From Halococcoides cellulosivorans (lineage in GTDB: Archaea > Halobacteriota > Halobacteria > Halobacteriales > Haloarculaceae), in assembly GCF_003058365.1 (NCBI RefSeq), contig NZ_CP028858.1, forward strand, positions 2,592,836 through 2,656,835: 64,000 nt of DNA, in the 5' to 3' direction. Of the stretch, positions 1 to 64,000 are shown piece by piece (within the stretch, counting starts at the first letter, position 1; every line of letters starts with the position of its first letter). The position numbers and the translations under genes are program-made. The notes below the pieces were generated by a model. That model did not search any database. It was not told where the DNA came from and was given only the letters and a program-made list of their open reading frames with translations.

Positions 1-979
1 ACCTCGAAATCCTGGTGGGGAGGCGAAACGCGTATTCGGTGAATCGATACTCCTCGCCCTCTCCGATGTCGTCCCGATTCTGCGCTTTTCGGAGCCACTT
101 CTGTTCGTTAGAAAACCGGTTTGTATCTCGTGCCCATGCGCGATAATAGGCGTACTGCAGCTTCGTCAGATCGCCTTTGTCGTGCTCGAGATCGAACTCG
201 AGATCGAACGGCGGCCTGATTTGCAGCAGCGTCGACAGCGACTCGTGATAGTCCTCGTTGAACGCCCGGGCCTCGGGCTCCGAACTGTCGAACACCCCCA
301 GTTCAGTGAGCCGCTCGAGTTCGTCACCATCGAGGACTCGGTCAGCGTGTCGACGCTCTACGTTCGCATTGACGCGGAAAAGCGCCGTCAGTTCCGGACA
401 CCCCGGCGGACACAGGTTTATCATCCGTTCGAACCAGGTCTCGAAAGACTCGCTGGTGGCTATTCGCCCTTCCTCCGGAACGACGAACAGCTTCTGGGGG
501 AGCTCGAACTCCGAAAGGTCCGCTTCTCGATCGTGCTCAGTCGGATCACTCACGGCGTTCGTCAGGGTTTCCTCGAGCGTCGCAAACGCCTCGAGCCCTT
601 CTACCACTGATGCCGCACTGTTGAGGGTGATATCCTCCACGCTCGTCGAATCTAGCGGGTACTCCTCGAATTGGTCGAGAGACCGGTCGTCGATGGTCAG
701 GGTATCCAGCGGTTCCGCGGTAACGGTCCACTTGAATCCGTCTAACCACCACGGAAGCCGTTCCTCGTCGGGATCGGCGTAGCCGACCAGATCACCGTGG
801 TCGTCGAGGATCTCTTCGTACGTCCGCCCCTCGATATCGACTGTCGAACTGAGAGCTTCTTCGACGCGGCGTTCGAACTCACTTCCGGTCGGCAACCGGC
901 GCAATTTCGCAGCGACGTTGGCCAATCGCTCCTCGTCCAACCAATCGAATACTTGAGACGCTTCGGTCGCAGTCGACAT
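1..979 (-). CDS. Unrecognised protein, 3' end beyond window
   Basis: An open minus-strand frame starts at ATG 979 (MSTATEASQVFDWLDEE) and stays open to base 1, so at least 326 residues are present and the C-terminus is missing. It is acidic, helical and haloarchaeal in composition, rich in Glu, Asp and Leu, with no signal peptide or membrane segment. I recognise no family or motif. It lies 160 bp downstream of the giant ATPase gene on the same strand, so the two could be co-transcribed and functionally linked, possibly in defence; that is inference from position only. Confidence 0.7.
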   Translation of the reverse strand, partial: MSTATEASQVFDWLDEERLANVAAKLRRLPTGSEFERRVEEALSSTVDIEGRTYEEILDDHGDLVGYADPDEERLPWWLDGFKWTVTAEPLDTLTIDDRSLDQFEEYPLDSTSVEDITLNSAASVVEGLEAFATLEETLTNAVSDPTEHDREADLSEFELPQKLFVVPEEGRIATSESFETWFERMINLCPPGCPELTALFRVNANVERRHADRVLDGDELERLTELGVFDSSEPEARAFNEDYHESLSTLLQIRPPFDLEFDLEHDKGDLTKLQYAYYRAWARDTNRFSNEQKWLRKAQNRDDIGEGEEYRFTEYAFRLPTRISR

Positions 980-1138
980 GCTTTCTGGTACCGTGGACTC
1001 ATGTTAAGTGCTTGCGAATCGACTAAAGAAGAGCGTAGACTGTGGCAGCCTACAACTCCGATGATCGGTCCTGATCCCAACCTCAGGATAGAATTATAGG
1101 TTCGGTTTTGGGTAGTCGTGAGCGGCAATGCAATCTTC

Positions 1139-4100
1139 TCAGTCGAACGTGATACGGAGATAGCCTCCGCGGATTGTCCGTTCTAAAGTAGTAGCGACGA
1201 TACAATCCACAACGTTGTCAGGCACGTCCTCAACTGCCTGTAGATCTAGGTCAGGGAGATACGCATAGAGGTCTGATGGCGTCCAGAACGTAACGCCTGG
1301 TGCTAACGTGACCGACATTGAATCTAAGGAGCCAACTTCGTCACCTACGACGCGAACCAATTGGATGCGATACGGGACATCATGACGAACAAACTTCAGC
1401 GCTCGGCGGAACTCATTTACCGTGAAGCGAACCGTATAGGGCGCCTCGCCTACAACAGCCTTTACTTCGACCGGAGTTGGTTGTGCGGTTGTATCCACAG
1501 CTGTTCCTGCGACCCGCCCTGTGATATCGAGGATATCGTACCCTGGGCCCCGCTCGTCAGCGGCGACGAAGGCGAGACGGGGCGGATCGTCGGATCGAGT
1601 CGTCTTACCGGCTTCGATGGAATGCTGAAGACGTCTGGCGAGTCTCTCAGGGGTTCGCTCCAGGCGGTTGAGGTCGCTGCAACGACCAGGGTTATGCCAA
1701 GGGCATGGACTCGACTCGTTGACAATCGGCTGGAGATGCTCCCCCAGTCGCTGTTGCCAGTCGTCGGTTTCATTGGCCCATGTCTGTAGCTGGCTGCAGA
1801 CAGAAGCGAAAATGACCTCCTCAGCGAACTCTGGCCGGTCGGTGAGTTCGCTGCTCCCGCCGCTTCCGTATCCGGCATCTCGAGATTGAATGCGACCGCT
1901 CACCTCGACACTGTCGCGTGCATCGAACCGTATCGGTTCGGCTAGAATAGTCTCAAAAGCTTGTTCTCGCACTCTTCGTGTATGTGTCTCTTCGGGACCC
2001 GATATATCGTGAATGTCTGGGAAGGTTCCGGTCTCGAGGTACTGCCTAAGTGATCGACAAAGTGTCTCATTGCCGTCCCGACTTTCTTCCCCCGACCCAG
2101 ATTCAGGTGATCCGTCGTTACAGATGACTGTGAGTATAGCTTCAGAGAGGTCGTCCACGGCGGCAGAGCCAAGTGAGAGCCAGCAATTCTCTTCGCCAGT
2201 TTTGTCATCTGTTTCCAAGAGGCGATATGCGAGCGGGGGCCTGGACCAAGACCACTCCGCGGGCTGCTGGCGTGTCTCAATTCGCCATTCTTGGACGTCT
2301 CGGAGGTCAGTCCGCCGGGTTTCCTTATCAGCGTTCCACCAGATTCGACACACCTTTTCTAGACGTTGTGCTTGCTCTTTCGGCAGCGAGTGGTGCTCTT
2401 GGAAAATCGGGTGATGGTCGTCCGCCCACGTGACGAACCTTTCCGGAGCAATCGTCTGTGACAGTGTTTTGCAGGGGCAGTCGTCCACCAAAGCCGCCCG
2501 ATCGGAGAGTAAAGTTTGGACCATCTCAACGGCCGGTTCCGAAGCCGACTGCGTAGCGTCAATAAACGGCTTCAGGGCATCGGTGTCGGGTGTACCATTC
2601 CCGATGGCCTGTCGGATGTTCGTCCGGACGGAATAGGCATCCGTATCCGCCTCGGCAAGTCGGTCGTCCAGGCGACTCAATACCTGATCTGGGTCGACCG
2701 ATACTCCGACCGTATCCAGGAGAGTGGCTGCTGCCTCGATGTCTGATCTGAGCGCGTCACCTGAACCCTGACCGATCGCGCGCCGAACGGCGTCTACATC
2801 GAGATCCGCAGCGAGTACATCCTCCTCGTCAGCGAGAGCGAGACGGAGGTACGTAGAGCGTGAGCGCTCGAATAGTACCTGGAGAGCCTCTGTAAATATC
2901 GTCGGATCTGGATTGTTCTCATCAACGGATGTTACGTTATAGGCGATTCCATACCGGGTTGTTCCGGCCTGAGTTCCTTTTCCGCCAAGCGGGTAGACAG
3001 CAGAACGTTCGCCGAATCTGGTATCCTGCAACGAGAACCGCTCACGGTAGCCGACAAACACCTCCTCTGGAACACTTCGGATATGGTCGATGGCTACCTC
3101 CAGATCTTCGCTGTGACCGGGTTGGAACGTTTCGCTCGTTTCGGCACTCAATGCGGCGAGAATGAGTGGTCGGCGACTACGGAGTTTTGCGGCGAGGCGC
3201 TCGTCCATCTCGGGGTTGGCCGAAGCATCAAGTTGAGCAGCCGATAGCTGTGGTCGATCGCCAGCCTGTGTCCGGAATTTACAATCGAGAGCTTCTGCAA
3301 GGGCAGCTCCTCGTCCCACAGTCGGCGTCTCTACGACCCACGGACCTTCCCACGATCCGTTTCGATCTTCCCACGGGAGTTGTTGGCTGTCGCTAAACCA
3401 GTAGCTCTCTCGGTCACGGACGAGTTCGACTGGTACCGATGCCCACCGATCGCCAGCCTTGACTGGGAAATGGGTAAGGAAGGGGAGTTCACCGAGCGTT
3501 GTGTCGTCACGGTCAAGGTAATCAGCGATGGGAGTAATGAGTCGTGAGTAGACGGTCTTCCAGCCGTCGGCGATGCCGCCAGTGGCCAACTGCTCGAGTG
3601 TCACAGGATTGTCCATCTCGGACATCAACGGCGCTGCTGCAAGCTCCTCCTGAATTTTCTGGAGACGGAGTGCAGCCTCTGGTGCCGACAGCTCTTCAAG
3701 CGGTCTGACGCCAAGCGTTTCCCAAATCGAAACGTCGACCTCAGTAGACGCCACATCGACTGTCGGTAGCCAGCTGCCGGTCTGTGACCCCTCGCCGGCG
3801 CGCTTAACCGCCCAAAGTATGGAGTTGTCGGACCACCAGTCCGGTGTGTGGACGGCGTTATGCTCACGCCACATTGACGCGGCGCGGAGCTGCCAATTAA
3901 GCAGTGTTGGGACCGTTTCCGTCCAGCCATGACGCCCGCCGTGGTCGGCACGACATGACCATCCCGTGGATAGGATCGACTGTTCGAGTCTGTCGCCGTG
4001 GGTGGCGAGGAGGTCACAAACGTACTCTACCCCCAGTCGAGCGAATGGATCGTCTGGACCCTCAGTAGAAATCCAGATCCACGCTTCCAAGGCGATATCG

Positions 4101-7100
4101 TAACTATCCAGCCCGCCCTCAACGGCTGACGGTTCAGTGGCGAGTTCGGTTTCGGTGTATCGGCCACGAAGATCCTTTACCGAGCAGTAATCGCTGTGGC
4201 CAGCCGTCGTTTGCGGACCGAACTCTGGTGCGGTGATCAAGTCGAGATACGATCCACTATCCTCACCACGGCTCCCGACAGCTGTCCTGTCGATGACTTG
4301 CTGTAGTGTTGTCCGGAGACTCGAAATCGACCGCTGGTCAACCTCAGAGCGAACATCGCCAACGTTCCACTCGAGCGGGTTCCAGTGGTCACGACCCCCC
4401 TTTGGCGTTTCCGTCTGTGCAAGGGCATCCACTTTCGGGAATGAAGAGAGTCCAAGGATGCCGAGGAGCTTTGCCGCCGTCGTCGGGCTGATACCCTGGT
4501 CGGCCAAGAACTGCCACCGATCATCGTTTGGCGGGCGGACGGTTGGGCCACCGTTCACCGGCTCAACCGAAGTTGTTGTCTGTTCATCAAAGTCTAAAGA
4601 CAGTCTCTCCCAGGTATCGATCGGCTCGTTGACGTCCCGGAGTGCCTGCCATTTCGGTGGCAGGCGAACGTCGGCGATTCGGTGAGCCATTCCATCAGAC
4701 TGATCAAGGAGATCCGCCCTCAGACAATTCTGCCTTACTGCGAGGCGGTTCAATAGGTTTCGACGCCGCTCGGAGTTGTAGGTGTGTTTTTGGACGTTGT
4801 TGTGGTTGAGATACGCTCCTTCCGTCGGATCGAGGCGCTCCCGCTCTTGGTCGGCAACGGCTCCCGCGAAAAAGCTCAGAGCGGCGTCCGAGAGCCCCTT
4901 ACTGGAGGGTCCGGTTTCGCCTGTACGTCCCAGTTGGCGTTGGGTTGACCCGAGGAGTTCACGGACGTATTGTGGATATGACCGAAGCTGGACGATGCCC
5001 CAGTCATTCCCCGCCTTTGAGAGAATGTTGCTGGACCGGGAGTTATCGGATATCGCTTCGTCGATGACGAACACGCTAAGGCCGATACTGTCTGGGGGTA
5101 TGCGTAGCTCCGTCTCGGGTGCATCATCTCCCCGCCAGAACACCGTCCGCGTGTACGTTTCCGATACGTTGCCCCCCTCGCCGTGAGACTCGACTGGGAC
5201 CAACTGGACACGGTCCTCTTCGATGGTGGTCGAACGATAGGAACACGGGAGTATATGGACGCCAGCGGTCTCGATGTCGAATTCGTCGGCCAATACATTC
5301 TGAACGTCTATATCCTTAATCTCGGCATACCCGTCCACGAGCCTCACAGATCCGTGGAAGAGTTGCCTCCCGATCGTTGCCGGGACAACAATTCGAGCGT
5401 CCGGAGTTGTGAGGCGTTCTGAGAGTTGGGTCGTCCAAGCCTCCACTAGAGAATGATGCCGCTCAGCTTCGTCATTGGTTGACGGTGGTGCCTCTTCTAT
5501 GAGATAGTGATATCGTTTTGACCAGTCCACTGTGTCGAGATCATCGTGAATACTCCATCGAAGAAATATGAGTAGGCTTTCGAGGGTGGGGAGACGACGG
5601 GTCGTCTTTACCGGATTCCTTGCCTGGGCGGGTTCATTCAGATTCTCTCTGACCAGATACAGTGCTGCGAAGGCTCCCACCACTTCGGGATCTGGATGCA
5701 GAAGCGCCTCGTTGACAGCCGTCGAAGGTGCGTCGCTATTGTCTATCTCTTGCGTTGGTAGACACGGCCTTTTTCCTAGCTGTTCGTAGACGGCCCGTGA
5801 GAATAGGTCTAGAAGGCCGACTCCGGTTTCGTCAAGATGTACCTCGTCGTTGACGATGTCTGCGAGTGTCACGCCATTGGTGCCTGCTGGCGTCGGTGGT
5901 AGGAGGTTCCACGGACTGTTCACGGTACCCTGGTTCTTTGTCCCTCCTTCCTGTCCAGCGAGCACGGTGGCAACGTCGCCAATTAGCGTGGCGCAGTGGT
6001 CTAGGATATACGCGTTGTATTGGTCTGAGTCTGAGTAGAGTTTTTCCCGATCTTTGGAAACCTCCACGTTCGCGTGCAGGCAAAAGGGGAACCGTTTCGA
6101 GGCACCCGTGATGGGGTAGTAGAGGTATGGTGGGTAGGCGTGTGACTCTGGTCCGATACCGTCCAATGCCTCTTCTCCGAGCACTGCCTGCAGGTTCTGG
6201 TTAGATAGCCAAGCTGGAGGTTCGTTATCCGTGGGGACGAGGATTCGCGGTCGTACATCAACCACCTGTTCGTCGTCTGTTGACCGGCGTTGCTCCGTAG
6301 TCAGCAAGGAATCCGGGACAATCGGTTCGTGCCCCTCTTCCCAGTGGAAAAGTTCGTAGGTCTGTTGAACCTGCTCTTGATCTGGGTTATGATCTTGCTC
6401 CTGCTGGTTGACCGTGACTGTGACAGATGTAGACTCCACAGGACATTCGGTATCTGTTGTGAATAACACTGGCTCAGATCGGTCGATATCCCACCGTTCG
6501 TGGGCCGTTCGCTCGGTCCCCTCAAGTTGATCCAGTACGAGTTGGTCGATGTTGCCGAAATGAATGAGAGATTCTGGTGTGACCTCACCTCTTGACTCCC
6601 CATAGGCGTTCACAGTCGCTGAGTACCGAAGCCGAGCCCACAGGTTGTTTGCGATTCGGTCGGGATCTCTGTCGCGCTCCTTTTCGACTCCGAGGGCAGA
6701 GCGGAACGCCTCGAGGTCCTCGTCCTTGAAGCGGACGATAACTGCCGTTGTGAACTGATCAGGGATCTCTGGCCCCTCAACGATCACGGACGCATCACTC
6801 AACAGCTGTCTTGCCACCTGCTGCAATGATCCATCCAAAGCTGCTCTGTCGTCTGGTATCTCGAGTGGGAGTGGATAGGAAAAGAAGGGGAGACTTGTGA
6901 CATCTTCAGCGCGAAGGGAATCTAATGTGATACGGTTTTCCTGATCCGCCGTCCCGACGAGTTCGGTGAGATCAGACGTGGCGAGTCGCTCTCGAAAGCT
7001 GTCGAGTCGATCTTTGACCTCAGGATTGGTATTCGTCGCCGTCGACCGGGAAAGAACACCTGCTGTCGGATTAACAGGACCACACTGGAGTCGTGCAAGA

Positions 7101-7549
7101 TTCCCGTCGCTGAGGTCTGTCCACACCTCGTAGGCATCCCCAATAGTACAGACCGATGTCAAACCTACTCCTTTTTCGCCGATTGCGTCTGTTTCCTTCC
7201 CCGATCGACTGACCTTTCGTAAGTCTTCGAGGACCTCTTGGTCGTCGAATTCAAACGGAGCGCCCGTGTTCGCGACGAGAACGCCCTCACGTGAGACGGC
7301 GACGTATAGTGTTCCCGTCTCGTCAGCCTTTTCGATGGCATCGCGCCCATTTTGTAACAGTTCGACAAGTTCACGGTCTTGATGTGCCCCTGCCGTCCCT
7401 GCCTCTCCGCCACCGATACTTGTCTCATGGAAAAGTGCTTTCTTCGGAGTATCGTATCGACTGTCTGGCCCAATCGATTCCAGTTTCTCCAAAAGATCAG
7501 CGTATCTCTCAGTCAGCTCGTCAGCCCACTCTCTCGAGGTAAGTTCCAT
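1139..7549 (-). CDS. Giant sacsin-like GHKL ATPase with C-terminal DUF3883 nuclease-like domain
   Basis: A 2136-residue protein. Residues about 45-170 form a GHKL/HSP90-type ATPase of the sacsin kind: an N-box (ELLQNGRDAIEKA), a NTGAPF turn in place of the classical DxGxG, and a GEKGVGLTSVC lid motif. The long middle shows no recognisable domain. Near residues 2010-2110 there is a DUF3883 (PD-(D/E)XK-related) region: GYDILDITGR, then PVEVKAVVG, then an NEFRRAL helix. Proteins pairing an HSP90-like ATPase with a nuclease-like end occur in prokaryotic defence islands (family knowledge). Start at ATG 7549. Downstream on the same strand is an unknown gene. Role in anti-phage or plasmid defence is inferred; no catalytic activity can be proved from sequence. 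Confidence 0.8.
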   Translation of the reverse strand: MELTSREWADELTERYADLLEKLESIGPDSRYDTPKKALFHETSIGGGEAGTAGAHQDRELVELLQNGRDAIEKADETGTLYVAVSREGVLVANTGAPFEFDDQEVLEDLRKVSRSGKETDAIGEKGVGLTSVCTIGDAYEVWTDLSDGNLARLQCGPVNPTAGVLSRSTATNTNPEVKDRLDSFRERLATSDLTELVGTADQENRITLDSLRAEDVTSLPFFSYPLPLEIPDDRAALDGSLQQVARQLLSDASVIVEGPEIPDQFTTAVIVRFKDEDLEAFRSALGVEKERDRDPDRIANNLWARLRYSATVNAYGESRGEVTPESLIHFGNIDQLVLDQLEGTERTAHERWDIDRSEPVLFTTDTECPVESTSVTVTVNQQEQDHNPDQEQVQQTYELFHWEEGHEPIVPDSLLTTEQRRSTDDEQVVDVRPRILVPTDNEPPAWLSNQNLQAVLGEEALDGIGPESHAYPPYLYYPITGASKRFPFCLHANVEVSKDREKLYSDSDQYNAYILDHCATLIGDVATVLAGQEGGTKNQGTVNSPWNLLPPTPAGTNGVTLADIVNDEVHLDETGVGLLDLFSRAVYEQLGKRPCLPTQEIDNSDAPSTAVNEALLHPDPEVVGAFAALYLVRENLNEPAQARNPVKTTRRLPTLESLLIFLRWSIHDDLDTVDWSKRYHYLIEEAPPSTNDEAERHHSLVEAWTTQLSERLTTPDARIVVPATIGRQLFHGSVRLVDGYAEIKDIDVQNVLADEFDIETAGVHILPCSYRSTTIEEDRVQLVPVESHGEGGNVSETYTRTVFWRGDDAPETELRIPPDSIGLSVFVIDEAISDNSRSSNILSKAGNDWGIVQLRSYPQYVRELLGSTQRQLGRTGETGPSSKGLSDAALSFFAGAVADQERERLDPTEGAYLNHNNVQKHTYNSERRRNLLNRLAVRQNCLRADLLDQSDGMAHRIADVRLPPKWQALRDVNEPIDTWERLSLDFDEQTTTSVEPVNGGPTVRPPNDDRWQFLADQGISPTTAAKLLGILGLSSFPKVDALAQTETPKGGRDHWNPLEWNVGDVRSEVDQRSISSLRTTLQQVIDRTAVGSRGEDSGSYLDLITAPEFGPQTTAGHSDYCSVKDLRGRYTETELATEPSAVEGGLDSYDIALEAWIWISTEGPDDPFARLGVEYVCDLLATHGDRLEQSILSTGWSCRADHGGRHGWTETVPTLLNWQLRAASMWREHNAVHTPDWWSDNSILWAVKRAGEGSQTGSWLPTVDVASTEVDVSIWETLGVRPLEELSAPEAALRLQKIQEELAAAPLMSEMDNPVTLEQLATGGIADGWKTVYSRLITPIADYLDRDDTTLGELPFLTHFPVKAGDRWASVPVELVRDRESYWFSDSQQLPWEDRNGSWEGPWVVETPTVGRGAALAEALDCKFRTQAGDRPQLSAAQLDASANPEMDERLAAKLRSRRPLILAALSAETSETFQPGHSEDLEVAIDHIRSVPEEVFVGYRERFSLQDTRFGERSAVYPLGGKGTQAGTTRYGIAYNVTSVDENNPDPTIFTEALQVLFERSRSTYLRLALADEEDVLAADLDVDAVRRAIGQGSGDALRSDIEAAATLLDTVGVSVDPDQVLSRLDDRLAEADTDAYSVRTNIRQAIGNGTPDTDALKPFIDATQSASEPAVEMVQTLLSDRAALVDDCPCKTLSQTIAPERFVTWADDHHPIFQEHHSLPKEQAQRLEKVCRIWWNADKETRRTDLRDVQEWRIETRQQPAEWSWSRPPLAYRLLETDDKTGEENCWLSLGSAAVDDLSEAILTVICNDGSPESGSGEESRDGNETLCRSLRQYLETGTFPDIHDISGPEETHTRRVREQAFETILAEPIRFDARDSVEVSGRIQSRDAGYGSGGSSELTDRPEFAEEVIFASVCSQLQTWANETDDWQQRLGEHLQPIVNESSPCPWHNPGRCSDLNRLERTPERLARRLQHSIEAGKTTRSDDPPRLAFVAADERGPGYDILDITGRVAGTAVDTTAQPTPVEVKAVVGEAPYTVRFTVNEFRRALKFVRHDVPYRIQLVRVVGDEVGSLDSMSVTLAPGVTFWTPSDLYAYLPDLDLQAVEDVPDNVVDCIVATTLERTIRGGYLRITFD

Positions 7550-8211
7550 CTAAGTAGTTCGGTAGTACTCCTCGAAGTCATTATGCCTTTTTCCTTTACC
7601 GGTTCTTCAGAGCTCGGTTATTTCTTTTTGACGACGCGATTGAATCCGTATGCCGATTCGTCCAGCAATGTCTTCTGCCTATATCGGATGGGTTGTGGTG
7701 TGGGGTTCTTAGACGGACTCCGAGGCCCACCGAAATTCTAATCCCATCATGAGCGCCGGAAACGCCGACAATCGGCCGGATTAGTGGTGGCGGCTAGCCC
7801 CCGCATTTTGTATAGCGGTATACGATTTATAAAAAATTATGCGCACCACACATATTCAACCGATGAACGAACAGACTCATTCAGTCTGCGTACCCAACAG
7901 AAACATATGTTTTCAGATAAAATCGCTGAGCATGGAGAATTCCGCTGATTCAGCTGGGGATTCTGGACCGCGATGGACCTTGCTCGACCTCGAGGGCCTC
8001 GCGGCCGCCTACTGGGGACGAGGACGGGCCAACTCTCCAGCTGAACCCCCACTCACGCCGGCGTGACGTCCAGATCGACTGCCTCCCGACCGCGAGGATC
8101 TGACGCTGCAGCAGAAACGAGAGATCGGCGAGACACCCTCGATCCCGGGGACGCTCGAGATCGAGGTAAGCGAAGAAGTTGAGGTCGGCCAGAGTGGTCT
8201 CTGAGCGAGAT
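7550..8211. other. Intergenic region with integrase and regulator remnants
   Basis: No intact gene is seen. Bases 7971-8016 are identical to 17275-17320 inside the 5' part of the intact integrase gene; the copy then shifts by one base and ends. Bases about 8049-8095 resemble the 3' end of the wHTH gene at 16380. An AT-rich TTTATAAAAA run near 7829-7838 is a possible promoter element. The stretch is best read as scar tissue from recombination between copies of the integrase/regulator segment. Confidence 0.6.
7971..8016 (+). repeat. 46-bp copy of integrase gene 5' region
   Basis: Exact match to 17275-17320. In this position it encodes the same peptide stretch (RWTLLDLEGLAAAYW) as the N-terminus of the 17246 integrase, then loses the frame. 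The pattern of one whole and one truncated integrase 5' end resembles what SSV-type integration leaves when attP lies inside the integrase gene, but simple gene duplication with decay explains it too. Confidence 0.75.
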
Positions 8212-11200
8212 TTAGCGATCGTCTGCAAGGCCTGGACAGACATTCTCGAGTCGCTCGCGGTGGTGGGAAAGCGGCAAATCTACACTGTCGATTCGGTTAT
8301 GGGCCTGTTGACACAGTGTTCGTGCTTGATCAACATCCCCGTGATTGCGTTCGACTCTAATATGGTGCCTGAGGATCCGAAGTTCGTCCGGGAGGAGCCC
8401 CATCTCACGAAGTGATGAAAGCGCGGTTTCGCGCTCTTCGCGGGCAGTCTCGACATCGCCCGACGCGAGTTTGACCGCCGCGACCATGCCACAACTGAGA
8501 GCTGCCTGGCGAGGAATGCCGATCTCCTGGGCAAGATCGAGACTCCTCTCCAAGTACTCGTCCGCGTCGTCGGGATTCCCCTCCACAATAAGAGTAGTTC
8601 CAAGGTCCTCGAGAACGCTGGCCTCGCCCTCTCGGTCGCCCAGATCGCGGGCGATGGCGAGACTCTCTTCGTGGTACTCCCGGGCGTCGTACTCGCCGAG
8701 CGCCCGGGCGACTAGCCCGAGGTTACCGAGACTGGTTGCCTCGCCTTGTCGGTCGCCCAACTCTCGCGTGATGGCGAGACTCTCTTCGTAGTACTCCCGG
8801 GCGTCGTCGTTCTCGCCGAGTTTCTTGGCGACCACCCCGAGGTTGTTGAGACTGGTTGCCTCGCCTTGTCGGTCGCCCAGTTCTCGCGTGATGGCGAGAC
8901 TCTCTTCGTGGTACTCCCGGGCGTCCTCGTACTCGCCGAGCGCTCGGGCGACCAGCCCAAGGTTGTTGAGACTGACTGCCTCGCCTTGTCGGTCGCCCAG
9001 TTCTCGCGTGATGGCGAGACTCTCTTCGTGGTACTCCCGGGCGTCGTCGAGCTCGCCGAGCGCTCGGGCGACCAGCCCAAGGTTACCGAGACTGGCTGCC
9101 TCGCCTTGTCGGTCGCCCAGTTCTCGCGTGATGGCGAGACTCTCTTCGTAGTACTCCCGGGCGTCGTCGAGCTCGCCGAGCGCTCCGGCGACCAGCCCAA
9201 GGTTGTTGAGACTGGCTGCCTCGCCTTGTCGGTCGCCCAGCTCTCGCGTGATGGCGAGACTCTCTTCGTGGTACTCCCGGGCGTCGTCGTTCTCGCCGAG
9301 TTTCTTGGCGACCAGCCCAAGGTTGTTGAGACTGGCTGCCTCGCCTTGTCGGTTCTCCTTTCTTCGTGCAAACTGTAGATGCTCTTTGAACTCGGTTTGA
9401 GATTTTTTGTACGCACCACGGCCCTTATGGGCTACACCTCGTTTTCTTACCACCCAACGCCAGGTTTCCTTCGAGCAATTTTCTGGAAGTTCGTACCGCG
9501 CTGTCTCGACGGTTCCTACAAGTGGAGCCAAAACTGGCCATTCGGTGACGAGGTCGAAAACGGAGTGGACGTACTCTCGAGCGGTTTCATCTGGCTCGGA
9601 CAGTAGTTCCTCAAGTTTCGCCGAGGATCCCACCTGTGCCGCCAAGGATTCTCGATGCTCCACGTCACCGAACAACGCGAACAGCGAGTCGAGTGCATGT
9701 CCGGCGTGCTTTTCGGATTTCTCCGTGAGAATGGAGGGCGATTTCTTCTCGGAATGGTCACGGGCAAGACACCGGAGGTAGAGAGTCGACCACAGCGGAT
9801 GCATCGAATACGCTGGCGTCTGTCCTTCCTGGTCCGACTCGAACAGGAACCAGCCCTCCAGTTCGTGCTGAATCGCTGCGATTTCCTCGTGGACCTCCCG
9901 ATCGTGGCCGTGGACGTACCCCAACGCATGGACGAGTTCGCGGTGGATCCCGATCTTGCTGGCACTCAGCAGTGCCACCATCGCCCCGACATCTGCCAGG
10001 AGGTCCGAATCGAACCCAGAGAGATCCCGAAGAGCGTCGTCGCTTCCTGGGTTCATGAGTGTCTCGTATCTCGACCTGACGTGGGCTTCCAGACCGGTCG
10101 TACTGGTGTCAGACCGATCGATCGCACTATCGCCGAGTGGCAGGTGGAACGAGAGAAGCAGATACGAACCGATTCCTTCGATGAATTCGGATTGGATCGT
10201 CTCGAGTAGTTTCGTCGGTGACTCTGAAACGGACCGATCAGTCACCTCCTCGAAAGCGTCGACCGTTCGAGCCACGTCAGTCTCTGAAATTTTGGGCAAC
10301 GGATAGGGCTCGATATTGTCGAGGATCTCGCGGTGACGGCGGTCTCGACTTACGTCGAGTCTTTGAGCTCCAGGGTCGCGCTCGAGGTCCTCTTCGCGGG
10401 CATCAAGCAGAAAGCTCACCTGAGAGTCGGTGTCGTACTCCTCGACCAACCGGAGGGCGGCGTTTGCGCTGGGTCGGACGACATCCTCGACGACCACGAG
10501 GACGTGGCCGGTAGCCCGGTCAATTGCCGCCCGAAGCGACTCTCGATGCTGGAAGTGACTCTGCGCCTGATCACTATCCCGGTAGAATACTGGCCCCGTC
10601 GCCTCGTCTCGATACCAGTCGACGGCGACCTGTTTGCAGAGTGTACTCTTGCCTGCGCCAGCCCGTCCGACGACGACCCGATCGGCACTTTCGAGGAGGA
10701 GCTCTCGCAGTTCCTCAGCCGCAGTGTCGCACTCACGGCCGCACCGACGGGCTGGAATGCCGGCGGCGACGTCCGCGAGTGTGAAGGTTGTCCGCCAAGA
10801 GCGTTCGGGGGAGACTGGTACTCGTTCGAAATAGGCGGTCGATAGCTGGCGAAACCCGTCGTTTCTGGCTGGTTGCTCGAGTAACCGCTCGTTCACCTCC
10901 TGCAGTGTCGAGAGTTGGTGTTGAACATCCTCCAGTCGATCGACGAGGTCCAGTTGAAGTTCTTGCTGAAACACGTCGGCGAGATCGGTCCCAGCAATTT
11001 GATGCTGGAATTCCGCGATCGCGCTTTGATAGGCCTGGGAAACCGCGTCGATGAGATTTTCGCGGAGCTCAGGTGTGTTAGTGAGATCGAAACCGTTCGC
11101 CGCCGCTATCGCATCGGCGACCTGTCGAACTGCATCTTCTTCGGTATCTCCGGTGTTGAATATGAATGGCATCTGCTCACGCACCCGGGCCCGTCCCGGG

Positions 11201-11478
11201 GAGTCGGTCGTTTCGTCCGGAAGATCGGCGAGTTCCTCGATGACGTCTTCCCAATTCACGGCGACATTCGCGAGTTCTTTCGTCTCGGATCGGGCATCCT
11301 GCTCTTCGATCGCTTCTTGCAGTGATACGCTGAACTCAGTCGCGACGTGTTCGAGATCTTCGGAATGGGTTCGCCTTCGGATGATGTCCTTTGCCTTGTC
11401 CGCTCCAGCAGCCGTACCCGCTGTGATGCCCGCCGCTACCAAATTCACACACAACGGAAGCACAACTGGATCGGTCAT
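8212..11478 (-). CDS. STAND-type NTPase with C-terminal TPR repeats (NLR-like)
   Basis: A 1088-residue protein. A P-loop (GRAGAGKST) sits near residue 271, followed by a Walker B-like LVVVEDVV at about 325 and a helical NTPase domain; residues about 700-1000 are tetratricopeptide repeats of 40 residues (LGxxDDAREYHEESLAITRELGDRQGEA pattern). The N-terminus is helical with a Gly/Ala-rich segment, perhaps membrane-associated or an effector. P-loop plus superstructure repeats is the STAND/NLR layout, used in prokaryotic anti-phage sensing. The TPR coding units are near-identical 120-bp DNA repeats, so the sensor can change by unequal recombination. Start at ATG 11478. Defence role is inferred. 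Confidence 0.8.
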   Translation of the reverse strand: MTDPVVLPLCVNLVAAGITAGTAAGADKAKDIIRRRTHSEDLEHVATEFSVSLQEAIEEQDARSETKELANVAVNWEDVIEELADLPDETTDSPGRARVREQMPFIFNTGDTEEDAVRQVADAIAAANGFDLTNTPELRENLIDAVSQAYQSAIAEFQHQIAGTDLADVFQQELQLDLVDRLEDVQHQLSTLQEVNERLLEQPARNDGFRQLSTAYFERVPVSPERSWRTTFTLADVAAGIPARRCGRECDTAAEELRELLLESADRVVVGRAGAGKSTLCKQVAVDWYRDEATGPVFYRDSDQAQSHFQHRESLRAAIDRATGHVLVVVEDVVRPSANAALRLVEEYDTDSQVSFLLDAREEDLERDPGAQRLDVSRDRRHREILDNIEPYPLPKISETDVARTVDAFEEVTDRSVSESPTKLLETIQSEFIEGIGSYLLLSFHLPLGDSAIDRSDTSTTGLEAHVRSRYETLMNPGSDDALRDLSGFDSDLLADVGAMVALLSASKIGIHRELVHALGYVHGHDREVHEEIAAIQHELEGWFLFESDQEGQTPAYSMHPLWSTLYLRCLARDHSEKKSPSILTEKSEKHAGHALDSLFALFGDVEHRESLAAQVGSSAKLEELLSEPDETAREYVHSVFDLVTEWPVLAPLVGTVETARYELPENCSKETWRWVVRKRGVAHKGRGAYKKSQTEFKEHLQFARRKENRQGEAASLNNLGLVAKKLGENDDAREYHEESLAITRELGDRQGEAASLNNLGLVAGALGELDDAREYYEESLAITRELGDRQGEAASLGNLGLVARALGELDDAREYHEESLAITRELGDRQGEAVSLNNLGLVARALGEYEDAREYHEESLAITRELGDRQGEATSLNNLGVVAKKLGENDDAREYYEESLAITRELGDRQGEATSLGNLGLVARALGEYDAREYHEESLAIARDLGDREGEASVLEDLGTTLIVEGNPDDADEYLERSLDLAQEIGIPRQAALSCGMVAAVKLASGDVETAREERETALSSLREMGLLPDELRILRHHIRVERNHGDVDQARTLCQQAHNRIDSVDLPLSHHRERLENVCPGLADDR
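8625..9345. repeat. Tandem 120-bp repeats encoding TPR units
   Basis: Six head-to-tail units with a 120-bp period (landmarks near 8641, 8761, 8881, 9001, 9121 and 9241) lie inside the STAND gene. The copies differ at only a few positions each, far less than normal TPR divergence, which indicates recent amplification or gene conversion. Confidence 0.9.
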
Positions 11479-11579
11479 ATTGCGGTCTGTGGGTGGGGGA
11501 TTTCAAATAACCACAAGTTTCGATCGCAGGAGATCGGTTCAACTGGTTCGTCCCAGGATAACCACTGCGCCGGTCAGAC

Positions 11580-12467
11580 TCAGTACGTCTCTCCCGCCTC
11601 CACCAGGCCCCCATCCGTCTCGACGAGGACCGTGCCGCCGTTGTTCTACACCGGCGAATCCCGACCCCAGTACAGCGCGCCCTCGCCGTCGGTGCCCGAG
11701 CCCGTGTAGAGTGTCACCCGCTCGCCAGCCTCGAGCACGACGCCGTCGGGACGGTGTACGTCTTGTTCGCCTTGTCGCTCACCTACCAGCTCGAGAGATC
11801 GAGCGCCTCGTCACCCGCGTTCTCCAGGACGACGTACTCGTCGTTGAGGTTCTCGCGATCGTCACCCGCAGCGTCGGCGTGGATCTCGGCGATCTGCAAC
11901 GCTCCGGTCGAGCCCTCGAAGCCCCAGAGCCCGACGCCGTCCTCGCGGGCCTCGCGCTCGAGGGGGGTGAACCCATCGCGATAGCGGAATTCAGAGTCGC
12001 ACAGTCGGGCGTAGCCCTCGCGGAGCAGCTCGCGATTGAGCATCGAGTCCCCGACGAATAGGTAGACGAGCAGGCGGCCGTACGACCCGCGGTGATCGCC
12101 ACCGACGACGATCTCGACCGAGCGATTCCCGACGCGGGACTCGACGAATGCGCTGGCGTTGTCGCCCCAGTCGCTGAGCCACGACCGACCGGCGAGCGTG
12201 TCTGGGACACCCTGGAACTCCGCCGGGTCGACGCCGGTGTGGAGCTGGCGCGTCGACGCTGAGCAGGCGAAGCGTTTTGCGCGTCCCGTTTGCGTAGCTC
12301 ACCTCGAGGGTGTCGCCCTAGACGCGCTCGACCGTGACGGTGGTCGATGTGGGGGTGGGGGCCGAAGTAGCGGTGGCTGTCGGCGTGGCGGTGTCGGGGG
12401 CCGGTCGGATCGGCGCGGTGCAGCCCGCCAGGAGGACGATCACGAGGAGCGCGAGGGCGCGTTTCAC
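11580..12467 (-). pseudogene. Decayed secreted thermonuclease with lamin-tail domain
   Basis: The minus strand encodes a lipoprotein-like start from GTG 12467 (KRALALLVIVLLAGC, lipobox LAGC) and a Thr/Pro-rich linker. A staphylococcal-nuclease (thermonuclease) body follows (GDTLEV, RLLSVDAP, then in another frame GDHRGSYGRLLVY, LLREGYARL), ending in a lamin-tail-like domain (DEYVVLENAGDEALDLSSW). The reading is broken by two frameshifts (near 12240 and near 11750) and by three TAG codons (near 12320, 11789 and 11647), so it cannot make one protein. The MBL lipoprotein at 24693 has the same type of lamin-tail domain. Confidence 0.75.
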
Positions 12468-12551
12468 GATGGAGGGGTCGGGCGAGGGAGAGGTGAAGGT
12501 TCGGGTGACGGCGGATCGGTAAGCCGAAGGTCGAGGCTTTCAAAGATATTA

Positions 12552-14093
12552 ATGATGGACCTTTCGGACGCGGATCTTGAGGATACTGGCCTTTCGGATT
12601 CGGATATTGAGGATGGTGACCTTTCGGACGCAAATCTTGTAAATATCGATCTGTCGGACGCAGATCTGTCGGAGGCCAACTTGCGGGACGCGGATCTGAG
12701 AAGTGCTGACCTATCGGGCTCAAATATTCGAAATGCTAACTTGTGCCGTGCGAATATTCAAGAGGCTAACCTGTCCGACGCAGACTTATCTTTGGCCAAT
12801 ATTTCGTAGGCAAAATTGCTTAACGTTAATTTACAGAACGCGGATCTCTTTAAAGCCGACCTGTCGGACGCGGATCTCGGGAGTGCCAACCTGTCGGACG
12901 TGAATCTTATGATGGCCAACATTCATGAGGCGAATCTTGGCCATGCCGACCTGTCTGACGCGAATCTGATAGCGGCCAACATTCAAGACGCAGATTATTC
13001 GTTTGCTGAATTGCCGAGAGCGCTTCTGTGGTCAGCCAAACTACATGGCACGAATTTACATCGTTCAGACCTCTCGGGCGCAGAATTCCTATTTTCAACC
13101 ATTGAAGAGGCCGATTTTACTGGGGCGAATCTTGAAGATGTTGATTTATCCAATGCTGAGGTTCACAACTGCATCTTCGAGGGTGCGAATCTGACTTCTA
13201 TGGAATGCGACGGTGCGACCTTTGGAGGAAACTACCTCTATGCGGCCCGATTGCTGGATATACATATCTCGGATAGAACTAACTTCGAGGCACCACCAGG
13301 CGACGTGTTCGACGCTGACCCGATCGACACGCCATCCCTCGAAATCCCTCCGGCCATTGATTCAATCGAGTGGATCGTTCTCAACCCGGATCTCGATTCA
13401 GTCGAGATCGATGCCGAAGACCATCACCTTCGCGACCCGGACCCATCGATCTTCGAGATCAAGCGTCGGGGCCTTCGCCGGTGGTTCGCCCTCCGTCGCA
13501 TGGACGATCCCGACACCGACGAGAAAGGCATCACGCACTTCGAGAAGGCCAGGAACGCTTACCGCGAACGAGAACGCCTCTATCGCGAGAACTCCCTCAC
13601 GGATCGGATCGGCGACGCATACGAGGGTGCGAAGCGGGCTCAACACCGCGAAGCGCTCGCAAAAGGCAATTGGTTTTCGTACGTCGGTCTGGCCGCTCGA
13701 AAATGGACGATGGGGTACGGGGAGCGTCCGTGGCTATTGGTGGGAATTTCCGGGGTCTTAATCATCGGTTCGGCGGTGTTCTATCCGATGCTCGGGGGCG
13801 TCCAGGTTGGCGACGGATCGGGCGATATCGTCGGCGGATCGATTCTCACGCGGATTCCTCCGCTGGTCCCCGACGCAGTCGCGTCATTGCCGCTCGTCGA
13901 GCCGCTGGCGCATCACGGGTCGGTGTTCCTCACGAGCCTGTACTTCAGCGTGATCACATTCACGACGCTGGGATACGGAGGGATTCAGCCGCATGGGTCA
14001 CTGGTGAAGGCGTTCGCGTCGCTTGAGTCTCTCATCGGGACGATCATCCTCGCGATGTTCGTGGCTGTCTACGCTCGAAATAAGATGCGGTAG
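12552..14093 (+). CDS. Pentapeptide-repeat protein with C-terminal ion-channel pore, interrupted by TAG
   Basis: From ATG 12552 the frame encodes about 30 pentapeptide repeats (A(D/N)LxX), a charged linker and a C-terminal pore module with two membrane segments around ITFTTLGYGG, the TxGYG-like filter of K+-type channels. The gene would be 514 codons, but codon 86 (12807-12809) is TAG. The pentapeptide phase is kept exactly on both sides (ANIS-stop-AKLLN), so the TAG replaces one repeat residue rather than marking a gene end. Either it is a nonsense mutation, with a shorter protein starting later (for example ATG 12909), or the codon is read through. Family knowledge: pentapeptide-channel fusions are common haloarchaeal membrane proteins. 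Confidence 0.75.
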
Positions 14094-14246
14094 GGGCTCG
14101 GGCGAGATCGTCGTCCGATTTGAGATCGAGGAGAAGAATGAGATAATCGGGCTCTTCGGCTCGGTCTCTTACGATCAGGGTGCTGGCCCGGCGAAAGGGC
14201 CGAGCTGTGCCAGAAATATATTGATAGGCAGAGTCAAAATAACCGC

Positions 14247-14870
14247 ATGGAGAATATTAGAGCCTGGATCTCTCGTCGTCGAGTCACATTTGGATTGGCT
14301 CTTTTCTTCACACTCTGGTTCGGTTTAGAACTCATCGTCTACACTCGCTTTGGGCTTGAAACGGCCGAATACTGGTTTTACTGGGAGAAGGACCGATTCC
14401 TCACCTCATTCGACCCGGGATTGGTTCTTTCCCCGATTTCCCACGAGTTGGATAATTTCAAGCACATACTTGGAAATGTACTGTTCCTCGTCTTTGCAGG
14501 ATCGGTTGTCGAGACGGAGGTCAAGGAAAGTGACGTATTTCTATTAGTCGTTGGTTTTGCATACTTATCGACGCTCATTGCCAACATCACTGCTCCAATT
14601 CACGAAGTTTGGGGCATCGTTGGAGCAAGTGGCGGAATATACTCGCTAATTTCGTATGGTGGCGCTATGGTGATATTAGACGATAGAGAGCTTTCAGAGG
14701 GTGATTTCATATATTCCGTCTCTCGCCTAATTTTGGTACTGATTGCAGCCTATGCCCTCCTATCTGAACTTAAAGGGGGTGGGAACATCGCCCACATAGT
14801 TGGCTGGTTCTGTGGGTTGATCTTTTATATGATGAGATATTCGAAACCAATCGAATATAGTTGGAGATGA
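14247..14870 (+). CDS. Rhomboid-family intramembrane serine protease
   Basis: A 207-residue, six-segment membrane protein. Rhomboid hallmarks are in order: HILGNVLFL in segment 2 (HxxxN oxyanion-hole residues), GIVGASGGIYSL (GxSG with the nucleophilic Ser) in segment 4, and NIAHIVGWFCGLI carrying the catalytic His in segment 6. The protein would cleave transmembrane substrates within the membrane. Start at ATG 14247. It has lower GC than its neighbours and no operon partner. The catalytic residues all appear present, so it is probably active. Confidence 0.88.
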   Translation: MENIRAWISRRRVTFGLALFFTLWFGLELIVYTRFGLETAEYWFYWEKDRFLTSFDPGLVLSPISHELDNFKHILGNVLFLVFAGSVVETEVKESDVFLLVVGFAYLSTLIANITAPIHEVWGIVGASGGIYSLISYGGAMVILDDRELSEGDFIYSVSRLILVLIAAYALLSELKGGGNIAHIVGWFCGLIFYMMRYSKPIEYSWR

Positions 14871-14889
14871 ATAATTCCATTTCACTTTT

Positions 14890-15195
14890 TGTCGACGCTC
14901 GTCGAGACGTTGGCGCACTGGGGATCGGTGCGGAGCTGTCCGTCTCGACGCGAACTCACGACGCTTGAGGGACATATAGGGCAAGCGCGGCGAAGTATAG
15001 CGCAAGGATCGACTGGTAAAGGCGTTCCAAGCTTTCGGACACCTGCTTGATGTCCCGGCCGACTAACCGGGAGGCCTCGCAAATATTTGTTGACTCACGT
15101 TCTGCGATCGCCTGAAGCAGGTCGATCGGCCACGGTGGGGGGGACCTGTACCAGCTGATCGGTCGTTTCGAAGCTCAGCCGGCGTGGAGATTTTT
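14890..15195 (-). pseudogene. Remnant of an HVO_A0114-like wHTH gene
   Basis: Minus-strand sequence here is clearly related to the intact gene at 16380-16784. The segments matching its DNA-binding helices (positions 15041-15065 against 16529-16553) and its STDQLA-type segment (15160-15180 against 16640-16660) are recognisable, but frames are lost and no start is present. It is a dead duplicate of the antitoxin-like gene 1.3 kb away. Confidence 0.6.
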
Positions 15196-15268
15196 CGTCT
15201 GAGTGGCAGTCGACTCGACTCCACCAGAATCTGGATAGAATCAAGTGACAGCCGTAGAATTACCGTCC

Positions 15269-16237
15269 ATGGACGACACAGCAGTCACCAGTTCGTCAAA
15301 CGCGACGATATCAGACATCGGAGAGCAGGAAACTGACTTCGAACCGACTGCCCGGCCCGACGATGTGTTCTTCGCGATCGTCGATCCGGAGCACCTAGTC
15401 GAAGTCGCCACCGTTCACGGCCAGACGGACGGCAACGCCGTTGTCCTCGTTCGTGGTGAACATGGGCTCCGCGTCCGGGGTCGAAGCTACAACTGTTACT
15501 GGTTCGATATCGACCTTCCACGCCGGGTCTTGGAACTGATCGAGGGCGACGACGCAGATTTCTGGATTGACCCAGACGCACTCGGTGAAGTTGCCCGGAC
15601 GACCCAGAGTGATCGTGTCGCACTCCGGGGGACGCCGGATGGGCATCTCATTCTGGAGAGCCCTGATGGAGTGACTGACCTCTACGCTGATTCGCTCCCG
15701 CTTCTCAAAGAAGACTCCGAGGAGGAGAGCATGAACCCTGAACAGCCCAAATCAGAGCTCCGTGAAACGAACCGGTTCGACCTGACCGAGGTGAGTCACG
15801 TTTATAATAAGTATGGGTCGTTTTCCGTGGACGCAGAGCTACTCCAGGGGATCGCAAGCGCTGATCGAAACCACGATCATATGATTTTGAGCGTGGACGT
15901 GGCGGATGACACTGTCGAGTGGTCGTTCTTCGACATCGAGGAGGAAACGCACACAGTCGGTCTGTCGATCGGACCAGATCGCCTGGCATCAGTACCAACA
16001 TCGGCTGGAGACGAACTCCAGACAGACGCCACCATCCATCGGCCGATCTGTCGAGAGGGATTCGAAGATGCAGTCGCGACGTTTCGTGGGTCCGTCGAAA
16101 TCTGGTTTAGTCATATCTTCCTGAGCCAGGTGTACGCACAGTACACTCGTGGAGCTGGGGGTCTCCCAGTCTACGCCCTGCTTGGACACGAACAAGAGGC
16201 TGAATCGACGATGGAGGAGATGCTCGAATTGTCGTAG
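15269..16237 (+). CDS. Unrecognised acidic protein, possibly clamp-like fold
   Basis: From ATG 15269 (GTG 15245 is an in-frame alternative) it encodes 322 residues rich in Asp and Glu, without membrane segments. It has two similar halves: DDVFFAIVDPEHLVEVA... at the start, and TEVSHVYNKYGSFSVDAELLQGI later, ending in VEIWFSHIFLSQVYAQY and LPVYALLG. The last segments faintly resemble the C-terminal strands of a PCNA-type sliding clamp. That similarity is weak and I do not assign the function. It stands alone upstream of the toxin-antitoxin pair. Confidence 0.65.
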   Translation: MDDTAVTSSSNATISDIGEQETDFEPTARPDDVFFAIVDPEHLVEVATVHGQTDGNAVVLVRGEHGLRVRGRSYNCYWFDIDLPRRVLELIEGDDADFWIDPDALGEVARTTQSDRVALRGTPDGHLILESPDGVTDLYADSLPLLKEDSEEESMNPEQPKSELRETNRFDLTEVSHVYNKYGSFSVDAELLQGIASADRNHDHMILSVDVADDTVEWSFFDIEEETHTVGLSIGPDRLASVPTSAGDELQTDATIHRPICREGFEDAVATFRGSVEIWFSHIFLSQVYAQYTRGAGGLPVYALLGHEQEAESTMEEMLELS

Positions 16238-16379
16238 CTGACACAGAGAGTGCTATCTTTCGGGGGAACGTTATCGGAGGAAATCAGACCCAGAGCCAGA
16301 TAGACCACATTCAGTCTCAAAGACTTCGCGACCACCAATCGGAACGAAACCAGACCATATTTCAAAATGAACCCATGGC

Positions 16380-16784
16380 TCACGCCGGCTGGACATCCGG
16401 ATCAGCCGCGTCCCGGAGCGGGAGCTGAATGTCGATCTCGTCGTAGGGGACCACCGGTCGCTTCGCTCGTCCCTCGTCGACGAACTCCACGACACCGTAC
16501 TCCTCGAGGCGCTCCAGGTTCCCAGACACCTGCTTGATGTCCCGGTCGACCAGCCGGGCGGCCTCGCGGATACTCGACGGCTCATGCTCTGCGATCGCCT
16601 TGAGGAGGTCCATCGCCCGTGGGGTGAAGACCTGCGCCAGCTGATCGGTCGTCTCGAAGCTCAACCGGCTGGGGGCACCGCCAGCCGGGGCATCGTCGTC
16701 GAGTACCTGATCGAACGCGTCACGGGTCCGCTGCTGGACGTCACCGATCGATTCGACGGTCACGATGAGAGTGTTTCGGGTCAT
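16380..16784 (-). CDS. HVO_A0114-like wHTH DNA-binding protein (probable antitoxin)
   Basis: 134 residues. The middle holds a winged helix (PRAMDLLKAIAEHEPSSIREAARLVDRD, then a recognition helix and a basic wing GRAKRPVVPY). It is the second gene of a two-gene unit, 3 bp after the TumE-like gene. This pairing of a DUF6516/TumE protein with an HVO_A0114-type regulator is a recurrent toxin-antitoxin layout. It probably neutralises the partner and represses the pair's promoter. A decayed second copy lies at 14890-15195. Confidence 0.75.
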   Translation of the reverse strand: MTRNTLIVTVESIGDVQQRTRDAFDQVLDDDAPAGGAPSRLSFETTDQLAQVFTPRAMDLLKAIAEHEPSSIREAARLVDRDIKQVSGNLERLEEYGVVEFVDEGRAKRPVVPYDEIDIQLPLRDAADPDVQPA

Positions 16785-16787
16785 GGG

Positions 16788-17093
16788 TTAGGGTTCGTCG
16801 CGGTGGTGTTCGACCTCGGTCCAGAACCGATCCTGGACGGCGTCGTAGCCGGGGAAGTCGTACGCGTCGTCGAGACCGTCCGACGTGTGGCGCTCGTGGA
16901 CGCCGTGGGAGTTATCGTACCGGACGATCGTCTCGCCCCCGACAGTACCGTAGTGGAGCCGGTACTTGATCCCGTCCGGGAAATTCTCGGACTCCGGCAC
17001 GGACAACACGCGAACACGGAGGACCGTTCCATCGTCGAAGTGCCGTTCCGTGTCTTCCACCACGCGCACGTCGTCTTCGGGGGCCATCGACAT
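16788..17093 (-). CDS. TumE/DUF6516-like toxin
   Basis: 101 residues, starting MSMAPEDDVRVVED. The central part (VLRVRVLSVPESEN, then IKYRLHYG, then IVRYDNSHGVHERH) fits the DUF6516/TumE toxin family, which has a conserved RYDN-H-x-H stretch near the C-terminus. It is transcribed first in a unit with the wHTH gene. The A/T-rich stretch upstream (17095-17130) is the likely promoter. The toxin assignment rests on motif likeness and context. Confidence 0.7.
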   Translation of the reverse strand: MSMAPEDDVRVVEDTERHFDDGTVLRVRVLSVPESENFPDGIKYRLHYGTVGGETIVRYDNSHGVHERHTSDGLDDAYDFPGYDAVQDRFWTEVEHHRDEP

Positions 17094-17245
17094 ATGATGT
17101 TACAGGCCACATCATTATTAATGTTGTGGTGGAGAACATCACAATGGCATCAATGCCGGTCGTGTCGTGTGATTTCTGGCGAAACAGGATATATTTCGTC
17201 TGTGCAGTCAACAGAACCATAATGCCTCGGATACGATAGGTGGAC

Positions 17246-18487
17246 ATGCCAACTGCCGCCGATACAGACCAGCCTCGATGGACCTTGCTCGACCTCGAGG
17301 GCCTCGCGGCCGCCTACTGGGACGAGATCGCACCCGTGCTGCGGGCCGAAGGGCGGGACCCAGAAACTGACCGGCCCTCGTACGAGTGGCTATCAGAGAA
17401 CGGGTGCCGCGGTCTCACCTACGCACTGCGGGAGTACCACGACCTCTCGTTTTCGGAGTTCTGGAACGACCATCTCGACACGGAATCCCCGGGGTACGAC
17501 TGGGAGATCGACCATCGACCGACGATCGATGCGCTCGAACGTTACCTCGACCGCCAGCAACAGCGACTCTCCTGGAGTGAGAGCACCGTCCAGACCCATC
17601 GCTACCGGCTGGCGCAGTACGTCCGCGCGTACGAGGACGTCAACGGAACCAGCGATGTCCTCACGCCGGTCGCCCGCGACAGCGATGTCCCGGCCTCGGT
17701 GGCCGTCGACGCGTGCTGGGACACCTTCGACGCGCTCGACCGGACCGTTGATCGCACCACGCTTCGGCGGATCTACAAGTCGACGTCCAGCTGGTACTCG
17801 ACGCTCGTGAGCCGGCGTGAGGCCGCGCTGAACCCGACCGACGGCCTAGACTACGACTGGGGCGGAAAGGACCGTGATGGCGACAAGAACCCGCCGCTCG
17901 CCCCAGAGCACGTCCGGGCGCTGTACGACGCCGCTGCGGACACTCGCGAGCGTCTCCTCGTCGTCGCCCTCTGCGCGTGGGGGCTCCGGTCGGGTGAGGT
18001 CGCGGCGTTGCATCGCCGACAGCTCAACCTCGAGGACGATCACCCACACGTCGCGTTCGACGAGCGGAAGAACGGCCCCGGGACAGTCGCCGTGATCTAC
18101 GGCGCCGACGTCGCCCGTGATCGGATCGTCACGCTCGTCGAGGACGACGACTGGAACGGCTACCTGTTCCCGTCCGACCGATCGGCGTCAGGCCACCGCA
18201 CGCGAGGGACGATCGGCGACTGGTTCGACGACCTCGCCGACCGGGCCGGGCTGCCCGAGGAGATCAACGGTCGCGAACCGATCCCCCAGATGGCGCGGCG
18301 GTTCTGGTACGATCGGTATTCAGATACTGTGGAGCAACTCGTCGAACACCAGATTTCGGAAATCGCTGAGGAACAGGGGAGTGCGTCAGCCGACGTCGTT
18401 TGGCAGGACTATCTCGAGGAAGATCGCCGACGCGAACTCCGGCGGGAGTTCATGCGCGAGAAGCTGAGTGAGGCATTTGGAGACTAA
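17246..18487 (+). CDS. Tyrosine recombinase / phage-type integrase
   Basis: 413 residues from ATG 17246. The N-terminal part is a haloarchaeal integrase arm domain (RWTLLDLEGLAAAYWDE), followed by a SAM-like core-binding region (about 100-200) and a catalytic domain with the first Arg in LCAWGLRSGEVAALH. The usual HxxR box appears as PQMARRFWYDRY, so one catalytic position differs from the consensus. Its 5' end is duplicated in truncated form at 7971-8016, suggesting that it or a relative has moved DNA in this region. Confidence 0.8.
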   Translation: MPTAADTDQPRWTLLDLEGLAAAYWDEIAPVLRAEGRDPETDRPSYEWLSENGCRGLTYALREYHDLSFSEFWNDHLDTESPGYDWEIDHRPTIDALERYLDRQQQRLSWSESTVQTHRYRLAQYVRAYEDVNGTSDVLTPVARDSDVPASVAVDACWDTFDALDRTVDRTTLRRIYKSTSSWYSTLVSRREAALNPTDGLDYDWGGKDRDGDKNPPLAPEHVRALYDAAADTRERLLVVALCAWGLRSGEVAALHRRQLNLEDDHPHVAFDERKNGPGTVAVIYGADVARDRIVTLVEDDDWNGYLFPSDRSASGHRTRGTIGDWFDDLADRAGLPEEINGREPIPQMARRFWYDRYSDTVEQLVEHQISEIAEEQGSASADVVWQDYLEEDRRRELRREFMREKLSEAFGD

Positions 18488-18491
18488 TCTC

Positions 18492-20198
18492 CTACAGGCT
18501 CCAGATGTCGACTGCAATCTCAGCGAGTCTCCTACTCCGCTTTTGTATCGATTGCGTGTCCCACCGTTCCTTCCCTTGCAGTTCGTGAGTCATTTTGAAA
18601 TCGGTTGCTTCCTCCGTGTAGTAGTTTTGTTTCTCTTCGAGCGTCCTGTTCGACGCTCGGATATTCGGATCACTTTCCAGTAGCGTCAAATTGCCGATTC
18701 GCTTTTTGTACTCTTCGTGGTCGTCATCGGAGATATTGAACGGTTTGAGCCACAGCTTTCGCAGACTTTGTCCGGGTCGCTCAGGGAGAATGTGTTCGAT
18801 GTGGACCTCGTACCGACTCTGGCTCACACGTTTGCCACCCTGGCCGTAGTGTTTTTCTTCGATGTTGCTCAGGATGTACTTCGTCCGATCAGTCTTTCTG
18901 AAACTCTCCCGTCGGAAATACTGCATGAACTGTTCATCGCTGGGGATCCTATCTTCTGATTTAAGGTACTCGTCCATGTACGCGAGAGGGTCCTCCGTTT
19001 CGAACATCTCCTGTGCGAGATGGTTGAACATCGTATCGTGAGGACTCGTGCTCCTGTCGCAGATCTGTCTCCGAAGCATCAGCACGTTTGATTTCTCGAT
19101 CATCCGCTTCAGCCTCTCCACGTTATCAGTTTTGGAAAACGCACGGAGAAATAGCGTAAATGGTGTGATGGACACGGTTTTCGCGTCTTTGAGCAATCGT
19201 TTGACCTCAACGTTTGCAGACCTGTCGAACATATCGATATCCTGCTCTATCAGTTTTCGATAGAGGGTCGACTTGTCTCTGATATCTTCCATCAGCGTCT
19301 CGATATCGCTGGTATCCTCGATACTATTAATGAACGTCGGCTCGTACAGTTTGTTCGTTGTAATTTTATCGTTGACTCCATACTGATCTGATGCCATGAA
19401 GTATTGCCGAAAGAACGTAGTTCCGGGGCTGTTGATGCCCGAGATCTGATCGATATTTTCTATCACGTCACCCCAAAGGTTCTCGATTCGGTCCTCAACC
19501 TCCTGTTTCGAGGCCTGCATGAGGAGATAATTCTTCATCAGATCGATCGGGGAGAGCGATAAACCTCTGTTGTTCATTGCCTCGAAGAGTTGGTAGGCGT
19601 CCGAATGTTGCTCGACGGTGATCGCAACGTAGATGAGTTGGTCCAGAATACGGTCGTGAACCTCTTTGATGGCCTCTAAATCCCCAATATTCCCCAAATG
19701 TTGTATGAACGACTCGTATGCGTTGACGATGTTCTCGTTTTCGACCTCATCTGGATGACCCTTGATGAGATCCTCATACGAGTCTTGGTCTAGATTTCCA
19801 AGCAGCAGCCGGAATCCCTGCTGTTTGTTGTCACGGTCGACTAACCATAGCGACTCATTGATATTTTCGATTCTACTCTTCACATCCTCCTTTGGGAAGT
19901 GCTCATCGAGATAATCCCGGATAGCACAGAGAAGTATCGAAACAGTTGTGATGCGCTGCTGTCCGTCAACGATGTCGTATTTTGTAGCTCCTTGGGCCGA
20001 GGAACGAGACATGAAGACGATCGTCCCGAAGAAATGATCCTCATCATCGCCCTCAATTTTCTGTAAATCTTTCCAGAGGTCGTTGACCTGATTGCTCTCC
20101 CACGAATATCGCCGCTGATACGAGGGAATGATGAATTGGTCGTTGCTTTCGAAGAGAAAGCCCATCGAACGAGAGCTAATTTGATCCGCAATTTCCAT
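18492..20198 (-). CDS. GmrSD-type DUF262/DUF1524 protein (modification-dependent defence nuclease)
   Basis: 568 residues. The N-terminal DUF262 domain has the characteristic IPSYQRRYSWESNQVNDLWKD and YDIVDGQQRITTV motifs (ParB-like DGQQR nucleotide site). The C-terminus has a DUF1524 HNH-like segment (HIEHILPE, then KKRIGNLTLLES). Fused GmrS-GmrD proteins are NTP-dependent type IV enzymes that cut modified phage DNA. AT content is higher than in neighbours, and the stop abuts the integrase stop (4 bp apart, convergent), consistent with a mobile cargo gene. Confidence 0.85.
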   Translation of the reverse strand: MEIADQISSRSMGFLFESNDQFIIPSYQRRYSWESNQVNDLWKDLQKIEGDDEDHFFGTIVFMSRSSAQGATKYDIVDGQQRITTVSILLCAIRDYLDEHFPKEDVKSRIENINESLWLVDRDNKQQGFRLLLGNLDQDSYEDLIKGHPDEVENENIVNAYESFIQHLGNIGDLEAIKEVHDRILDQLIYVAITVEQHSDAYQLFEAMNNRGLSLSPIDLMKNYLLMQASKQEVEDRIENLWGDVIENIDQISGINSPGTTFFRQYFMASDQYGVNDKITTNKLYEPTFINSIEDTSDIETLMEDIRDKSTLYRKLIEQDIDMFDRSANVEVKRLLKDAKTVSITPFTLFLRAFSKTDNVERLKRMIEKSNVLMLRRQICDRSTSPHDTMFNHLAQEMFETEDPLAYMDEYLKSEDRIPSDEQFMQYFRRESFRKTDRTKYILSNIEEKHYGQGGKRVSQSRYEVHIEHILPERPGQSLRKLWLKPFNISDDDHEEYKKRIGNLTLLESDPNIRASNRTLEEKQNYYTEEATDFKMTHELQGKERWDTQSIQKRSRRLAEIAVDIWSL

Positions 20199-20594
20199 GC
20201 GATTAGTTGTCGTCTACTTATTCATTATCTTTTTGGCATACTGCCGAGATCCGTACTCTTCGATGTAAGATATTCTAACAACTGGCCTCCCCAATAGAAT
20301 CTGAGAGATCAGCCTCTCCACATTCAGATTCTCGTGACTGGCGATTTTTATGTCCCAGTAGAGTGCATCAATTGGCCACGCGTCGCAGTTCGACGCGACT
20401 GAGTCACGTCGTCACTCAGTTGACCGTCAGCAGTGGGATGAGCAGGTGTGAAGATTTCCATTGTTACTCGAGGTCGAACGATATCGTGACCGGTTGGGCA
20501 TCGTCAGCGTTGCCTGTTCCTCCGAAGGTCGGTGTCTCGGCTGGGTCGGTGATTTTATCTCGGGAATAATTGAGATAGTTGACAATGTGGCAAC
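20199..20594. other. Intergenic region, nothing recognised
   Basis: About 400 bases between the GmrSD-type gene and a small haloarchaeal gene. I see no coding frame with haloarchaeal composition and no repeat. The AT-rich run just above 20199 is the likely promoter zone for the DUF262 gene. Confidence 0.5.
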
Positions 20595-20810
20595 TTAGTC
20601 GCTCGCCTCCGGGCCGCATTCGTGCCAACCCTTCTCCTCGGTATAGTGGAGCCTGTATTCCTCGTCCCCGACCTGGATGAAGAGGTGATCATCCTCCGCT
20701 CCAGCGGGGGTATTGCTCGTCATGACCGAGTCGAACCGGTCTGAGTTCTGGAGGTCACGGAGTTCGTCAAGCGACAGCGGCCGATCAGGGAGTGAGTCTT
20801 GAATGGCCAT
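20595..20810 (-). CDS. Small conserved-looking haloarchaeal protein
   Basis: 71 acidic residues (MAIQDSLPDRPLSLDELRDLQ to CGPEASD). A compact beta-rich C-terminal part (HLFIQVGDEEYRLHYTEEKGWHE) suggests a real folded protein. It is divergent from the gene at 20896 with an 85-bp shared promoter region. Function unknown. Confidence 0.55.
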   Translation of the reverse strand: MAIQDSLPDRPLSLDELRDLQNSDRFDSVMTSNTPAGAEDDHLFIQVGDEEYRLHYTEEKGWHECGPEASD

Positions 20811-20895
20811 ATTGCGACCTTCTCAGTTTAGGATCAAAACTCTACTCACCCATTCAAAAAGCTATACACGGACTCTTCCCGACTGTCGAAGTACA

Positions 20896-21321
20896 ATGGT
20901 ACTCCCCGATCCCGGAACTCTCCAGGACGCAGCCCGCCATGCAGAGAGAGTGGCTGAGGAGGGTATCGACACGAGCAACGCCAAGGCGCTCGCGAAAATG
21001 CGGAACGCTCTCAAGAGGCTGGAAGATGCAGCTCAAGACGCACGAAAGGGCGAGATTGAGCCTGCACTGGACGAAGAGGTAGACGTCGGGGACAACGTGG
21101 GCGACGTAGTGAGAGTAACACAGAGCCGATCAACTGTCACGGACACGGAGGCAGCCCTGGAGATGCTTGAAGATGCTGACGCAGATCCAGGGGACCTGAT
21201 GCGAATCTACGTCGGCCGGTTCAGAGATGCCGTCAATGGATCCGATTCAGACCCATCGGAGGTTATCGAGGACGAGGAGTACACGTGTTATCACCGGACC
21301 GGCGACGGAAGTAGTGGCTAA
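20896..21321 (+). CDS. Hypothetical acidic helical protein
   Basis: 141 residues from ATG 20896. The first half is a heptad-like helix (AARHAERVAEEG, ALKRLEDAAQDARKG); the second half is acidic with a YVGRFRDAV helix. No family recognised. It is divergent from the small gene at 20595 and converges on the SRAP gene. Confidence 0.55.
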   Translation: MVLPDPGTLQDAARHAERVAEEGIDTSNAKALAKMRNALKRLEDAAQDARKGEIEPALDEEVDVGDNVGDVVRVTQSRSTVTDTEAALEMLEDADADPGDLMRIYVGRFRDAVNGSDSDPSEVIEDEEYTCYHRTGDGSSG

Positions 21322-21335
21322 GGGGGATTTGAGAC

Positions 21336-22025
21336 TTATCGCCCATCGAAATCACCCAGTCCCGACTGTTCGTGGTCCTCGGGCTCAATCACCTGGGGCG
21401 AATCGTTGCTCGGGTCGTTCACCCGTCTCGAGATCGGATACGCGTCGAGGTCGTCCTCTGGATAGGGCTGGCAAAGATCCAGACGCTCATCGGGCCCGGC
21501 GGAGAGCCAGCGTTCGGTTGACCCCTGGGGGAGGACCACCGGCATCCGGTCGTGGATCGGTTTCATCAGGTCGTTCGGCTCCGTCGTGAGGATCGTCACG
21601 CAGGAGAGCGTCTCGCCGTCTCCCGTCCACTCGTCGTAAATCCCGGCCATCGCGAACGCCGGCGCGTCCTCGCGATAGATCCGGTACGGCTGTTTCGGCC
21701 CACCGTTTGCCGCCTGCCACTCGTAGAAGCCCGAGGAGAGGACCAGACAGGGTCGCGACGCCCACGCGTCTTGGAACACGCGCTTCTCGTCGACGGTCTC
21801 TGATCGAGCATTGATGATCCCATCGCTGGGGTCGTCCGCCCACGGCGGGACCAGTCCCCAGTGGAAGCGGTCGATCTCGTCCGGGGCCTCGGTGGTGATG
21901 ACCTCGAGATCGTCCCCAGGGGCGATGTTGTATCGAGGTTTGTAGCCGCCGTCGGCGACGAGCGTGGCGTCGAAGGTGGCCTCCAGGTCGGCTTGATCGA
22001 CGAACAGCGAGTTCCGGCCGCACAT
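21336..22025 (-). CDS. SRAP (HMCES/YedK) abasic-site response protein
   Basis: 229 residues starting MCGRNSLF. Cys2, the residue that forms the DNA-protein crosslink with abasic sites, follows the initiator Met, which fixes the start at 22025. Other SRAP signatures are present: PRYNIAPGD, WGLVPPWADDP, INARSETV, and the active-site LSSGFYEWQ with Glu and HDRMPVVLP with His. The family protects abasic sites in single-stranded DNA. In mobile elements it often travels with replication and repair genes. Confidence 0.92.
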   Translation of the reverse strand: MCGRNSLFVDQADLEATFDATLVADGGYKPRYNIAPGDDLEVITTEAPDEIDRFHWGLVPPWADDPSDGIINARSETVDEKRVFQDAWASRPCLVLSSGFYEWQAANGGPKQPYRIYREDAPAFAMAGIYDEWTGDGETLSCVTILTTEPNDLMKPIHDRMPVVLPQGSTERWLSAGPDERLDLCQPYPEDDLDAYPISRRVNDPSNDSPQVIEPEDHEQSGLGDFDGR

Positions 22026-22066
22026 GCACGTCTGTTCGCGAGGAACGGCCTTCAACCGTGGGGTGA

Positions 22067-23308
22067 TCAACAGTAGGCGCTGCGGGCGAGCTGTAAGAGA
22101 ACGTCCGACCGGTGGACGTCGTCGAGTCCGATTTCTGCGACGAACTCCTCGGTGGGGCGGTCGTCGTCCTCGGCCGTCTCGAAGATTCTGTACGTCTCGC
22201 CGTTCGTGAAAATTCCCCAGTCAGCGCCGTACTCCCGCATGTAATTCCGTGTCCGATGTTCCATATCCAGATTACGCCCCAACCTCTTCGCCTCGATCAC
22301 GACGACCGGGTGGTCGCGATCGGGCACGAACAGTGCGTAGTCTGGCCGGTCGTTGATCTCGCCGTCGGTGTACTCGAGACGGACCTGACGGGGGTCGGTC
22401 GGATCCCACCCGAGCGCGTCGACGAACGGCGTGACGAGCTTCGCCTTGGTCTCCTCTTCGCGAACAGTGTCCGAAAGCTGCCCGAGTACTGACGCCGCAG
22501 TCGCCTGGAACTCTTCGAGTGCTTCCTCGACATCCGCTGGCTGCTCTTCGGCCGACGCCGGCGACCATTCGAGTGCGTCCCAGTCAGCCGCCGAGACAGA
22601 CATCCCATCCAGGTAGATCTCGAACTCCGGCGAATCGCCCCGTTCTTCGAGACGCACGACGGCGGTGATCCGGACGGGATCCCCGGGGGCGAACGTCCCG
22701 GCGAGGTCGTCCTCGACCCTGGTTTCGAGTTCTGCGCGCCCATCGCCGGGGGTGAGCGAGTGGATCGTGGCGCTCTGGGCGTCGACGAACTTGGACCGGT
22801 CGAAGTTAATCTCGAACGGGCCCTCTTGCTCACAGCCCTGGCACTCGTGAGGCTCTTCGAGGCTGCCATCACGCTGTGGAATGCGGGTGAGCGTCCCACA
22901 CCGCTGGCACTCGAAGGCTGCCGTCGTGATCTTCGGGCGGACGTCACTAGCGTCCCGGACGATACCCTCGACCGCGACCAGCCGACCACGGTGGTCGGCA
23001 CGAATCGATGGGATTGCCGTCCTCTCCGGGAGGTTCCTGAAGCGGATATAGGTCTCGTTAGATGCGAGCTCGAAAGGCAGACCGTACTGTCGCAGTGCCT
23101 CCTTGGCATATTCTTGAAGCTGGGCTGGACGACTTCGGACGTCGGCTGCTAGATCTTCGTCGAACTCCACTAACTCCTCGTAATCGATGTTGAGGCTCGT
23201 CTGCTCTGTTCGATAGTTCTCGGCCAGTTCGGTAATGCCCTCTCGACAGTGTTCCTTGAAAAACACCTGGAATGAGTCGACGACATCCCGGTCCTCTGTT
23301 CTCACCAT
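22067..23308 (-). CDS. MCM N-terminal-like domain fused to PD-(D/E)XK nuclease domain
   Basis: 413 residues from ATG 23308. Residues about 1-230 match the N-terminal half of archaeal MCM: helical A-domain, ERTAIPSIRADHRGRLVAVEGIVRDASDVRP OB-fold strand region in segments, a zinc finger (CQRC...CQGC) and a second OB part (PGDPVRITAVV). The AAA+ motor is absent. Residues about 290-400 form a type I R-subunit-like nuclease with DYALFVPD...VVIEAKRLGR as the D...ExK site. The protein would bind DNA through the MCM-like module and cut or recruit through the nuclease. Role unknown, possibly defence or replication interference. Confidence 0.82.
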   Translation of the reverse strand: MVRTEDRDVVDSFQVFFKEHCREGITELAENYRTEQTSLNIDYEELVEFDEDLAADVRSRPAQLQEYAKEALRQYGLPFELASNETYIRFRNLPERTAIPSIRADHRGRLVAVEGIVRDASDVRPKITTAAFECQRCGTLTRIPQRDGSLEEPHECQGCEQEGPFEINFDRSKFVDAQSATIHSLTPGDGRAELETRVEDDLAGTFAPGDPVRITAVVRLEERGDSPEFEIYLDGMSVSAADWDALEWSPASAEEQPADVEEALEEFQATAASVLGQLSDTVREEETKAKLVTPFVDALGWDPTDPRQVRLEYTDGEINDRPDYALFVPDRDHPVVVIEAKRLGRNLDMEHRTRNYMREYGADWGIFTNGETYRIFETAEDDDRPTEEFVAEIGLDDVHRSDVLLQLARSAYC

Positions 23309-23467
23309 CGTGCTTCTTCCACCCGTCGGCCCCGGCTTAAATCGGGCGGCCACTGCGGGGTGAATCGGCCTCGTTCACGTGTGAACCTGAGACAGCGCAC
23401 GTGCGTTCACTTCCGATCTGCCCGCTGGTATTACTGGTATGACCGTCCCACACTGGGACGAGATACA

Positions 23468-23572
23468 ATGTCTGACGAGAACGAATCGGAGATCGATCCC
23501 GAGCGGTGGAAGATGCTTCGAAAGCGACTCCGCAACCACCCGGCCAGGAAGCGATTGAACCAAAGCGAGTAG
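23468..23572 (+). CDS. Small acidic/basic peptide gene
   Basis: A 34-residue frame (MSDENESEIDPERWKML, then RKRLRNHPARKR). Charge split and typical haloarchaeal start suggest a possible real mini-protein; no homolog recognised. It converges with the gene at 23600. Low certainty. Confidence 0.3.
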   Translation: MSDENESEIDPERWKMLRKRLRNHPARKRLNQSE

Positions 23573-23599
23573 GTCCGGTAGAGCGTCGATTCCCCGTTT

Positions 23600-23908
23600 T
23601 TAGGCGTCGAGACGGTGAATGTACAGCCAGTTCACCGTGTCGCTTTCCTCACAGACAGACAGGGACTCATCGTCGATCGCCCGAAGATCGACGATATCCC
23701 CGAGGATCACGGCATCGGCTGTCCGGCCACAGACCGGGCAGATGTCTGGATCCTCCTTGCCCTCGACCGACCCCTCTCGGGCCGCCTCAAGGTTATCGAT
23801 TAGGTCACGGACGACGGCTGTCCGACTCGACCCGCTTTCGGCGTCGAGAACCTCTCGATGCCGCTCGCTGAGCATCATCGTCGTCTGGATAAGCTCCTCT
23901 TCAAGCAT
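23600..23908 (-). CDS. Small CxxC protein
   Basis: 102 residues. The first half is a helical segment resembling ribbon-helix-helix/antitoxin-like proteins (TTMMLSERHREVLDA, SSRTAVVRDLIDNLE); a CPVCG half zinc finger follows, and the tail has a second Cys (SVCEES). Its ATG overlaps the stop of the preceding gene by 8 bp, so the two are translationally coupled. Confidence 0.65.
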   Translation of the reverse strand: MLEEELIQTTMMLSERHREVLDAESGSSRTAVVRDLIDNLEAAREGSVEGKEDPDICPVCGRTADAVILGDIVDLRAIDDESLSVCEESDTVNWLYIHRLDA

Positions 23909-24353
23909 GGTCCCCAGGTAGCTTCGGGGTGAGCGACACGCCGAGCCGCTGTTCGAGGTAGAGAACGTAGTCTCGGAAGGCCTGGAATCTGGTGTCCTCG
24001 CTCCGGAGCGATACCAGCACCCTGTTCTCGGCTACGTGCGATGACAGCCGTTCCCTCGAGTCCACGTCCACGACCGTCGCGGACGCCTTGATCTCGTCGG
24101 GCTCGTCGGTCTCACTCCCAGCAGCGAACGACGAGACGAGATCGAAAATCCGGTCGTGGTGGAGCCGGCTGGACAGGACCACGCCGGACGTCCCCAGGGG
24201 TTCGTCCGGCTCGAAGGTGGCTGCAACGCAGTCCTGGATCCGTTCGCCGTACTCCGCGCTATCGAACGCCGCCCGGAGTCGCTTGTCGCGCTCCGCGCTG
24301 ATCTCCGCCTCTGCGACGTCGTCTCGGGTACGGTATCGTTCGACGAGACTCAT
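23901..24353 (-). CDS. Hypothetical protein coupled to a CxxC protein
   Basis: 150 residues from ATG 24353 (MSLVERYRTRDDVAEAE). Mixed alpha/beta and acidic with no known motif. The partner gene overlaps its stop, so the pair forms a unit, possibly a toxin-antitoxin-like or regulatory pair; this is inference from the overlap and sizes. Confidence 0.6.
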   Translation of the reverse strand: MSLVERYRTRDDVAEAEISAERDKRLRAAFDSAEYGERIQDCVAATFEPDEPLGTSGVVLSSRLHHDRIFDLVSSFAAGSETDEPDEIKASATVVDVDSRERLSSHVAENRVLVSLRSEDTRFQAFRDYVLYLEQRLGVSLTPKLPGDHA

Positions 24354-24411
24354 CTTTGGTATCTCCGAATTGAGCGTCCACACTGAAATATTGACACCGG
24401 TGGCCAATGGG

Positions 24412-24693
24412 TTACCCGTCGTCGTCCGGCGGCCGCCGTGAGAGGCGATCGAAACGGCTCTGAGCGCGCTCGGAACGCGCTTCGGTCTCGTCGGCCTCAT
24501 AGTTGATCTCCTTGACGTCACCGTCGACGAACGTGACTTTCAGCACTGCGTCGGCGTGGCGGCCTGCCTCGGGCAGGCGCTCGCCGTCCAGGACCCGCTC
24601 GTCGATCGTCTCGCCGTCGTCCTCGATCAACAGCACCGCCTGATCGCCCTCGAATCGATCGACCACTGCCGTGTAGCTGCCGTCGTCGAGCAT
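24412..24693 (-). CDS. DUF3006-like small protein
   Basis: 93 residues: YTAVVDRFEGDQAVLLIEDDG is the beta-rich opening typical of DUF3006, followed by LDGERLPEAGRHADAVLKV and a charged tail. DUF3006 proteins are commonly encoded beside ComEC-like metallo-beta-lactamase proteins, as here: its start overlaps the stop of the upstream MBL gene. Role unknown. Confidence 0.75.
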   Translation of the reverse strand: MLDDGSYTAVVDRFEGDQAVLLIEDDGETIDERVLDGERLPEAGRHADAVLKVTFVDGDVKEINYEADETEARSERAQSRFDRLSRRPPDDDG

Positions 24694-26132
24694 CAGTACG
24701 CCTCCTCGAGGATCGTGTCTCCGTTCTCATCCGTCACGATCACCGTATCGCCAGCGTTGTTCCAGATCGGCGATCCCGACCCCCAGTAGACGTCCGTCGC
24801 GGTGTCGGTTCCGCTGCCAGTATGAAGGGTGAGCTCGGCGCCGGGATCGAGCGTGGCCTCATCGGGGAACGTGTAGGTGTGGTCGGCCTCGTCCGAGACG
24901 GTCCACCCCGACAGATCCAGCGGTGCGTCGCCGCTGTTGGTGAAGGTCACAGTCTCGTCGTTGAGCGTCTCGCCGTCGGCGTTGATGGTCGCGATCGCGA
25001 GCGTCCCGCCAGTCGTGGTCGTTTCGGTCGGCGTTGCCGTCTCGGTCGTGGCCGTCCCACCGTCGGTCGCGACCGGCGCCGTATCCCCAGCGACCGGGAC
25101 GACCGTCCGTCGCTCGAGGGCGTCAGTGCTCCCAGGCTCGACCGGGTCGCCGTCGCGAAGCGCGAGTGCATCGGTCGGGGCGTCCGCTTGCGTCGCGACC
25201 CTGATCGCCGATCCGTTGGTCGTCATGCGGATTGTGCCATGGGTCCCCGTCCAGTAGGTCGGAATCGACCGGTCGTCAAAGCGCTGGAGGACCGTGTCGT
25301 CGGGATGGCCGTACTGCGAATCGTACGCGCTGCTGATCACCGCAACACGCGGCGACGTGGCTTCGAGGAACGCGTCGCTCGAACTCGACGAACTGCCGTG
25401 GTGGCCAGCGCTGAGGACGCTGACGTTGAGTGTCGATCCGTACTCCTCGATCAAGTAGGATTCACTCGCACTCTCGCCGTCGCCGGGAAGGAGAAGACTC
25501 GACTGGCCGAATCCAAGCCGGAGGACGATGCTGTTCTCGTTCGCATCGCCGTTCGCGATGCCCTCGGCGGGCGGTGCGAGGACCTCCGTCTCGACGCCCT
25601 CCATCGGGATCGAATCGCCGGCCTGGGTCTGATAGAGGGTGACGTCGTGCGCTTCGATCGCGTCGAGATACTCAGTGTAGGTGGCTGAACTCGAGGTGAT
25701 GCCTGGATCGTACACCGCCCCGATGCCGTCGGCCTCAGTCTCGAAATATTCAATCACGGCCTCGTGCCCCCCGATGTGGTCGGCGTCCGGGTGCGAGGTT
25801 ACGAGATAGTCGATCCGGTCGATGTCACGCTCGCGGAGGTAGTCCAGGACGATCTCACCGTCGTCACGCCAATCGCCCGTGTCTATCAGCATCGTCTCGC
25901 CTGCGGGGGTAACGACGAGCGAGCTGGATCCCTGGCCGACGTTGAGGAAGTGGACCGACAGTGTTCCGTTCGGCCCGGCTGGACTCGTGGTCGGTGTCGT
26001 CTCCGGCGCCGTCGTTGGTGCGTCCGTGGTCGTGTCCGGGTTGGTTGGGCCACCGTCAGTGACGCCAGTACAGCCGGCGAGGGCGAGCAATAGAACAACG
26101 GCGACAGTCGCGAGGGCACGTCGGTCGAGCAT
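24693..26132 (-). CDS. Secreted ComEC-like metallo-beta-lactamase lipoprotein with lamin-tail domain
   Basis: 479 residues. A lipoprotein signal (VVLLLALAGCTG, lipobox LAGC) is followed by a Thr/Pro linker. The MBL domain (VHFLNVGQGSSSLVV, IDTGDW, TSHPDADHIGGHEAV, LSAGHHGSSSSSS) has the competence-protein ComEC/Rec2-type layout. After a Thr-rich linker comes a C-terminal lamin-tail domain (LDLSGWTVSDEADHTYTFP). It is likely exported and anchored outside the membrane; the MBL part is probably a metal-dependent nuclease. Forms a coupled pair with DUF3006. Confidence 0.87.
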   Translation of the reverse strand: MLDRRALATVAVVLLLALAGCTGVTDGGPTNPDTTTDAPTTAPETTPTTSPAGPNGTLSVHFLNVGQGSSSLVVTPAGETMLIDTGDWRDDGEIVLDYLRERDIDRIDYLVTSHPDADHIGGHEAVIEYFETEADGIGAVYDPGITSSSATYTEYLDAIEAHDVTLYQTQAGDSIPMEGVETEVLAPPAEGIANGDANENSIVLRLGFGQSSLLLPGDGESASESYLIEEYGSTLNVSVLSAGHHGSSSSSSDAFLEATSPRVAVISSAYDSQYGHPDDTVLQRFDDRSIPTYWTGTHGTIRMTTNGSAIRVATQADAPTDALALRDGDPVEPGSTDALERRTVVPVAGDTAPVATDGGTATTETATPTETTTTGGTLAIATINADGETLNDETVTFTNSGDAPLDLSGWTVSDEADHTYTFPDEATLDPGAELTLHTGSGTDTATDVYWGSGSPIWNNAGDTVIVTDENGDTILEEAY

Positions 26133-26254
26133 GGTCGTTCCGACGGAGGATGGTCAGAAAGGTGTGCCGGAACCACCCACTTTGCCGTCCGTCGAAAGAC
26201 TATGGAACGAAGGACTCACGAAGAAAGGCAGCCAGGCTGATTCGGACGTGTTCG

Positions 26255-26860
26255 TCACGGAAGCAGGTGCTCGTCCAAAATATCACTGCAATCAATCGGA
26301 ATTGCCTCCCACGCAGCTTTCACGGCGTTGTATCCGGTCCAGCCCTCACGTTCCAACAGCTCCCCACACGCGTCACAGAACTCGCGCCGAGAAATGAGCT
26401 CGTTGTCGAAGAGAATATAAAACAGAAACGGAGGTGCCACGACACGGATGTCTTCATCGTGGTCGTCGACAACACGACGAATCGAGCGTCGGCCGGCCGC
26501 ATCCATCAGGATGACGGAGTCGACAGTTTCCGGGTTCTGTAGCACTTCCTGTCGAAGCGATTCCTCACCGGCGTCTGCTCCGTGTGGGCGGGGGACGCTC
26601 GTCACCTGGGTAAGCGGTGTCTCGTCGTCCGCAAGCGCTTCGAGTGCGGTACGGCTCCCGTGATAAAGCCGGTACGGACGGCTTCCCTCCGGTGCGGTCT
26701 CCCGGCTGTTCTCACGGTGCCGTTCGAGCTCCTGTTTGCAGACGTTCGTTGTTGTGAGGCCGATATGATCGGTAATTTCGGTCCAAAGAGGGTTGTTCGC
26801 GACGGCGATCAACGCGTCCGTGTCGACGATGATCGGATACCGAGTGTCGTCGTGAACCAT
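26255..26860 (-). CDS. PIN-like domain protein, probable toxin
   Basis: 201 residues. The N-terminus YPIIVDTDALIAVANN is a PIN-type first strand with an Asp, TTTNVCKQELERH supplies the second acidic residue, and ETVDSVILMDAAGRRS supplies Asp residues in the later motif. PIN proteins are metal-dependent RNases; many are VapC-type toxins that cut tRNA or rRNA. Its ATG overlaps the stop of the upstream small gene (TAATG), as in toxin-antitoxin operons. Longer than a typical VapC (about 130), with a Cys-containing tail. Confidence 0.72.
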   Translation of the reverse strand: MVHDDTRYPIIVDTDALIAVANNPLWTEITDHIGLTTTNVCKQELERHRENSRETAPEGSRPYRLYHGSRTALEALADDETPLTQVTSVPRPHGADAGEESLRQEVLQNPETVDSVILMDAAGRRSIRRVVDDHDEDIRVVAPPFLFYILFDNELISRREFCDACGELLEREGWTGYNAVKAAWEAIPIDCSDILDEHLLP

Positions 26861-27171
26861 TAGAGGAGATAGTCACTGGTGTCATCCTCGACAGCCTCGC
26901 GGAAGGCGTCAATGTCCTCTTCGAGAAGGTCGAACTCGTCACCAAGGAGCAGACGAGTGGCGTCCTCCGAAAGGTCGCCCACCGAATAGCGTTCGTAAAT
27001 CGCGATCTTGTCGTCGTCTGTCATCGTTCGCCCGAGCATCTGGGAAAGTCCCTCACGTGCGAGTTCACTGATGTTGATGCCACCCAAATGCACGGAGTCG
27101 AGTTCGTTCGCCGCCTCTTTGAGCGGGCCGGCACGGAATTTGATCGTATCATCGAACGAGTCCTGACTCAT
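26860..27171 (-). CDS. Probable antitoxin of a PIN pair
   Basis: 103 residues from ATG 27171 (MSQDSFDDTIKFRAGPLKEAANEL). The start resembles a ribbon-helix-helix strand and helices (IKFRAGPL, NISELAREGLSQML); the acidic C-terminus probably binds the toxin. It precedes and overlaps the PIN gene. Assigned by context. Confidence 0.65.
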   Translation of the reverse strand: MSQDSFDDTIKFRAGPLKEAANELDSVHLGGINISELAREGLSQMLGRTMTDDDKIAIYERYSVGDLSEDATRLLLGDEFDLLEEDIDAFREAVEDDTSDYLL

Positions 27172-27385
27172 ACTACGAAGTACGCGGTACAGGGTGAAAA
27201 ATTGTCCCCTCATGTGTGAACACGTGGGGAAGCAGGTGAACGAGATCGGAGTGGTCGAGACCTGGTACCAAGAGAACCCCTTCGGCCAGCGAGTGATTGT
27301 AACGTTTTCTAGAATATATTACACCACCATTGTCCTGAAAATCAGAGTATTTCTCTTGTAACTTCGACAGCTAAGTGTGTCCGGC

Positions 27386-28276
27386 ATGGAGCAACGAAAC
27401 TGGGACTCCACTCTTGCAGGCATCGAAGGGGATCTGACCGTAACAGTTGGAAATTATCTCGATGGGGTCTCCAGTGCTGCTCCGGCTACCACCTACTGGT
27501 CGCAGAAATCTCAGCTGTCGTCTTTCTATGAATGGTATAACGACACGTCATTCGATATTGTGACTCATGAGCATGATATCGTTGCTCGCTTCGTTCAGCA
27601 TCTGTTTGTCGAATCGGAGTGGTCAGCTGAAACGGCTCGGAGCTATATCTCAACCCTCACGAACGTACTCGCCTACCACTGCGAGTGTGATCCGGAGATT
27701 TTGACGCACGAAATCGCATCGGTGCTCTGTGCATCATCTGTGCCGACCATTCGGAAATTGGGTGATCAGATCGTCGACGTCGACACGACCGATCCAAAGG
27801 GTATCGCGTGGACGAAGGTCCCCCATGTCCTTGCCTTTCTCCGCCAGCGTCAGTTCGGCACTCGAACACACCTCTTTGTCGAGATTCTACTCGATACGAA
27901 AGGCCGGCCCGAGCAGGTCAGACAGATCGACCTCGGTGATATCGACTACGAGGCCCAACGGGTCGTCGTCGGTGTTCCGGAGACACACCTGGTGAGCTCG
28001 TCCGGACTCCTCACTGACCGTGTCGCCAACCTGTCTACGACGACGCTCGATGCTCTCGAGACGTATACCGAGTACGAACGTAACGAGCCTGAGTATTCCT
28101 GCGGAGGAGATCCACTGTTCACGACCCACAATGGCCGTGCCAGTTCCGGGACCCTGCGTCGCTCGATCAAAATCGCGAGTACAAACGCTTCCCCAGAATC
28201 GGCTGACGAATCAGGACCAGTTCTTCCAAACGACATCTGGCAGTACGCGATGTCCGAGATCCTCAACCAACAATGA
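27386..28276 (+). CDS. Tyrosine recombinase-like protein lacking the C-terminal catalytic box
   Basis: 296 residues from ATG 27386. The N-terminal SAM-like core-binding region is clear (SFYEWYND, RFVQHLFVESEWSAETARSYI), then a recombinase-type fold with the Arg-I equivalent in DTKGRPEQVRQIDLGDI and a truncated end after PNDIWQYAMSEILNQQ. HxxR and the nucleophile Tyr are not present. It overlaps the next recombinase gene by 4 bp (ATGA), suggesting the two work as a pair, with this one as an accessory or regulatory subunit. Confidence 0.7.
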   Translation: MEQRNWDSTLAGIEGDLTVTVGNYLDGVSSAAPATTYWSQKSQLSSFYEWYNDTSFDIVTHEHDIVARFVQHLFVESEWSAETARSYISTLTNVLAYHCECDPEILTHEIASVLCASSVPTIRKLGDQIVDVDTTDPKGIAWTKVPHVLAFLRQRQFGTRTHLFVEILLDTKGRPEQVRQIDLGDIDYEAQRVVVGVPETHLVSSSGLLTDRVANLSTTTLDALETYTEYERNEPEYSCGGDPLFTTHNGRASSGTLRRSIKIASTNASPESADESGPVLPNDIWQYAMSEILNQQ

Positions 28277-29400
28277 CAGATTCAATGGCTGACGTCCTCG
28301 CAGACGTCGACGATCCAGAAACGATCGAAAAAGTACTCGCATTGTCCCAGAGCGACGACTCTGCCGAGAGTCTCACTGATCCATCCGGGGGACCAGCGCT
28401 TTGCGACCTCTATGACCGATACCTCGCTCGGAGGCGCGATCGGAGCCCCTCAACACGAGCCCAGTATCGCCGGACCATTCCGGACTTCGTCGGGTTTGCC
28501 GAAGACGACGGTGTGACCACACCGGCTGGTATATCGACCACGCTGGTTGACGCGTACGTCGACGAACTCCAGGAGCGATACGATACCGACGCGACGATTC
28601 TCACCTACACGAAAAACGTCCGGAGTTGGCTGCGATGGCTCAACAGGCGCGACCACTGCGATGATGCCGTCTGCCGGATTCTCGATAAGGACGAGCTCGG
28701 ACTCACTCCGCGGGCACGAGACGAGGCCCTCCCGACGGATGAGGCTGCGGCCATCCTCGGGAAACTGCATCAGCGCCGTCGTGGGTCGATGAAGCACGCG
28801 CTCCTGGAACTCCTCTGGAACACCGGATTACGTCTCGGAGGCGTCCACTCGCTCGACGTTCGGGACTTCGATCCTGCCAATAGCGAAGTCTGTCTGAGAC
28901 ATCGTCCCGAGAGCGGGACGCGGTTGAAGAACGGGAGCGAGGACGAACACACGGCAGGCGACGGCGAGCGAAACGTCGAACTCAGCGATCGGGTTGTCAC
29001 GGCCATCGATTCGTATCTCGATCACGAGCGTCCAGCCGTCACGGACGATTACGGTCGCGACCCACTTTTCGCGACGACGCACGGCCGCGCGACGCGATCG
29101 ACACTTCGCCGACGAGTCTACGAGGCGACGAGCTGCCGCTGGGCACCCGAGAGCTCGGACGACCGATCATGCGACGGGAGTTGCGATCCTGATTCGGAAG
29201 TCTGCGAGTATTCGTACTACCCGCATGCGATCCGTCGCGGTGCGATCGTCCGACACCTCAGCGGTGGCCTCCAACCGGCGATCGCGAGTGAGCGGTTCGA
29301 TGTCTCGATCGAAACGATCCGGAAACACTACGATCCGCGGACGAAGCGGAAGCGGAAGGAAGACCGATCAGCTGCAGTCAGGACTGCCTGGGAGGGTTGA
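28273..29400 (+). CDS. Tyrosine recombinase (integrase)
   Basis: 375 residues. The core-binding domain covers about 45-150; the catalytic domain has Arg-I in LWNTGLRLGGVHSL, the second box YPHAIRRGAIVRHL (HxxR), and the Tyr nucleophile in HYDPR near residue 355. A Cys-containing stretch (CDGSCDPDSEVC) before the HxxR box could bind a metal. All catalytic residues look present. Coupled to the upstream partial recombinase by a 4-bp overlap. Attachment sites were not identified. Confidence 0.83.
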   Translation: MTDSMADVLADVDDPETIEKVLALSQSDDSAESLTDPSGGPALCDLYDRYLARRRDRSPSTRAQYRRTIPDFVGFAEDDGVTTPAGISTTLVDAYVDELQERYDTDATILTYTKNVRSWLRWLNRRDHCDDAVCRILDKDELGLTPRARDEALPTDEAAAILGKLHQRRRGSMKHALLELLWNTGLRLGGVHSLDVRDFDPANSEVCLRHRPESGTRLKNGSEDEHTAGDGERNVELSDRVVTAIDSYLDHERPAVTDDYGRDPLFATTHGRATRSTLRRRVYEATSCRWAPESSDDRSCDGSCDPDSEVCEYSYYPHAIRRGAIVRHLSGGLQPAIASERFDVSIETIRKHYDPRTKRKRKEDRSAAVRTAWEG

Positions 29401-29619
29401 GAAGCGCAGAGTGCTACCGCCGGGCAGTCTATCGACGCAATCCTTAGCGAGACGCTTTCATACCAAAAGCCAACGCGTCCACGGAGTTACCCATACAGAA
29501 CGGTGTACGGAGTTCTGGCGGACTCCGTCACCTGCGCTGAACACGACAATCCCATTACTACTGCTGGAATTAGCAACAGCGGATTTTCTGACTCTCTCAC
29601 AATGGCAGAATAGCCGCTC

Positions 29620-29724
29620 TCAGTCCTGGAGATCAGCGACAATGCGACCGAGTTCTCGAGCATGTTCGCTCTCCTCGAGGTCGAACCGTTCTTCTATCGA
29701 GCGGAGTCGTTCCTGAAACGTCAT
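29620..29724 (-). CDS. Small helical protein
   Basis: A 34-residue frame (MTFQERLRSIEERF, then ARELGRIVADLQD) that would form a single amphipathic helix. It sits just downstream of the 171-aa gene on the same strand. Too short to assign; could be part of that unit. Confidence 0.35.
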   Translation of the reverse strand: MTFQERLRSIEERFDLEESEHARELGRIVADLQD

Positions 29725-29788
29725 TGTGGTGTCTCTGTCTTCCCGTTGCGAGGATTCGGTGATTGCCGCGTAAGAAGATTCATATCTC

Positions 29789-30304
29789 TTATTCCGAAGG
29801 AGGCAATCCGTCGTCGGGGACAGTCGGCGCTCCTTCGGCCCATTCGATCCGAGGCAGTACCGCCCGGAGCTGATCGAGACGTGTCTCCAGCACTTCCAGA
29901 GGGTGGTCGTTGAGAAACGTCGCTGATCGCCGGTCCACCGTCTGCCCCGCATGGTCGATCTGGAAATGGCACTCACCGAGGTCTGGGTGATCTTCGTCCT
30001 GATGCCAGCCGATTCCGAGGTCGCGTTCTTCCTCACTCCATTCAATGACGTAATACTCGTAGTCCACAGCATTGGGATACGAGAACCGTACTGTGAGCGT
30101 TGCCTCGTCGATGGCATACCCCTGCCCTAAAAATTCCGATGGTGTCACACGAGCCAGGATGGACCGCGGGCGAGCACGGGAGGGCCGGACTCGAACGTCA
30201 TGACACCCTGGCTCTTTGTCGAGTCGATTGCGGATCGCTGTGAAGAGTTTCGCCTTCGTAAGATTCCCTCTGTTGGCAAGGAAAACGAACCCGAGCGGCG
30301 CCAT
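29789..30304 (-). CDS. Hypothetical protein paired with a wHTH gene
   Basis: 171 residues from ATG 30304. A beta-rich central region (ATLTVRFSYPNAVDYEYYVIEWSEEERDLG, quoted in parts) and a conserved-looking GECHFQIDHAG stretch, with a C-terminal helix. It resembles the small haloarchaeal partner proteins found next to wHTH genes and shares the short-strand, His-containing layout of TumE-like toxins, but I cannot confirm the family. It lies 5 bp after the wHTH gene, so the pair is probably one operon. Confidence 0.6.
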   Translation of the reverse strand: MAPLGFVFLANRGNLTKAKLFTAIRNRLDKEPGCHDVRVRPSRARPRSILARVTPSEFLGQGYAIDEATLTVRFSYPNAVDYEYYVIEWSEEERDLGIGWHQDEDHPDLGECHFQIDHAGQTVDRRSATFLNDHPLEVLETRLDQLRAVLPRIEWAEGAPTVPDDGLPPSE

Positions 30305-30309
30305 AGGTC

Positions 30310-30846
30310 TTAGGCAGCCCTCGTCTCGGGCGTCTCGGCCCCCTCTTCGACGTACGGATCGATCTCGTGGAGGTCCTCGTAGAGGCTGAGTGCGTGCTCC
30401 AGGAGCTGCAACTCGTCGACGATCTCTTCCAATTCTCGGAGCGATTGCTGGCGCTCTCGTGCCTCCGCGGCAGACACGTCCTCGTCACTCAACGACGCCT
30501 CAAGTTCCGATCGCGACTCAACGTCGTACTCGGACTGGATGTCCTGGATATCCTCTTTCGCCTGGACCAGTTCCTCGCGTAGCTCCTCCCGGGAAAAGGA
30601 GAGCACGAGTTCACGGATACGTTCGGTGTACAGGCGTGTGAAGTCCGGAACGTATCTGACGTCGCCGTCCTGGTCGACTTCTCGGAGATCGCCACGGTCC
30701 GCAAGCTGCTCCAGTTCGTCCTTGGCGGTCTGCCAGCCGACCTCGGCCTGTTCTGCGACCCAGTTCGGCGAGACGGGGTCGGTCACTGTTTCGGCGATCT
30801 GCCTGACCCGCTCGCGTGGAGAGAGATCATCTTTCCAGTCGGTCAT
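30310..30846 (-). CDS. wHTH protein with coiled-coil C-terminus (DUF7342-like)
   Basis: 178 residues. The N-terminus is a winged helix (ERVRQIAETVTDPVSPNWVAEQAEVGWQTA with the recognition helix, then a wing DQDGDVRYVPD), followed by a long Glu/Leu-rich coiled coil to residue 165. The layout matches a haloarchaeal regulator family often encoded with a small partner gene. It likely binds its own promoter (AT-rich ATATATTACGA run near 30876-30890) and controls the two-gene unit. Confidence 0.7.
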   Translation of the reverse strand: MTDWKDDLSPRERVRQIAETVTDPVSPNWVAEQAEVGWQTAKDELEQLADRGDLREVDQDGDVRYVPDFTRLYTERIRELVLSFSREELREELVQAKEDIQDIQSEYDVESRSELEASLSDEDVSAAEARERQQSLRELEEIVDELQLLEHALSLYEDLHEIDPYVEEGAETPETRAA

Positions 30847-30896
30847 GCTACGACCCTGTACGAGCGCACACTCAAAATATATTACGACCGTTCGTT

Positions 30897-30985
30897 AGAT
30901 ATTGAGGGTATCGCTCACATCGACATCGTCGTCCATCCGATCGAGCATCGGGAGCGACAACCAGAACAGGGCTTAGAAATCTTTC
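30897..30985 (-). pseudogene. C-terminal remnant of a wHTH regulator
   Basis: The minus strand encodes PMLDRMDDDVDV before a stop, nearly the same as the SMLDRMYDEVDSDADY end of the regulator at 35604. Only this tail remains; frames upstream are closed. The rest of the gap to 31214 shows no gene. Confidence 0.5.
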
Positions 30986-31214
30986 ACACACCGTCTTCTT
31001 CGCCCCGTTCCGGTCGAAAATCCGCTTGTCTCGTTCTTCGACGCCGTCACACTATGCCGTGATCGATCTGATCTAAGTTCCGGAACCATTCCGGAAACGC
31101 GGTGAAGCCGGCTGATCGGCCTTCCCAGACACCCGATATGTGGCCCTAGTCCCCTTCTGGAAATTCGGAAAGTCCCCGATTGACGGTTTGTGGCTGGTCG
31201 GGCTATCTCAGTCT

Positions 31215-32153
31215 ATGCCAAACTCCGAGTCCGTTCGAGAGCTCGATCACGGGAGCATTGACGGCGCCACGACCACCGGCGATCGCCGCTGGCCAGGGCC
31301 GAATCGCGACGATCTCCTCGGCCAGCGAGCACGGCAACGATCGTCCGGTGAGATCGACGACGCGGCCGTCGCGACCGCCGACGCCGGCCTCACCCTGCCG
31401 GAGTTTCCGAGTCTCGAGGACGACTGTTATCTGCTCGATCCCGACGCCCAGTCCCCACGCTCGCGACGGACGGCGACGATTGGGACACTTCACGCGCTCG
31501 CGCTCGACACCGCGCTTTCGGCCGGCGGCGACGTGGTCTGGATCGACGCGCAGGGCCACGCCACGACCCACGCGTTCGCGCAGGTGGTCCCGTCCGAACG
31601 GGCGCTCGACCGCGTCCACATCGCACGGGCATTCACGACCCACCAGCACGTCACGCTCGTCGATCAACTCGGCCGGTGGCTGCGCGACGACCCGACGTCT
31701 CCGTTCGGCGGGCCCGCGACCGACCGCCCGGCGGTGGTCGTCGCGCCGGCGCTGGACGCGCTGTATCGCGGCGGCGACCTCCGGAACGATGACGCGCAGG
31801 CGTTGCTCCTGCGGTCGCTCGCGACGCTACGGGCCATCTCACGCGATCACAACCTACCAGTCATCCTCACGCGGGCGCGGCCTGACGGTGTCGCCACGGC
31901 GCTCGAGACGGCCGCCACAACGATAGCCCTCGAGGAGACACGGTTCGGGCCCCGATTCGAGTGTGAGGAGCTCGATTTCGAGACGCTGGTCTACGATGTC
32001 GGCGACGGGATCCAGCAGACGACGATCACCTACTGGGCGGAGATCCTGGCCGCCCGCCACCCATCGGTCGCGACCGGCGCGTCTTCGCCGGCGCCGTCCA
32101 GCGTGGGGCGGTCGGGTTCGTCGACGATCGCCGGCCTGGGAGACGCGAGGTGA
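31215..32153 (+). CDS. RadA/RecA-like protein without a Walker A motif
   Basis: 312 residues from ATG 31215. The core follows the RadA fold: GGDVVWIDAQGHATTHAFAQV (Walker-A-following strand and helix of RadA), then HIARAFTTHQHVTLVDQL, then PAVVVAPALDALYR...RSLATLRAISRDHNLPVIL, matching the RadA Walker B to L2 region. The expected GxxGxGKT loop is replaced by SPRSRRTATIGTLHAL, so ATP hydrolysis is unlikely. It is upstream of a small gene and PolB. A RecA-like non-ATPase next to a DNA polymerase recalls bacterial ImuA-type mutasome genes; the parallel is inference. Confidence 0.75.
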   Translation: MPNSESVRELDHGSIDGATTTGDRRWPGPNRDDLLGQRARQRSSGEIDDAAVATADAGLTLPEFPSLEDDCYLLDPDAQSPRSRRTATIGTLHALALDTALSAGGDVVWIDAQGHATTHAFAQVVPSERALDRVHIARAFTTHQHVTLVDQLGRWLRDDPTSPFGGPATDRPAVVVAPALDALYRGGDLRNDDAQALLLRSLATLRAISRDHNLPVILTRARPDGVATALETAATTIALEETRFGPRFECEELDFETLVYDVGDGIQQTTITYWAEILAARHPSVATGASSPAPSSVGRSGSSTIAGLGDAR

Positions 32154-32158
32154 TCGCG

Positions 32159-32446
32159 ATGGGTCGGACGAACCCTACCTTCTGGGACGTGCTCCGGTCG
32201 GTTGAGGACCGGTGGAAGCCGTTTCGGCGGACGCTCCGTCACGAGGACCAGGAGCGGTTCGACCGCCTCCTCGAACACGCCCACACCCACGCCGACGCGG
32301 CGGGAAACCTCAACCATCAGTCCCCGATGGTGCCGATCCTCGTCGCGATCGCGATCGGCCAGGAACGCCGGATCGACGAGCTCGAACAGCGCCTCGGTGA
32401 CTCGGACGGCAAAGCACCGGATCGTCGCGACGAACCCCCGGGGTGA
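32159..32446 (+). CDS. Small helical protein between RadA-like and PolB genes
   Basis: 95 residues from ATG 32159 (GTG 32150 overlaps the upstream stop). It is an all-helical acidic protein (FWDVLRSVEDRWKPFRRTLR, LEHAHTHADAAGNL, IAIGQERRIDELEQRLG). No family recognised. Its constant place between a RadA-like and a PolB gene suggests a linker or polymerase-access factor. Confidence 0.65.
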   Translation: MGRTNPTFWDVLRSVEDRWKPFRRTLRHEDQERFDRLLEHAHTHADAAGNLNHQSPMVPILVAIAIGQERRIDELEQRLGDSDGKAPDRRDEPPG

Positions 32447-32535
32447 GAGGTAGGATGATGGCCATCGCGACCGGCGATCACGGCAGAGTATGGCGCTCGC
32501 CAGCCAAGACGACGGAAACGCGGGGTCACTGAGCC

Positions 32536-34755
32536 GTGGTCTTCACGATCGATTTCCTCGACGACGGTGCGCCGCTGGTGTGGTCCCTCGAAGGGACCAG
32601 CGAGACCCCCGGTTGGTCGGCGACGCGGGCGGCTGACTACACGCCGACGCTGTTCGCCGTCGCTGCGCGGGGGATGCAGGAGGCCGACCCCGACCGGCAG
32701 GCCTGCGTCGACGAGCTCGACGAGATGCGCGCTGACCTCGAGATGCATCCCGCCGTCGGGGACCTCTCGGTCGCGTGGAAGCGCCCGGGGTTCCGCTTCG
32801 CCGATCAGCCCGTCCTCCGGATCGATGTCGATCGGACGTCGTCGGTCCGAGAGATCGCACGGTTCGTCGAAAATCGAGGCCCGCCGGGGCGAGTCCCGTT
32901 CCGGGCGTTCAACGTCGACTTCTCCCCGGAGTTCCGGTACTGCCTCGAAACGGGGACCGATCCGGCGCCGTCGCGACGGCCGCAACGACTCCGGCTGGAT
33001 CTCCCCCGGACGGCTGCGGCGGACGGGGACCTCACCGCCCTCGAGGTCAGCGTCGTCGACGGCGATGGCGACGGTTGGGGCGAGATCGACGCGACCGACA
33101 CCGTTGGCGTCCTGGAAGAGCTCGAACGCCGCCTACGCGTGGTTGATCCGGACATCCTCTCGGTCGAGCGGAGTGCGATCGTCCCGATGGTCGCCGACGC
33201 CGCCGACGAGTACGGCATCGATCTCGGCCTTCCGCGTGTACCCGCCGGCGTCTCCGACGCACAGGTCCCGGACTACCAACAACTCGCCGGCGAGTCCACG
33301 TTCGAGTCCTACGGCCGGCGACTGCACTCGCCGGCGCGATACAACGTCCCCGGCCGGGTCGTGATCGACCGGTCGAACACGTTCTTCCTCGAAGAGACCA
33401 ACCTCGCCGGCGCGCTCGATCTCGTCGAACGCTCGGGGAAGCCACTCCAGGAACTCGCGTGGGCGTCGATCGGGAACGTCCTCACGGCGATCCAGATCCG
33501 CGAGGCGACCCGTCGCGACGTGCTCGTCCAGTGGCGTGCGTGGCGGCCAGAGCGGTTCAAGACTGCCGGGACCCTCCACGACGCCGACCGGGGCGGGACG
33601 ACGCTCTCGCCGGTCGTGGGCGTCCACGACGACGTCCACGAACTCGACTTCGCGTCGATGTATCCGAACATCATCTGCCAGCACAACCTCTCGCCCGAGA
33701 CTGTCCGGTGTCGGTGCCACGATCGTGATGACGTCCCCGACCTGGACTACGCGGTCTGCGATCGCGACGGCTACCTGCCCGACGTGCTCCAGCCGATCAT
33801 CGACGATCGGGCTGGGATCAAAGACCGACTGGCGAGTGAGGACCTCGACGCCGAGGAGCGCCGCGCCCTCGAGGGCCAGTCGGACGCGCTGAAGTGGATC
33901 CTCGTCTCGTGTTTCGGCTACCAGGGGTTCAGCAACGCGAAGTTCGGTCGGATCGAAGTTCACGAGGCGATCAACGCCTATGCACGGGACATCCTCCTGA
34001 CCGCGAAAGAGCGACTCGAGGCCGGCGGCTGGACGGTGTTGCACGGTATCGTCGATTCGATCTGGGTGACCGCTCGCGACGGCGCCGACCAGCGCCCACT
34101 CGATGAGCTCGCGACAGAGATCAGCGAGGCGGTCGGCATCGCCCTCGAGTACGAGAGCGCGTTCGACTGGGTAGGGTTTTGCCCACGTCGCGACGGGCGC
34201 GGCGGGGCGTTGACGCGCTACTTCGGGCGGCGTCGCGACGCCGACGACGATCCGTACAAGCTCCGGGGGATCGAGTGTCGGCAGCGATCGACGCCGGCGT
34301 GGATCGCCGAGGTCCAACGGGAGTTGATCGATGTCTTCGACGAGACGCGGAACCCCGAGGCCGTGGTCGCCACCCTGGAAGATCGTCTCGCCGTCCTGGA
34401 GGCCGGCGACGTCGACGCGACGGACCTGCTCGTCCGGACCCGGGCGTCGAAGTCCCTCGAGGCGTACTCCCAGCGAACGCGGACGGTCGCTGCGCTCGAA
34501 CGGGCGGAGCAGCTGGGCCTCGAGTTCGCCCCGGGCGAGGACATCGTCTTCATGGTCCAAGACGACGAGAAGGACAGCGTCGATCGAGTGCGACTCGCGC
34601 CAGAAGTGGACGACAAGACGGCATACGATCCGGACTACTATCGGTCGGAAGCGGTGAGGGCTGCGGCGAGCGTACTCGGACCGACTGGGTGGGGCGAGGA
34701 CCGCCTCCTCGACGAACTTCTCGGGCAGCGATCCGCAGCAGTCGGAGAGTATTGA
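32536..34755 (+). CDS. Family-B DNA polymerase (plasmid/PolB2-like)
   Basis: 739 residues from GTG 32536, near the lower end of the family. Polymerase motif A is HELDFASMYPNIICQHNL, motif B KWILVSCFGYQGFSNAKFG, motif C LHGIVDSIWV, where the second Asp of YGDTDS is kept as VDS. The N-terminal region should carry the 3'-5' exonuclease fold, but Exo motifs are not clear, so proofreading may be missing. A divergent motif C and no clear Exo sites suggest a specialised or translesion role. It is the third gene of the RadA-like/small protein/PolB unit. Confidence 0.85.
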   Translation: MVFTIDFLDDGAPLVWSLEGTSETPGWSATRAADYTPTLFAVAARGMQEADPDRQACVDELDEMRADLEMHPAVGDLSVAWKRPGFRFADQPVLRIDVDRTSSVREIARFVENRGPPGRVPFRAFNVDFSPEFRYCLETGTDPAPSRRPQRLRLDLPRTAAADGDLTALEVSVVDGDGDGWGEIDATDTVGVLEELERRLRVVDPDILSVERSAIVPMVADAADEYGIDLGLPRVPAGVSDAQVPDYQQLAGESTFESYGRRLHSPARYNVPGRVVIDRSNTFFLEETNLAGALDLVERSGKPLQELAWASIGNVLTAIQIREATRRDVLVQWRAWRPERFKTAGTLHDADRGGTTLSPVVGVHDDVHELDFASMYPNIICQHNLSPETVRCRCHDRDDVPDLDYAVCDRDGYLPDVLQPIIDDRAGIKDRLASEDLDAEERRALEGQSDALKWILVSCFGYQGFSNAKFGRIEVHEAINAYARDILLTAKERLEAGGWTVLHGIVDSIWVTARDGADQRPLDELATEISEAVGIALEYESAFDWVGFCPRRDGRGGALTRYFGRRRDADDDPYKLRGIECRQRSTPAWIAEVQRELIDVFDETRNPEAVVATLEDRLAVLEAGDVDATDLLVRTRASKSLEAYSQRTRTVAALERAEQLGLEFAPGEDIVFMVQDDEKDSVDRVRLAPEVDDKTAYDPDYYRSEAVRAAASVLGPTGWGEDRLLDELLGQRSAAVGEY

Positions 34756-34760
34756 GTGGC

Positions 34761-34828
34761 TAAGCCTTATGTAACAAAGGCCAAGGGAGGGAGCACGATG
34801 TTACATAAGGCCGGAACTGCTTCAGAAC
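34761..34828. repeat. Palindromic element, copy 1
   Basis: Arms GCCTTATGTAACA (34764-34776) and its exact complement (34799-34811) flank a 22-nt loop ending GGAGGGAGCAC; the conserved tail CTGCTTCAGAAC follows. A second copy is at 36583-36647. It could be an operator, a small structured RNA, or a mobile-element boundary. It sits just after the PolB stop. Confidence 0.85.
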
Positions 34829-34958
34829 ACTGGCACTCGCTGAAGTGTCTCACGCTCTGCACCTTCGAGTTCTCGAGTGGGGGTCGACTCCACTTTCGCC
34901 GGGTGCTCTAATAGATTCGATACTATCGATATTGGCGATTCCTTTTCCGCCCGCCGTG

Positions 34959-35504
34959 TCAGCTTTCGGCCGCTTTCGCCCGCTCGAGGTCGATGCTTCC
35001 CTCGTCGCGGTACTGTTCGACGAGTTCCTTGAGACGGGACATCTGCTCGCCGTTCCCGGCAGTCCCCTCGAACGGGTAGACCACTTCTGCGGGCAGGTCC
35101 TCGAGGATGTGCTGGATCGGCTCCAGGTAGCGCTGTCCGAGGAGTACGTCGATCACCACATTCTCGTCCCAGTGACGCTCCACAAACGACCGAATGTCCG
35201 GCCCGACATCTTCGACCCACGCCTCGATCTCTTCGTCGGTCATCTCGGTGATCGTCCGGTCGTAGCTGTCCTCCATCGGTCGGTCGGGGTTTGCGAGACC
35301 GAGACCAGCCGAGAGTATCCGCCAGTCGTCAGCAACGAGACGCGCATACCGAAGCTTAACAACCCAGTAGGAACGCTTGTAGAGGTGCCTGAGCGGAAGC
35401 ACATCGACATCGTCGCCCTCCTCGTGGTCAGGATGGGCTTTCCCCCACTCGTCGGGGTCGTGTTTGGACTGTGAGCACCCGACGATCGCGAGGCGTGTCG
35501 TCAC
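34959..35504 (-). CDS. DUF6884-like protein with CSQSK motif
   Basis: 181 residues. The start TTRLAIVGCSQSKHD, then LPLRHLYKRSYW, then WRILSAGLGLA, and ENVVIDVLLGQRYLEPI fit the DUF6884/YaaA-like family, whose hallmarks are an N-terminal C-S-x-S-K and a SAxxGL turn. The window's second member is at 61842, directly beside dpdA. Function is not established; a role with nucleobase or nucleoside substrates is suggested by the dpdA neighbour of its paralogue. Confidence 0.75.
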   Translation of the reverse strand: MTTRLAIVGCSQSKHDPDEWGKAHPDHEEGDDVDVLPLRHLYKRSYWVVKLRYARLVADDWRILSAGLGLANPDRPMEDSYDRTITEMTDEEIEAWVEDVGPDIRSFVERHWDENVVIDVLLGQRYLEPIQHILEDLPAEVVYPFEGTAGNGEQMSRLKELVEQYRDEGSIDLERAKAAES

Positions 35505-35603
35505 CGTTTGTCACCCCCTGGGTCCACGAAGCCCTCAAGGATGGGAACATCGGTTTCGACCGCGAGAACCCCTTCGGTCAGTTCCCGACCGTTCTCTGGA
35601 AGA

Positions 35604-36254
35604 TCAGTAGTCTGCGTCGCTATCGACCTCGTCGTACATCCGATCAAGCATGGACAGGGCCGACTGGAACGTGGCATAGTGTTCACGGGCGAATTCGACC
35701 GTCTCATCCATCGAGATGACCGGACGGCCGTCGACTGATTCCGCGTCGGTCGAGTCGCGAAGTTCGACGACGACCTGGAGTGGCCCGTCGATTTCGTCGC
35801 GCGGTTGTCGCTCGCCGGAGACGGGAATATCGAACCGCTCGAAGAATCGCTCCCACGCTTCGAGGTTGGATTCCTTGACAGCGATGAACAGAGGATAATC
35901 GTCCGGCTCACGCGCGACCTGATAGCCGCCGCGCGTCCAGACGTACACCGCGTCGATTCCAGTGAACGCGAAGTCCATGCCCGTGAACTGCGGGAGGACG
36001 TACGCCTCGGAAATCGATGGTGGTGAGACGCCTGCCGAGGTCGCGAGCAACTGCAGTCCAGCGTCCCGGACAGATTCGTCGACGACAGTGAGCCCGTCGT
36101 CGTATTCGACGTACCCCTCGGCTTCGAGACGATCGATTGTCCGGCGGATCGTCTCGCGGTTCTCGTCGATTTTCTGTGCGACGCCGACAATCGTGTCGCC
36201 CGGCTTGATCGCGAGCAGAATTTTCAGCTCCTTTTCGCCGCATGCGGTATACAT
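35604..36254 (-). CDS. wHTH transcriptional regulator, MarR/TrmB-like
   Basis: 216 residues from ATG 36254 (MYTACGEKELKILLAIKPGD). The wHTH occupies residues about 8-60 (TIVGVAQKIDENRETIRRTIDRLEAEGYVEYDD in parts). The rest is an alpha/beta sensor-like domain (FTGIDAVYVWTRGGYQVAREPDDYPLFIAV) similar to the C-terminal domain of haloarchaeal MarR-like regulators. Upstream of the DUF6884-like gene on the same strand, so it may control that gene. A remnant of a related gene lies at 30897. Confidence 0.75.
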   Translation of the reverse strand: MYTACGEKELKILLAIKPGDTIVGVAQKIDENRETIRRTIDRLEAEGYVEYDDGLTVVDESVRDAGLQLLATSAGVSPPSISEAYVLPQFTGMDFAFTGIDAVYVWTRGGYQVAREPDDYPLFIAVKESNLEAWERFFERFDIPVSGERQPRDEIDGPLQVVVELRDSTDAESVDGRPVISMDETVEFAREHYATFQSALSMLDRMYDEVDSDADY

Positions 36255-36760
36255 CTGTCTTCTTATGATTGCACATAGTTGTGTAACAGTAAAGAATCTT
36301 ATCGTCGGTCCGTACTCGACTCTCACGCTCGGAAGTTCTTTGTCTGGTTCAAGGCCGGCGTGTCACGAGTTATCGAGGAATGTATCAGTTCCGACGACAG
36401 CATAGCTGGGGATTGATCGGTACCCGGCGAAAAGCAGGTAGCGAAAACTTTCCTCGAACACCCCTCGGGCAGCAATCCCCAGGAATTGGGAGAAAGGAGG
36501 GGAGCAAACCCAGACCCCGGATCGGTGTAATTTGTTCAAACGCCAGGTTCATCCGACTAGCGTCGATCCCTGGCTGAGCATACCTTATGTAACAATATCC
36601 CCGGAAAGGGAGCACATTGTTACATAAGGCTCTGACTGCTTCAGAACCCCCGGACTCGACGAAGCGCCCAAGGCTACAGCAACGAGCTCTCAAAGAAGAT
36701 TCCGCTCCGCTTTGGTCGAAAATCTCCGAAGAGATTCGATCTCCTCGGGATACTATCTTC
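36255..36760. other. Intergenic region with palindromic element
   Basis: About 500 bases between two wHTH genes. Besides the palindromic copy at 36583-36647, nothing coding is seen. The AT-rich stretch near 36258-36300 upstream of 36254 is the likely promoter of the regulator. Confidence 0.55.
36583..36647. repeat. Palindromic element, copy 2
   Basis: Arms CCTTATGTAACAA (36583-36595) and its complement (36617-36629) with a 21-nt loop ending AAAGGGAGCAC and the same CTGCTTCAGAAC tail as copy 1. Same orientation as copy 1; together they bracket the DUF6884-like gene and its regulator. Confidence 0.85.
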
Positions 36761-37042
36761 TTATCTCAAAGATGATGCGTATTGGTCTTCCCACTCGCGC
36801 CGGGCCTCAATCTCTCGCTCACCGCGCTTCGTAATGGAATAGTAGTTTGTTCGTCGATCCTTCGCACCCTTCTCCACCAACCCTTTTTCAACGATGCTGT
36901 CCAGATTGGGATAGAGGCGGCCGTGGTGGATCTCATTCTCGTAATATTCCTCAAGCTTGTCCTTGATTTTGAGGCCCTTGGGCTCGTCGAGCCCGGCGAT
37001 TACGTACAAGAGGTCGCGCTGGAATCCCGTGATGTCGTACAT
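36761..37042 (-). CDS. PadR-family wHTH regulator
   Basis: 93 residues (MYDITGFQRDLLYVIAGLDEP, LKIKDKLEEYYENEIHHGRLYPNLDSIVEKGLVEKG in parts). This is the haloarchaeal PadR form: helix-turn-helix, the HHGRLYPNLD core and a wing with an NYYSIT strand. The C-terminal part of the 918-aa protein at 56033 is a clear relative. Probably a repressor acting on a nearby promoter. Confidence 0.85.
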   Translation of the reverse strand: MYDITGFQRDLLYVIAGLDEPKGLKIKDKLEEYYENEIHHGRLYPNLDSIVEKGLVEKGAKDRRTNYYSITKRGEREIEARREWEDQYASSLR

Positions 37043-37148
37043 TATCTAACGGTGGTAGTATAGGGGTTAAAATATTTTGGCTTCGGCCGACGGCTGGTTT
37101 CATATACTGTTAGAACTGAGAAGACGATGACAGTGAGCGATCATATTA

Positions 37149-37430
37149 TTATATCAAACCCCGATCGACTATCTCGATCGCGACCTCATCCTCGGGCGAT
37201 ACAACCGCTCCCGTGACCGTCTCCACCGTCACTGCGACTGTGATCTCCGTCGCCGAAAGCCCAGGGTCGAGACTGCGAAGTTCATCGATCGAAACGTCGA
37301 CGATGCCGTCGACTCGAGAGAGCCGCCGCTCCGCCTCACTTACGAGGTCGCCGTCCGATCCGTCGGGGATCCGGATTTCGACGACCAGTTCGTTCGTCTG
37401 TCGAGTCTCGTTGTCACTGGATATTGCCAT
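37149..37430 (-). CDS. Small acidic protein downstream of Ro60
   Basis: 93 residues. The start at 37430 (MAISSDNETRQTNELVVEI) is supported by a strong GGAGGTG Shine-Dalgarno six bases upstream. Beta-alpha-beta pattern (LVVEIRIPDG, EAERRLSRVDGIVDVSIDELRSLDP, ITVAVTVE) of a small compact domain; no family recognised. It is the last gene of the Ro60 strand and may belong to the same unit. Confidence 0.65.
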   Translation of the reverse strand: MAISSDNETRQTNELVVEIRIPDGSDGDLVSEAERRLSRVDGIVDVSIDELRSLDPGLSATEITVAVTVETVTGAVVSPEDEVAIEIVDRGLI

Positions 37431-37487
37431 TGGATTCACCTCCGTTGGAGCGGCGTCGGCACGATCGCGCACGACAGCGGCCCCAAC

Positions 37488-37559
37488 TGCGCGAGGAGAG
37501 ATTCGAACTCTCGGCTCGGCCCGCTATGCCGCGTGGTGGCCAGGCTCCACTACTCGCGC
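37488..37559 (-). tRNA. tRNA-like gene, apparent anticodon AGC
   Basis: Acceptor stem GCGCGAG/CTCGCGC with discriminator A, D-arm GTGG/CCAC and T-arm GAGAG-TTCGAAT-CTCTC are good. The anticodon stem is CGGC/GCCG with a loop ATAGCGG giving AGC (Ala). A34 is unusual for archaea, so it may be a degenerate or regulatory tRNA mimic. It lies between Ro60 and the 93-aa gene. Confidence 0.6.
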
Positions 37560-37578
37560 GATAGAAACGAAAAATCGC

Positions 37579-39108
37579 TTAGACCGGTTCGAACGCCTCG
37601 ATCTCGTCGATTACCTGGAGAGGGTCCTCGGCGTGCTCGATGAACTCGAGGACGTTCTCGGACCACCCCGAGACGTTGTAGACCCCCTCGTAGCCCTCTG
37701 GAGTGACGAGGTCGCCGTACGACGCCAGGTCGATCATGTAGAGGGAGACATCGGGGGCGATGGTATCGCGATAGGCCTCGAAGGCCTCCCGGACCGTCCG
37801 GGCGTCGTCGGGAACTCTCCAGCGCGAATCCCAGATCTGCATGTCAGTGAACAGCACGACGCGATCGACGGCGATCGCCTCTTCGCGGAGGTACTCCAGG
37901 ACCTTCCAGCCATTAGTCGAGTTACCGACTTCGCGGTCGATGCCGAGGAGTGCGTCCTGTCGCTGGAGCACCGGCGTGTCGACGTGAGTCGATACGTCCT
38001 GAAAGTCGTCGCCAAAGCCACCGACGCGAGCGCCCTGGTCGGCCAATACCGCGCCGAACAACGCGCCGATCTCTTTGTACCGGATCGCACTCTGCTCGGA
38101 GAGGACCGTATCCATCGACCCCGAGAGGTCGACACCGACGAACGTGTCACCCAGGCCCTCGGGAACGCTCTCGACGGAGACGTCGACGGCCCACTCGAGC
38201 CAGCGCTCGACTGCGGGTGCGTCGATCCCGGCGTCCTGCAACGCTTTGTACGCCTGGTAGTACCGGAACGGGTAGAGCGGCGCGTGGCGCACCGCCTCGA
38301 GATCGAGGTACTCGACGATGGTCGCCTCCTCGACGCCAGCCTCGAGCATGTTCCGGAGGTTCCGGATCGATGCGAAGATCGGCAGCGAGTATGCGTCGTC
38401 TTCGATCAGCGTCTCCCACGCGTCTCGCGTGTTCCCGCGCTCGGAGATCACCGTCTCCCAGGTCTTGGGCGTGGGCAGTGGCTCGACGTCGGGATAGTCG
38501 TCCAGATCCCCGCGCATGAATCGCTCGAAGAGGACCTCCTGGTCGTCGTCGACGGGCGTCGGGTGGACGCGGTTGAACACGTCCCGGAGCGTCACTTCGC
38601 GTCGCGAGAGCTCGTACTTCTCGAGCGTGTACGCGTCGGCCATGTCGACGAGCGCGTCTTCGATCCCACGTCGGAGCGGCCAGGGTGCCGTCCCGCCGAA
38701 CAGATCGTCGTGGATCGCCAGCGCCGTCGCCGTCTCGTCCATCCGCTGGATGATCTGGGGCGCCCACTCGCGGATCAGCGACTCGTCGGTGTCGTCTTTA
38801 AACCGGTCGTCGTTGGCCGCGAGGACGAGCAGGACCTGGGGAACGTCCCGCAGATACAGCTCCTGCCGAGCATACGCGGCGAGCTTCAGGACGAACTCTG
38901 GATCCTCGTCCGCCGCCGCGTCGAAGCGCTGGACGATGGCCGCGAGGTGCTCCTCGTCGTCCTCGTAGTAGGAGTCCTCGAGCAGCTGGTTGATCGTGCG
39001 CTTGTACAGGGCGAGTCGTGGGTCGGCGGGGTCGAACGCTTCCCCACCTTCGTTGTTGGTGGTCCGCGTCGCCTCCGCGACCGTCTGTGTGGTGTCGTTG
39101 AACTGCAT
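37579..39108 (-). CDS. rsr: Ro60/TROVE protein with VWA domain
   Basis: 509 residues from ATG 39108 (MQFNDTTQTV). The HEAT-like TROVE region (about 30-340: LALYKRTINQLLEDSYYED, FVLKLAAYARQELYLRDVPQVLLVLAA) ends in a VWA domain with an intact MIDAS FVGVDLSGSMD near 350 and a later DxxD (LFTDMQIWDS). Ro60 homologues bind Y RNAs and the 3' ends of misfolded RNA and, in bacteria, work with PNPase. Archaeal members are rare. Five Y-like RNAs lie immediately upstream on the same strand, which supports the assignment. Confidence 0.92.
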   Translation of the reverse strand: MQFNDTTQTVAEATRTTNNEGGEAFDPADPRLALYKRTINQLLEDSYYEDDEEHLAAIVQRFDAAADEDPEFVLKLAAYARQELYLRDVPQVLLVLAANDDRFKDDTDESLIREWAPQIIQRMDETATALAIHDDLFGGTAPWPLRRGIEDALVDMADAYTLEKYELSRREVTLRDVFNRVHPTPVDDDQEVLFERFMRGDLDDYPDVEPLPTPKTWETVISERGNTRDAWETLIEDDAYSLPIFASIRNLRNMLEAGVEEATIVEYLDLEAVRHAPLYPFRYYQAYKALQDAGIDAPAVERWLEWAVDVSVESVPEGLGDTFVGVDLSGSMDTVLSEQSAIRYKEIGALFGAVLADQGARVGGFGDDFQDVSTHVDTPVLQRQDALLGIDREVGNSTNGWKVLEYLREEAIAVDRVVLFTDMQIWDSRWRVPDDARTVREAFEAYRDTIAPDVSLYMIDLASYGDLVTPEGYEGVYNVSGWSENVLEFIEHAEDPLQVIDEIEAFEPV

Positions 39109-39171
39109 GCTATCACCGGAGCCGCAATGGGCGACCCCGAACAGTGCCACTCGCGGGGTGCGAGTGGTCCA

Positions 39172-39300
39172 CGTCCCCGGCACGATTCGAACGTGCCACA
39201 CTCGGCTTCGAAGGCCGGTGTCCTCGTGAGGGCCGAAAGCCCGAACGAGGGCTCGTCAGAGCTTGCTCTGACGGTGCTCTCCAGACTGAGCTACGGGGAC
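39172..39300 (-). tRNA. tRNA-Arg(TCG) with 56-nt insertion
   Basis: Acceptor GTCCCCG/CGGGGAC, D-arm GCTC/GAGC, anticodon loop CTTCGAA (TCG, Arg) and T-arm GCACG-TTCGAAT-CGTGC. A 56-nt segment (about 39220-39275) sits between the D-stem and the anticodon stem, flanked by an ACC direct repeat; it folds into two hairpins. Removing it restores a normal cloverleaf with one C-A pair in the anticodon stem. It lies between the Y-like RNAs and Ro60. Confidence 0.75.
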
Positions 39301-39303
39301 AAC

Positions 39304-39434
39304 GGTGGTCGGAAAATCGCAGGAGCGAGGAATAGCGTGTTCCCAGTTACACCAGAGCGGACGGTCCGCACCCCGGATTCGAACCGAGATCTCTCGCTGA
39401 ACAGGCGAAGGAACGCTCCAGCTCGACGACCACC
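39304..39434 (-). ncRNA. Y-like RNA 1 (Ro60-associated)
   Basis: Outer stem GGTGGTCG/CGACCACC, 5' loop TCGAG against 3' loop GCGATTTTC, second stem GGAGCG/CGCTCC, then GTTCC and a T-arm-like hairpin CTCGG-TTCGAAT-CCGGG. Same plan as the four copies that follow; closest to Ro60. Confidence 0.7.
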
Positions 39435-39449
39435 CGACTGATGAGTGTC

Positions 39450-39626
39450 GGCGACCGGAAAATCGCAGGAGCGGTAGGACGGTCGCCAAACCGCGCAGGA
39501 CATATCGTCCCCACTCGAGACCATTGTGATCGGTCATCGCGTGGCTGCCAGTCGTCTGGCAGAGCGCCGGGATTCGAACCCGGATATCGCGTAAGAGCGA
39601 AGGAACACTCCTGCTCGACGGTCGCC
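39450..39626 (-). ncRNA. Y-like RNA 2 (Ro60-associated)
   Basis: Outer stem GGCGACCG/CGGTCGCC with the TCGAG and CGATTTTC internal loop, inner stem CAGGAG/CTCCTG, GTTCCTTC, and a perfect T-arm CCGGG-TTCGAAT-CCCGG. It is the longest copy (177 nt), with an extra internal domain containing a TGCCAGACGACTGGCA hairpin. Confidence 0.7.
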
Positions 39627-39641
39627 GCCAACGAATCGGTA

Positions 39642-39722
39642 GTGGTCGGAAAACCAACGGAGCGGTGCGGGAGTTGAACCCGGTGGTGGCCTGAGGAAGG
39701 AACGCTCCGTTTTGACGACCAC
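39642..39722 (-). ncRNA. Y-like RNA 3 (Ro60-associated)
   Basis: Compact 81-nt copy: outer stem GTGGTCG/CGACCAC, loop TCAAA against TTGGTTTTC, inner stem ACGGAGCG/CGCTCCGT, GTTCCTTC, and T-arm CCGGG-TTCAACT-CCCGC. Confidence 0.68.
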
Positions 39723-39837
39723 GATGAACCTCATTGAAATCGACTTCTGAGAGGCCGCTTTCGATGATCGCGGGGACTCGATTGCTTCTGTGAGGGAATA
39801 CTTCAATGCATTCTGACGGCGATCTGGACGAGAAGCG

Positions 39838-39976
39838 ACGACCGGAACACTGCCGGAGCGGTGCCCATTGTCGGGGAGAGCCCCTTTGTCTGGACGGCAC
39901 AGTAGACCTGCTCGTCTACCGCCGGGATTTGAACCCGGATGAACCATTCGAAGGATCGCTCCGACTCGACGGTCGC
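39838..39976 (-). ncRNA. Y-like RNA 4 (Ro60-associated)
   Basis: Outer stem GCGACCG/CGGTCGT, 5' loop TCGAG, inner stem TCGGAGCG/CGCTCCGG, GATCCTTCG, T-arm CCGGG-TTCAAAT-CCCGG, and an added hairpin region GTAGACGAGCAGGTCTAC. The 3' loop (CAGTGTTC) is less conserved than in the other copies. Confidence 0.62.
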
Positions 39977-39991
39977 CATTAACGGGTGATA

Positions 39992-40075
39992 GGTGGCCGG
40001 AAAACCGACGGAGCGGGTGCGGGAGTCGAACCCGCTGGGTGCCAGATGAAGGAACGCTCCGTCTCGACGGCCACC
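39992..40075 (-). ncRNA. Y-like RNA 5 (Ro60-associated)
   Basis: 84 nt: outer stem GGTGGCCG/CGGCCACC, loop TCGAG against TCGGTTTTC, inner stem ACGGAGCG/CGCTCCGT, GTTCCTTC, and T-arm GCGGG-TTCGACT-CCCGC. It is the cleanest short copy and a good model for the family; the first in the transcription direction. Confidence 0.72.
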
Positions 40076-40128
40076 CCAAGGGCCAGGAACACACCCGGTC
40101 CACGCTGGAAACACCGACAGCAGCCGCG

Positions 40129-41223
40129 TCAGGAGTCGAGAGAATCGAGTTCGTCGTCGATAACCTCGACAGTCTCCCGGAGTTCGAGATACGAGTTTTC
40201 GAAGCTGTCCCCGTCTTCGATCGCCGAGGTCGCGGTGGCGATCGGATCGACGCGGATCTCGGCGTTCGCCGACGGGAATGCGAGTTTCAATCCGTCTCCG
40301 TCGAGATAATTCCACTCGGCCGCAGTATTTCGTCTGATGACTTCGCCGAAGTAGCCGGCAGCCTCACTCGCCGTGGCAGTGAGCACGATAGAAGCTTCAT
40401 CGTCGGTCTCCCCGAGTTCGGCGTCGGCGAACTCCGGCGTCCGATACCGCTCCTCGAACAGGGTATCGACTGTCGCGAGTGACTCCACCGAGAAATCCAG
40501 GTCGTACTCGTCGTGCCGGTCGACGAAATCGTCGGCAAAGCCGTGCATGTCCTCGGGAGCCAGATCCTCGTCCGCTCCGTCTGCGTCGATCTCCGACGGA
40601 TCGATACCGCTGTCCTGCCGACGCTCCTCGAGGCGCTCGCCATCGGGTTCGAGCAGTTCTCCGTCGAGATCGTAGTTCTCGACGAAGGTGTCGTGCATAC
40701 GGACGAACGGTGGCTCGGTGTCGAGGGCGCTGTGGGCCGTCCCGAACAGATTCACGATCGTCTGTCCCTCGAAGCCGATCGCCCAGCCATAGTCGCGGTC
40801 GAGTACCCACTGCGCGTCGTAGTGACGAATCAGAACCTCACCGAAATAACACGCCGGCTGGGCCGCCATCGGTGCGAACCCACCGGTCCGCCCGTCTTCG
40901 AGGTCGATCGCCAGCCAGTTCGCTCGATCTTGCTGGGTCGCGAACATCTCGTCGACCCCACGAATCGATTCGATCGAGTAGTCAGTCGGTCCGAACTCCT
41001 CCCAGGTGCCGGCGTAGTCCTCGGCCATCTCACGAAGGTCGGTGACCGAATCACCGACGAGACAGCCCGGCGGGACGTGATTCTCGTCGCCGAACGCCGA
41101 GCGATCATCGATCACGCGCGTCTCCTCGGCCGCCTGTGTTGACTGGTCCGGGCCTTCGGTCGCGTTCGACTGGTCGTCGTCGTTGCCACCGAACAATCCG
41201 ATAATCGAGTCGAAAAGTCCCAT
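40129..41223 (-). CDS. Two-repeat protein of unknown function in the Ro60 island
   Basis: 364 residues. After an N-terminal MGLFDSIIGLFGGNDDD and a polar linker there are two copies of one domain: residues about 55-190 (LREMAEDYAGTWEEF, ACYFGEVLIRHYDAQW) and about 225-355 (FADDFVDRHDEYDLD, AGYFGEVIRRNTAAEW). Each copy contains YFGEV followed by a Trp-containing strand. No catalytic signature seen. It is on the same strand as RlaP and Ro60, 135 bp after RlaP, so it may be part of the RNA-repair unit. Confidence 0.7.
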   Translation of the reverse strand: MGLFDSIIGLFGGNDDDQSNATEGPDQSTQAAEETRVIDDRSAFGDENHVPPGCLVGDSVTDLREMAEDYAGTWEEFGPTDYSIESIRGVDEMFATQQDRANWLAIDLEDGRTGGFAPMAAQPACYFGEVLIRHYDAQWVLDRDYGWAIGFEGQTIVNLFGTAHSALDTEPPFVRMHDTFVENYDLDGELLEPDGERLEERRQDSGIDPSEIDADGADEDLAPEDMHGFADDFVDRHDEYDLDFSVESLATVDTLFEERYRTPEFADAELGETDDEASIVLTATASEAAGYFGEVIRRNTAAEWNYLDGDGLKLAFPSANAEIRVDPIATATSAIEDGDSFENSYLELRETVEVIDDELDSLDS

Positions 41224-41358
41224 GGGTGTCGATATCGACCATTACGATCATAGTCGTTTCGAGAATGGGATCGAGAACGGCGCACTCAATCGATCGACCC
41301 ATGAATCAACACCCCACGATCGTTCAATGATCAGATTCTCTCACCGAGAGCGACCGAC

Positions 41359-42180
41359 CTATGCCCGAACTTTCCGCATCCAGTCGTCGATGGCGTCTCG
41401 ATACCCGCTCTTGTCGGGGTCGGGCAGGTCATCGAGCGCGTTGAACTGTGTGGCGATCGCCTCACGAGCGCGCCCCTCCAGATCGTCCGGAACGGTCGGG
41501 TCCGCGGACGCTCGCTTGTGTTCGACCAGCCGATCGACCAGATCGGGATCGCCACCGTCGACGGTCGTCGCCAGCCGATGGATGTCGGCCTCGATGTCCT
41601 CGTGATCGAGGACGTACTGGGCCGCGAGGAGGCCACGATAGACGTAGAGGAACTTCTTCGGCCGCGGGTCGTAGCCCTCGCTCTTCTCGGGGTCGAGGTG
41701 TTTGTAGTAGTTCGATTTCGCCATGCCCAGGTAGGCGTGAGGGACGTTCATCGGGAGGAACTCTCGGAGGAGTTCCTGGAGCGCGTCCATCTCGAGGGGC
41801 ATGCCATTCATCACCGTCGGGGCCTCGAAGACCAGCTCGAGAACGTTGTAGTTCGCCTTCGCGAGCAACGTGCCGAACTGCTTGAGTTCGTAGCTCCGCA
41901 GGTCGACCTCGCTATACTCCTCGAACCCCTAGGTCGTCCCGTCCATGTTGACGGTGACCTCGCTCGCAGGGGTGTCGAGGTAGGCGTACTCCTCGGGCGG
42001 GACGACGTGGAGGCCCCTGACGTCGATATCGCTGTCTTCGCTGTCGAACCCGTAGATATGACTTCCCGTGACCGCGTAGAAGCGAGGGCAGTGTTCGGTC
42101 CCCTTCTGCGCGACGGCGTCTTCGATGAACTCGCGTAGTTTCTCGTCACTATACGCCAGATTCAGGTCGGATATCGTCAT
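41359..42180 (-). CDS. RlaP-like nucleotidyltransferase (RNA repair), interrupted by in-frame TAG
   Basis: From ATG 42180 (MTISDLNLAYSDEKLREFI, with a GAGG Shine-Dalgarno) the frame has a polymerase-beta nucleotidyltransferase core: FYAVTGSHIYGFDSEDSDIDVRG (GS...DxDxRG). It continues after TAG at 41929-41931 in the same frame (GFEEYSEVDLRSYELKQFGTLLAKANYNVLEL) to a natural end at 41359. Without the TAG it is 273 residues, the usual RlaP/COG3541 length. RlaP proteins are predicted RNA end-healing enzymes found with RNA ligases and Ro60. Either a recent nonsense mutation or read-through; the flanking frame shows no other damage. Confidence 0.78.
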
Positions 42181-42286
42181 CTGTGATTCCTCGAATTGTG
42201 TCGTCATTGCACCGTTCGGATCGGCCATCCAGCGCCAGGGGATGGAGTGTCCGTTCGATATTCACCGACGGTGAGGCGATTCATAA

Positions 42287-42362
42287 TGCTCCCGAAGGGA
42301 ATCGAACCCTCGACCTCTGCCTTGAAAGGGCAGCGTCCCTCGCCAACGGAGACTCCAGGAGC
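42287..42362 (-). tRNA. tRNA-Glu(TTC)
   Basis: Acceptor GCTCCTG/CGGGAGC, discriminator A, anticodon stem CTGCC/GGCAG with loop CTTTCAA (TTC), and T-arm GAGGG-TTCGATT-CCCTT. The D-arm GTCTC/GAGGGAC is atypical for haloarchaeal Glu and is shared with tRNA-Gln at 44939. Confidence 0.82.
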
Positions 42363-42366
42363 ACAG

Positions 42367-42440
42367 AGTCGCGGGTCGGATTCGAACCGACGATACTCCA
42401 CTCTGCAGGCGGACGCGTTCGACCACTCTGCCACCGCGAC
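42367..42440 (-). tRNA. tRNA-Cys(GCA)
   Basis: Acceptor GTCGCGG/CCGCGAC, discriminator T (typical of Cys), anticodon loop CTGCAGA (GCA), and T-arm GTCGG-TTCGAAT-CCGAC. A complete cloverleaf without insertion. Confidence 0.85.
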
Positions 42441-42445
42441 CTGAT

Positions 42446-42519
42446 GGACACCCCCGGGATTCGAACCCGGAGCTTCTCCCGTGCCACGGGAGCACTCTGC
42501 CAGATTGAGCTAGGGGCCC
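42446..42519 (-). tRNA. tRNA-Ala(GGC), mismatched acceptor
   Basis: D-arm, anticodon stem CTCCC/GGGAG with loop GTGGCAC (GGC) and T-arm CCGGG-TTCGAAT-CCCGG are normal, but the acceptor strands GGGCCCC and GGGTGTC do not pair at positions 3 and 4. The Ala(TGC) gene at 43231 has the same defect. Confidence 0.7.
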
Positions 42520-42527
42520 CGCGAAAA

Positions 42528-42601
42528 CGCCGGGACGAGGACTCGAACCTCGCACAGCTCGGGTAACAGCCGAGCTCCCGCACCAGGCGGGACTTCCCGG
42601 C
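42528..42601 (-). tRNA. tRNA-Asn(GTT)
   Basis: Acceptor GCCGGGA/TCCCGGC, discriminator G, extended D-stem TCCCGC/GCGGGA, anticodon loop CTGTTAC (GTT), and T-arm CGAGG-TTCGAGT-CCTCG. Confidence 0.83.
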
Positions 42602-42604
42602 AGA

Positions 42605-42679
42605 AGGGCCGGGCGGGGCTCGAACCCGCGTCGAACAGTCGATTAAAAGTCGACCACTTAGCCGCTAAGTTACCGGCCC
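42605..42679 (-). tRNA. tRNA-Lys(TTT)
   Basis: Acceptor GGGCCGG/CCGGCCC, D-arm ACTTA/TAAGT, anticodon stem GTCGA/TCGAC with loop CTTTTAA (TTT), T-arm GCGGG-TTCGAGC-CCCGC, and discriminator T. Confidence 0.84.
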
Positions 42680-42683
42680 GGAG

Positions 42684-42756
42684 TGCTCCAGCCCGGATTT
42701 GAACCGGGGGCCCGGCCTCGAGAGGGCCGTGAGTTTGGCCACTACTCCACTGGAGC
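42684..42756 (-). tRNA. tRNA-Glu(CTC)
   Basis: Acceptor GCTCCAG/CTGGAGC, discriminator A, anticodon stem CGGCC/GGCCG with loop CTCTCGA (CTC), and T-arm CCCGG-TTCAAAT-CCGGG. A perfect cloverleaf. Confidence 0.87.
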
Positions 42757-42814
42757 AAAGATGAATGCCCAATGAGGGCACCACATGCCAGCCGACGCAC
42801 GCGCGTGCGTCGAG

Positions 42815-42940
42815 TCTCCCCGACACGACTGAGCGAAGCCGACAGCTTCGCGAGGGTCGGAAGACGCGAGCGTCTTCCGGAATTCGAACGTGCGTCTCCT
42901 CCTCTACAGGGAGACGTCGTCGCCGCTTGACCACGGGGAG
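42815..42940 (-). tRNA. tRNA-Tyr(GTA) with 54-nt T-arm insertion
   Basis: Acceptor CTCCCCG/CGGGGAG with discriminator A, anticodon loop CTGTAGA (GTA), and T-stem GCACG/CGTGT. A 54-nt segment (42828-42881) sits exactly between the T-loop TTCGAAT and the 3' T-stem strand. It holds two hairpins: GGAAGACG/CGTCTTCC and GCGAAGC/GCTTCGC. Excision would give a normal tRNA. Confidence 0.78.
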
Positions 42941-42983
42941 ATGGGCCGATGCGTCAACTCCCCACCGGCGACCGGGGGAAACC

Positions 42984-43108
42984 GTGGGAGCGGGAGTGTT
43001 TGGCCGGCAGATTGCTCTGCCGGCTTACACCGAGGCATTTCACCCTCGGAACAGCGGGCTCTCGCCCGTCGGCCCGTGTGGATTGGTGGAACGAAGTATC
43101 GCTCCCAC
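42984..43108. ncRNA. Structured element closed by a 9-bp stem, three hairpins
   Basis: GTGGGAGCG (42984-42992) pairs with CGCTCCCAC (43100-43108). Inside are three hairpins: GCCGGCAG/CTGCCGGC, CCGAGG/CCTCGG and CGGGC/GCCCG. It is cloverleaf-sized but has no T-arm or anticodon arm. It could be a non-coding RNA of the array; the strand is unknown. Confidence 0.5.
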
Positions 43109-43148
43109 TCGACCCAGTTCGTCTGTGAAGAGTTTGATCGGCGGGGAT

Positions 43149-43226
43149 GCACCGACCGATGTCAGCCGTCTCCGGTCCTGACGCCAGATTGGCGGCTGGT
43201 TGTGACTCCAGCGCATCGGTCGGTGC
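43149..43226. ncRNA. Structured element closed by a 13-bp perfect stem
   Basis: GCACCGACCGATG (43149-43161) is exactly complementary to 43214-43226, enclosing 52 nt with smaller hairpins (GTCAG/CTGAC, GCC/GGC). Possibly a processed RNA or a decayed tRNA-like gene. Confidence 0.5.
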
Positions 43227-43230
43227 GAGT

Positions 43231-43304
43231 GGACGCCCCCGGGAGTCGAACCCGGAGCCTCTCGCTTGCAAAGCGAGCGCTCTGCCAGATTGAGCTAAGG
43301 GCCA
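43231..43304 (-). tRNA. tRNA-Ala(TGC), mismatched acceptor
   Basis: D-arm identical to Ala(GGC), anticodon stem CTCGC/GCGAG with loop TTTGCAA (TGC), and T-arm CCGGG-TTCGACT-CCCGG. The acceptor strands TGGCCCT and GGGCGTC pair poorly beyond the three inner pairs, although GTGG and CCAC lie on the outer ends and could pair with a bulge. Confidence 0.7.
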
Positions 43305-43307
43305 CAA

Positions 43308-43382
43308 TCGCGGGACCACGATTCGAACGTGGGTCTGCTGGATGTGAGCCAGCCGGGATCGGCCAGACTACCCAATCCCGCG
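43308..43382 (-). tRNA. tRNA-Val(CAC)
   Basis: Acceptor CGCGGGA/TCCCGCG, discriminator A, D-arm GGGT/ATCC, anticodon stem GCTGG/CCAGC with loop CTCACAT (CAC), and T-arm CCACG-TTCGAAT-CGTGG. Confidence 0.83.
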
Positions 43383-43386
43383 AGAG

Positions 43387-43469
43387 TGTCGCCGCCAGGA
43401 TTCGAACCTGGGTAGGACCTTCGCCAGCGGTCCTGAGCCGCTTCCCGTTGACCGCTTGGGTACGGCGAC
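43387..43469 (-). tRNA. tRNA-Leu(CAG)
   Basis: Class II tRNA: acceptor GTCGCCG/CGGCGAC, anticodon loop CTCAGGA (CAG), long variable arm, T-arm CCAGG-TTCGAAT-CCTGG, and discriminator A. Confidence 0.87.
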
Positions 43470-43500
43470 AAGCGCAAAATCATTCGCCAGCAGCGCGCTG

Positions 43501-43618
43501 GCATGCCACCGGAAGACTCGATCGCTCACGGCAGAGCCGTTCGCTCGTGTCGTGGTCCTCACATTCGTTCGAACCACGCAGCGCTCGTCTTCCGAGGCGT
43601 GCCTCGCTTTCGCTCGGC
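43501..43618. repeat. Palindrome-rich spacer between tRNA genes
   Basis: GCATGCC at both ends and GGAAGAC (near 43511) opposite GTCTTCC (near 43587) frame a T-arm-like GGTTCGAACGAATG stretch on the minus strand. It contains no tRNA. It is made of the same GGAAGAC/GTCTTCC palindrome that occurs inside the tRNA insertions. Confidence 0.55.
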
Positions 43619-43619
43619 A

Positions 43620-43701
43620 TGCCGCCACCAGGATTCGAACCTGGGAAGGACTCACCACACGGCCCTCAACCGTGTCCCTTTGGCCACTCGGGCATGGCGG
43701 C
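43620..43701 (-). tRNA. tRNA-Leu(GAG)
   Basis: Acceptor GCCGCCA/TGGCGGC, anticodon stem ACGG/CCGT with loop TTGAGGG (GAG), long variable arm, T-arm CCAGG-TTCGAAT-CCTGG, and discriminator A. Confidence 0.85.
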
Positions 43702-43704
43702 GCA

Positions 43705-43786
43705 TTCCGCGGGGAGGATTCGAACCTCCGAAGGTCTATCCGGCGGGTCTTAAGCCCGCTGCCGTCGACCACTTGGCTACCGCGGA
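43705..43786 (-). tRNA. tRNA-Leu(TAA)
   Basis: Acceptor TCCGCGG/CCGCGGA, anticodon stem GCGGG/CCCGC with loop CTTAAGA (TAA), long variable arm, and T-arm GGAGG-TTCGAAT-CCTCC. It abuts the next gene without a gap. Confidence 0.86.
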
Positions 43787-43917
43787 TGAGCACGGGCTGA
43801 ATCGAACCAGAGGAAGACTCGCTCCGCTCGTCTTCCAGGGCTCGAAAACCGCCGGACGGTTTTCGAACAGCCGTCTCCCGCCTGAAGGCGGGCGTCTTGC
43901 CATTGGACCACGTACCC
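43787..43917 (-). tRNA. tRNA with apparent TCA anticodon and T-loop insertion
   Basis: Acceptor GGGTACG/CGTGCTC, D-arm GTC/GAC in a Gly/Pro-like GGTCCAATGGCAAGAC, and T-stem GGCTG/CAGCC. The anticodon arm CCCGC-CTTCAG-GCGGG has a six-base loop reading TCA (UGA codon). The T-loop contains about 61 extra nt with two hairpins (CGAAAACCG/CGGTTTTCG and GGAAGAC/GTCTTCC) and a duplicated TTCGA. Suppressor function is possible but unproven. Confidence 0.6.
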
Positions 43918-43926
43918 AGCTGAGAA

Positions 43927-44012
43927 CGCCGAGGGAGTGATTCGAACACTCGTGGCCTCGCAGCCGTCGCCTCTCGAGGGCGATCCCTTGACCAGGCTCG
44001 GGGAACCTCGGC
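43927..44012 (-). tRNA. tRNA-Ser(CGA)
   Basis: Acceptor GCCGAGG/CCTCGGC, discriminator G, anticodon stem TCGCC/GGCGA with loop CTCGAGA (CGA), long variable arm, and T-arm GAGTG-TTCGAAT-CACTC. Confidence 0.86.
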
Positions 44013-44018
44013 AGATCA

Positions 44019-44104
44019 CGGCGGGAGGGCGATTTGAACGCCCGTGTCCTCGTGGACACCGTGGTTCCAGCACGGTCCCTTGGCCAGGCTAGGGAAATCC
44101 CGCC
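44019..44104 (-). tRNA. tRNA-Ser(GGA)
   Basis: Acceptor GGCGGGA/TCCCGCC, discriminator G, anticodon stem CCGTG/CACGG with loop CTGGAAC (GGA), variable arm GTCC/GGAC, and T-arm GGGCG-TTCAAAT-CGCCC. Confidence 0.87.
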
Positions 44105-44107
44105 GAA

Positions 44108-44239
44108 CGGTGAGACGGAGAGTCGAACGCCGCGAATCAGAGATTCGCAAGCCCGCGGCTCCGATCGGAGCCGCGGACTCCGAAGCCTAGCGGCTCTCGA
44201 TTTCAAATCGAGTGCAGTCACCTGTCTGCCTGTCTCACC
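44108..44239 (-). tRNA. tRNA-Ser(TGA) with 50-nt T-arm insertion
   Basis: Acceptor GGTGAGA/TCTCACC, discriminator G, D-stem GCAG/CTGC, anticodon stem CTCGA/TCGAG with loop TTTGAAA (TGA), and T-stem CGGAG/CTCCG. A 50-nt segment (44128-44177) separates the 5' T-stem strand from the T-loop. It folds into a 12-bp perfect hairpin around GGCTCCGATCGGAGCC and a GCGAATC/GATTCGC hairpin. Confidence 0.76.
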
Positions 44240-44357
44240 ACACCGGAAGACTCACTCCGCTCGCGGGTCGTTCCTCCCCGCTCGCAATCGAGGGCTTCCT
44301 CCGGTCGCCCTCGCATCGTTCGTCTTCCGAGCCCCGCTTCGCTTTCGCTCAGCGGGA

Positions 44358-44444
44358 CGCCACGACTCGGATTCGAACCGAGAGACCGGCACTCACCGGC
44401 CACGGCGTAGCAGGCCGTTGGGTTCACCGGTACCCAGTCGCGGC
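44358..44444 (-). tRNA. tRNA-Ser(GCT)
   Basis: Acceptor GCCGCGA/TCGTGGC, discriminator G, anticodon stem ACGGC/GCCGT with loop CTGCTAC (GCT), variable arm GCCGG/CCGGT, and T-arm CTCGG-TTCGAAT-CCGAG. The 44243-44357 spacer before it carries the GGAAGAC/GTCTTCC palindrome but no tRNA. Confidence 0.86.
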
Positions 44445-44449
44445 ACAAT

Positions 44450-44575
44450 TGGGTCGATGAGGGTCCCGTGAGCAAAGCGAACGGGACGCCGAAAGAGCGC
44501 CGCGCTCTTTCGGAAATTCGAACCTCGGTCTCGTGCACCCAAGGCACGGATCTTCGACCACGAGACCATCGACCC
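44450..44575 (-). tRNA. tRNA-Pro(TGG) with 53-nt T-arm insertion
   Basis: Acceptor GGGTCGA/TCGACCC, anticodon stem CGTGC/GCACG with loop CTTGGGT (TGG), and T-stem CGAGG/CCTCA. A 53-nt segment (44463-44515) follows the T-loop TTCGAAT, as in tRNA-Tyr, with hairpins CCGAAAGAGCGC/GCGCTCTTTCGG and GTCCCGT/ACGGGAC. Confidence 0.76.
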
Positions 44576-44854
44576 AAAGGATGGTTGTATGTCTATACGT
44601 CTGCGCACGCGACGGGGACGGAACGACTGTTCGCTACCGTCTCCCGTCGCGTTGGGGCGTGCTTCGACCGTCGGAGCGGTCGGGAATGCCGCATCGGTCC
44701 ATGCAGGTTGCAGACCCTTCCGGGCCCAGCCCGCCGGTCTGAACGTACCGGCGAGAGTGCCTGCCTCGATGGGCATCCCCAGCGTGGATTGACCACGCAG
44801 CCACGCCGTCAGAGACCAGCTCTGACGAGCCCAGCCTCGATCGGCTCGGCTGGA
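44576..44854. other. Array spacer with hairpins, no tRNA found
   Basis: Several short hairpins are visible (GCGACGGG/CCCGTCGC near 44609-44650, CCGCCGGT/ACCGGCG near 44731-44752, CGTGG/CCACG near 44785). No anticodon arm plus T-arm combination was found. Confidence 0.45.
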
Positions 44855-44928
44855 CGCCGACGCCGGGATTCGAACCCAGGTCACGACCGTGACAGGGTCG
44901 CATGCTAGCCGGACTACACCACGTCGGC
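44855..44928 (-). tRNA. tRNA-Asp(GTC)
   Basis: Acceptor GCCGACG/CGTCGGC, discriminator G, anticodon stem CGACC/GGTCG with loop CTGTCAC (GTC), and T-arm CTGGG-TTCGAAT-CCCGG. Confidence 0.86.
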
Positions 44929-44938
44929 TCGCCACGGA

Positions 44939-45185
44939 TCGCCCCGAGGGGTCCCGTCGCGTTCACGCGACGGGGCTCGCGGGAGCGACGCTCCCGCGGC
45001 GAATCGAACCAGAGCCAGACGGTCTCGACCGTCTGGCAGGGATCAGATTCGCGGAGCGAATCTGAACCCCCGACCTCGGGATCCAAAGTCCCGCGTCCCT
45101 CGCCGGAAGACTCGCTTCGCTCGACTTCCGAGCCCTCGTTCGGACCTCCGGCCCTCACGAGGACGCCAACGGAGACTCCGGGGCT
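44939..45185 (-). tRNA. tRNA-Gln(TTG) with D-loop and T-loop insertions
   Basis: Acceptor AGCCCCG against CGGGGC plus a mismatched last base, anticodon stem CGGGA/TCCCG with loop CTTTGGA (TTG). A 63-nt insertion (45105-45167) sits in the D-loop with a GCC direct repeat. A second, longer one (about 44952-45066) fills the T-loop with four hairpins, including GCCAGACGGTC/GACCGTCTGGC. At 247 bp it is the most expanded tRNA gene of the array. Confidence 0.65.
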
Positions 45186-45962
45186 ACGGATCCGCGGCTG
45201 ATCGTGGATGGAGTGCTTACCAGTCGCTCCAGAGACGCTCAGCGCGTCGGGAACGACGCGTTCGCACCGCTCACAGGTGCGAACGGAACCAGTGTGCCGC
45301 GAACGTCACCACAAGTCGACGGCCAGTCTGTTGGACTGACCCAACGCTGGGCGACGAGTTGCGGCAGGCCCGTGTTCCCCGGCCCCGAACGGGTAGTCCG
45401 TGTGGGGGCCAGGTTATGCGGGGATGGTGATCCGGACGGAGCCGGAATCGCTGGCGTCGATCGATTCGACGCGACTGGGATTCCGACCTGATTCGTCCGG
45501 TTCCGCACGCTGATCGCGTAGGCAAAATTGCACACCCACGGCTCCGGTCGGGCGAACGGGCCGTGGAGTGGGTTTTGCGATCGTCATGCGGAATCACCGT
45601 CGGTTGACGTTGGGTGAGTGCTTCAATTACAACTCATTGACGCGGGGGTATTAATTCTAACTGGGGTGTGATATGCAAAGGCACAGGGCTGGTGGACTGG
45701 ACCGAATTCGGCCTACAGGGTTGTGCTGAATCCTTAGTTCCAGCCAAGACGGGCCGCGAATGGTCACGCTGATTCCCTCGGTTCCGTATCTCCAGACGGT
45801 TACTCTTCCGCCGGTATCCAGTCCAGAAACAGATCTCGAAGACTTTGAGAGACGGTACGGAGGTCAGAGAGAGTTTGCTCTTCGTTCTTCTTCGTAGCCA
45901 AGTACTCCTCGACGAGAGTATCATTGATTCCTTCGAGAAAGTCGAGTAAGACGTCGTAGCCG
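45186..45962. other. Region after the tRNA array; possible small gene
   Basis: No tRNA or long gene is seen. A minus-strand frame 45800-46009 ends in LLDFLEGINDTLVEEYLATKKNEEQTLSDL...LDWIPAEE, which looks protein-like and overlaps the 3' end of the PIN gene by 47 bp. It could be a small gene, a frame-shifted old tail of the PIN gene, or chance. Confidence 0.35.
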
Positions 45963-46349
45963 TTACCCGTCGGCCCCCGGTTCCAGCGGCAAACGCTCGG
46001 GATCGACATCCTCGTACGCTTTGTCGGAGCTAAGGATGGAATGTCCGCGGGTTTCGGCAGTCGCAGCGTGGAAGGCATCAAATGCGGTCATCCCGTCCTC
46101 GAAGTAATTCACCGCTTTGAGTACGATCTGGCGTTCTTCCTCGGTCTCGACGGGGACAACATCGAGCATATTCGAGACCAACTTGGTGAAATCGAACTCG
46201 TGACGCCCACTGATGAGCAATAGCTCCAGATACGAATACGTGGATGTGACGACGTCATGTTCTTCCAGCTGTGCTTCTGCCTGGTCTTTCAGCCAGTCGG
46301 AGTCTTTGACGAGAGCGAGGAGAAAATCTGTCTCGACGAATCGCGTCAT
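45963..46349 (-). CDS. VapC-like PIN-domain toxin
   Basis: 128 residues: MTRFVETDFLLALVKDSDW (first strand, where Glu-Thr-Asp carries the first acidic residue), STYSYLELLL (second acidic residue) and GMTAFDAFHAATAETRGHSILSSDKAYEDV with the later Asp residues. PIN toxins are RNases cutting tRNA or rRNA. It overlaps the AbrB-like gene by 4 bp. A tRNA- or rRNA-cutting toxin close to a spare-tRNA array and Ro60 is worth noting. Confidence 0.82.
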   Translation of the reverse strand: MTRFVETDFLLALVKDSDWLKDQAEAQLEEHDVVTSTYSYLELLLISGRHEFDFTKLVSNMLDVVPVETEEERQIVLKAVNYFEDGMTAFDAFHAATAETRGHSILSSDKAYEDVDPERLPLEPGADG

Positions 46350-46621
46350 TCGTCTGTCTCCTCCGCCGCGTGTTTTCCGCGTTGGAGTCCGTCTTCAGCA
46401 TCGGCTTTCGCCTGTTCACGAGCTTCTTCACGGAGTGCTTCGATAGATTCTCCCTCGAATGCGTCGCCGGCTGCGTCACGAATCGCCTGCAGCGGGTTCT
46501 CGTCGATTGGAATGAGCTCGAGCCGGTCCTCGTATTCGACCACGTGGAACTTCTCGCCGTACTTCTGCCGTACCTCTGAAGACAGGTAGAGCCGTCCGTG
46601 TGAATCTGTTTCGACTGACAT
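46346..46621 (-). CDS. AbrB-type antitoxin (VapB-like)
   Basis: 91 residues. The N-terminal SpoVT/AbrB swapped-hairpin domain (MSVETDSHGRLYLSSEVRQKYG, FHVVEYEDRLELIPI) is followed by a helical, acidic toxin-binding tail (EALREEAREQAKADAEDG). First gene of the pair; probably represses its own promoter. Confidence 0.85.
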   Translation of the reverse strand: MSVETDSHGRLYLSSEVRQKYGEKFHVVEYEDRLELIPIDENPLQAIRDAAGDAFEGESIEALREEAREQAKADAEDGLQRGKHAAEETDE

Positions 46622-46711
46622 GGTTCTCCATTAGTTTGGGTCGAATATAGGTTTTATCCCATATATCGGTTAGACCTCCCATAACATTGTGGCCAAGCAT
46701 TTCCGTGTCGC

Positions 46712-47216
46712 TTAGTACCTGACCTGCAGACCTGCGAAGTGCTTGTTTTCACAATCAAGAGTGACAGGGCGGTGCCAGACTCCGATAGCGGCGGTCCTGA
46801 GTCGATCCCTCGCCCGCGACCGGTTGTACCACACCATCTTCGTGAGATACCTTCGGACGGTTCGATCGGATTTCGGGTTCGCGACGCGAGACCAGTACTC
46901 CGTATTCAGATCACTCGGTGCGACCGATTCGTGCTCTTCGATCATCTCGTCGATCACACGCTGATGGTCCGACAGCGCATCCAAATTCTTCTGGTGGAGT
47001 TCCTCGTGGGCGTCCGGAACGGACTGTGACGTGGTCGGTAGCGATCTACTCGGCGTTATCCCGATCGGCCTGTCGCGCGGCGAGTTTGAGCGGCGCGACC
47101 GCGACGCGGGTGTCGCCGCCGGCCTCGTCGGCGATCAGTTCGATTTCCGACTGCAAAATCGCGTCGTGGGTGAGTACCCGTTCGGCCGCTCGCGGAGGAT
47201 TCACGAAACTCCGTAT
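46712..47216 (-). pseudogene. orc1/cdc6 C-terminal fragment
   Basis: The minus strand encodes EIELIADEAGGDTRVAVAPLKLAARQADRDNAE, the sensor-2/lid helix region of haloarchaeal Orc1/Cdc6, then an in-frame TAG, a frameshift, and PDAHEELHQKNLDALSDHQRV...EYWSRVANPKSDRTVRRYLTKMVWYN, the winged-helix DNA-binding end. The AAA+ core is missing. It is a decayed replication initiator and abuts the regulator at 47201. Confidence 0.65.
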
Positions 47217-48151
47217 TGGTTCTTGAGCGCCGTGAACTCTGATTCACTCGGGAGGACAACAGCAGCCTCATCCGGATCGTCGAACTCACCCTGAAGTGAT
47301 CGATACATCGCAGTGACCGACCGCTCCAAACCGTACCAGTGTGCAGTCTCGGTCAGCGTCTCCTCGTCAATATCCAGCTGCTCGATCAAGAGCATAGTAT
47401 AGCTGACGCGGCGGGATCCACTGCCGAGGACGAGCGTATGACACACCACGTCGGCGGGTGTGAGGTCCTCCTCGGGTGCATACCAGAACGCAGGTTCACC
47501 TGCGAGGAAGAACTGTAGTCCGTACTCCGCGAACCGAGCGAGTCCGGTCAGGTCCCAGTCGGCGGCTGTCTCGAGTGCCTCTGTATCTTCACTCGTCTGG
47601 ACCCGGACGAGTGCTCGCTTCGGATCGCACCATTCGACAGTCGCGCTTGGAGCGAGTGCTCGAACTCGCGACCGGTGGTTGTGGGCCACGACAGCACGGG
47701 CAAACGCCAACAGCGGTGAGAGATCTTCCTGCAACGCGTACTCCGGGCCGGACGGAGACAACATTGCACGATCCTTGAGGGGAGACAGCGCCTTGTGAAC
47801 ACCCTGGCGAGAGAGCCCAAGTCGATCAGCGATCTCGGAGACCCGGCGTGGTTCGTCGAGATACCAGCACACCCGGAGTGTGGCCGGTGACAAGAGGTCC
47901 ACCCACTCCACGTGGCCGAGTTCCGCGTACAGCGTCCGGTAGGCCTCGACGATCGGATGGTCAGCGAGGGAAACTCGCCGCTGATTATTGGGGCCACGGC
48001 GTTCAGTGAGAATGCCCGCTTCGAGCAGTTCATCGAGGACCTCGTATAGATGGTCCCGGGAATACGTGGTTTCTGACGCCAGATCTGTTGGCGTCGCCTC
48101 TCGGCCGGTGCGCAGCGCGTCAAGGACTACGAGGCCGGCCCTGGTGATCAT
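47201..48151 (-). CDS. Haloarchaeal wHTH transcriptional regulator
   Basis: 316 residues with two winged-helix regions: residues about 10-70 (EATPTDLASETTYSRDHLYEVLDELLEAGIL) and about 90-150 (EPRRVSEIADRLGLSRQGVHKALSPL). A C-terminal alpha/beta region follows (ALVRVQTSEDTEALETAADWDLTGLARFAEYG) that may sense a ligand. Its stop overlaps the cdc6 remnant, suggesting the two were joined by a rearrangement. Confidence 0.75.
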   Translation of the reverse strand: MITRAGLVVLDALRTGREATPTDLASETTYSRDHLYEVLDELLEAGILTERRGPNNQRRVSLADHPIVEAYRTLYAELGHVEWVDLLSPATLRVCWYLDEPRRVSEIADRLGLSRQGVHKALSPLKDRAMLSPSGPEYALQEDLSPLLAFARAVVAHNHRSRVRALAPSATVEWCDPKRALVRVQTSEDTEALETAADWDLTGLARFAEYGLQFFLAGEPAFWYAPEEDLTPADVVCHTLVLGSGSRRVSYTMLLIEQLDIDEETLTETAHWYGLERSVTAMYRSLQGEFDDPDEAAVVLPSESEFTALKNQYGVS

Positions 48152-48246
48152 CTGTGTCTACCCTAATCCCGGAACCTATAAAAACGTTACCGGATTTGGG
48201 TTGACGATTTTGGGACTCGTCATCGAGATAAGGGTGCCAGATTGAC

Positions 48247-48537
48247 TCACTGACTCTCAAGCTCATACAACAGGTCAAAAGCGGGATGGCGCTGTAGTAC
48301 TGCTTTACAGCTCAGACATTGGGTTAGTAAGGAGCGTTTCGAGTTCCAGTAATCACTTCTCAGTTTTACCACGTCGCAGTCGATACCGTATCGTCCTCCT
48401 TCAGCCGTAAAGTGACGGAATTCACTGCTTCCACATTCTGGACATGGATCACTGAGCTGCTCCCAATCTGGGTGTTTCGATCCGATCAACTGAATCTCTG
48501 ATCCGTCTGCGTCGATGAGTTTAAGCTCTTTCTTCAT
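48247..48537 (-). CDS. Small zinc-ribbon protein next to queC
   Basis: 96 residues from ATG 48537. Two Cys pairs (CPECGSS and QCLSCKAV) form a zinc ribbon; the start MKKELKLIDADGSEIQLIGSK is beta-rich. It is the last gene of the queD-queE-queC strand, 51 bp after queC. Function unknown; possibly tied to the modification system by position. Confidence 0.65.
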   Translation of the reverse strand: MKKELKLIDADGSEIQLIGSKHPDWEQLSDPCPECGSSEFRHFTAEGGRYGIDCDVVKLRSDYWNSKRSLLTQCLSCKAVLQRHPAFDLLYELESQ

Positions 48538-48588
48538 TGATGGAGCCCCACCCATTGGGGCTCACAAACAACCTCGTCGTTTTGCAAT

Positions 48589-49287
48589 CTACTCGTCAAC
48601 GTACTCCGGTCGCTGCTCGTATTCGATCGGATCGTTCACGTCGATCCGTTGGAACGCTTGTAATCTGAATGCACACGCATCGCAGGTGCCACACGCAGGT
48701 GATGACTCGCGATAGCAACTCCACGTGAGTTCGTAGGGAACATCCATTTCCACCCCTCGTTCGGCGATATCGGTTTTTGACCACTCCACAAAGGGCGCGA
48801 TGAGTTCGATCTCGGTTTCCGGCTTCGTCCCCGTATCGATCACAGATTGGAAGGCGTCGAAAAACGCTGGCCGACAGTCCGGGTATCCAGAAAAATCCTC
48901 ACTATGCGCGCCAATAAACACCGCTGAGCAGTCATTGGCTTCTGCGTACGACGTAGCCATCGCGAGCAGGTTCGCGTTCCGGAACGGAACGTACGAAGTC
49001 GGGATTTCGTCACTCTCTAAGTCTGCATCCTCGACATCAATCGAATCGTCCGTGAGACTCGACGTCCCGATAGTGGCGAGGTATTCAGTTTCAATGTGCA
49101 AGAAATCCGCCGCGTCAACTTCTTCGGCCAGCACTTTCGCACACTCACGTTCTGTGGACTCCGTCTGTTGACCGTAGGAAGTGTGGAAAAGATATGGTTC
49201 GTATCCACGGTCCATCGCTTCGTAGACTGCAGTTGCACTGTCCATTCCACCGGAGACAAGAATTACGGCGCGTTTTGAATCAATCAT
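48589..49287 (-). CDS. queC: 7-cyano-7-deazaguanine (preQ0) synthase QueC
   Basis: 232 residues. ATP-pyrophosphatase PP-loop VILVSGGMDSATAVYEA at the start, and a C-terminal zinc site (CYRESSPACGTCDACAFR). QueC turns 7-carboxy-7-deazaguanine into preQ0, the base used by DpdA for DNA and by archaeal TGT for tRNA. Third in a run with queD and queE. Ends with TAG. Confidence 0.93.
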   Translation of the reverse strand: MIDSKRAVILVSGGMDSATAVYEAMDRGYEPYLFHTSYGQQTESTERECAKVLAEEVDAADFLHIETEYLATIGTSSLTDDSIDVEDADLESDEIPTSYVPFRNANLLAMATSYAEANDCSAVFIGAHSEDFSGYPDCRPAFFDAFQSVIDTGTKPETEIELIAPFVEWSKTDIAERGVEMDVPYELTWSCYRESSPACGTCDACAFRLQAFQRIDVNDPIEYEQRPEYVDE

Positions 49288-49372
49288 CTGTGTGGGGAGA
49301 GTTGTTTTCGGTCCTGTACCGTGACTGCGCTCTGAATCACGTATTGCTCACCGCTCAATCGAGATTTCTCAA

Positions 49373-50149
49373 TCATGTTCCTGGTTCATCGTTCCACAAG
49401 TCGACGTGAAGCCGCGGCGTATATCGATAGCCATACTCCATCGCCAACTCGGCGACTATTTTGCGTGTCTCGTCTAACTGCTCTCTCGTCATTCCCTCGG
49501 GCATGAGAAGAACAGCAGAATCAGCAATCCTGGAGGTCGTTGCCGCTCGTATTTCCCCCAGTAGTTCCTCAATTTCAACCATGTCGTTGCGATCCGTGAT
49601 GACGAATTTCAATTGGAACTCGTGGTCATCCACGAGAGAAGCGAGGGCCTCGAGATTGATCCGATTATTTTCATGACGACTCGCCCACTCTCCATCCCCT
49701 TGCGGGTCCTTCTTTTCGGTCGGCGTGCTGCTTGCCAGCTTCGGACTGATGCTCACGAGGTCGATAGGGGCATCCCGATAGATGGTTCCATTTGTCTCGA
49801 CTGTTATGTGGTACCCAGATTTGTTCAGTTCGTCAAGAAGGCGGACGCTATTTTCGTGCAGTAGAGGCTCACCACCCGTAAGAACGACGTGGTCCGCGTC
49901 GTGCGATTGTACCTCGTCAACGACACCTTCAATCTCCATCCACGAATGATTTGGCTCCCAAGACGTGTAATAAGAGTCACAGAACCAACAGCGGAGGTTG
50001 CAGCCGCTCGTACGAACAAAGACTGTCGGCACTCCAGCGAGAATCCCCTCTCCTTGCAGCGAATAAAAGAGCTCATTGATCGGAAGAGAGTTTCCGGAAC
50101 GCCGTGGCTCACCATCAGGTATCTCGATGTTTTCAGCGTTGACCAGCAT
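49373..50149 (-). CDS. queE: 7-carboxy-7-deazaguanine synthase QueE
   Basis: 258 residues. Radical-SAM core with the cluster motif SGCNLRCWFCDSYYTSW (CxxxCxxC), then VVLTGGEPLL and the QLKFVITD strand typical of QueE. It converts carboxytetrahydropterin to 7-carboxy-7-deazaguanine. Two bases separate it from queD, so the genes are co-transcribed. Confidence 0.93.
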   Translation of the reverse strand: MLVNAENIEIPDGEPRRSGNSLPINELFYSLQGEGILAGVPTVFVRTSGCNLRCWFCDSYYTSWEPNHSWMEIEGVVDEVQSHDADHVVLTGGEPLLHENSVRLLDELNKSGYHITVETNGTIYRDAPIDLVSISPKLASSTPTEKKDPQGDGEWASRHENNRINLEALASLVDDHEFQLKFVITDRNDMVEIEELLGEIRAATTSRIADSAVLLMPEGMTREQLDETRKIVAELAMEYGYRYTPRLHVDLWNDEPGT

Positions 50150-50151
50150 TG

Positions 50152-50604
50152 TTATCTCGCACAGAGTTCATCAGTCTCCCGTACCGTCACCGAAACCTCC
50201 GAGACGGTTTCAGGAAATGTCTCCAACATCCGTTCTTCGAGAACCGCACTCATTATTTCGGCTGTCGGTGGGTAGTCGAGGATGATAACAGCATCTCCAT
50301 CTCCACTCTCTTCGAACGCCTCAATCAGGGGATCGCCCTTCTCCAGCAGAAACTGATGATCCCACTCGAATATTATTGAAGTAATATCGCCCTTGTCGAC
50401 GACCCATCCGTCTTCGGTGAGTTCACCGGTCACCTCTACATTGATCTTGTAGTTGTGGCCGTGTGGACGGGAACACTTCCCTACGTGGTGACGGATCCGG
50501 TGTCCTGCGCTAATCCGGATCGGCCGGTCCCGCCCAACTTCTAGCGTCCGCTTCCCGGCTGTTTGGATGGGATCATCACTCTCTGTAAGCTTGCGGTCGC
50601 GCAC
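50152..50604 (-). CDS. queD: 6-carboxytetrahydropterin synthase QueD
   Basis: 150 residues from GTG 50604. ISAGHRIRHHVGKCSRPHGHNYKINVEV holds the catalytic Cys and the zinc His residues (read in two parts). First enzyme of the preQ0 branch after GTP cyclohydrolase. First gene of the que unit; promoter lies in the AT-rich region above 50604. Confidence 0.92.
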   Translation of the reverse strand: MRDRKLTESDDPIQTAGKRTLEVGRDRPIRISAGHRIRHHVGKCSRPHGHNYKINVEVTGELTEDGWVVDKGDITSIIFEWDHQFLLEKGDPLIEAFEESGDGDAVIILDYPPTAEIMSAVLEERMLETFPETVSEVSVTVRETDELCAR

Positions 50605-50803
50605 AAGAACGATAATATCGGGGTATTACTTAGATATGATGGTCGCATACCGCGTCGACCACCGCCGGCAGATATAACGCGAATATATTACGTCAGAACG
50701 TCGGGGGAAATGACCATACACGAACACAATAAAATCGTCCTCTACTGGAGTAGAGTGAGAAGAACCGTTACAATTGAAAGGAGTTGCTACCATAGGCTAC
50801 CCA

Positions 50804-51367
50804 ATGATATCCGAAGAGCTACGGTCAATTCCTACTGGAACACCTGGTGTGTATTGCATGTTTGACCTGGACGGTGAACCAGCCTATGCAGGCCGCAGTA
50901 GTAAGTTGCGAAGCCGTCTCAGACAACATTTCATCCGACAGGACTCCAGCGTGGTGAGCTATGGACGATTGGACATTTGGGATATTTCTTTCGTCGACTG
51001 GTGGAGCACAGAGGAGACGAACCGCGCAGAGGAGAAACTACTCGCTGAATATCGTCCCTACTTGAATTTCGATGCAGACGTGGGAGCGTCAAGTGCCGAG
51101 ACAGAGATATCCGTAGATGACCCAGACGGAACCCTGGAATTGGTAACCAAGGATGAATTAGAGTTTCGGGCAGATCCATACAATCGATCCAAACAAAAGT
51201 TAGAGCACTTACTGCGTATGCTCGACAAAATAAAGCTGGCTGGGCACAGTGATGACACAAAACAGACGGTATTCGAGCATCAACGGATTCTTTATCAAAA
51301 CGTTGTTGAATTTCTCGACGTCGAACCCCCACAGAACAACACCAATCTGACCGAGTGGAATGATTAA
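50804..51367 (+). CDS. GIY-YIG nuclease
   Basis: 187 residues from ATG 50804 (an upstream TTG at 50774 is possible). The GIY-YIG signature appears as PTGTPGVYCMFDLDGEPAYAGRS (GVY...AYAG) with the Arg-rich helix SKLRSRLRQHFIRQD and Glu in RAEEKLLAEYRPYLN. A small DNA endonuclease placed between the preQ0 genes and the nuclease-helicase; likely part of the same island and possibly its restriction arm (inference). Confidence 0.85.
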   Translation: MISEELRSIPTGTPGVYCMFDLDGEPAYAGRSSKLRSRLRQHFIRQDSSVVSYGRLDIWDISFVDWWSTEETNRAEEKLLAEYRPYLNFDADVGASSAETEISVDDPDGTLELVTKDELEFRADPYNRSKQKLEHLLRMLDKIKLAGHSDDTKQTVFEHQRILYQNVVEFLDVEPPQNNTNLTEWND

Positions 51368-51509
51368 GTCCTCGTGTTTTCGCCCGTTCGATCAACGTAT
51401 CCACGAGTAACTTCCTTGTGGCACGTACTCCTGACCACGGTACAGCTCAGGTTTTCGTGATAACAATTAAAAAGGCGTTTACCCTCTGGAAAAATAACCC
51501 CATCTTCCT

Positions 51510-54500
51510 ATGAGTCCCTCCCCCGAACCACGTGATACGCTCAGCCCGAGTGCGATCGCTCAGTTCTATAAACTACAGCAGTGCCCAATGTATCTCTATC
51601 ATCGATACGTCGACGAGGATTTCGCTGAGCTAACTGATGTCCCGCTCAGCCCATTACTTGCTGCTACAGGCGAGAAGTTTGAGGAGAGTCAGGTACGACG
51701 CCTTCTGGAAGCCGACGTTTACAGCGTTGGAGACTCCGATAGCGTCTTACCGTTCGACGAAACCTGGGCCGGCAATCAGACGACTGACATTGACCGGATC
51801 AGCGGACTCATCGAGGAGCTAGCATCCGGTGAACGGTCGCGACCAGTCGTCTTCTTCCAACCACCACTAGCCGGCACCATCGGATCGTGGCCCGTCCACG
51901 GTGCTGCAGACGTCGTCATCGCTTCCTCCGGCGCATCAAGGGCTGGTGCAAGCGTCGAGCTGCGAGTCATCGAAGTCAAATCCTCGAGTGCTGTCCAAAC
52001 CCACCATCAGCTCCAAGCTGCAACCTATGCGCTCCTGTTCGAGTGCCTACTAGAAGAATCCAACATTCAGGTTTCGGCCAGTATTGTATCGCAAGATCCA
52101 GAATACAACGATCTGGCATCGATCGTGACGAGCACTGCTGGTCTCGAACCCAGCCGGCTAAGTACGTTCGACTTACAGACTCGCCAAAACGACGTTCAAC
52201 TACTGCTCGAAGCGGGCGGTACAGTCGACGATATCCTTCTTGAGGATGGAGATATGCGTTCAAGTGGAGATCCACCGACGTACCGGATCGATGGGAGATG
52301 TGACGGGTGTTCTAAGCAGATTCGATGTGTTGCACACTCGGTAAGGACCAAACAGCTCTCACTACTTGGGTTGACAGAAGGCGTTCAGCAGTCGTTGGCC
52401 GAACTCGGCGTAAACGACCTCCATGATCTGGCAACACTTTATGATTGGCCGACGAATACGAGGGACCGACGAGCAACCTCACACGCACACCCACAGCCAA
52501 CGGATCCAGATCTCGTCTCTCGCATCACACGTGAGACAGACGTCTCGAACCTACGCAACATCGCACAAATCGCCCACCGGTTCCTCCGCGAGATTAGCCC
52601 AGAATACAATACAGAGTGGAACCAAAGCGCTGATGCTGGCCCTTGGGGAGACTATCTTATCGGGACCGGTCGGAATCTCCCCGATGACGACCCACCATCC
52701 GGATTCAACCTCAGCTATCCGAGACAATCGCTGGTCCGGGTGTACCCATATGTCCAACATGATATCGTCCGGAACAGAATTGTATTCCTCGCCGCGAAAG
52801 TCACATCGACGCACTACGAGCAGTCCCATGACGATGGACTCTTCGTGGCTGCACGTCCAGAGGGACACCCCAACGACACTGACGCCAAAGACGAAGAAGA
52901 ACAGAGACTAATCGAGGACTTTTTCCAGAAGCTCTCGGTGGCGATTCAGAAGGTACGTCCAGACCTCACCACAGATGACTACGACCCAACCGAGGGCTTC
53001 ATTCATCTCTATCCTTACGGCGATTCACAACGGAAGTGGCTCGTAGAGGCAGTTAAACGGCATACCGACTCCGAAGCAGCCCGTTCCCTCCGAACCCTGT
53101 TGGGCTATCGCGAAGCTATCGACCAGTCTGTGGTCAGCATCCTCCAGGAGGAGTTCCGGGACCGACACGCGTTACGATATCCCGGACTTGGAATTGTCCA
53201 AACGGCCGCACAGTTCTGGGGGAGGAACTCCGAACTGGATTGGGAGGGGCCACGAGATAGCTCAAAAACACCACTCAAGGAGACATTTGCGGCGGGGTTC
53301 TGGGAGATTGGAGCTGAATACAATATACTTGATGATAGAATTAGCCTCGGGTTCGACGATGGACTACAGATTCCTGATGACCATATGATCCAGAGCAGCT
53401 ACCCGGTCGTCGGACGTCATCAAGAAGTCCTTCCCTTGGAATACATCTATGCCTCTAAGGAATTCGACCTTCTCCGACCTGAGATTGCGGATGATAAGGA
53501 GGTACGGGAGCAAATCATCCGGTACCGCCACCATACCGATGAGAACTCCCCCCAGATCACTTTCGACGATATTGAGGACGGCGTCCAAGCGATTTGCGAA
53601 GCGTACGAACACATCGAACGATGCATTCGCGATAAGGATGCCACCATTGAGAAGAATCCATTAAACCTCAGAGATCTGTCGGCCAACTCCCTTGGCGAAT
53701 CCGAGCTTCAGTCGACCTGCCTCGAGTATCAGAATCTCGAATACGGGGCACAACGACGCCAACTTGAACAAACGTACCGAACACCGCTCCCAGAGCGAGT
53801 CGGTGAAGGATCAGCAATCCCTTTCGAAGTGACGGTCCCACCGGTCGAATCAGCCGATGAAGATGAGCAGCGGAACTCGGTGAAAGGATCAATCCTTCGC
53901 TCGCTCACGCCGGGACGGAACGACGGACTCCAACCTGATAGCCAACCGAGCCTCGAAGTAGGCAACTTCGTCGTTCTGACGCCACTGGTCAGCTCACAGA
54001 ACGGGAGACTCACCGAGGCCGTCGACGACCCAGTCAAAATCAAACACCAAGTGCTCGGTGTTCTCACAGCACTTGACCCCGCGGAAGGGACTATCCGCGT
54101 CTCACTGAACTGGCGATACAATATGTCTCGAGAGACGTTCAAACCAAACCACGTTGGATGGACGACCGATAGCGACGACGAATATGGTCGCCAGTTCATT
54201 GACGAAGGCATGACGTTCGTCGTGGACACGGCCCTCGACGACTTCGTCGGGCACCGTGCCCATCAGGCATTGTCTCAAGCCCAGGAAAACGACGTCCACA
54301 ACCGGCTTGTGGATGTGTACGATGACGAGATCTCGGACGCGCTAGAGACACCAGCGCCACTGTTTGATCGGAAAGCGATTAACAAATTTATCGAGGCATT
54401 TGACATGGCGATGCCGGAATCTGCGAATCAAGACCAGCAGTCTTTCGTGACTCGTCTTAACCACACAGTCGCAGCACTACAAGGACCCCCAGGAACCGGA

Positions 54501-55931
54501 AAGACACAGTACGCATCTGCACCGGCCATACTTTCGCGTGCTTACGCGGCAGGGCCTGGATTCGCGGGAATTGCATCCGCACACTCAAATACTGCTGTCG
54601 ACGAAATTGCCGACGCCGTCGGAACGGCGCAACAGGCACTGTCTGCCGAGGGGTACGCCCGGGACGTGAAGATGATTCGCGTTCGGTCGGGAAATGGGTC
54701 CAGCGACCTTCCACATAATGTTCAAGATTTCAATTACTACGACGACCGGGACGAGCTGAATCGGCTATTAGAGCAGCATCTTGAAGGAGACGGAGCAGTC
54801 CCGCTGCTGGTGTTCGCAGCCCCAGTCACCTTGCGGAATTTGATTAACAGTGCTTCAGACGTTATCGCAGATGCTGAATCGGCCGAAGAACTCATGCAAC
54901 GGGGCCAAGCGAGACTTTTTGACTTCGCGCTCGTCGACGAGGGGAGCATGATGGACTTACCGCTCTTGTTCCTGCTTGGTGCCTTCCTCGGTCGTAACAA
55001 GCAGTTGCTCCTCGTGGGCGATCACCGGCAGATGCAGCCCATCCAAAAACACGATTGGGAGACCGAGGACCGCCAGACGATTGAAGAGAATACCCCATCC
55101 GTCTCGGCACTTGACTTCGTTCGCTTTCTGCGCGGCGAGGAAGAGAGTGCATTCGAACGACTGGAGCGTGAGGCACCGACCTGGGCAGACAAACAATCAG
55201 TCCTGCCGATGGACAGACTCCAGACGACGTACCGACTCCCGCCAGCGATGGCACAGTTCGTTACGGATCTATTCTATTACCGGGACGACATAGATCTCCA
55301 GTCCGGGACATCGGCAGAACGAATGCCAGATGTTCGGACGTCCGAGCAGCCGGAGTGGCTTAGGTGTGCACTCGACCCAGAGCCCCGCGTCACCCTACTG
55401 CTACACGACGACAACGTGTTTACCAAGGATAGTCCGCTGGAGGCCCACCTGCTTGAGCAACTCCTGCAACCGCTGCCGGTCGTTCAAGCCAATCCAGAGG
55501 ACGAGGAAATCACAGGAGGCATCGTCGTTCCGTTCCGGCTGATGCGCCGACGATTACAAAACCAATTTGACCTGACGGTAGACACCGTTGAGCGGTTCCA
55601 GGGAGCCGAGCGAGACGTGATGACGCTGTCGATGACCGCTGGAAATCAAGGGTATGTCAATCAGATTGGCGAGTTCCTGCTGGACGCTAATCGGTTCAAT
55701 GTTGGTGCGAGTCGCATGAAGCAGAAGCTGTTTATCCTCGTCTCGAAGTCGCTGTTTCGGGCAGTAAACAGTGATCCACGGAAGTACGAGCAACAGAAAG
55801 CCTGGAAGCAGCTGTATCAGTCCCTGGTCTCCGGCCATGAGCCAGATGCCGAGTTTGTGGTTGACACCAGTGAAGTGGACGAACTGTCGACGTCAACCAA
55901 AGTCGCAGTGTATACTGGGTACCGTGATTAA
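51510..55931 (+). CDS. Cas4/RecB-like nuclease fused to SF1 Dna2-like helicase
   Basis: 1473 residues. The N-terminus (about 10-290) is Cas4/RecB-like: SPSAIAQFYKLQQCPMYLYHRY, AADVVIAS...VIEVKSSSAVQTHHQLQAATYALL (D...ExK) and the Cys triplet RCDGCSKQIRC for an Fe-S cluster. The C-terminal helicase has Walker A LQGPPGTGKTQY near 990, Walker B FALVDEGSMMDL, motif III LLLVGDHRQMQPI, and motif VI TVERFQGAERDV...NVGASRMKQK. Dna2-like end-processing enzyme; plausible effector of the modification island. Confidence 0.9.
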   Translation: MSPSPEPRDTLSPSAIAQFYKLQQCPMYLYHRYVDEDFAELTDVPLSPLLAATGEKFEESQVRRLLEADVYSVGDSDSVLPFDETWAGNQTTDIDRISGLIEELASGERSRPVVFFQPPLAGTIGSWPVHGAADVVIASSGASRAGASVELRVIEVKSSSAVQTHHQLQAATYALLFECLLEESNIQVSASIVSQDPEYNDLASIVTSTAGLEPSRLSTFDLQTRQNDVQLLLEAGGTVDDILLEDGDMRSSGDPPTYRIDGRCDGCSKQIRCVAHSVRTKQLSLLGLTEGVQQSLAELGVNDLHDLATLYDWPTNTRDRRATSHAHPQPTDPDLVSRITRETDVSNLRNIAQIAHRFLREISPEYNTEWNQSADAGPWGDYLIGTGRNLPDDDPPSGFNLSYPRQSLVRVYPYVQHDIVRNRIVFLAAKVTSTHYEQSHDDGLFVAARPEGHPNDTDAKDEEEQRLIEDFFQKLSVAIQKVRPDLTTDDYDPTEGFIHLYPYGDSQRKWLVEAVKRHTDSEAARSLRTLLGYREAIDQSVVSILQEEFRDRHALRYPGLGIVQTAAQFWGRNSELDWEGPRDSSKTPLKETFAAGFWEIGAEYNILDDRISLGFDDGLQIPDDHMIQSSYPVVGRHQEVLPLEYIYASKEFDLLRPEIADDKEVREQIIRYRHHTDENSPQITFDDIEDGVQAICEAYEHIERCIRDKDATIEKNPLNLRDLSANSLGESELQSTCLEYQNLEYGAQRRQLEQTYRTPLPERVGEGSAIPFEVTVPPVESADEDEQRNSVKGSILRSLTPGRNDGLQPDSQPSLEVGNFVVLTPLVSSQNGRLTEAVDDPVKIKHQVLGVLTALDPAEGTIRVSLNWRYNMSRETFKPNHVGWTTDSDDEYGRQFIDEGMTFVVDTALDDFVGHRAHQALSQAQENDVHNRLVDVYDDEISDALETPAPLFDRKAINKFIEAFDMAMPESANQDQQSFVTRLNHTVAALQGPPGTGKTQYASAPAILSRAYAAGPGFAGIASAHSNTAVDEIADAVGTAQQALSAEGYARDVKMIRVRSGNGSSDLPHNVQDFNYYDDRDELNRLLEQHLEGDGAVPLLVFAAPVTLRNLINSASDVIADAESAEELMQRGQARLFDFALVDEGSMMDLPLLFLLGAFLGRNKQLLLVGDHRQMQPIQKHDWETEDRQTIEENTPSVSALDFVRFLRGEEESAFERLEREAPTWADKQSVLPMDRLQTTYRLPPAMAQFVTDLFYYRDDIDLQSGTSAERMPDVRTSEQPEWLRCALDPEPRVTLLLHDDNVFTKDSPLEAHLLEQLLQPLPVVQANPEDEEITGGIVVPFRLMRRRLQNQFDLTVDTVERFQGAERDVMTLSMTAGNQGYVNQIGEFLLDANRFNVGASRMKQKLFILVSKSLFRAVNSDPRKYEQQKAWKQLYQSLVSGHEPDAEFVVDTSEVDELSTSTKVAVYTGYRD

Positions 55932-56032
55932 CCATCCCTGGGAGATAATCGACAGGTCATCCGATCCCAATCCATTCGGTATCGGCATGGATACTACTCA
56001 GTGGAGAAGAAGCCGGCTCCCCGCTCAACCAC

Positions 56033-58789
56033 TCAGATATCCTCAAACTCGTCCGTCAGCTCATCCAAGATGTTGTTTTCCGCGATGATATCTGAAGCAT
56101 CGTCATCAGCCATCGATTCCTCAGAGTCATCACCCGGCGATGTCTGTCTTGGCTTGACGGTAGATTCCTCAGAGTCATCACCCGGCGATGTCTGTCTTGG
56201 CTTGACGGTAGATTCCTCAGAGTCAGATGTATCTACAGATAGACGCGCCAATTTCGTCTGTTCCCACCGACGGCGGGACTCCATGAGATTTCGCCCACCA
56301 GTTGTGAGTCGGTACCCGTTCGACCGGCCATTAACTTTGAACTTATCGACGAAACCTGCCTCTGCGAGGTCATCCAAATTTGGATAGAGTCGACCATGGT
56401 TGATTTCTTCGTCATAATATGTGCTAAGCTCGTCTTTGATTTCAAGGCCCTTCGGGTCATCCAGTCCAGATATGACATACAGGATATCGCGTTTCAGCTG
56501 CGATAAATCTGCGAATTCCGGCTGTGAAACGATATCTAGACTTCCGTCTACATTTTCGTGCATCTGATCGCCATCTATCAAATCCCAATCCGCTTCAATG
56601 ACGTCGTCTTTAGTTTCAGTATCGGCATCCTCAGTAGCATCCCTATTCGTATCTGAAGGGGTTTCTCCCGAATTTTCTTTCTCTGGAGAAGCGATAGCCT
56701 CAGAAGTGGGGTGGGCAGTCCCAAGATCTGTAATACTCATATCTCTCGTCGAACTCAATGCGCATTTCTGAGTACCGCCATTTGTTGTCCAAGCCTTCCC
56801 CCGAGCTTGGTCTAACAGGTACCAACGACCAAGCTCCCATTCACAGTCCACGTCGTGTGTCGTCCATACATTGAACCAGGCAGTGTCCCCGTCGATATCT
56901 TCGACTTCAAAGCTCGCCTCTTTCTCTTCGCTCGGGGAATCAGCGGACCTTTTGAGCATGACCGGAATCGGCTCATTGAGGCGACTGTTGTCCGTGATAT
57001 GATCTAATGTTATCAACGAAGACATGTCTTCCCCTGTCGATGGTTCTGTATCAGTCGTCTCAAAAACCTCCTGAAGGGCGGCTTCATAGCTCTTGAAGTA
57101 CTTAGTAAAGTCTGATGAATCAGCGTTTCCATGCTTGCTCATTTCATCTTCTGAAGGTCGATGGCCTAATTCGTCAGAGACACGACGAAGCTCACGGACA
57201 AGACAAGACTCCACATCGATATCAGCAGCTTCAAGCGCTGCATGCCATGATCCAAAGGTGTTCATAACCTGCTGGCTGGAGTAGTCGGTAGCGGTATCGA
57301 TATCATCGATATCGGGGTATCCATCTACCGTCTCAGTGATGTCCTGGACAGCCAACGTCAACTCTTTGCGGGAGACTGTTTTGGATTTGGCTTGTGTTTT
57401 GTTCAGTTTATCCTGGATCTCATCGGATTGTGATTCTACCGCCATATCGGAGAGATCAGCAGTCCAGAGTGCAGCATTCCAACTCGAGAAGTGGGACACA
57501 TATATCCCAGAAGAATGGACACTATGTTCGTCCATTTCCGTCGTCGTCGGTGGGTGACCAACGATATCGGCAACGCGCCGAATTTCATCGAGCAACCGGT
57601 CCTCTTTATCGATATCTGCCGCCGCTAGTGCATCATCCCACGAACCAAATTCATCATAATAGTCCCGAGGGGTATACGCACCCTCGGACCGCATCGTTGT
57701 TGAAAGTGGATAGCCCCGTCCAGAGTCCAACTCTTTGAGAGCAGTGAGGAGTTCTGATTTGGTAGCCGTACTGTTGGATTCATCGTCGGCTAGCGATGGG
57801 GTGCCGACACTACAATTGTGAGATGCATCAGTCGGTGTAGCCGAAGCAGCTTCATTGGGTTCAGCATCCTCACGAGATCTTGTCGAATCAGCGGTTTCCA
57901 TGGTGTCTGGTGTCGCGTCTTCGCCTTCGACAGCAGACAAGACACCCGATGGCCCAGGGGAAATAGGAACAGACTCAAACGCATTGGCAATCTCCTCACG
58001 CTCTGCTTCCTTTAGTTCATCAACAGAAGTGAATCCGGCATTGAACAGCGCTTGAGAATGCGCTTCAGTCACATCAGGGAGGTCCGTGAAGAGACTCCTC
58101 GGTGGTAAGGCGTCGGACGATTCGGTCGTTTCACCCACCTGTTCGTAGACTTCTGTACCATTCTCTTCGTCTAGCCCCTCATCAACAGTATTCTGCAGGC
58201 TCACCAGCGGATATACCCCAATAATCATAGCGGTAATTATCATATTCATAAATATATTAGTATGGCCGATTGTCAGTACTTCATCGTAAAATCCCGCTAA
58301 CCAGGCTGTCCCAACCCAAAAAATCAGTCCGAAGAGACTGAGCCCAATCCATGTTTTGTTCCTTTTTACCAATCCCGCTAAAAATACAAAAGGTCCTACA
58401 ACAGTGAGTAAGATAACAGTAGATATAATTACTAATGAAGAGATCAGTCGAAGAAAACTGAGTGTCGTAATTAGCATCGAGACCGTAAGAAACGTAGTGG
58501 CAAATTTTCTCCAGATACCTGTTTGTACATCTTCCCCTTCCGGATTCCAGCGTTGAATTGTCAACGTCGTAGCCAGCGCCGTTCCGAGTCCGGCCCCGAG
58601 AATTAAACAGCCCCACACTGCGTACGTGAACCCCTGAGCGTATGCCACTAAGGAGAATGATAGTGTCGGAAATCCGGTCAGAAGAGCAGTGGACCCAAGG
58701 AACAACACGGCACTAAATAGAAGACTCCCTATTCCCGCCACCAGTGCAGCTGGTCCAATACCCGAGTCAGTATCTGATGTTTCAGTCAT
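56033..58789 (-). CDS. Membrane protein with endonuclease-associated repeats and C-terminal PadR wHTH
   Basis: 918 residues. Residues about 10-200 contain six to seven membrane segments. The middle has about four homing-endonuclease-associated repeats (LLTALKELDSGRGYPLSTTMR...FGSWDDALAAADID and similar), usually DNA-binding units. Residues about 760-850 are a PadR wHTH (KRDILYVISGLDDPKG, EINHGRLYPNLDDLAEAG) related to the 93-aa PadR at 36761. The tail carries tandem 16-residue repeats. A membrane-anchored DNA-binding protein; perhaps it tethers the system or incoming DNA at the envelope. Confidence 0.78.
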   Translation of the reverse strand: MTETSDTDSGIGPAALVAGIGSLLFSAVLFLGSTALLTGFPTLSFSLVAYAQGFTYAVWGCLILGAGLGTALATTLTIQRWNPEGEDVQTGIWRKFATTFLTVSMLITTLSFLRLISSLVIISTVILLTVVGPFVFLAGLVKRNKTWIGLSLFGLIFWVGTAWLAGFYDEVLTIGHTNIFMNMIITAMIIGVYPLVSLQNTVDEGLDEENGTEVYEQVGETTESSDALPPRSLFTDLPDVTEAHSQALFNAGFTSVDELKEAEREEIANAFESVPISPGPSGVLSAVEGEDATPDTMETADSTRSREDAEPNEAASATPTDASHNCSVGTPSLADDESNSTATKSELLTALKELDSGRGYPLSTTMRSEGAYTPRDYYDEFGSWDDALAAADIDKEDRLLDEIRRVADIVGHPPTTTEMDEHSVHSSGIYVSHFSSWNAALWTADLSDMAVESQSDEIQDKLNKTQAKSKTVSRKELTLAVQDITETVDGYPDIDDIDTATDYSSQQVMNTFGSWHAALEAADIDVESCLVRELRRVSDELGHRPSEDEMSKHGNADSSDFTKYFKSYEAALQEVFETTDTEPSTGEDMSSLITLDHITDNSRLNEPIPVMLKRSADSPSEEKEASFEVEDIDGDTAWFNVWTTHDVDCEWELGRWYLLDQARGKAWTTNGGTQKCALSSTRDMSITDLGTAHPTSEAIASPEKENSGETPSDTNRDATEDADTETKDDVIEADWDLIDGDQMHENVDGSLDIVSQPEFADLSQLKRDILYVISGLDDPKGLEIKDELSTYYDEEINHGRLYPNLDDLAEAGFVDKFKVNGRSNGYRLTTGGRNLMESRRRWEQTKLARLSVDTSDSEESTVKPRQTSPGDDSEESTVKPRQTSPGDDSEESMADDDASDIIAENNILDELTDEFEDI
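56115..56210. repeat. Tandem 48-bp duplication inside a CDS
   Basis: Two identical 48-bp units (56115-56162, 56163-56210) plus a partial third encode DSEESTVKPRQTSPGD repeats near the protein end. They lie in the disordered tail, so copy number can change without breaking the fold. Confidence 0.9.
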
Positions 58790-59050
58790 CGTATTTTGAT
58801 TGGTGTCGTCCAGACAGAGCTATTTGACTGCTCACTAAGGGCGTCTACTATACGCAACTGCTCGCCATACATAAATTGTGAAGTGAGAAGGCTATGGCGG
58901 TTCGCGGTAACATCTTCGGGATATATACTTAACCACACCCTCGTAATAAACTAGCCTGGTCTGTGTCTTTGGGAGTTTTCCACCCCTCCCCTCCTCCCCC
59001 CACCCCAAATACTAAAGATACAAACAGCATCGGAGCCAAAAGGATATCTA

Positions 59051-60598
59051 TTAGTCGTCGGCAACTGCTGGCTCTTGGGGCTTCAATAACGGTGCAACCT
59101 CAATAACGTCAATATTGTGGCTCCCCTCATCCCGATAGGTGAACCCACCGTCTGACAGATCCATCTCGACCTCACCGTTGAGATACCCATGACGTTCGTA
59201 CTCGGAGAGTTCCGCTGGATCGCCGTGGTTCCAACAGATTGCAAGGTCAATATTTGTGAGGAGCACATCGTCATTAAGAAGTTCAGTCAGTGTCGGACCC
59301 ACAACGGCGTTCCGCAGATGTCCGTTCTGCCTGACGATAGCGTGGATATCGGCAGCTGGGTCAAAGTCCTCGACTGTAATCGAAGACTGTGTCTTAGCGC
59401 GTTCCAGAGCTATGAGTACTTCAGCGCTGTTCACCGGTTGGAAGCCATTCGCCTTGATGGTCTCGCGGCGCATTTTGAGCGAGGACTGCTGTTTGGCTGC
59501 CTTACGCTTCTGTTCACCCTCTTTCCGGGTTTCCAGATAGGACTTGAACCACGGGTCCTGCGTCACCTTTGAGAGATAGTATTCTAACTCCTGCCGGATG
59601 GCCCGAAATACTGGGCTAGACTTGTTCCTGATCGTCTCACGGTTCGCTGAAAGTTCGATGTCCTGGCAGTTGGCAACGAAAAAGAAGTGAAGGTATTCAT
59701 TGTCGTGCGAAATAGCTTCATTGTACCGTTCGACCTTGATGTGATCTTTCGCTAGCCAAATTCCGAACTGGGCTGAGTGTCGCCCATACGTTGGAAGCTC
59801 ATCCCGAGTTTCCTTCCCACCGACCATCCCGACGATTTGGATTGTTGTCTCACCACCGTCAAACTCAACTGAGAGTTCCCGCCCCGGATAGTGCTTGCAC
59901 ATTCGTTCAGCCGGGAACTCCCCATCATCAGGGTCCAGCTGTTCGTCCGGGAACTCGAATTTGTTGTTGGTAACTAGTTCGTCACGGGTATCGTCGATCT
60001 GATCGTCCAAAGTGACCGAGATTTCCATCTCCCGTAGCCCGTCATCAAAGAAGTGGGCAGTCGATCCAGCGATCGTCTTCCACTTGAGATAGTGCTCTAT
60101 CTTATTGTAGGTTAGTGACTCAGCGTCGAAACCTTGTCCTGACCGAAAGTTGGATATTTTGATTTTTGTCCCAGGGTTTCCTGGCCGGACATCCCGCTCA
60201 GTTAGTTCATATTTGGGGAGTTCCTTATGATTTAGCTTCTCCCAGGGGTCATCCATCACAGCGCGATATGAGTCCCCGTCGTGGACCGTCGTTACCTCAA
60301 TCCGGTCGCTCTTATAGAATATTTTCGTGCCGTGACCTTTGTAGCCAATAGAATCCGTCTTTTGAGAGTTCCCCAAATCGAAGAACGACTCAAGATCGCG
60401 CTCGTTCATACCATGGCCGTCGTCCTCAATGATGATGTCAGACCCATCAGGACAATCCTTGATGGAGATATCGACCGCTGTTGCGTTCGCGTCGTAGGCG
60501 TTCGATAGCGATTCCCTGATGACTTCGAGAGGATCCTCGAAGTCGCTCGCAATTTCTAAAAACTCGTTAACTTCGTTTACTTTTGGTGCTTTCTTCAT
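59051..60598 (-). CDS. MORC/HSP90-like GHKL ATPase
   Basis: 515 residues. GHKL motifs are complete: ESLSNAYDANATAVDI (N-box), IIIEDDGHGMNERDL (DxGxG), and GYKGHGTKIFYKSDRIEV (lid). This is followed by an S5-like fold and a C-terminal region without known domains. The stop of dpdA overlaps its start (TAATG), so the two are coupled. GHKL ATPases of MORC type act as DNA clamps; a role in sensing or compacting unmodified DNA is inferred. Confidence 0.85.
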   Translation of the reverse strand: MKKAPKVNEVNEFLEIASDFEDPLEVIRESLSNAYDANATAVDISIKDCPDGSDIIIEDDGHGMNERDLESFFDLGNSQKTDSIGYKGHGTKIFYKSDRIEVTTVHDGDSYRAVMDDPWEKLNHKELPKYELTERDVRPGNPGTKIKISNFRSGQGFDAESLTYNKIEHYLKWKTIAGSTAHFFDDGLREMEISVTLDDQIDDTRDELVTNNKFEFPDEQLDPDDGEFPAERMCKHYPGRELSVEFDGGETTIQIVGMVGGKETRDELPTYGRHSAQFGIWLAKDHIKVERYNEAISHDNEYLHFFFVANCQDIELSANRETIRNKSSPVFRAIRQELEYYLSKVTQDPWFKSYLETRKEGEQKRKAAKQQSSLKMRRETIKANGFQPVNSAEVLIALERAKTQSSITVEDFDPAADIHAIVRQNGHLRNAVVGPTLTELLNDDVLLTNIDLAICWNHGDPAELSEYERHGYLNGEVEMDLSDGGFTYRDEGSHNIDVIEVAPLLKPQEPAVADD

Positions 60599-61839
60599 TA
60601 GAAGTACCCTCCAAGGGACTGGTTGACAACTTTGTGCGCGAATCGTCGCATGGTTTGATCGTGGCTAAAAGTCTCTTCTAAATAGTCGATTAACGCATCA
60701 GTGTCGCCTGTCTGAATCCGTTCACGGACTGCTGCTATCTCGTGTTTTGCTACTATCAAATTATGCATCGCAATTGGACCTGCGATATCCTTCTTATACT
60801 CCGCGTTTCCTTTCATGCGCTCAACGAGCAGGTCAGACTGGCAGACTGGACAGTCACAATCGGAGAAATCAACATCCTCGATATTGATGGGCTCGGTGAC
60901 TGATTTGTAGTACTTGCCGTTGATAGCACTATGAATGTGTGTGCTCGAGTCGAACGTATCAACACCGATTGCAGCGAGGATTGGGGCTGCACCGCTCGAA
61001 ATGCCGAGGACGTGTAGCGGCCAATGATCGATATCCCACTCCGCCATCACCTCACGGCAATCAGTCACAGCTTTGATGAGTGCGTCTCGGTCGTCCTTCT
61101 TTGGAACGAGCCCTCCTAGCGCGATGCCGTCAAACCCCTCACGGAGAACACCCTCAGGGACACTATCGGTAATCACCTCAAGGAACTCCGACATCATCGA
61201 ATAGTTATAGCCTTGGAGGGTCAGATACTTGGCGCCTTCAAACTCTCTCGAAACACTCAGGAACGTGTGAATGTTCTCTGCTGTCTTTCGAGCTTTCTCC
61301 ACACGATCTGCATGTGAATCATCCGGTGCGATAGGATAATCGAGATTCACAATAATATCACCACCCATTGCACTCTGGATCTCGTAGACTGCACGCTGGT
61401 TCATTTCGACTTCAAAGTCGCTCCCGTCAATACCGTCATTATTCAGGAATTTGAATCCTCCGGAGTCGATAAAGATGAGACCATCATATTGAGTGAAGAG
61501 ATCGCGCTCCTTGATTGGTTTTGCGAGATAATCCTCATATCGCTCGCGACTGATATTGTAGTCGGTGAGCGACGAGACAGACATCATCGAGCCATCAAAA
61601 TACTCTCCGGCGTTCACGTCATCGACTCGATCTGCACCGATCATGAACTCCTTGAGCGTCCGATGAATACCGCCGCCATAGACGCTATTCTCGGTTCCAC
61701 CAGCATAGAAGTTCATCACCGGAAAGAGATTTGGCGTCTCAAGGGTCCTCCCGTCAATAAGAAGAGTTCCAGCTCGGGCATCACCCGTCATCTCCTCCAC
61801 TGCAAACTCGACATTTGGTTTCACTGAAGTTCTGCTCAT
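60598..61839 (-). CDS. dpdA: DpdA: TGT-like 7-deazaguanine DNA transglycosylase
   Basis: 413 residues. Transglycosylase signatures: LIFIDSGGFKFLNNDG (DSGGF, catalytic Asp), IIVNLDYPIAPDD (second Asp) and LGGLVPKKDD. A DCDCPVCQSDL zinc site with a later His follows. Length and order fit DpdA/TgtA5, which exchanges guanine in DNA for preQ0, rather than archaeosine TGT (longer, with PUA). Queuosine-pathway genes queC, queE and queD lie in the same island, which supports DNA as the target. The product base (preQ0, ADG or archaeosine-like) cannot be read from sequence. Confidence 0.85.
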   Translation of the reverse strand: MSRTSVKPNVEFAVEEMTGDARAGTLLIDGRTLETPNLFPVMNFYAGGTENSVYGGGIHRTLKEFMIGADRVDDVNAGEYFDGSMMSVSSLTDYNISRERYEDYLAKPIKERDLFTQYDGLIFIDSGGFKFLNNDGIDGSDFEVEMNQRAVYEIQSAMGGDIIVNLDYPIAPDDSHADRVEKARKTAENIHTFLSVSREFEGAKYLTLQGYNYSMMSEFLEVITDSVPEGVLREGFDGIALGGLVPKKDDRDALIKAVTDCREVMAEWDIDHWPLHVLGISSGAAPILAAIGVDTFDSSTHIHSAINGKYYKSVTEPINIEDVDFSDCDCPVCQSDLLVERMKGNAEYKKDIAGPIAMHNLIVAKHEIAAVRERIQTGDTDALIDYLEETFSHDQTMRRFAHKVVNQSLGGYF

Positions 61840-61841
61840 CC

Positions 61842-62315
61842 TTACGAGGAGTATTTTACGAGATTAGTCGCACTATCCAAGTCCAACTTACCTCGAACAA
61901 GACGTTTGAGAACACTTCCTTTCTCACCGATTCCGTCCCCTTCGATACGGTAAACATCTGATTTTATCTCTGAAGGAACGGGTTCGATAGCTTGCTGATA
62001 AATTGAACCAGTGTTGATGACGATATTCTCGTAGGAATCAGCCCGTTCGCGAAGGCCAGTTTTGACTTCTGGGGCCAACTCCGCAGCTCGCTTGGCGTCC
62101 ATTCGTCTATCATACCATCCTATCTCAGTGCTACCCGTAACCAAGCCATGTTCCGCTGAGAGTATTGCAATGTCTATCTGCTCATCAAACTCTCCCTCAC
62201 GCATAGACTTTTTTATAATTTTAAAGAAGTACCCAGAGTACAAATCGAGCGCCGGTAGACGGGCTTCTGTCTCAGCTTTGCTTTTTGAGCAACTCTGTAC
62301 CAGCAGTACTGCCAT
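61842..62315 (-). CDS. DUF6884-like protein beside dpdA
   Basis: 157 residues. AVLLVQSCSKSKAETEARLPALDLYSGYFF (CSKSK), IAILSAEHGLVTG and IVINTGSIYQQAI match the window's other DUF6884-like protein at 34959. It is the first gene of the dpdA strand, 2 bp before dpdA, so it is very likely functionally linked. An enzymatic role on the deazaguanine or its nucleoside is inferred from location. Confidence 0.8.
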   Translation of the reverse strand: MAVLLVQSCSKSKAETEARLPALDLYSGYFFKIIKKSMREGEFDEQIDIAILSAEHGLVTGSTEIGWYDRRMDAKRAAELAPEVKTGLRERADSYENIVINTGSIYQQAIEPVPSEIKSDVYRIEGDGIGEKGSVLKRLVRGKLDLDSATNLVKYSS

Positions 62316-62769
62316 GGGTAGTTGTTGAGATCACTCTGGTTTATGTTTTGGGTATGATCCCTAAGGAACAGTCACTGCCACTTGACTCGACCTTAATCGC
62401 CTGAAACCCAGACAAAGAGCGTCGAACAATACGCCAGAATCACAAAACCCATTACTATTTGCGAGTTACTACAGAATAACGAAAAATTTGGGTATGGAGG
62501 CGATGACCCGCTCCCAACCACTAAACGAATATTTTACCGTTTGGCGGTGCCGTAAAATGGTTATATAGCCAATATAAATGGACGCACACTATAATTTGAT
62601 CGTTATATTTCCGTCGGAGTAGTAACATTAAATCAGAACAGGACATCCATTTATGTGTGTTGAGGTAGCTCATCAGGATAGGAATAGTGGATATTTCCAC
62701 GCCTCCGCGATATCCAGAGAGGACGGATACAATCAAAAATCAACACCATCGGTTTGATAAAGACCCACA
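62316..62769. promoter_or_regulatory. Divergent promoter region of the DNA-modification island
   Basis: 454 AT-rich bases between the dpdA unit (minus) and the helicase (plus); both promoters must lie here. A small inverted repeat ATTTTAC/GTAAAAT (62531-62537 and 62552-62558) is a candidate operator or terminator. No other feature seen. Confidence 0.5.
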
Positions 62770-64000
62770 ATGACAGGAGGGAGCAATTGGGATGATTTCG
62801 TTGACAACAGTCCGATATTCAAATCGTCGGAGCTCTCGGATTACGACAAGGCCGAGTGGCCGCGAAAAATCGACTACATCGCAAAGCGGGTCTCAGAGGG
62901 CGAATACGTCGTTGGCAACATAGACAACCAGCAATTATTATCCGACGGATGGGACGTGGAAGACAAGGCCCGAGACTATTATCTTGAGGGAATCGCAGCA
63001 CTCACGGGAGACAGAACTCGGGAAACAGCACTGCCAGATACCTTCGATATCGGAGCGTTGCTCGTGGAGTTTCAGGAGTTGCGAGGCGGACTTGCCGACG
63101 TAAATAGAGATGAGATACCGGCAGGCGAGATCTTATCTCGCCTGCTAACCCGCACAATTCAACGACAGTCAAGTGGAAGTCGAGCTGATTTGGCCAGCCA
63201 ACTCCGACCAGACACGGAGACACCACGGGAGCTGGTTGCCGAACTGACTTCGGCACCGGAACTTGCTGACGTCGTATCGGACGCAGTACCGGACACTGAT
63301 AACCCATCAACACTCGCAAAAGAGCTTGCATCGCTAGATTTGTCGACCGAGCTGTGGGACCATCAGCTCGAGAGCCTTGCGCTGTGGCTACACCACGGGT
63401 CGAACGGCTACGTTGATATGGCGACAGCAACTGGAAAGACAGTTCTCGGTCTAGCGGCGGTGGCTCACACCGTTGATAGTGGTTCGTTGCATCCCGCGGA
63501 CCAGCACCGGCTCGAAGACATTTTCGATGGCGCTGTTCCCGAACCAGACAGCCAGCGTCCAAATAACGTCCTCATTGTCACGACAGACGATCTCCTTGGG
63601 ATCCAGTGGTCCCGGCTATTCCAAGAGCACTGTCACACGCCAGAGGAGTTTACCCGGGTCACGAATCGAGGTATCCAGCTTCCACGAATGGAGATTGAAA
63701 TCAGGTCTGCAGGAAGCCTCGACGACCTTGACCCGGCCGACTACGGACTCGCCATCTTCGACGAGGTACACAACTATGGTTCGAAGTCTGGGTGGGGAGA
63801 TAACCTCGTATCCTTCGTCGATTCCGTATGTCCAGTTTTAGCGCTTACAGGAAGTGTTACGGAGCCATTTAAATTGACCGTTCGTCGGGCTAACAAGAAT
63901 TTTCCTGTCCTCTATCGGTACACTCACGAACTCGCACTGGCGGACGGCGTTATCCCGGACTTCGAATGGACGCTGTGGTTTACGGACGTCATTGAGAGCG
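62770..64000 (+). CDS. SF2 DEAD/DEAH-type helicase, 3' end beyond window
   Basis: At least 410 residues from ATG 62770. After a helical N-terminal region, SF2 motifs appear: Q-like LWDHQLESLALWLHHG, motif I VDMATATGKTVL, motif II LAIFDEVHNYG (DExH), and motif III LALTGSVTEPF. The rest is cut by the right edge. It is divergent from the dpdA unit. Known Dpd clusters include helicases in their restriction part, so this is a likely restriction component. Confidence 0.85.
   Translation, partial: MTGGSNWDDFVDNSPIFKSSELSDYDKAEWPRKIDYIAKRVSEGEYVVGNIDNQQLLSDGWDVEDKARDYYLEGIAALTGDRTRETALPDTFDIGALLVEFQELRGGLADVNRDEIPAGEILSRLLTRTIQRQSSGSRADLASQLRPDTETPRELVAELTSAPELADVVSDAVPDTDNPSTLAKELASLDLSTELWDHQLESLALWLHHGSNGYVDMATATGKTVLGLAAVAHTVDSGSLHPADQHRLEDIFDGAVPEPDSQRPNNVLIVTTDDLLGIQWSRLFQEHCHTPEEFTRVTNRGIQLPRMEIEIRSAGSLDDLDPADYGLAIFDEVHNYGSKSGWGDNLVSFVDSVCPVLALTGSVTEPFKLTVRRANKNFPVLYRYTHELALADGVIPDFEWTLWFTDVIES

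Follow-up and report, generated by a model that had tools for sequence, protein, structure and literature searches.

Analysis of a 64,000-nucleotide stretch of the Halococcoides cellulosivorans chromosome (the window) revealed three forward-strand genes in the order iRadA-PPB2-PolB2 (positions 31215-34755), which we read, with a probability of roughly 0.8, as a PolB2 mutasome operon for DNA damage bypass under the control of a probable Orc-linked leaderless promoter. The original prediction of an archaeal ImuA-like mutasome survives in part: the evidence points best to a mutasome-like complex in which a RecA-family non-ATPase partners a specialised polymerase, but the system is not that of ImuA, as the polymerase is of family B and neither ImuB nor DnaE2 is found in the block. 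The mutasome proposal itself is not new. The operon is described by Makarova 2014 (PMC4104785) and the PolB2 mutasome by Timinskas 2025 (PMC11791011), the inactive RadA and the comparison with bacterial mutasomes are both in print, and the comparison drawn is with Pol V (UmuC, UmuD'2, RecA) rather than with ImuA/ImuB/DnaE2. Within the literature searched, what is new is a YGGAA promoter element preceding the operon, of which the available portions of PMC11791011 and PMC4104785 make no mention.

Sequence and predicted structure of iRadA and PolB2

The first gene (iRadA, 31215..32153, + strand) encodes a RadA-fold protein that lacks both the ATPase site and the RadA N-terminal domain. Searches of Pfam, NCBIfam and the PDB with the single sequence returned weak matches (E 0.0002-0.55), and a family profile was needed to place the protein; this profile matched solved RadA/Rad51 structures with an E-value of 1.6e-12, and a RadA/Rad51 fold is also predicted for the core (Z 18.1, rmsd 2.8-3.1, 176-187 residues aligned), in agreement with the earlier claim that the RadA core is kept. 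Residues 14-59 of the model have pLDDT values below 50. Alignment with the genome's own RadA (C1:1687595) places TATIGTLHA, within the segment SRRTATIGTLHA (31461..31496, + strand), at the position of the GEFGAGKSQ region, confirming that the ATP loop (Walker A) has been lost; the same alignment shows the Walker B aspartate replaced by alanine and the N-terminal helical domain missing. A QxxLxxFF PCNA motif was not seen in the iRadA C-terminus; some members of the mutasome family have a PCNA-binding motif in iRadA or PolB2. An alternative in-frame start, GTG 31140, lies upstream of the proximal promoter element described below, and ATG 31215 is preferred because that element and its exact spacing favor it.

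The third gene (PolB2, 32536..34755, + strand) encodes a family B DNA polymerase of 739 amino acids that matches the NCBIfam PolB subfamily NF004418 with 1070 bits and whose AlphaFold model (pLDDT 86) has the PolB fold (Z 27.3, rmsd 3.8, 654 residues aligned). Motif A (DFASMYP, 33646..33666, + strand) keeps the catalytic D371, and motif C (34042..34059, + strand) reads HGIVDS, where haloarchaeal PolB3 has YGDTDS; the first aspartate is replaced, the second (D507) is kept, and His503 is invariant, giving the HxxxD pattern that is the signature of PolB2 (PMC8764526). The residues of ExoI (DIE) and ExoII (NxxxFD) are absent in a comparison with PolB3 that covers these two motifs, as the search pattern failed to locate Exo III in the PolB3 reference. 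Both the divergent motif C, noted originally as GIVDSIW, and the lack of obvious exonuclease motifs were thus correctly recognized from the start.

The missing first aspartate of motif C and the lost exonuclease residues also fit an older view, dating from early papers in which inactivation was inferred, that PolB2 has no catalytic activity and that the complex serves in regulation or fork handling. We consider this unlikely, because D371 and D507 are both retained in 33/33 aligned PolB2 sequences, and because Sulfolobus PolB2, whose motif C is likewise HxxxD, polymerises robustly, extends mismatches and is needed for damage-induced mutagenesis (PMC8764526, PMC7390963). Sulfolobus PolB2 is also itself induced by damage. 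It is for the Sulfolobus enzyme only that DNA synthesis and mismatch extension without proofreading have been demonstrated (PMC8764526).

Two further regions of PolB2 may serve protein contacts. The stretch S254-R279 (STFESYGR...HSPARY...PGRVVIDR, 33295..33372, + strand) is the predicted iRadA/PPB2-binding region and includes the D(K/R) motif, a role taken from PMC11791011; T255, S258-G260, H264-R268 and P272-R274 are invariant in 33 sequences, the stretch aligns mostly with gaps in PolB3, and residues 253-264 have a pLDDT of ~41 in the monomer model. The C-terminal VGEY (34741..34752, + strand), where PolB3 has QTGLGQY, is a minimal PCNA-box-like [LIV]xx[FY] sequence; position 736 is L/I/V in 33/33 sequences and position 739 is F/Y in 31/33, both standing among variable columns. 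This short terminus may contact PCNA.

PPB2 and conservation of the triad

Between the two genes lies that of PPB2 (arCOG07300, 32159..32446, + strand), a protein of 95 amino acids beginning MGRTNPT. In an alignment of 33 PPB2 sequences the MGRT arm is kept in haloarchaea and in a Leptospira phage, and Arg3 is present in the window copy. Position 9 is Trp in the window copy and Arg in 31 of the 33 sequences; the S. islandicus protein carries Thr9, which shows that Arg9 is no strict requirement.

The original prediction raised the question of whether the same block occurs in other haloarchaea. Among 145 haloarchaeal genomes, PPB2 and PolB2 were found together in 91, neither in 46, and one without the other in 4 + 4, a co-occurrence with a Fisher p of 2.9e-28 (phylogeny not corrected for). 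Co-conservation of the triad is also seen in its distance matrices, whose correlations (r 0.89-0.96) were reached by 0/2000 permutations; the lack of co-conservation that would have spoken against the original prediction was not found. The dN/dS of ~0.14-0.16 relative to a Halorhabdus relative indicates purifying selection, which, together with the conservation across haloarchaea, argues that the features of the window are not due to chance. The same genome contains a second full triad at about 2214759-2217756. The flanking DUF7342, DUF6884, HTH and TROVE genes were considered as members of the block and set aside, as they do not stand beside the triad in close relatives.

A related-locus search for PolB2 gave 3 loci only, and the genome search was used in its place. 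Several haloarchaeal copies of PolB2 are interrupted or truncated. Four PolB2 loci appeared to have no partners: two regained them when longer flanks were inspected, genes having been inserted, one lies at a contig end, and one, the complete PolB2 at locus L048, has no partner genes within 8 kb.

A conserved promoter element upstream of the operon

In its family form the element consists of the direct repeat YGGAA-N3/4-YGGAA followed by ~13-16 nt, the box GCTTA, 26 nt and the ATG. After dereplication, 23 of 36 loci carry it upstream of the operon, compared with a mean of 0.27 in shuffled sequences and 0 on the reverse strand. Of 79 site instances, counted with overlapping loci included, 44 have the ATG exactly 26 nt past the GCTTA box. 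A strict form of the element gave 44 sites in the 145 genomes, of which 24 precede mutasome genes, 13 precede an Orc/Cdc6 paralogue and 7 lie elsewhere; in this assignment 3 sites before PPB2-only loci were placed by profile search and 1 iRadA site by the known triad there. The element also directly precedes PolB2 itself in Halobacterium and on Haloarcula plasmids, and Halobacterium salinarum has a copy of the box before polB2.

The window's copy of the element is the proximal direct repeat TGGAAATTCGGAA (31158..31170, + strand), located 57 nt before the iRadA ATG, a spacing shared by the related locus L004 and by Haloarcula marismortui with its annotated start. This copy is degenerate, with CGGTTTG in place of GCTTA, and since the window has 6 matches to the relaxed pattern by itself, its identification rests on position and conservation; a narrower pattern, YGGAAN4YGGAAAC, had 0 matches in the genome. 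Further upstream, the distal tandem palindrome TTCCGGAA-CCA-TTCCGGAA (31078..31096, + strand) is a candidate regulatory site: it is expected 0 times in shuffles of the window, the pattern TCCGGAAN5CCGGAA is single-copy in the 2.72 Mb genome, and three loci of the Halorhabdus clade have CCGGAACCGACCCGGAA ahead of this operon. Neither L004 nor most other triads showed the palindrome, and its restriction to the window and a few loci of the Halorhabdus clade led us to reject it as the operator, the proximal repeat being the widely conserved one.

PolB2 often adjoins orc/cdc6 genes in haloarchaea and is common on their plasmids, 89 plasmid records matching it at a coverage of at least 80%. GGAAAC also occurs within archaeal origin boxes. 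These observations would be expected if the role of the operon were not bypass but replication, be it of a plasmid, of an integrated element or at an alternative origin, YGGAA being an origin-recognition box beside an orc gene. Several findings make this reading very improbable. The element is confined to one strand and has a fixed promoter spacing to the start codon, and it stands immediately before PolB2 in the Halobacterium and Haloarcula plasmid copies. The triad of the window is on the 2.72 Mb chromosome, which also encodes PolD and PolB3, so that its PolB2 is not the sole replicase of a plasmid, an outcome on which the original prediction would have foundered. Lastly, Halobacterium polB2 and orc4 are dispensable (knockouts obtained), in contrast to polB1 and polD, which are essential (PMC1906834).

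The literal reading of the block as an ImuA-ImuB-DnaE2 homologue, which likewise pairs a specialised polymerase with a RecA-family non-ATPase, is refuted by the assignment of the polymerase to family B, with no DnaE or ImuB profile match for the polymerase, no DnaE2/ImuB gene within the block, a RadA/Rad51-like iRadA and a third protein of the PPB2 family.

Discussion

Gene content, residue losses, co-conservation and the conserved element with the genes that it precedes are the observations on which we base the PolB2 mutasome reading of the operon. The complex would most likely comprise a PPB2 trimer together with single copies of PolB2 and iRadA, in line with the in silico model of PolB2:iRadA:PPB2 in PMC11791011. 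With motifs A and C each retaining a single catalytic aspartate and the exonuclease residues lost, PolB2 would extend primers past lesions without proofreading, providing damage tolerance with mutations as the cost, and iRadA, no longer binding ATP, would be a docking subunit held by a PolB2 segment resembling the RadA oligomerisation motif. By analogy with Sulfolobus, we infer that activity, induction and mutagenesis of the Sulfolobus type, as well as the complex, hold for H. cellulosivorans. The operon is probably transcribed from a leaderless promoter with repeated YGGAA half-sites in front of it, and the linked Orc/Cdc6 paralogue is the proposed regulator, which would induce the operon after damage and control itself, as Sulfolobus Orc1-2 does.

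The three families and the gene order of the published archaeal mutasome (PMC11791011, PMC4104785) are identical to those of the window, as are the losses of the Walker motifs, of the first aspartate of motif C and of the exonuclease, the presence of the MGRT arm and the D(K/R) segment, and the linkage to orc genes in relatives; the window differs in Trp9 of PPB2, in the lack of a full PCNA box and in the second triad in its genome. Sulfolobus Dpo2 belongs to the same PolB2 group, with the HxxxD motif C. Bacterial Pol V (UmuD'2C-RecA) and ImuA-ImuB-DnaE2 are similar in that an error-prone, damage-induced polymerase works with a RecA-family subunit, but their polymerases are of the Y or C family, the RecA of Pol V is an active ATPase, and the polymerase subunits come from other families. 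The block appears to work like a mutasome built from families other than those of ImuA-ImuB-DnaE2.

Linkage of haloarchaeal polB2 to orc genes has been described as of unknown function (PMC1906834), and that of the PolB2 operon in relatives was already known (PMC1906834, PMC4104785). The promoter box common to the Orc paralogue and the mutasome genes across haloarchaea suggests how the operon may be turned on. In Sulfolobus, Orc1-2 governs damage genes, its own promoter included, through the motif ANTTTC; the two systems are alike in an operon-linked Orc-family protein and a short box shared by the promoters of the regulator and its target. The haloarchaeal element differs from the Sulfolobus box (DDRE) in that its half-sites are directly repeated (YGGAA-N3/4-YGGAA) and its distance to a TATA-like box is fixed, with the Orc paralogue as the candidate binder, an interaction that we infer from the same analogy. 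The other strand of the half-site reads TTCCR or TTTCCR, of which only the TTTC core fits ANTTTC, and in some sites only; the likeness of YGGAA(A) to ANTTTC is therefore confined to the GAAA/TTTC core. In the genome of the window the closest Orc homologue adjoins the second triad, at a distance of ~400 kb, and no element of the form searched was found before it. Our literature search returned nothing on binding of the element by an Orc paralogue or on induction of haloarchaeal PolB2 after DNA damage. As points against the mutasome reading and its regulation we count the degenerate promoter of the window, Trp9 of PPB2, the distant Orc homologue without the element, the broken PolB2 copies and the partnerless L048.

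We give even odds to the proposal that haloarchaea possess a dedicated damage regulon in which an Orc/Cdc6 paralogue, derived from replication initiators, controls its own gene and the PolB2 mutasome via tandem YGGAA sites just upstream of leaderless promoters, making it a euryarchaeal counterpart of the Sulfolobus Orc1-2 system. What is added to the known mutasome is a concrete, testable control element: the shared promoter box offers a mechanism for the polB2-orc linkage, one open to testing in Halobacterium salinarum and other tractable species, and, if the proposal is true, the Orc regulon would correspond in function to the SOS control of Pol V in bacteria.

A probable mutasome operon of known type in the window

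Three head-to-tail genes on the forward strand encode iRadA, a RadA-fold protein lacking the ATPase site (31215-32153), the small protein PPB2 (arCOG07300; 32159-32446, 5 nt after iRadA), and the family B polymerase PolB2 (32536-34755, 89 nt after PPB2). The window belongs to a single 2.72 Mb contig, 99.97% complete, and the triad is therefore chromosomal. A second triad lies elsewhere in the genome (47-51% PolB2 identity); the nearest named relative is Halorhabdus amylolytica (81% PolB2 identity).

The original prediction placed a RadA-like protein without Walker A beside a polymerase with divergent motif C and no obvious exonuclease motifs, and each of these features was borne out. Alignment with the genome's own RadA (C1:1687595) revealed that Walker A (GEFGAGKSQ) is replaced in iRadA by TATIGTLHA, that alanine replaces the Walker B aspartate, and that the RadA N-terminal domain is absent. 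The single sequence gives only weak matches to RadA/Rad51 models, and a profile built from 31 homologues in haloarchaea reaches solved RadA with E 1.6e-12; structure prediction yields a RadA/Rad51 fold for the core (Z 18, rmsd about 3, over 176-187 residues). The protein is the iRadA already known from publications. PolB2 matches PolB subfamily NF004418 with 1070 bits, and its predicted structure is a PolB fold (Z 27). Motif A (DFASMYP) and the second aspartate of motif C are retained, the ExoI and ExoII residues are gone, and motif C is HGIVDS in 33/33 aligned haloarchaeal PolB2 versus YGDTDS in PolB3.

PolB2 residues 254-279 are among the most conserved stretches and are largely missing from PolB3, and residues 253-264 are disordered in the monomer model, in agreement with the binding of iRadA and PPB2 ascribed to this region in the literature (PMC11791011). 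At the C-terminus, position 736 is hydrophobic in 33/33 sequences and position 739 aromatic in 31/33 amid variable neighbors (PolB3 has QTGLGQY here), a pattern that may represent a minimal PCNA-box remnant. The PPB2 frame is open from GTG 32150, and ATG 32159 yields the start MGRTNPT. Across 33 sequences, including one from a Leptospira phage, MGR never varies and T4 is retained in >90%. Residue 9 is tryptophan in the window copy and arginine in 31/33 aligned sequences; in the published model Arg9 likely contacts DNA, but the S. islandicus protein carries threonine at this position.

Sulfolobus PolB2 (Dpo2) is an active, non-proofreading mismatch extender that is damage-induced and needed for targeted mutagenesis (PMC8764526, PMC7390963), and Timinskas 2025 (PMC11791011) models a PolB2-iRadA-PPB2(3) complex and likens it to Pol V. 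The suggested archaeal mutasome analogue was right in kind, but it is not new. A role as sole plasmid replicase does not apply to the chromosomal PolB2, since the genome also encodes PolD and PolB3; in Halobacterium, polB1 and polD are essential and polB2 is dispensable (PMC1906834). The window operon is a further case of the known mutasome operon.

Conservation and neighborhood

The expectation that the three-gene block is kept in other haloarchaea was confirmed: iRadA and PPB2 lie near PolB2 in all but two of 34 PolB2 loci, one exception being a contig end and the other lacking both partners within 8 kb. Among 145 haloarchaeal genomes, 91 have both PPB2 and PolB2, 46 neither, and 4 and 4 one alone (Fisher p 2.9e-28, with no phylogenetic correction). 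Pairwise distance matrices of the three proteins correlate (r 0.89-0.96), and comparison with the Halorhabdus relative gives a dN/dS of 0.14-0.16. Multiple copies are common in haloarchaea, often plasmid-borne and some broken. An entire triad is also present in Leptospira phage KF114878.1 (L039:2565-5638), where profiles detect an iRadA-like protein (E 5.5e-7), a PPB2 bearing MGRT (E 8.8e-13) and a PolB2 (E 1e-115). Its two small genes are annotated hypothetical, and the polymerase also has matches in three further records of Leptospira phages.

Two neighboring tyrosine-recombinase genes (27377-29400), about 2 kb upstream of the window triad, suggest that the region is mobile or has recombined. 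In the Halorhabdus relative, a gene for SRAP (SOS response associated peptidase; L004:676-1401) precedes iRadA by ~3 kb; its 79% identical window homologue (21348-22055, minus strand) is ~9 kb upstream. Downstream are a predicted tRNA-Ala with anticodon AGC (37488-37559) just beside a TROVE/Ro60-like gene (37579-39201), and an array of 15 tRNA genes (42286-44928, minus strand), a region matched over only 3% by phage records (Halogranum tailed virus 1).

A promoter element shared with Orc genes

When the sequences preceding iRadA were compared, a direct repeat emerged, YGGAA-N3/4-YGGAA, followed by a GCTTA box and the ATG. The repeat occurs on the operon strand in 23/36 dereplicated loci and on the opposite strand in none (shuffles: mean 0.27, maximum 2), a descriptive figure because the pattern was written after viewing the same sequences. 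In the window, the proximal repeat TGGAAATTCGGAA (31158-31170, plus strand) lies 57 nt before ATG 31215, a spacing shared with L004 and with Haloarcula marismortui, whose start codon is annotated. As the relaxed repeat occurs six times in the window, this copy is supported by position and conservation; it is followed by CGGTTTG in place of GCTTA. A distal tandem palindrome (31078-31096, plus strand), present once in the genome, is matched by a corresponding sequence at three loci of the Halorhabdus clade.

We consider the genome-wide scan with the strict form, CGGAA-N3/4-YGGAA-N13/17-GCTTA, the stronger test: 145 genomes, some overlapping with those used for pattern discovery, contain 44 sites, compared with 16 when the pattern is reversed. 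Mutasome genes (iRadA, PolB2, or, in three cases, PPB2 without detectable iRadA) lie downstream of 24 sites, an Orc/Cdc6 paralogue downstream of 13, and no recognizable gene downstream of seven. The Orc sites did not contribute to discovery; 12 of their 13 paralogues are 48-81% identical to L004:2304-3314, and the remaining one is another Orc type. The box precedes the ATG by exactly 26 nt, a leaderless-promoter spacing, in 44/79 site instances (overlapping loci not removed).

Three loci (L108, L110, L113) carry the element and PPB2 without detectable iRadA or PolB2, two of them flanked by an Orc gene on the opposite side; they are possibly the extra two-gene operon to which Makarova 2014 (PMC4104785) refers, with a strongly diverged partner. 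The element directly precedes PolB2 on Haloarcula marismortui pNG600 (L163:4920) and Halobacterium pNRC200 (L162:4940). On pNRC200, PolB2 directly follows an IS200/IS605-type gene, neighboring iRadA and PPB2 are not annotated, and the divergent orc4 promoter carries a near variant, AGGAACGTCGGAAACG.

The best Orc homologue in the window genome (43% identical) adjoins the second triad, with no upstream site of the searched form; Orc/Cdc6-like fragments with an internal stop codon (46811-47183, minus strand), ~12 kb downstream of the window triad, are apparently decayed. No description of the element was found in the literature searched, whose coverage was incomplete. A haloarchaeal Orc gene adjoining polB2 has been noted before, with no explanation offered (PMC4104785, PMC1906834). 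In Sulfolobus, the non-initiator Orc1-2 governs damage genes and itself via ANTTTC; in haloarchaea the YGGAA element precedes Orc and mutasome genes. The same box before both suggests the Orc paralogue as regulator, which would control its own gene and the mutasome, and it is this promoter element and its Orc link that are worth pursuing.

Follow-up and report, generated by a model that had tools for sequence, protein, structure and literature searches.

Haloarchaeal chromosomes, plasmids and contigs carry a Ro60 gene, Y-like RNAs and a same-strand array of tRNA genes as one co-conserved unit. On the minus strand of the window (the 64,000-nucleotide stretch of Halococcoides cellulosivorans DNA analysed here) Ro60 lies together with Y-like RNAs, a gene for RlaP and some 22 tRNA genes (Table 1). 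Comparison of loci shows joint inheritance of the same-strand tRNAs, the Y-like RNAs and Ro60. Because this cassette recurs in many haloarchaea, archaea very likely have Ro60–Y RNA particles of their own, linked to a transferable stock of tRNAs. New here are the covarying Y-like RNA family, a structured RNA (R2) and the conservation of discriminator bases in the array tRNAs. The anatomy of the island is firm, and we infer the function.

Table 1. Features of the Ro60/tRNA island, in window coordinates
Feature	Position	Strand	Basis
Small protein, candidate ferredoxin-like fold, 93 aa, downstream of Ro60, C-terminus divergent here	37149..37430	-	Alignment of relatives
Degenerate tRNA where relatives have tRNA-Gly(GCC)	37488..37559	-	ARAGORN label Ala(agc)
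Ro60 (TROVE + vWA), 509 aa, MIDAS motif DLSGS intact	37579..39108	-	Pfam PF05731, E 1.8e-20
tRNA-Arg(TCG), hairpin insert ahead of anticodon stem	39172..39300	-	By eye
Y-like RNA 5, 131 nt	39304..39434	-	Fold; R1 61.8 bits
Y-like RNA 4, 177 nt, long inner part	39450..39626	-	Fold; R1 pieces only: 23.8 bits at 39543-39626, 19.0 bits at 39450-39487
Y-like RNA 3, 83 nt	39641..39723	-	Fold of 39642-39722; R1 76.1 bits (R1 training sequence)
Y-like RNA 2, 143 nt	39835..39977	-	Fold; R1 51.8 bits at 39837-39977
Y-like RNA 1, 84 nt	39992..40075	-	Fold; R1 90.8 bits (R1 training sequence)
RlaP-family nucleotidyltransferase gene, one in-frame TAG; accessory, not core	41359..42228	-	PF10127
tRNA array, 15 clean genes: Glu, Cys, Ala, Asn, Lys, Glu, Ala, Val, Leu x3, Ser x3, Asp	42286..44928	-	ARAGORN
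tRNA-Tyr(GTA), hairpin inserts in T arm	42814..42941	-	By eye; Tyr(gta) clean in many relatives
Weaker sixth Y-like RNA within tRNA array	42971..43118	-	R1 32.5 bits, E 1e-5
Degenerate tRNA-Trp-like gene with inserts	43795..43917 (approximate ends)	-	Against Trp(cca) of L046
tRNA-Ser(TGA), double hairpin insert at T stem/loop border	44108..44239	-	By eye
tRNA-Pro(TGG), double hairpin insert in T arm	44450..44575	-	By eye; insert resembles one in L011
R2 RNA, second conserved structured RNA, between tRNA-Asp and tRNA-Pro	44596..44792	-	R2 138.4 bits (training sequence)
tRNA-Gln(TTG), split by hairpin inserts	44942..45185	-	Ends placed by hand

Ro60 and its neighbours

TROVE together with a Ro60-type vWA domain and its MIDAS motif is what we take to be the mark of Ro60/TROVE proteins. 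The window protein carries all three, with TROVE above its profile cut-off and the vWA_Ro60 match (2.3e-5) under its own. The DxSxS motif was present in all 45 Ro60 proteins compared, a distant viral one among them. Searching genome contigs gave relatives 75–88% identical at 39 loci, and a profile search placed a TROVE match in 43 of 391 genomes. The matched range was free of stops at 43 of 44 loci, the exception (L019) having two; overlapping or near-identical copies are included, so that the loci are not all independent. Upstream sequence of 7 kb or more was available for 39 loci, of which 36 had at least five tRNAs, and opposite-strand tRNAs were found at none of 39 loci from 7.5 kb upstream to 0.3 kb downstream of Ro60. 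Thirteen plasmid records matched at 60–80% identity. The segment bearing the island in this salt-loving archaeon is itself plasmid-like. At two Ro60 loci, L040 and G182 (the same as L136), Y-like RNAs were present and the tRNA array absent within the stretches examined, indicating that the Ro60–Y particle can do without the array.

A sequence-only reading had described Ro60, RlaP, Y-like RNAs and about 20 tRNAs on one strand as an RNA-damage island. Pfam, ARAGORN, folding and a covariance model confirmed this arrangement, the tRNA total being about 22 from ARAGORN and comparison with relatives. The expected co-conservation of the gene set held for Ro60, the Y-like RNAs and the same-strand array and failed for RlaP, which only 4 of 43 Ro60 genomes have at 15 kb or less from Ro60, and for PIN, seen in one other of the 45 stretches compared (L019, a partial match). 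Two PIN-type toxin pairs had been placed in the window, wrongly: it holds one PIN match (46002–46340) of 15 in the whole genome. The damage-island interpretation is thus partly supported.

PF10127 matched in two pieces of a single frame (41929–42228, 1.2e-9; 41359–41868, 1.9e-13), covering profile positions 22–248; the in-frame TAG means that this frame is not open, and RlaP is probably inactive in this genome. RtcB lies far from the island, at 1.77 Mb (G000), and was present in nine of nine genomes tested, so the island is not an operon of the rtcBA type with RtcB in the unit. Defence-type genes in the same window include a GmrSD-type gene and 7-deazaguanine genes.

The small protein downstream of Ro60 was matched in 37 of 45 stretches, the window included (L019 and L044 overlap and share the gene). 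The window copy had no Pfam match, and an HMA-like match reached 0.0011 at best, in 6 of 31 members. When a model of the relative in L029 (pLDDT 73) was submitted to Foldseek, uncharacterised archaeal structures 3bpd and 2x3d ranked ahead of EF-1 beta (2yy3) and MTH889 (2raq), with TM 0.39–0.50. No match fell below E 0.001, so an identity as EF-1 beta was rejected, and the possible ferredoxin-like fold is a lead only. A genome search for this protein was too broad (221 of 391 genomes at E≤0.001), and its co-occurrence was therefore left out of the evidence.

The Y-like RNA family

Y RNAs are built on a long helix that runs end to end and is broken by a conserved internal loop or bulge, and a tRNA-like module is a feature of the bacterial type. 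Folding gave Y-like RNAs 1–5 (40075–39304, upstream of Ro60) one common helix plan. Compensatory changes preserve a single helix whose internal loop is asymmetric, mostly TCGA facing a seven-nucleotide U-rich strand. These RNAs have both the helix with internal loop and the adjacency to Ro60 expected of Y RNAs. A search by helix structure alone was rejected as unspecific, with 26 matches per strand of the window; a specific test therefore needed the loop signature and controls. Applied to the 1000 nt preceding each of 44 Ro60 genes, the resulting descriptor found 130 copies, with at least one at 42 of the 44 loci. Dinucleotide-shuffled sequences, one per locus, gave 3 matches, the reverse strand gave 1 and the downstream side 6; as the loop signature belongs to the descriptor score, motif counts are partly by selection. 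The descriptor had no match in L019 or in Halogranum tailed virus HGTV-1. A T-arm-like module was present in 92 of the 130 copies (0.5 in shuffles) and at least once at each of the 42 loci.

In an alignment of 18 diverse Y-like RNAs, 97.7% of cells pair, compared with 78.0% in shuffles, and two-sided changes affect 12 of 17 pairs, exceeding every slid version. The training set of the covariance model R1 consisted of 18 RNAs, taken from 13 of these loci and selected partly by pairing. At E≤1e-5 it matched 43 of 391 genomes, 42 of them also TROVE-positive, and in all 42 the best R1 match lay within 1.8 kb of a TROVE match on the same contig and strand (positions subtracted by hand). G236 had a strong R1 match and no TROVE match; G233 had TROVE and no strong genome-wide R1 match, and a local search there found one of 36.5 bits just upstream. 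Fourteen genomes had weak matches only (E 0.001–0.01), where about four are nominally expected. The divergent Ro60 genes of G021, G328 and G233 (51–53% identical), outside the training set, were each immediately preceded by a Y-like RNA. R1 matches resembling the sixth, in-array copy occurred in L010 and L139.

Rfam Y RNA models gave no match at gathering score in the window, L029, L044 or L046, so we name the RNAs Y-like and treat them as a separate family. Y-like RNA 1 overlaps a weak Rfam tRNA-Sec match (24.5 bits, threshold 47). Among the literature matches listed, no open-access paper names an archaeal Y RNA, and IMG/VR held no match to a 23-base exact Y pattern. The Y-like RNAs of the island are probably made to bind Ro60.

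The tRNA array and R2

ARAGORN reported 16 minus-strand tRNAs, 15 of them the clean array genes. Comparison with relatives by eye added Gln, Pro, Ser(TGA), Trp, Tyr and Arg genes broken by hairpin inserts. Arg(tcg) lies less than 400 nt upstream of Ro60 at 31 of 44 loci and Gly(gcc) less than 120 nt downstream at 35 of 44. About 7 of the 22 array genes are broken or degenerate in this genome, and since pseudogenes occur in almost all published haloarchaeal tRNA clusters, and introns in some (PMC6333295), the copy here is possibly in decay. Introns, mobile hairpins or damage could each account for the inserts. The archaeal bulge-helix-bulge splicing motif was not evident at the one junction inspected by hand. 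The hairpin GGAAGAC...GTCTTCC was rejected as a genome-wide repeat, occurring in 5 places only (≤3 mismatches), two in the array and two near one chromosomal tRNA.

The 15 array tRNAs compared are 64–82% identical to host isoacceptors. On the chromosome 42 tRNAs were found, none for Trp, with a same-anticodon isoacceptor for each clean array tRNA. The discriminator base is that of the host isotype in 500 of 533 array tRNAs, whereas permuted isotype labels gave a mean of 234 and a maximum of 460. For most isotypes the acceptor stems pair almost throughout, and as many as 11 distinct stems occur (Gln, 86% paired). Paired acceptor and T stems with the isotype's discriminator thus characterize the array, except for Ala, with poorly paired acceptor stems and the host discriminator mostly missing, and Lys, with mostly T where the host has G. 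Functional tRNAs have U at position 8; this position mostly carries another base in Gln, Glu(TTC), Ser(GCT), Ser(TGA), Lys and Asn, and mostly U in the other common isotypes. Some array tRNAs have extended D stems, as judged by eye.

At 37 loci the stretch separating tRNA-Asp from tRNA-Pro contains R2, in 34 distinct sequences overall, with two-sided changes in 9 of 29 pairs and no Rfam match at its position.

Proposed role and related systems

Our preferred explanation, which we hold to be about as probable as all others together, is that the island is a mobile operon in which a Ro60–Y RNA particle guarding RNA quality is combined with a spare set of tRNAs for translational stress or infection. 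The tRNAs, Y-like RNAs and Ro60 would be co-transcribed, and Ro60 would bind the Y-like RNAs via the conserved helix. The array would be kept in reserve, expressed under translational stress or infection, and top up or replace damaged tRNAs; the particle would sort or protect misfolded and damaged ones. A few lineages may have RlaP as an optional extra for repair.

The sequence-only reading, put as an anti-anticodon-nuclease island, would have RNA repaired by RlaP and Ro60, and tRNAs lost to PIN toxins or defence nucleases in the course of infection would be made good by the array. Ro60, RlaP and tRNAs on one strand agree with this, as do the GmrSD-type and 7-deazaguanine genes. Phage tRNAs have been reported to evade tRNA-targeting defences by anticodon-loop mutations (PMC10264068), and non-anticodon loop bases differ from the host isoacceptor in 9 of 15 array tRNAs, a raw count without a rest-of-molecule baseline. 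The rarity of RlaP beside Ro60, its interruption here and the scarcity of PIN in the window and at other loci nevertheless make this account unlikely. If the array instead aided translation of the element's own genes, with Ro60–Y as passenger or quality-control partner, the fitting discriminators and the anticodons conserved over tens of loci would be expected; the chromosomal isoacceptors with the same anticodons as all 15 clean array tRNAs argue against it, and we consider it improbable.

Matching discriminators and anticodons would be less needed by RNAs serving mainly as tRNA-like nuclease decoys or Ro60 clients rather than in translation. The non-canonical position 8 of several isotypes, the extended D stems, the inserts and the T-arm-like modules of the Y-like RNAs point towards such a role, which we nonetheless regard as quite improbable. 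Broken tRNA genes, the interrupted RlaP and the two stops in the L019 Ro60 could be signs of a decaying passenger, if tRNA arrays build up on plasmids and proviruses to no advantage. The compensatory changes seen in R2 as well as in the Y-like family, stop-free Ro60 at 43 of 44 loci and the nearly complete pairing of diverse acceptor stems speak against such passengers, and we rank this as the least probable of the explanations considered.

The tRNA array itself is already published: it coincides with the HArcel1 entry (CP028858.1 2632007-2637763) among the haloarchaeal tRNA clusters of Morgado and Vicente 2019 (PMC6333295), where 20 of 29 clusters have a TROVE gene and plasmid links are noted. 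As far as described in the parts of that article drawn on here, the clusters come without mention of Y RNAs, RlaP, a structured RNA between Asp and Pro or conserved discriminators. A response to damaged tRNAs is described for bacterial rsr-Y RNA-rtcBA operons (PMC7790460). The rsr-yrlBA-rtcBA operons resemble the island in having a Ro60 homologue with adjacent Y RNAs, in a setting linked to tRNA damage; as described there, they have no tRNA array, unlike the haloarchaeal island, in which RtcB lies outside and the Y-like RNAs lack an Rfam match at gathering score (four sequences scanned). The plasmid trn operon of Anabaena is likewise a redundant tRNA array, silent and induced by translational stress, whose repressor TrcR also controls rtcB (PMC10272220); it is bacterial, and the available text of that article lacks the term 'Ro60'.

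HGTV-1 has 36 tRNA genes and RtcB (PMC8651126). Its Ro60 is 45% identical to that of the island, and a weak Y-like match (18.5 bits, E 0.01), with a short outer helix and a fold z-score of -1.74, ends 13 nt before the annotated Ro60 start. This genome is viral, and the 17.5 kb compared hold one annotated tRNA, an intron-containing Asp about 2.8 kb upstream, where ARAGORN found none. Jumbo phages carry tRNAs, RNA ligases and RlaP, with ROT/TROVE in a small subset (PMC7824862). IMG/VR yielded one relative for each of two Ro60 queries: L009, a 497-kb viral contig with Ro60 followed by tRNAs and a tmRNA, as in jumbo phages, and L140. The L009 Ro60 is about 25% identical, and R1 matched nothing at E 1 or better across the 21 kb searched; L140 has no tRNA by ARAGORN, and none of its Y-like matches is better than E 0.66.

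More tentatively, and as less likely than not, we suggest that archaea have their own Y RNAs and that haloarchaeal plasmids and viruses carry a self-contained back-up kit for translation and RNA quality. This kit would comprise divergent chargeable tRNAs, Ro60 with several Y RNAs and the new R2 RNA, which would also accompany single tRNAs and the small, putatively ferredoxin-like protein where a genome lacks Ro60, and might act on array tRNAs.

Ro60 and Y RNAs have been studied in animals and bacteria, and a covarying archaeal Y-like family would carry the system to the third domain. Ro60 joined to a tRNA array is a natural setting for a direct test of the link between Ro60 and tRNA, and the R1 and R2 alignments would allow annotation of both RNAs by others. 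The proposed role offers a testable answer to why redundant tRNA arrays are found on mobile elements.

Ro60 and its tRNA array

Searching with the Ro60 of the window recovered 39 loci in genome_contigs at 75–88% identity and 13 plasmid records at 60–80% identity, and the Ro60 of the Halogranum tailed virus HGTV-1 was 45% identical to the query. Three plasmid regions, HGTV-1 and the window brought the 39 loci to a 44-locus set whose members are partly non-independent: one contig holds the overlapping L019 and L044, one plasmid carries two copies (L034 and L045), and some genomes contribute two loci. The sequence-only reading had placed Ro60 with a same-strand tRNA array, and the two proved to be co-conserved. 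Of 39 loci where the sequence reached 7 kb or more upstream of Ro60, 36 had at least five tRNAs on the Ro60 strand (median 14, maximum 27) and none on the opposite strand; the loci below five were L019 (Ro60 with two stops), L040 and HGTV-1. The order and anticodons of the tRNAs are largely alike across most loci, with Arg(tcg) <400 nt upstream of Ro60 in 31/44 and Gly(gcc) <120 nt downstream in 35/44. The small ferredoxin-like protein downstream of Ro60 had a match in 37 of 45 compared stretches.

The host genome is a single haloarchaeal contig of 2.72 Mb, with the window at 2592836-2656835. The island's array coincides with a tRNA cluster that PMC6333295 lists at 2632007-2637763 of Haloarculaceae archaeon HArcel1 (CP028858.1). 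Since that paper also reports TROVE (Ro60-domain) genes in 20/29 archaeal tRNA clusters, the tRNA–TROVE link was already known.

Every part of the island lies on the minus strand. In upstream-to-downstream order it begins with an interrupted tRNA-Gln, tRNA-Asp, the structured RNA R2, an interrupted Pro, four Ser genes of which the second is interrupted, a degenerate Trp, three Leu, Val and Ala. Next come a weak sixth Y-like RNA, an interrupted Tyr, and Glu, Lys, Asn, Ala, Cys and Glu. RlaP, broken by a single in-frame TAG, follows, and after it the gene of a 364-aa protein, the five Y-like RNAs, an interrupted Arg, Ro60, a degenerate tRNA and the small protein. ARAGORN detected 16 tRNAs; the interrupted ones were identified by eye by comparison with relatives.

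Identity between the 15 clean array tRNAs of the window and the chromosomal isoacceptors that share their anticodons was 64–82%, the chromosomal set being 42 tRNAs from 40 stretches of the host chromosome. Across loci the discriminator was that of the host isotype in 500/533 array tRNAs, compared with a mean of 234 and a maximum of 460 under permuted isotype labels; this count excludes L009 (a viral contig), HGTV-1 and tRNAs without a host isotype (six Trp, one read as SeC), and its host reference is one genome, that of the window. Most Ala and Lys array tRNAs mismatched the host discriminator. In most isotypes the acceptor stems were 96–100% paired, and as many as 11 different stems occurred; pairing was lower in Gln (86%) and Ala (mostly 80–86%), and U8 was mostly absent in six isotypes. 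GC-rich hairpins interrupt tRNA bodies in the window, some edged by short direct repeats, and similar inserts occur in L010 (Gln) and L011 (Pro). They could be introns, mobile hairpins or damage, and the window copy of the island looks partly decayed. At L013 position 8995 ARAGORN reads the anticodon TCA at the place of the relatives' Glu(ctc), possibly an opal-reading tRNA or a mutation.

Two structured RNAs

In the fold of the five Y-like units upstream of Ro60, an 8-bp helix is followed by a 4/7 internal loop, a 9-bp helix and an inner part that varies; the first helix of unit 3 is 7 bp long, and slight deviations occur in units 2 and 5. A descriptor search of the 1000 nt upstream of the 44 Ro60 genes found 130 units at 42 loci; as controls, shuffled sequence gave 3 units, the reverse strand 1 and the downstream side 6. 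The loop motif TCGA was present in 103/130 units, a frequency due partly to selection because the descriptor score rewards it, and a T-arm-like element in 92/130. Among 18 diverse short members 12/17 pairs were changed on both sides, and pairing cells reached 97.7% (shuffles 78.0%, slid versions ≤60.3%).

R1, the covariance model of this family, was applied to 391 genomes from the class. Strong matches (E≤1e-5) occurred in 43 genomes, TROVE in 43 and both in 42. In 42/42 the best R1 match shared contig and strand with a TROVE match at a distance of ≤1.8 kb, as subtracted by hand from the match coordinates. Genome G236 had a 37.7-bit R1 match without TROVE. Weak-only matches (E 0.001–0.01) were found in 14 genomes, about four being expected nominally from E-values that are rough; they include G233, where local search placed the match directly upstream of Ro60. 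G021, G328 and G233 (Ro60 51–53% identical) and G182 (71%) all carry a Y-like RNA directly upstream, on contigs outside the 39-locus set. For HGTV-1 the descriptor search found no Y-like unit upstream of Ro60; with model filters off, R1 gave a weak match (18.5 bits, E 0.01) stopping 13 nt short of the annotated Ro60 start.

R2, a structured core of ∼130 nt between tRNA-Asp and tRNA-Pro (model length 200 positions), was found at 37 loci as 34 distinct sequences; an Rfam search of 37000-45700 gave no match at R2 up to E 5. In an alignment of 21 sequences 9/29 pairs were changed on both sides and pairing cells reached 98.0% (shuffles 91.3%, slid ≤50.5%), with an unexceptional pair-type count that was reached by 38/500 shuffles. 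Strong R2 matches (E≤1e-10) occurred in 44/391 genomes, 39 of them with TROVE. Four of the 43 TROVE genomes (G182, G021, G233 and G328) were without one, two having weak local matches. Five genomes (G078, G027, G282, G283 and G254) had R2 without TROVE: at least one tRNA adjoined R2 in all five, and the small protein lay ≤1.3 kb away in four, G282 being cut by a contig end. The loci of the other four genomes (L128-L131) combine R2, 1–4 tRNAs and the ferredoxin-like protein without Ro60, possibly a minimal module. From these distributions, therefore, R1 tracks Ro60, and R2 tracks the tRNAs and small protein more than Ro60.

Accessory genes and a possible role of the cassette

The 364-aa protein had no match at any other of the 45 compared stretches. 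Besides the window, only L016, L017 and L040 have RlaP near Ro60, and L046 has part of it. In a 67-genome set, 13/43 genomes with Ro60 have RlaP, compared with 1/24 of those lacking Ro60; in 4/43 the two genes are no more than 15 kb apart. The sequence-only reading had proposed an island directed against anticodon nucleases, with RlaP and PIN as its special ingredients. Such an island is possible; however, neither RlaP nor PIN belongs to the conserved unit.

Features of the window
Feature	Positions
GC-rich hairpins within tRNA bodies	39172-39300, 42814-42941, 43795-43917, 44108-44239, 44450-44575, 44942-45185
GmrSD-type gene	18492-20198
MCM N-terminal/OB domains and HSDR_N-type nuclease domain in one protein	22067-23353
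Two neighbouring integrase-like genes	27377-29400
B-type DNA polymerase-like gene	32536-34755
QueC	48589-49287
QueE	49373-50149
QueD	50152-50604
TGT gene, weak DpdA match	60598-61839
Large helicase, HNH-repeat protein, HSP90-like ATPase	within 48589-61839

The stretch from QueC to the TGT gene resembles a Dpd-type system for 7-deazaguanine modification of DNA, and similar QueC/E/D genes lie near the R2-only locus of G254 (L131). The GmrSD-type gene strongly matches the candidate defence families HEC-06 and Orf5. One integrase-like gene is under the Pfam cut-off; the polymerase-like gene has relatives near Ro60 at 13 other loci, one a short piece. These integrase-like and polymerase-like genes point to a plasmid or virus that has integrated. 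On L009, a 497-kb viral contig, positions 10001-16379 carry a Ro60 of 25% identity with tRNAs and a tmRNA after it, so that a genome of jumbo-phage size shows a similar Ro60–tRNA association.

The best reading of the cassette, judged by its sequence, is a mobile operon that would add a putative Ro60–Y RNA particle and spare tRNAs. By analogy with the trn operon of Anabaena (PMC10272220) and the rsr-rtc operon of bacteria (PMC7790460), we infer that it may act in translational stress or infection.

What the first reader, a model, noticed from the sequence alone, without database searches (positions are those of the whole stretch)
37488..40075. Archaeal Ro60 locus with five tandem Y-RNA-like genes
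A TROVE/VWA protein is preceded on the same strand by five RNAs with a common architecture: a paired end (GGTGGTCG/CGACCACC type), an asymmetric internal loop (TCGAG opposite GATTTTC), an inner GGAGCG/CGCTCC stem, GTTCCTTC, and a tRNA-like T-arm. Bacterial Y RNAs of the YrlA type combine a Ro60-binding stem with a tRNA mimic. A tandem array of five in an archaeon is, as far as I know, not described.
Basis: partly seen in the sequence, partly recalled or inferred. Interest (0 to 1): 0.93.

Follow-up and report, generated by a model that had tools for sequence, protein, structure and literature searches.

The report
Y RNA arrays beside archaeal Ro60
A salt-loving archaeon carries a row of five (plus one stray) small RNA genes in front of a gene for the Ro60 RNA-quality-control protein; the same RNAs accompany intact Ro60 genes across about a tenth of haloarchaea and were not found without the gene, which points to an archaeal branch of the 'Y RNA' system known from animals and bacteria.

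Summary
On the minus strand, five related RNA elements (39303-40076) precede a Ro60 gene (37579-39108); a sixth, divergent one lies at 42969-43121 in the neighbouring tRNA array. A covariance model built without any window sequence finds all of them (E 2e-20 to 8e-6). Their stems covary strongly (14 of 17 pairs changed on both sides; 0 of 500 shuffles). In 392 haloarchaeal genomes, all 43 with a TROVE gene carry the elements and none of the 349 without does, above chance level. Arrays hold 1-5 copies, usually 3. The Ro60-proximal type has the layout of bacterial YrlA: stem, 5x8-nt internal loop, stem, T-arm, closed acceptor, D-arm. It is a circularly permuted tRNA mimic, yet Rfam's YrlA model does not detect it. 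Ro60 relatives in a bacterial phage and a Deinococcus plasmid have YrlA-like RNAs with the same UUACUUC/UUCCUUC motif, three in tandem in the phage. The genome has no PNPase or exosome, so the known bacterial effector is excluded; RNase R is the best substitute. Best reading: archaeal Y RNAs, apparently undescribed (the TROVE/tRNA-cluster link itself was published in 2019). Ro60 binding and transcription remain untested.

The parts
37579..39108 (-). Ro60 (TROVE + vWA) protein, 509 aa
   Evidence: Pfam TROVE 1.6e-20; PDB profile hits Thermus phage phiLo Ro60, RSR, Xenopus and human Ro60; AlphaFold model matches 9kop, 9l5y, 2nvo, 1yvp
39303..39435 (-). Y element 1 (Ro60-proximal): S1-5x8 loop-S2, T-arm (39372-39388), closed acceptor hairpin, D-arm (39337-39352): permuted tRNA mimic
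   Evidence: R2 E=2.3e-12; five helices supported on alignment A3
39446..39630 (-). Y element 2: long, T-arm, acceptor-like hairpin, extra hairpins
   Evidence: descriptor score 74; partial R2 hits 39542-39627 E=9.6e-7 and 39449-39488; fold
39640..39724 (-). Y element 3: minimal, T-arm only
   Evidence: R2 E=2.5e-15
39836..39978 (-). Y element 4: T-arm, acceptor hairpin, third conserved hairpin that is not a D-arm
   Evidence: R2 E=2.9e-12; alignment A4
39991..40076 (-). Y element 5: minimal, T-arm only
   Evidence: R2 E=1.6e-20
42969..43121 (-). Sixth, divergent Y element inside the tRNA array
   Evidence: R1 E=7e-9, R2 E=8e-6; relatives far upstream in other Ro60 loci
39171..39302 (-). tRNA-Arg(TCG) gene with about 55 nt inserted after the D-arm, abutting element 1
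   Evidence: sequence compared with the uninterrupted tRNA-Arg at the same place in L045
42286..44928 (-). array of 15 tRNA genes upstream
   Evidence: ARAGORN; listed in PMC6333295 as part of the cluster CP028858.1 2632007-2637763
37488..37559 (-). tRNA-Ala downstream of Ro60
   Evidence: ARAGORN
37149..37472 (-). small conserved ORF behind Ro60
   Evidence: similar sequence in 37 of 48 Ro60 loci; no Pfam or PHROG match

Best explanation
The elements are Y RNAs of an archaeal Ro60 ribonucleoprotein. Shown: a conserved, covarying two-helix stem with a 5x8 internal loop, exclusive co-occurrence with Ro60, a position just upstream on the same strand, and in one type the arm order of YrlA. Inferred: Ro60 binds the S1/internal-loop end, as Rsr binds the lower stem of bacterial Y RNAs; the array is transcribed with the flanking tRNAs and cut apart by tRNA processing; the variable heads (permuted tRNA, T-arm only, three-hairpin) dock proteins that recognise tRNA elbows, and so gate Ro60 or tether it to an effector. 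Because the genome has no PNPase or exosome, the most likely effector nuclease is its RNase R-type RNB protein. Overall role: quality control or repair of tRNA-like and damaged RNA on tRNA-rich mobile islands. My probabilities: Ro60-bound Y RNA about 0.85; tethering or gating as the mechanism about 0.5; RNase R as the partner about 0.3.
For: Covariation: 14/17 pairs changed on both sides, 59 such cells against 17 shuffled, 0/500 shuffles. T, acceptor and D stems supported in the proximal type and T/acceptor in element-4 type. All 43 TROVE-positive of 392 haloarchaeal genomes hit the model at E<=3e-10; the best TROVE-negative hit is 3.7e-5 and the seven inspected look like chance. 41 of 43 loci in a named, overlapping set have the elements; the two without hold a truncated Ro60 and a Ro60 fragment. 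Rfam YrlA consensus has the same order and loop sizes. YrlA-like RNAs next to Ro60 relatives in a Xanthomonas phage and a Deinococcus plasmid carry UUACUUC/UUCCUUC after S2. Ro60 K164 and H182 invariant, R170 nearly so, aligning with Xenopus K170, H187 and the R174 region. No RNase PH family protein; one RNB protein. In Allomeiothermus the Ro60 gene is followed by an RNB exoribonuclease; RtcB, Pnkp or RlaP genes near other relatives.
Against: No transcript or binding data. Rfam YrlA gives no match to the elements. Elements 3 and 5 lack a D-arm and acceptor, and some family members lack a canonical T-arm. RNase R tethering rests on absence of alternatives and on one bacterial neighbour; RNB is not next to Ro60 here. 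The HGTV-1 element upstream of Ro60 is below model detection and was recognised only by layout.
Confidence: 0.8

Rival explanations
1. tRNA decoys: the tRNA-like heads, stabilised by Ro60, act as competitive bait for anticodon nucleases or other tRNA-attacking effectors in virus-host conflict; Ro60 is only the carrier. Not exclusive of the main reading.
For: Location in tRNA arrays on mobile islands and in a virus; competitive inhibition of a nuclease was raised for YrlA in PMC7790460; RNA-repair genes near relatives.
Against: The anticodon arm, the target of such nucleases, is the very part replaced by the Ro60 stem; minimal types keep only a T-arm; the stem with its internal loop is the best conserved part.
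Confidence: 0.2
2. Decayed tRNA genes: the elements are tRNA pseudogenes left over in a tRNA array.
For: T-arms and D-arm-like pieces; earlier annotation counted tRNA pseudogenes in such clusters.
Against: Strong covariation in two stems that tRNAs do not have, fixed loop motifs, conservation across Ro60 copies only 52-88% identical to the window's, exclusive linkage to Ro60.
Confidence: 0.03
3. Cis-acting leader: the structures regulate transcription or translation of the Ro60 mRNA rather than acting as separate RNAs.
For: Always just upstream of Ro60 on the same strand.
Against: Several copies in tandem with mostly 0-14 nt gaps, a tRNA-Arg between the array and Ro60 in several loci, further copies 2-5 kb away.
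Confidence: 0.05
4. Repair scaffold: the RNP holds cleaved tRNAs for RtcB, RlaP or Pnkp-type repair rather than for decay.
For: RtcB and a nucleotidyltransferase flank Ro60 in HGTV-1; a broken RlaP gene in the window; RtcB or Pnkp near bacterial relatives.
Against: No intact repair gene next to Ro60 in the window; the RlaP fragment is found in only three other loci.
Confidence: 0.2

Closest known systems
YrlA-type bacterial Y RNA (Rfam RF02553)
   Same: Next to a Ro60 gene; terminal stem, 5-nt/8-nt internal loop, second stem, then T-arm, closed acceptor hairpin, D-arm: a permuted tRNA mimic.
   Different: Archaeal; not detected by the Rfam model; tandem arrays with different heads, some reduced to a T-arm; UCGAG and UUUUC loop motifs; genome without PNPase.
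D. radiodurans Y RNA / Rsr / PNPase (RYPER)
   Same: Ro60 family protein plus Y RNA with a Ro60-binding stem and a second module (described in PMC8394870 and PMC4726728).
   Different: No PNPase or exosome homologue in this genome, so the partner must be another protein.
Vertebrate Y RNAs (hY1-hY5)
   Same: Lower stem with internal loop as Ro60 site; invariant K164 and H182 align with Xenopus Ro60 K170 and H187, which I recall as Y RNA-binding residues.
   Different: No sequence similarity found by Rfam; a tRNA-like head is absent from vertebrate Y RNAs.
TROVE genes in haloarchaeal tRNA clusters (Morgado and Vicente 2019, PMC6333295)
   Same: Same clusters, this one included (HArcel1, CP028858.1 2632007-2637763); TROVE gene in 20 of 29 clusters.
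   Different: Y RNAs and Ro60 are not mentioned.
Ro60/YrlA-like loci of bacterial phages and plasmids (Xanthomonas phage Olaya, Deinococcus taeanensis plasmid)
   Same: Related Ro60 (30-31% identical), YrlA-like RNAs upstream with UUACUUC/UUCCUUC after S2, three in tandem in the phage.
   Different: Different stem and loop sequences; the archaeal model R1 does not detect them.

Membership tests
Ro60 / TROVE family protein | TROVE domain and vWA domain with MIDAS (DxSxS) | tested here: met
   Pfam TROVE over cut-off, vWA_Ro60 just below; VDLSGSM motif; fold matches to 2nvo and 1yvp
Ro60 / TROVE family protein | Residues for Y RNA binding (Xenopus K170, R174, H187; recalled, not read here) | tested here: met
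   K164 and H182 invariant, R170 at least 90% in 16-17 sequences; R174 placement uncertain by one gap
YrlA-type Y RNA | Gene next to a Ro60 gene | tested here: met
   43 of 43 TROVE-positive genomes, 0 of 349 others
YrlA-type Y RNA | Terminal stem and second stem separated by the internal loop | tested here: met
   5x8 loop as in the Rfam consensus; covariation in both stems
YrlA-type Y RNA | tRNA-like head with T, closed acceptor and D arms | tested here: met
   Met for element 1 and its class: five helices. Element 4 has T and acceptor arms but another third hairpin; elements 3 and 5 have only a T-arm
YrlA-type Y RNA | Score above the Rfam RF02553 gathering threshold (69 bits); a detection threshold rather than a biological feature | tested here: not met
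   No match to the elements at E up to 10; best genome hits 21 bits, in the tRNA array. The phage and plasmid relatives score 40-50 bits
YrlA-type Y RNA | Bound by Ro60 in the cell | not testable with these tools
   needs purification or CLIP
RYPER degradation complex | PNPase as tethered ring nuclease | tested here: not met
   no RNase PH family protein in the 99.97% complete genome

The most novel reading that the evidence does not exclude
One archaeal Ro60 is served by a set of Y RNAs that share the Ro60-binding stem but carry different heads, so that a single protein is plugged into several partners, among them RNase R in place of PNPase; the set spreads with tRNA arrays on plasmids, chromosomal islands and tailed viruses.
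Probability: 0.35. Interest if true: 0.9.

Novelty: new variant of a known kind. Interest (0 to 1): 0.8.

Why it matters
Y RNAs are known from animals and bacteria. This appears to be an archaeal branch, seen in 22 of 86 sampled haloarchaeal genera, which would place Ro60/Y RNA particles in all three domains. The arrays offer natural experiments: one Ro60, several heads. The absence of PNPase and exosome makes the question 'what does a Y RNA tether when its known partner is missing' directly testable in culturable haloarchaea, and the occurrence in a tailed virus and on plasmids suggests a route by which the module moves.

Tried and rejected
A first descriptor scan used a wrong loop register and found almost nothing; corrected. 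An alternative inner pairing in the element-1 class (second GGAGCG copy against CGCTCC) was considered; the outer pairing is the one kept across the class, the inner fits only some members (from alignment A3). Rfam search of the region gave no Y RNA family. Weak model hits in genomes without Ro60 were inspected and look like chance GC-rich stems without the loop motifs, not tRNAs. Searches for elements near more distant Ro60 relatives (Bacillus phage G, Brevundimonas, Vibrio, Streptomyces phages, several Bacteroidota) gave nothing firm; one viral contig (L135) and L128 have suggestive CGTAG...ATACTTC layouts, not established. The key YrlA papers (Chen 2014, Wang 2018, Sim and Wolin 2018) are not in the held library, so YrlA features come from a review and the Rfam consensus.

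Full report
What is there. The window is part of a 2.72-Mb single-contig genome. Its coordinates and tRNA cluster agree with 'Haloarculaceae archaeon HArcel1', CP028858.1, cluster 2632007-2637763, in PMC6333295. On the minus strand lies a 509-aa Ro60 protein (37579-39108). Upstream of it come a tRNA-Arg gene with an insert (39171-39302), five RNA elements (39303-40076), an unassigned ORF, a broken RlaP gene, and 15 tRNA genes (42286-44928). Inside that tRNA array lies a sixth element, 42969-43121. Gaps between array neighbours are 11-12 nt; one is 113 nt.

Architecture. Each element has an outer stem S1 (7-12 bp), a 5-nt loop (TCGAG type) opposite an 8-nt loop (ending in TTTTC or a variant), an inner stem S2 (7-8 bp), then TTCCTTC or ATACTTC, and a variable head. 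Element 1 carries a T-arm, an acceptor stem closed by a loop, and a D-arm (GTGTAACTGGGAACAC), in that order. This is a tRNA cut open at the anticodon, with S2/S1 in place of the anticodon stem. Element 4 has a T-arm, an acceptor hairpin and a third hairpin that is not a D-arm. Elements 3 and 5 have a T-arm alone. Element 2 is long with extra hairpins.

More than chance. A model from sequences of other genomes only (R2) finds the elements in the window at E=1.6e-20 to 8e-6; apart from a second partial hit to element 2 the next match is E=0.027. On 16 diverse short elements, 89.9% of cells pair against 64.7% in shuffles, 14 of 17 pairs have changes on both sides, and no shuffle of 500 reaches the observed score; sliding the partner by 1-3 columns destroys the signal. 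The relatedness of sequences inflates such counts, but the slid controls keep relatedness. The element-1 class supports all five helices; the element-4 class supports S1, S2 and the T stem well and the remaining hairpins less.

Link to Ro60. TROVE is present in 43 of 392 sampled genomes of the class (22 of 86 genera). Model R1 hits all 43 at E<=3e-10; in the other 349 the best hit is E=3.7e-5, and the seven inspected lack the combination of loop motifs and are not tRNAs. In oriented loci the high-scoring elements lie within about 1 kb upstream of Ro60 on the same strand, with a few extra copies 2-5 kb away; reverse-strand control hits never exceed 59 points against 60-79 for most array elements. 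By the descriptor, counts are mostly 3, ranging 1-5; it scores zero in a truncated Ro60 copy (L052) and in two loci of the 52%-identical Ro60 branch where the loop begins with G and the elements are nevertheless visible and found by R1. In a named collection that overlaps this sample, 41 of 43 haloarchaeal loci carry them; the exceptions hold a truncated Ro60 and a Ro60 fragment. Several haloarchaeal Ro60 genes lie on plasmids.

Virus. Halogranum tailed virus 1 has a Ro60 45% identical. R1 finds a weak but well-formed element in its tRNA array (NC_021328 45703-45790, E=0.002), and the 133-nt gap before its Ro60 holds a second candidate with GCGAG, GGAGTCGG, ATACTTC and matching 3' arms (67604-67703). 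The second rests on layout only.

Comparison with known kinds. Rfam's YrlA consensus, printed, reads S1 (6 bp), 5-nt loop, S2 (7 bp), T-arm, closed acceptor, D-arm, S2', 8-nt loop, S1'. The order and loop sizes equal those of element 1. Rfam's YrlA model does not find the archaeal elements. It does give sub-threshold matches (40-50 bits, E=1e-5 to 2e-8) to RNAs in front of Ro60 in Xanthomonas phage Olaya (three in tandem by layout) and on a Deinococcus taeanensis plasmid, which also have TTACTTC or TTCCTTC after S2. These link the archaeal elements to YrlA. I therefore treat them as Y RNAs by architecture and genetic linkage; binding is not shown.

Protein. The profile of the archaeal Ro60 finds Thermus phage phiLo Ro60, Rsr, Xenopus and human Ro60 in the PDB. 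A predicted model (mean pLDDT 74.7) matches the same structures. K164 and H182 are invariant and R170 nearly so; they align with Xenopus K170, H187 and the region of R174, which I recall (not read here) as residues needed for Y RNA binding.

Mechanism. Bacterial YrlA tethers Rsr to PNPase (PMC8394870, PMC4726728). This genome has no RNase PH family protein, hence neither PNPase nor exosome, but one RNB protein of the RNase R type. In Allomeiothermus silvanus the gene after Ro60 encodes an RNB exoribonuclease. RtcB, Pnkp or RlaP occur near other relatives. I infer a Ro60 particle for decay or repair of damaged tRNA-like RNA, with heads that recruit tRNA-binding partners. The decoy idea voiced for YrlA in PMC7790460 remains open.

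Novelty. The TROVE/tRNA-cluster association in haloarchaea is published (20 of 29 clusters, PMC6333295) without mention of Y RNA or Ro60. No held paper combines Y RNA with haloarchaea. The held library lacks most subscription papers, so priority is not proven. I rate it a new variant of a known kind.

Noticed in passing
window 42969-43121 (-): Sixth, divergent Y element inside the tRNA array; relatives 2-5 kb upstream of Ro60 in other loci (L038, L039, L041, L066, possibly L053).
   Followed up: partly
window 39171-39302 (-): tRNA-Arg(TCG) interrupted after the D-arm by about 55 nt with two hairpins; the same kind of insert sits at the same place in a tRNA-Thr of L041. Single copy in this genome. 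Intron or mobile element unclear.
   Followed up: partly
window 41359-42180 (-): RlaP (RNA-repair nucleotidyltransferase) gene broken by an in-frame stop; similar sequence in L038, L040, L061.
   Followed up: no
window 37149-37472 (-): Small ORF directly behind Ro60, similar in 37 of 48 loci, no Pfam or PHROG match; possible third component.
   Followed up: partly
window 48589-61839: QueC, radical SAM protein, large helicase, HATPase and a TGT paralogue: possibly a 7-deazaguanine DNA-modification (Dpd-like) island.
   Followed up: no
window 8212-29400: STAND NTPase with TPR repeats, GmrSD-type enzyme, three integrase-like genes: a mobile, defence-rich island.
   Followed up: no
L138 (Xanthomonas phage Olaya) 1650-2270: Three tandem YrlA-like RNAs in front of a Ro60 gene in a 43-kb phage, sub-threshold for Rfam.
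   Followed up: partly
L145 (Allomeiothermus silvanus plasmid) 2300-5653: Ro60 gene followed directly by an RNB exoribonuclease gene.
   Followed up: no
element-4 class, e.g. window 39836-39978: Conserved third hairpin GTCCGGACAAAG...CCCGACACCGGAC in place of the D-arm; its AAAG/GACA internal loop resembles no motif I could name.
   Followed up: no
L135, L136, L128 upstream of Ro60: CGTAG...ATACTTC layouts near more distant Ro60 genes; may be further Y RNA branches.
   Followed up: partly
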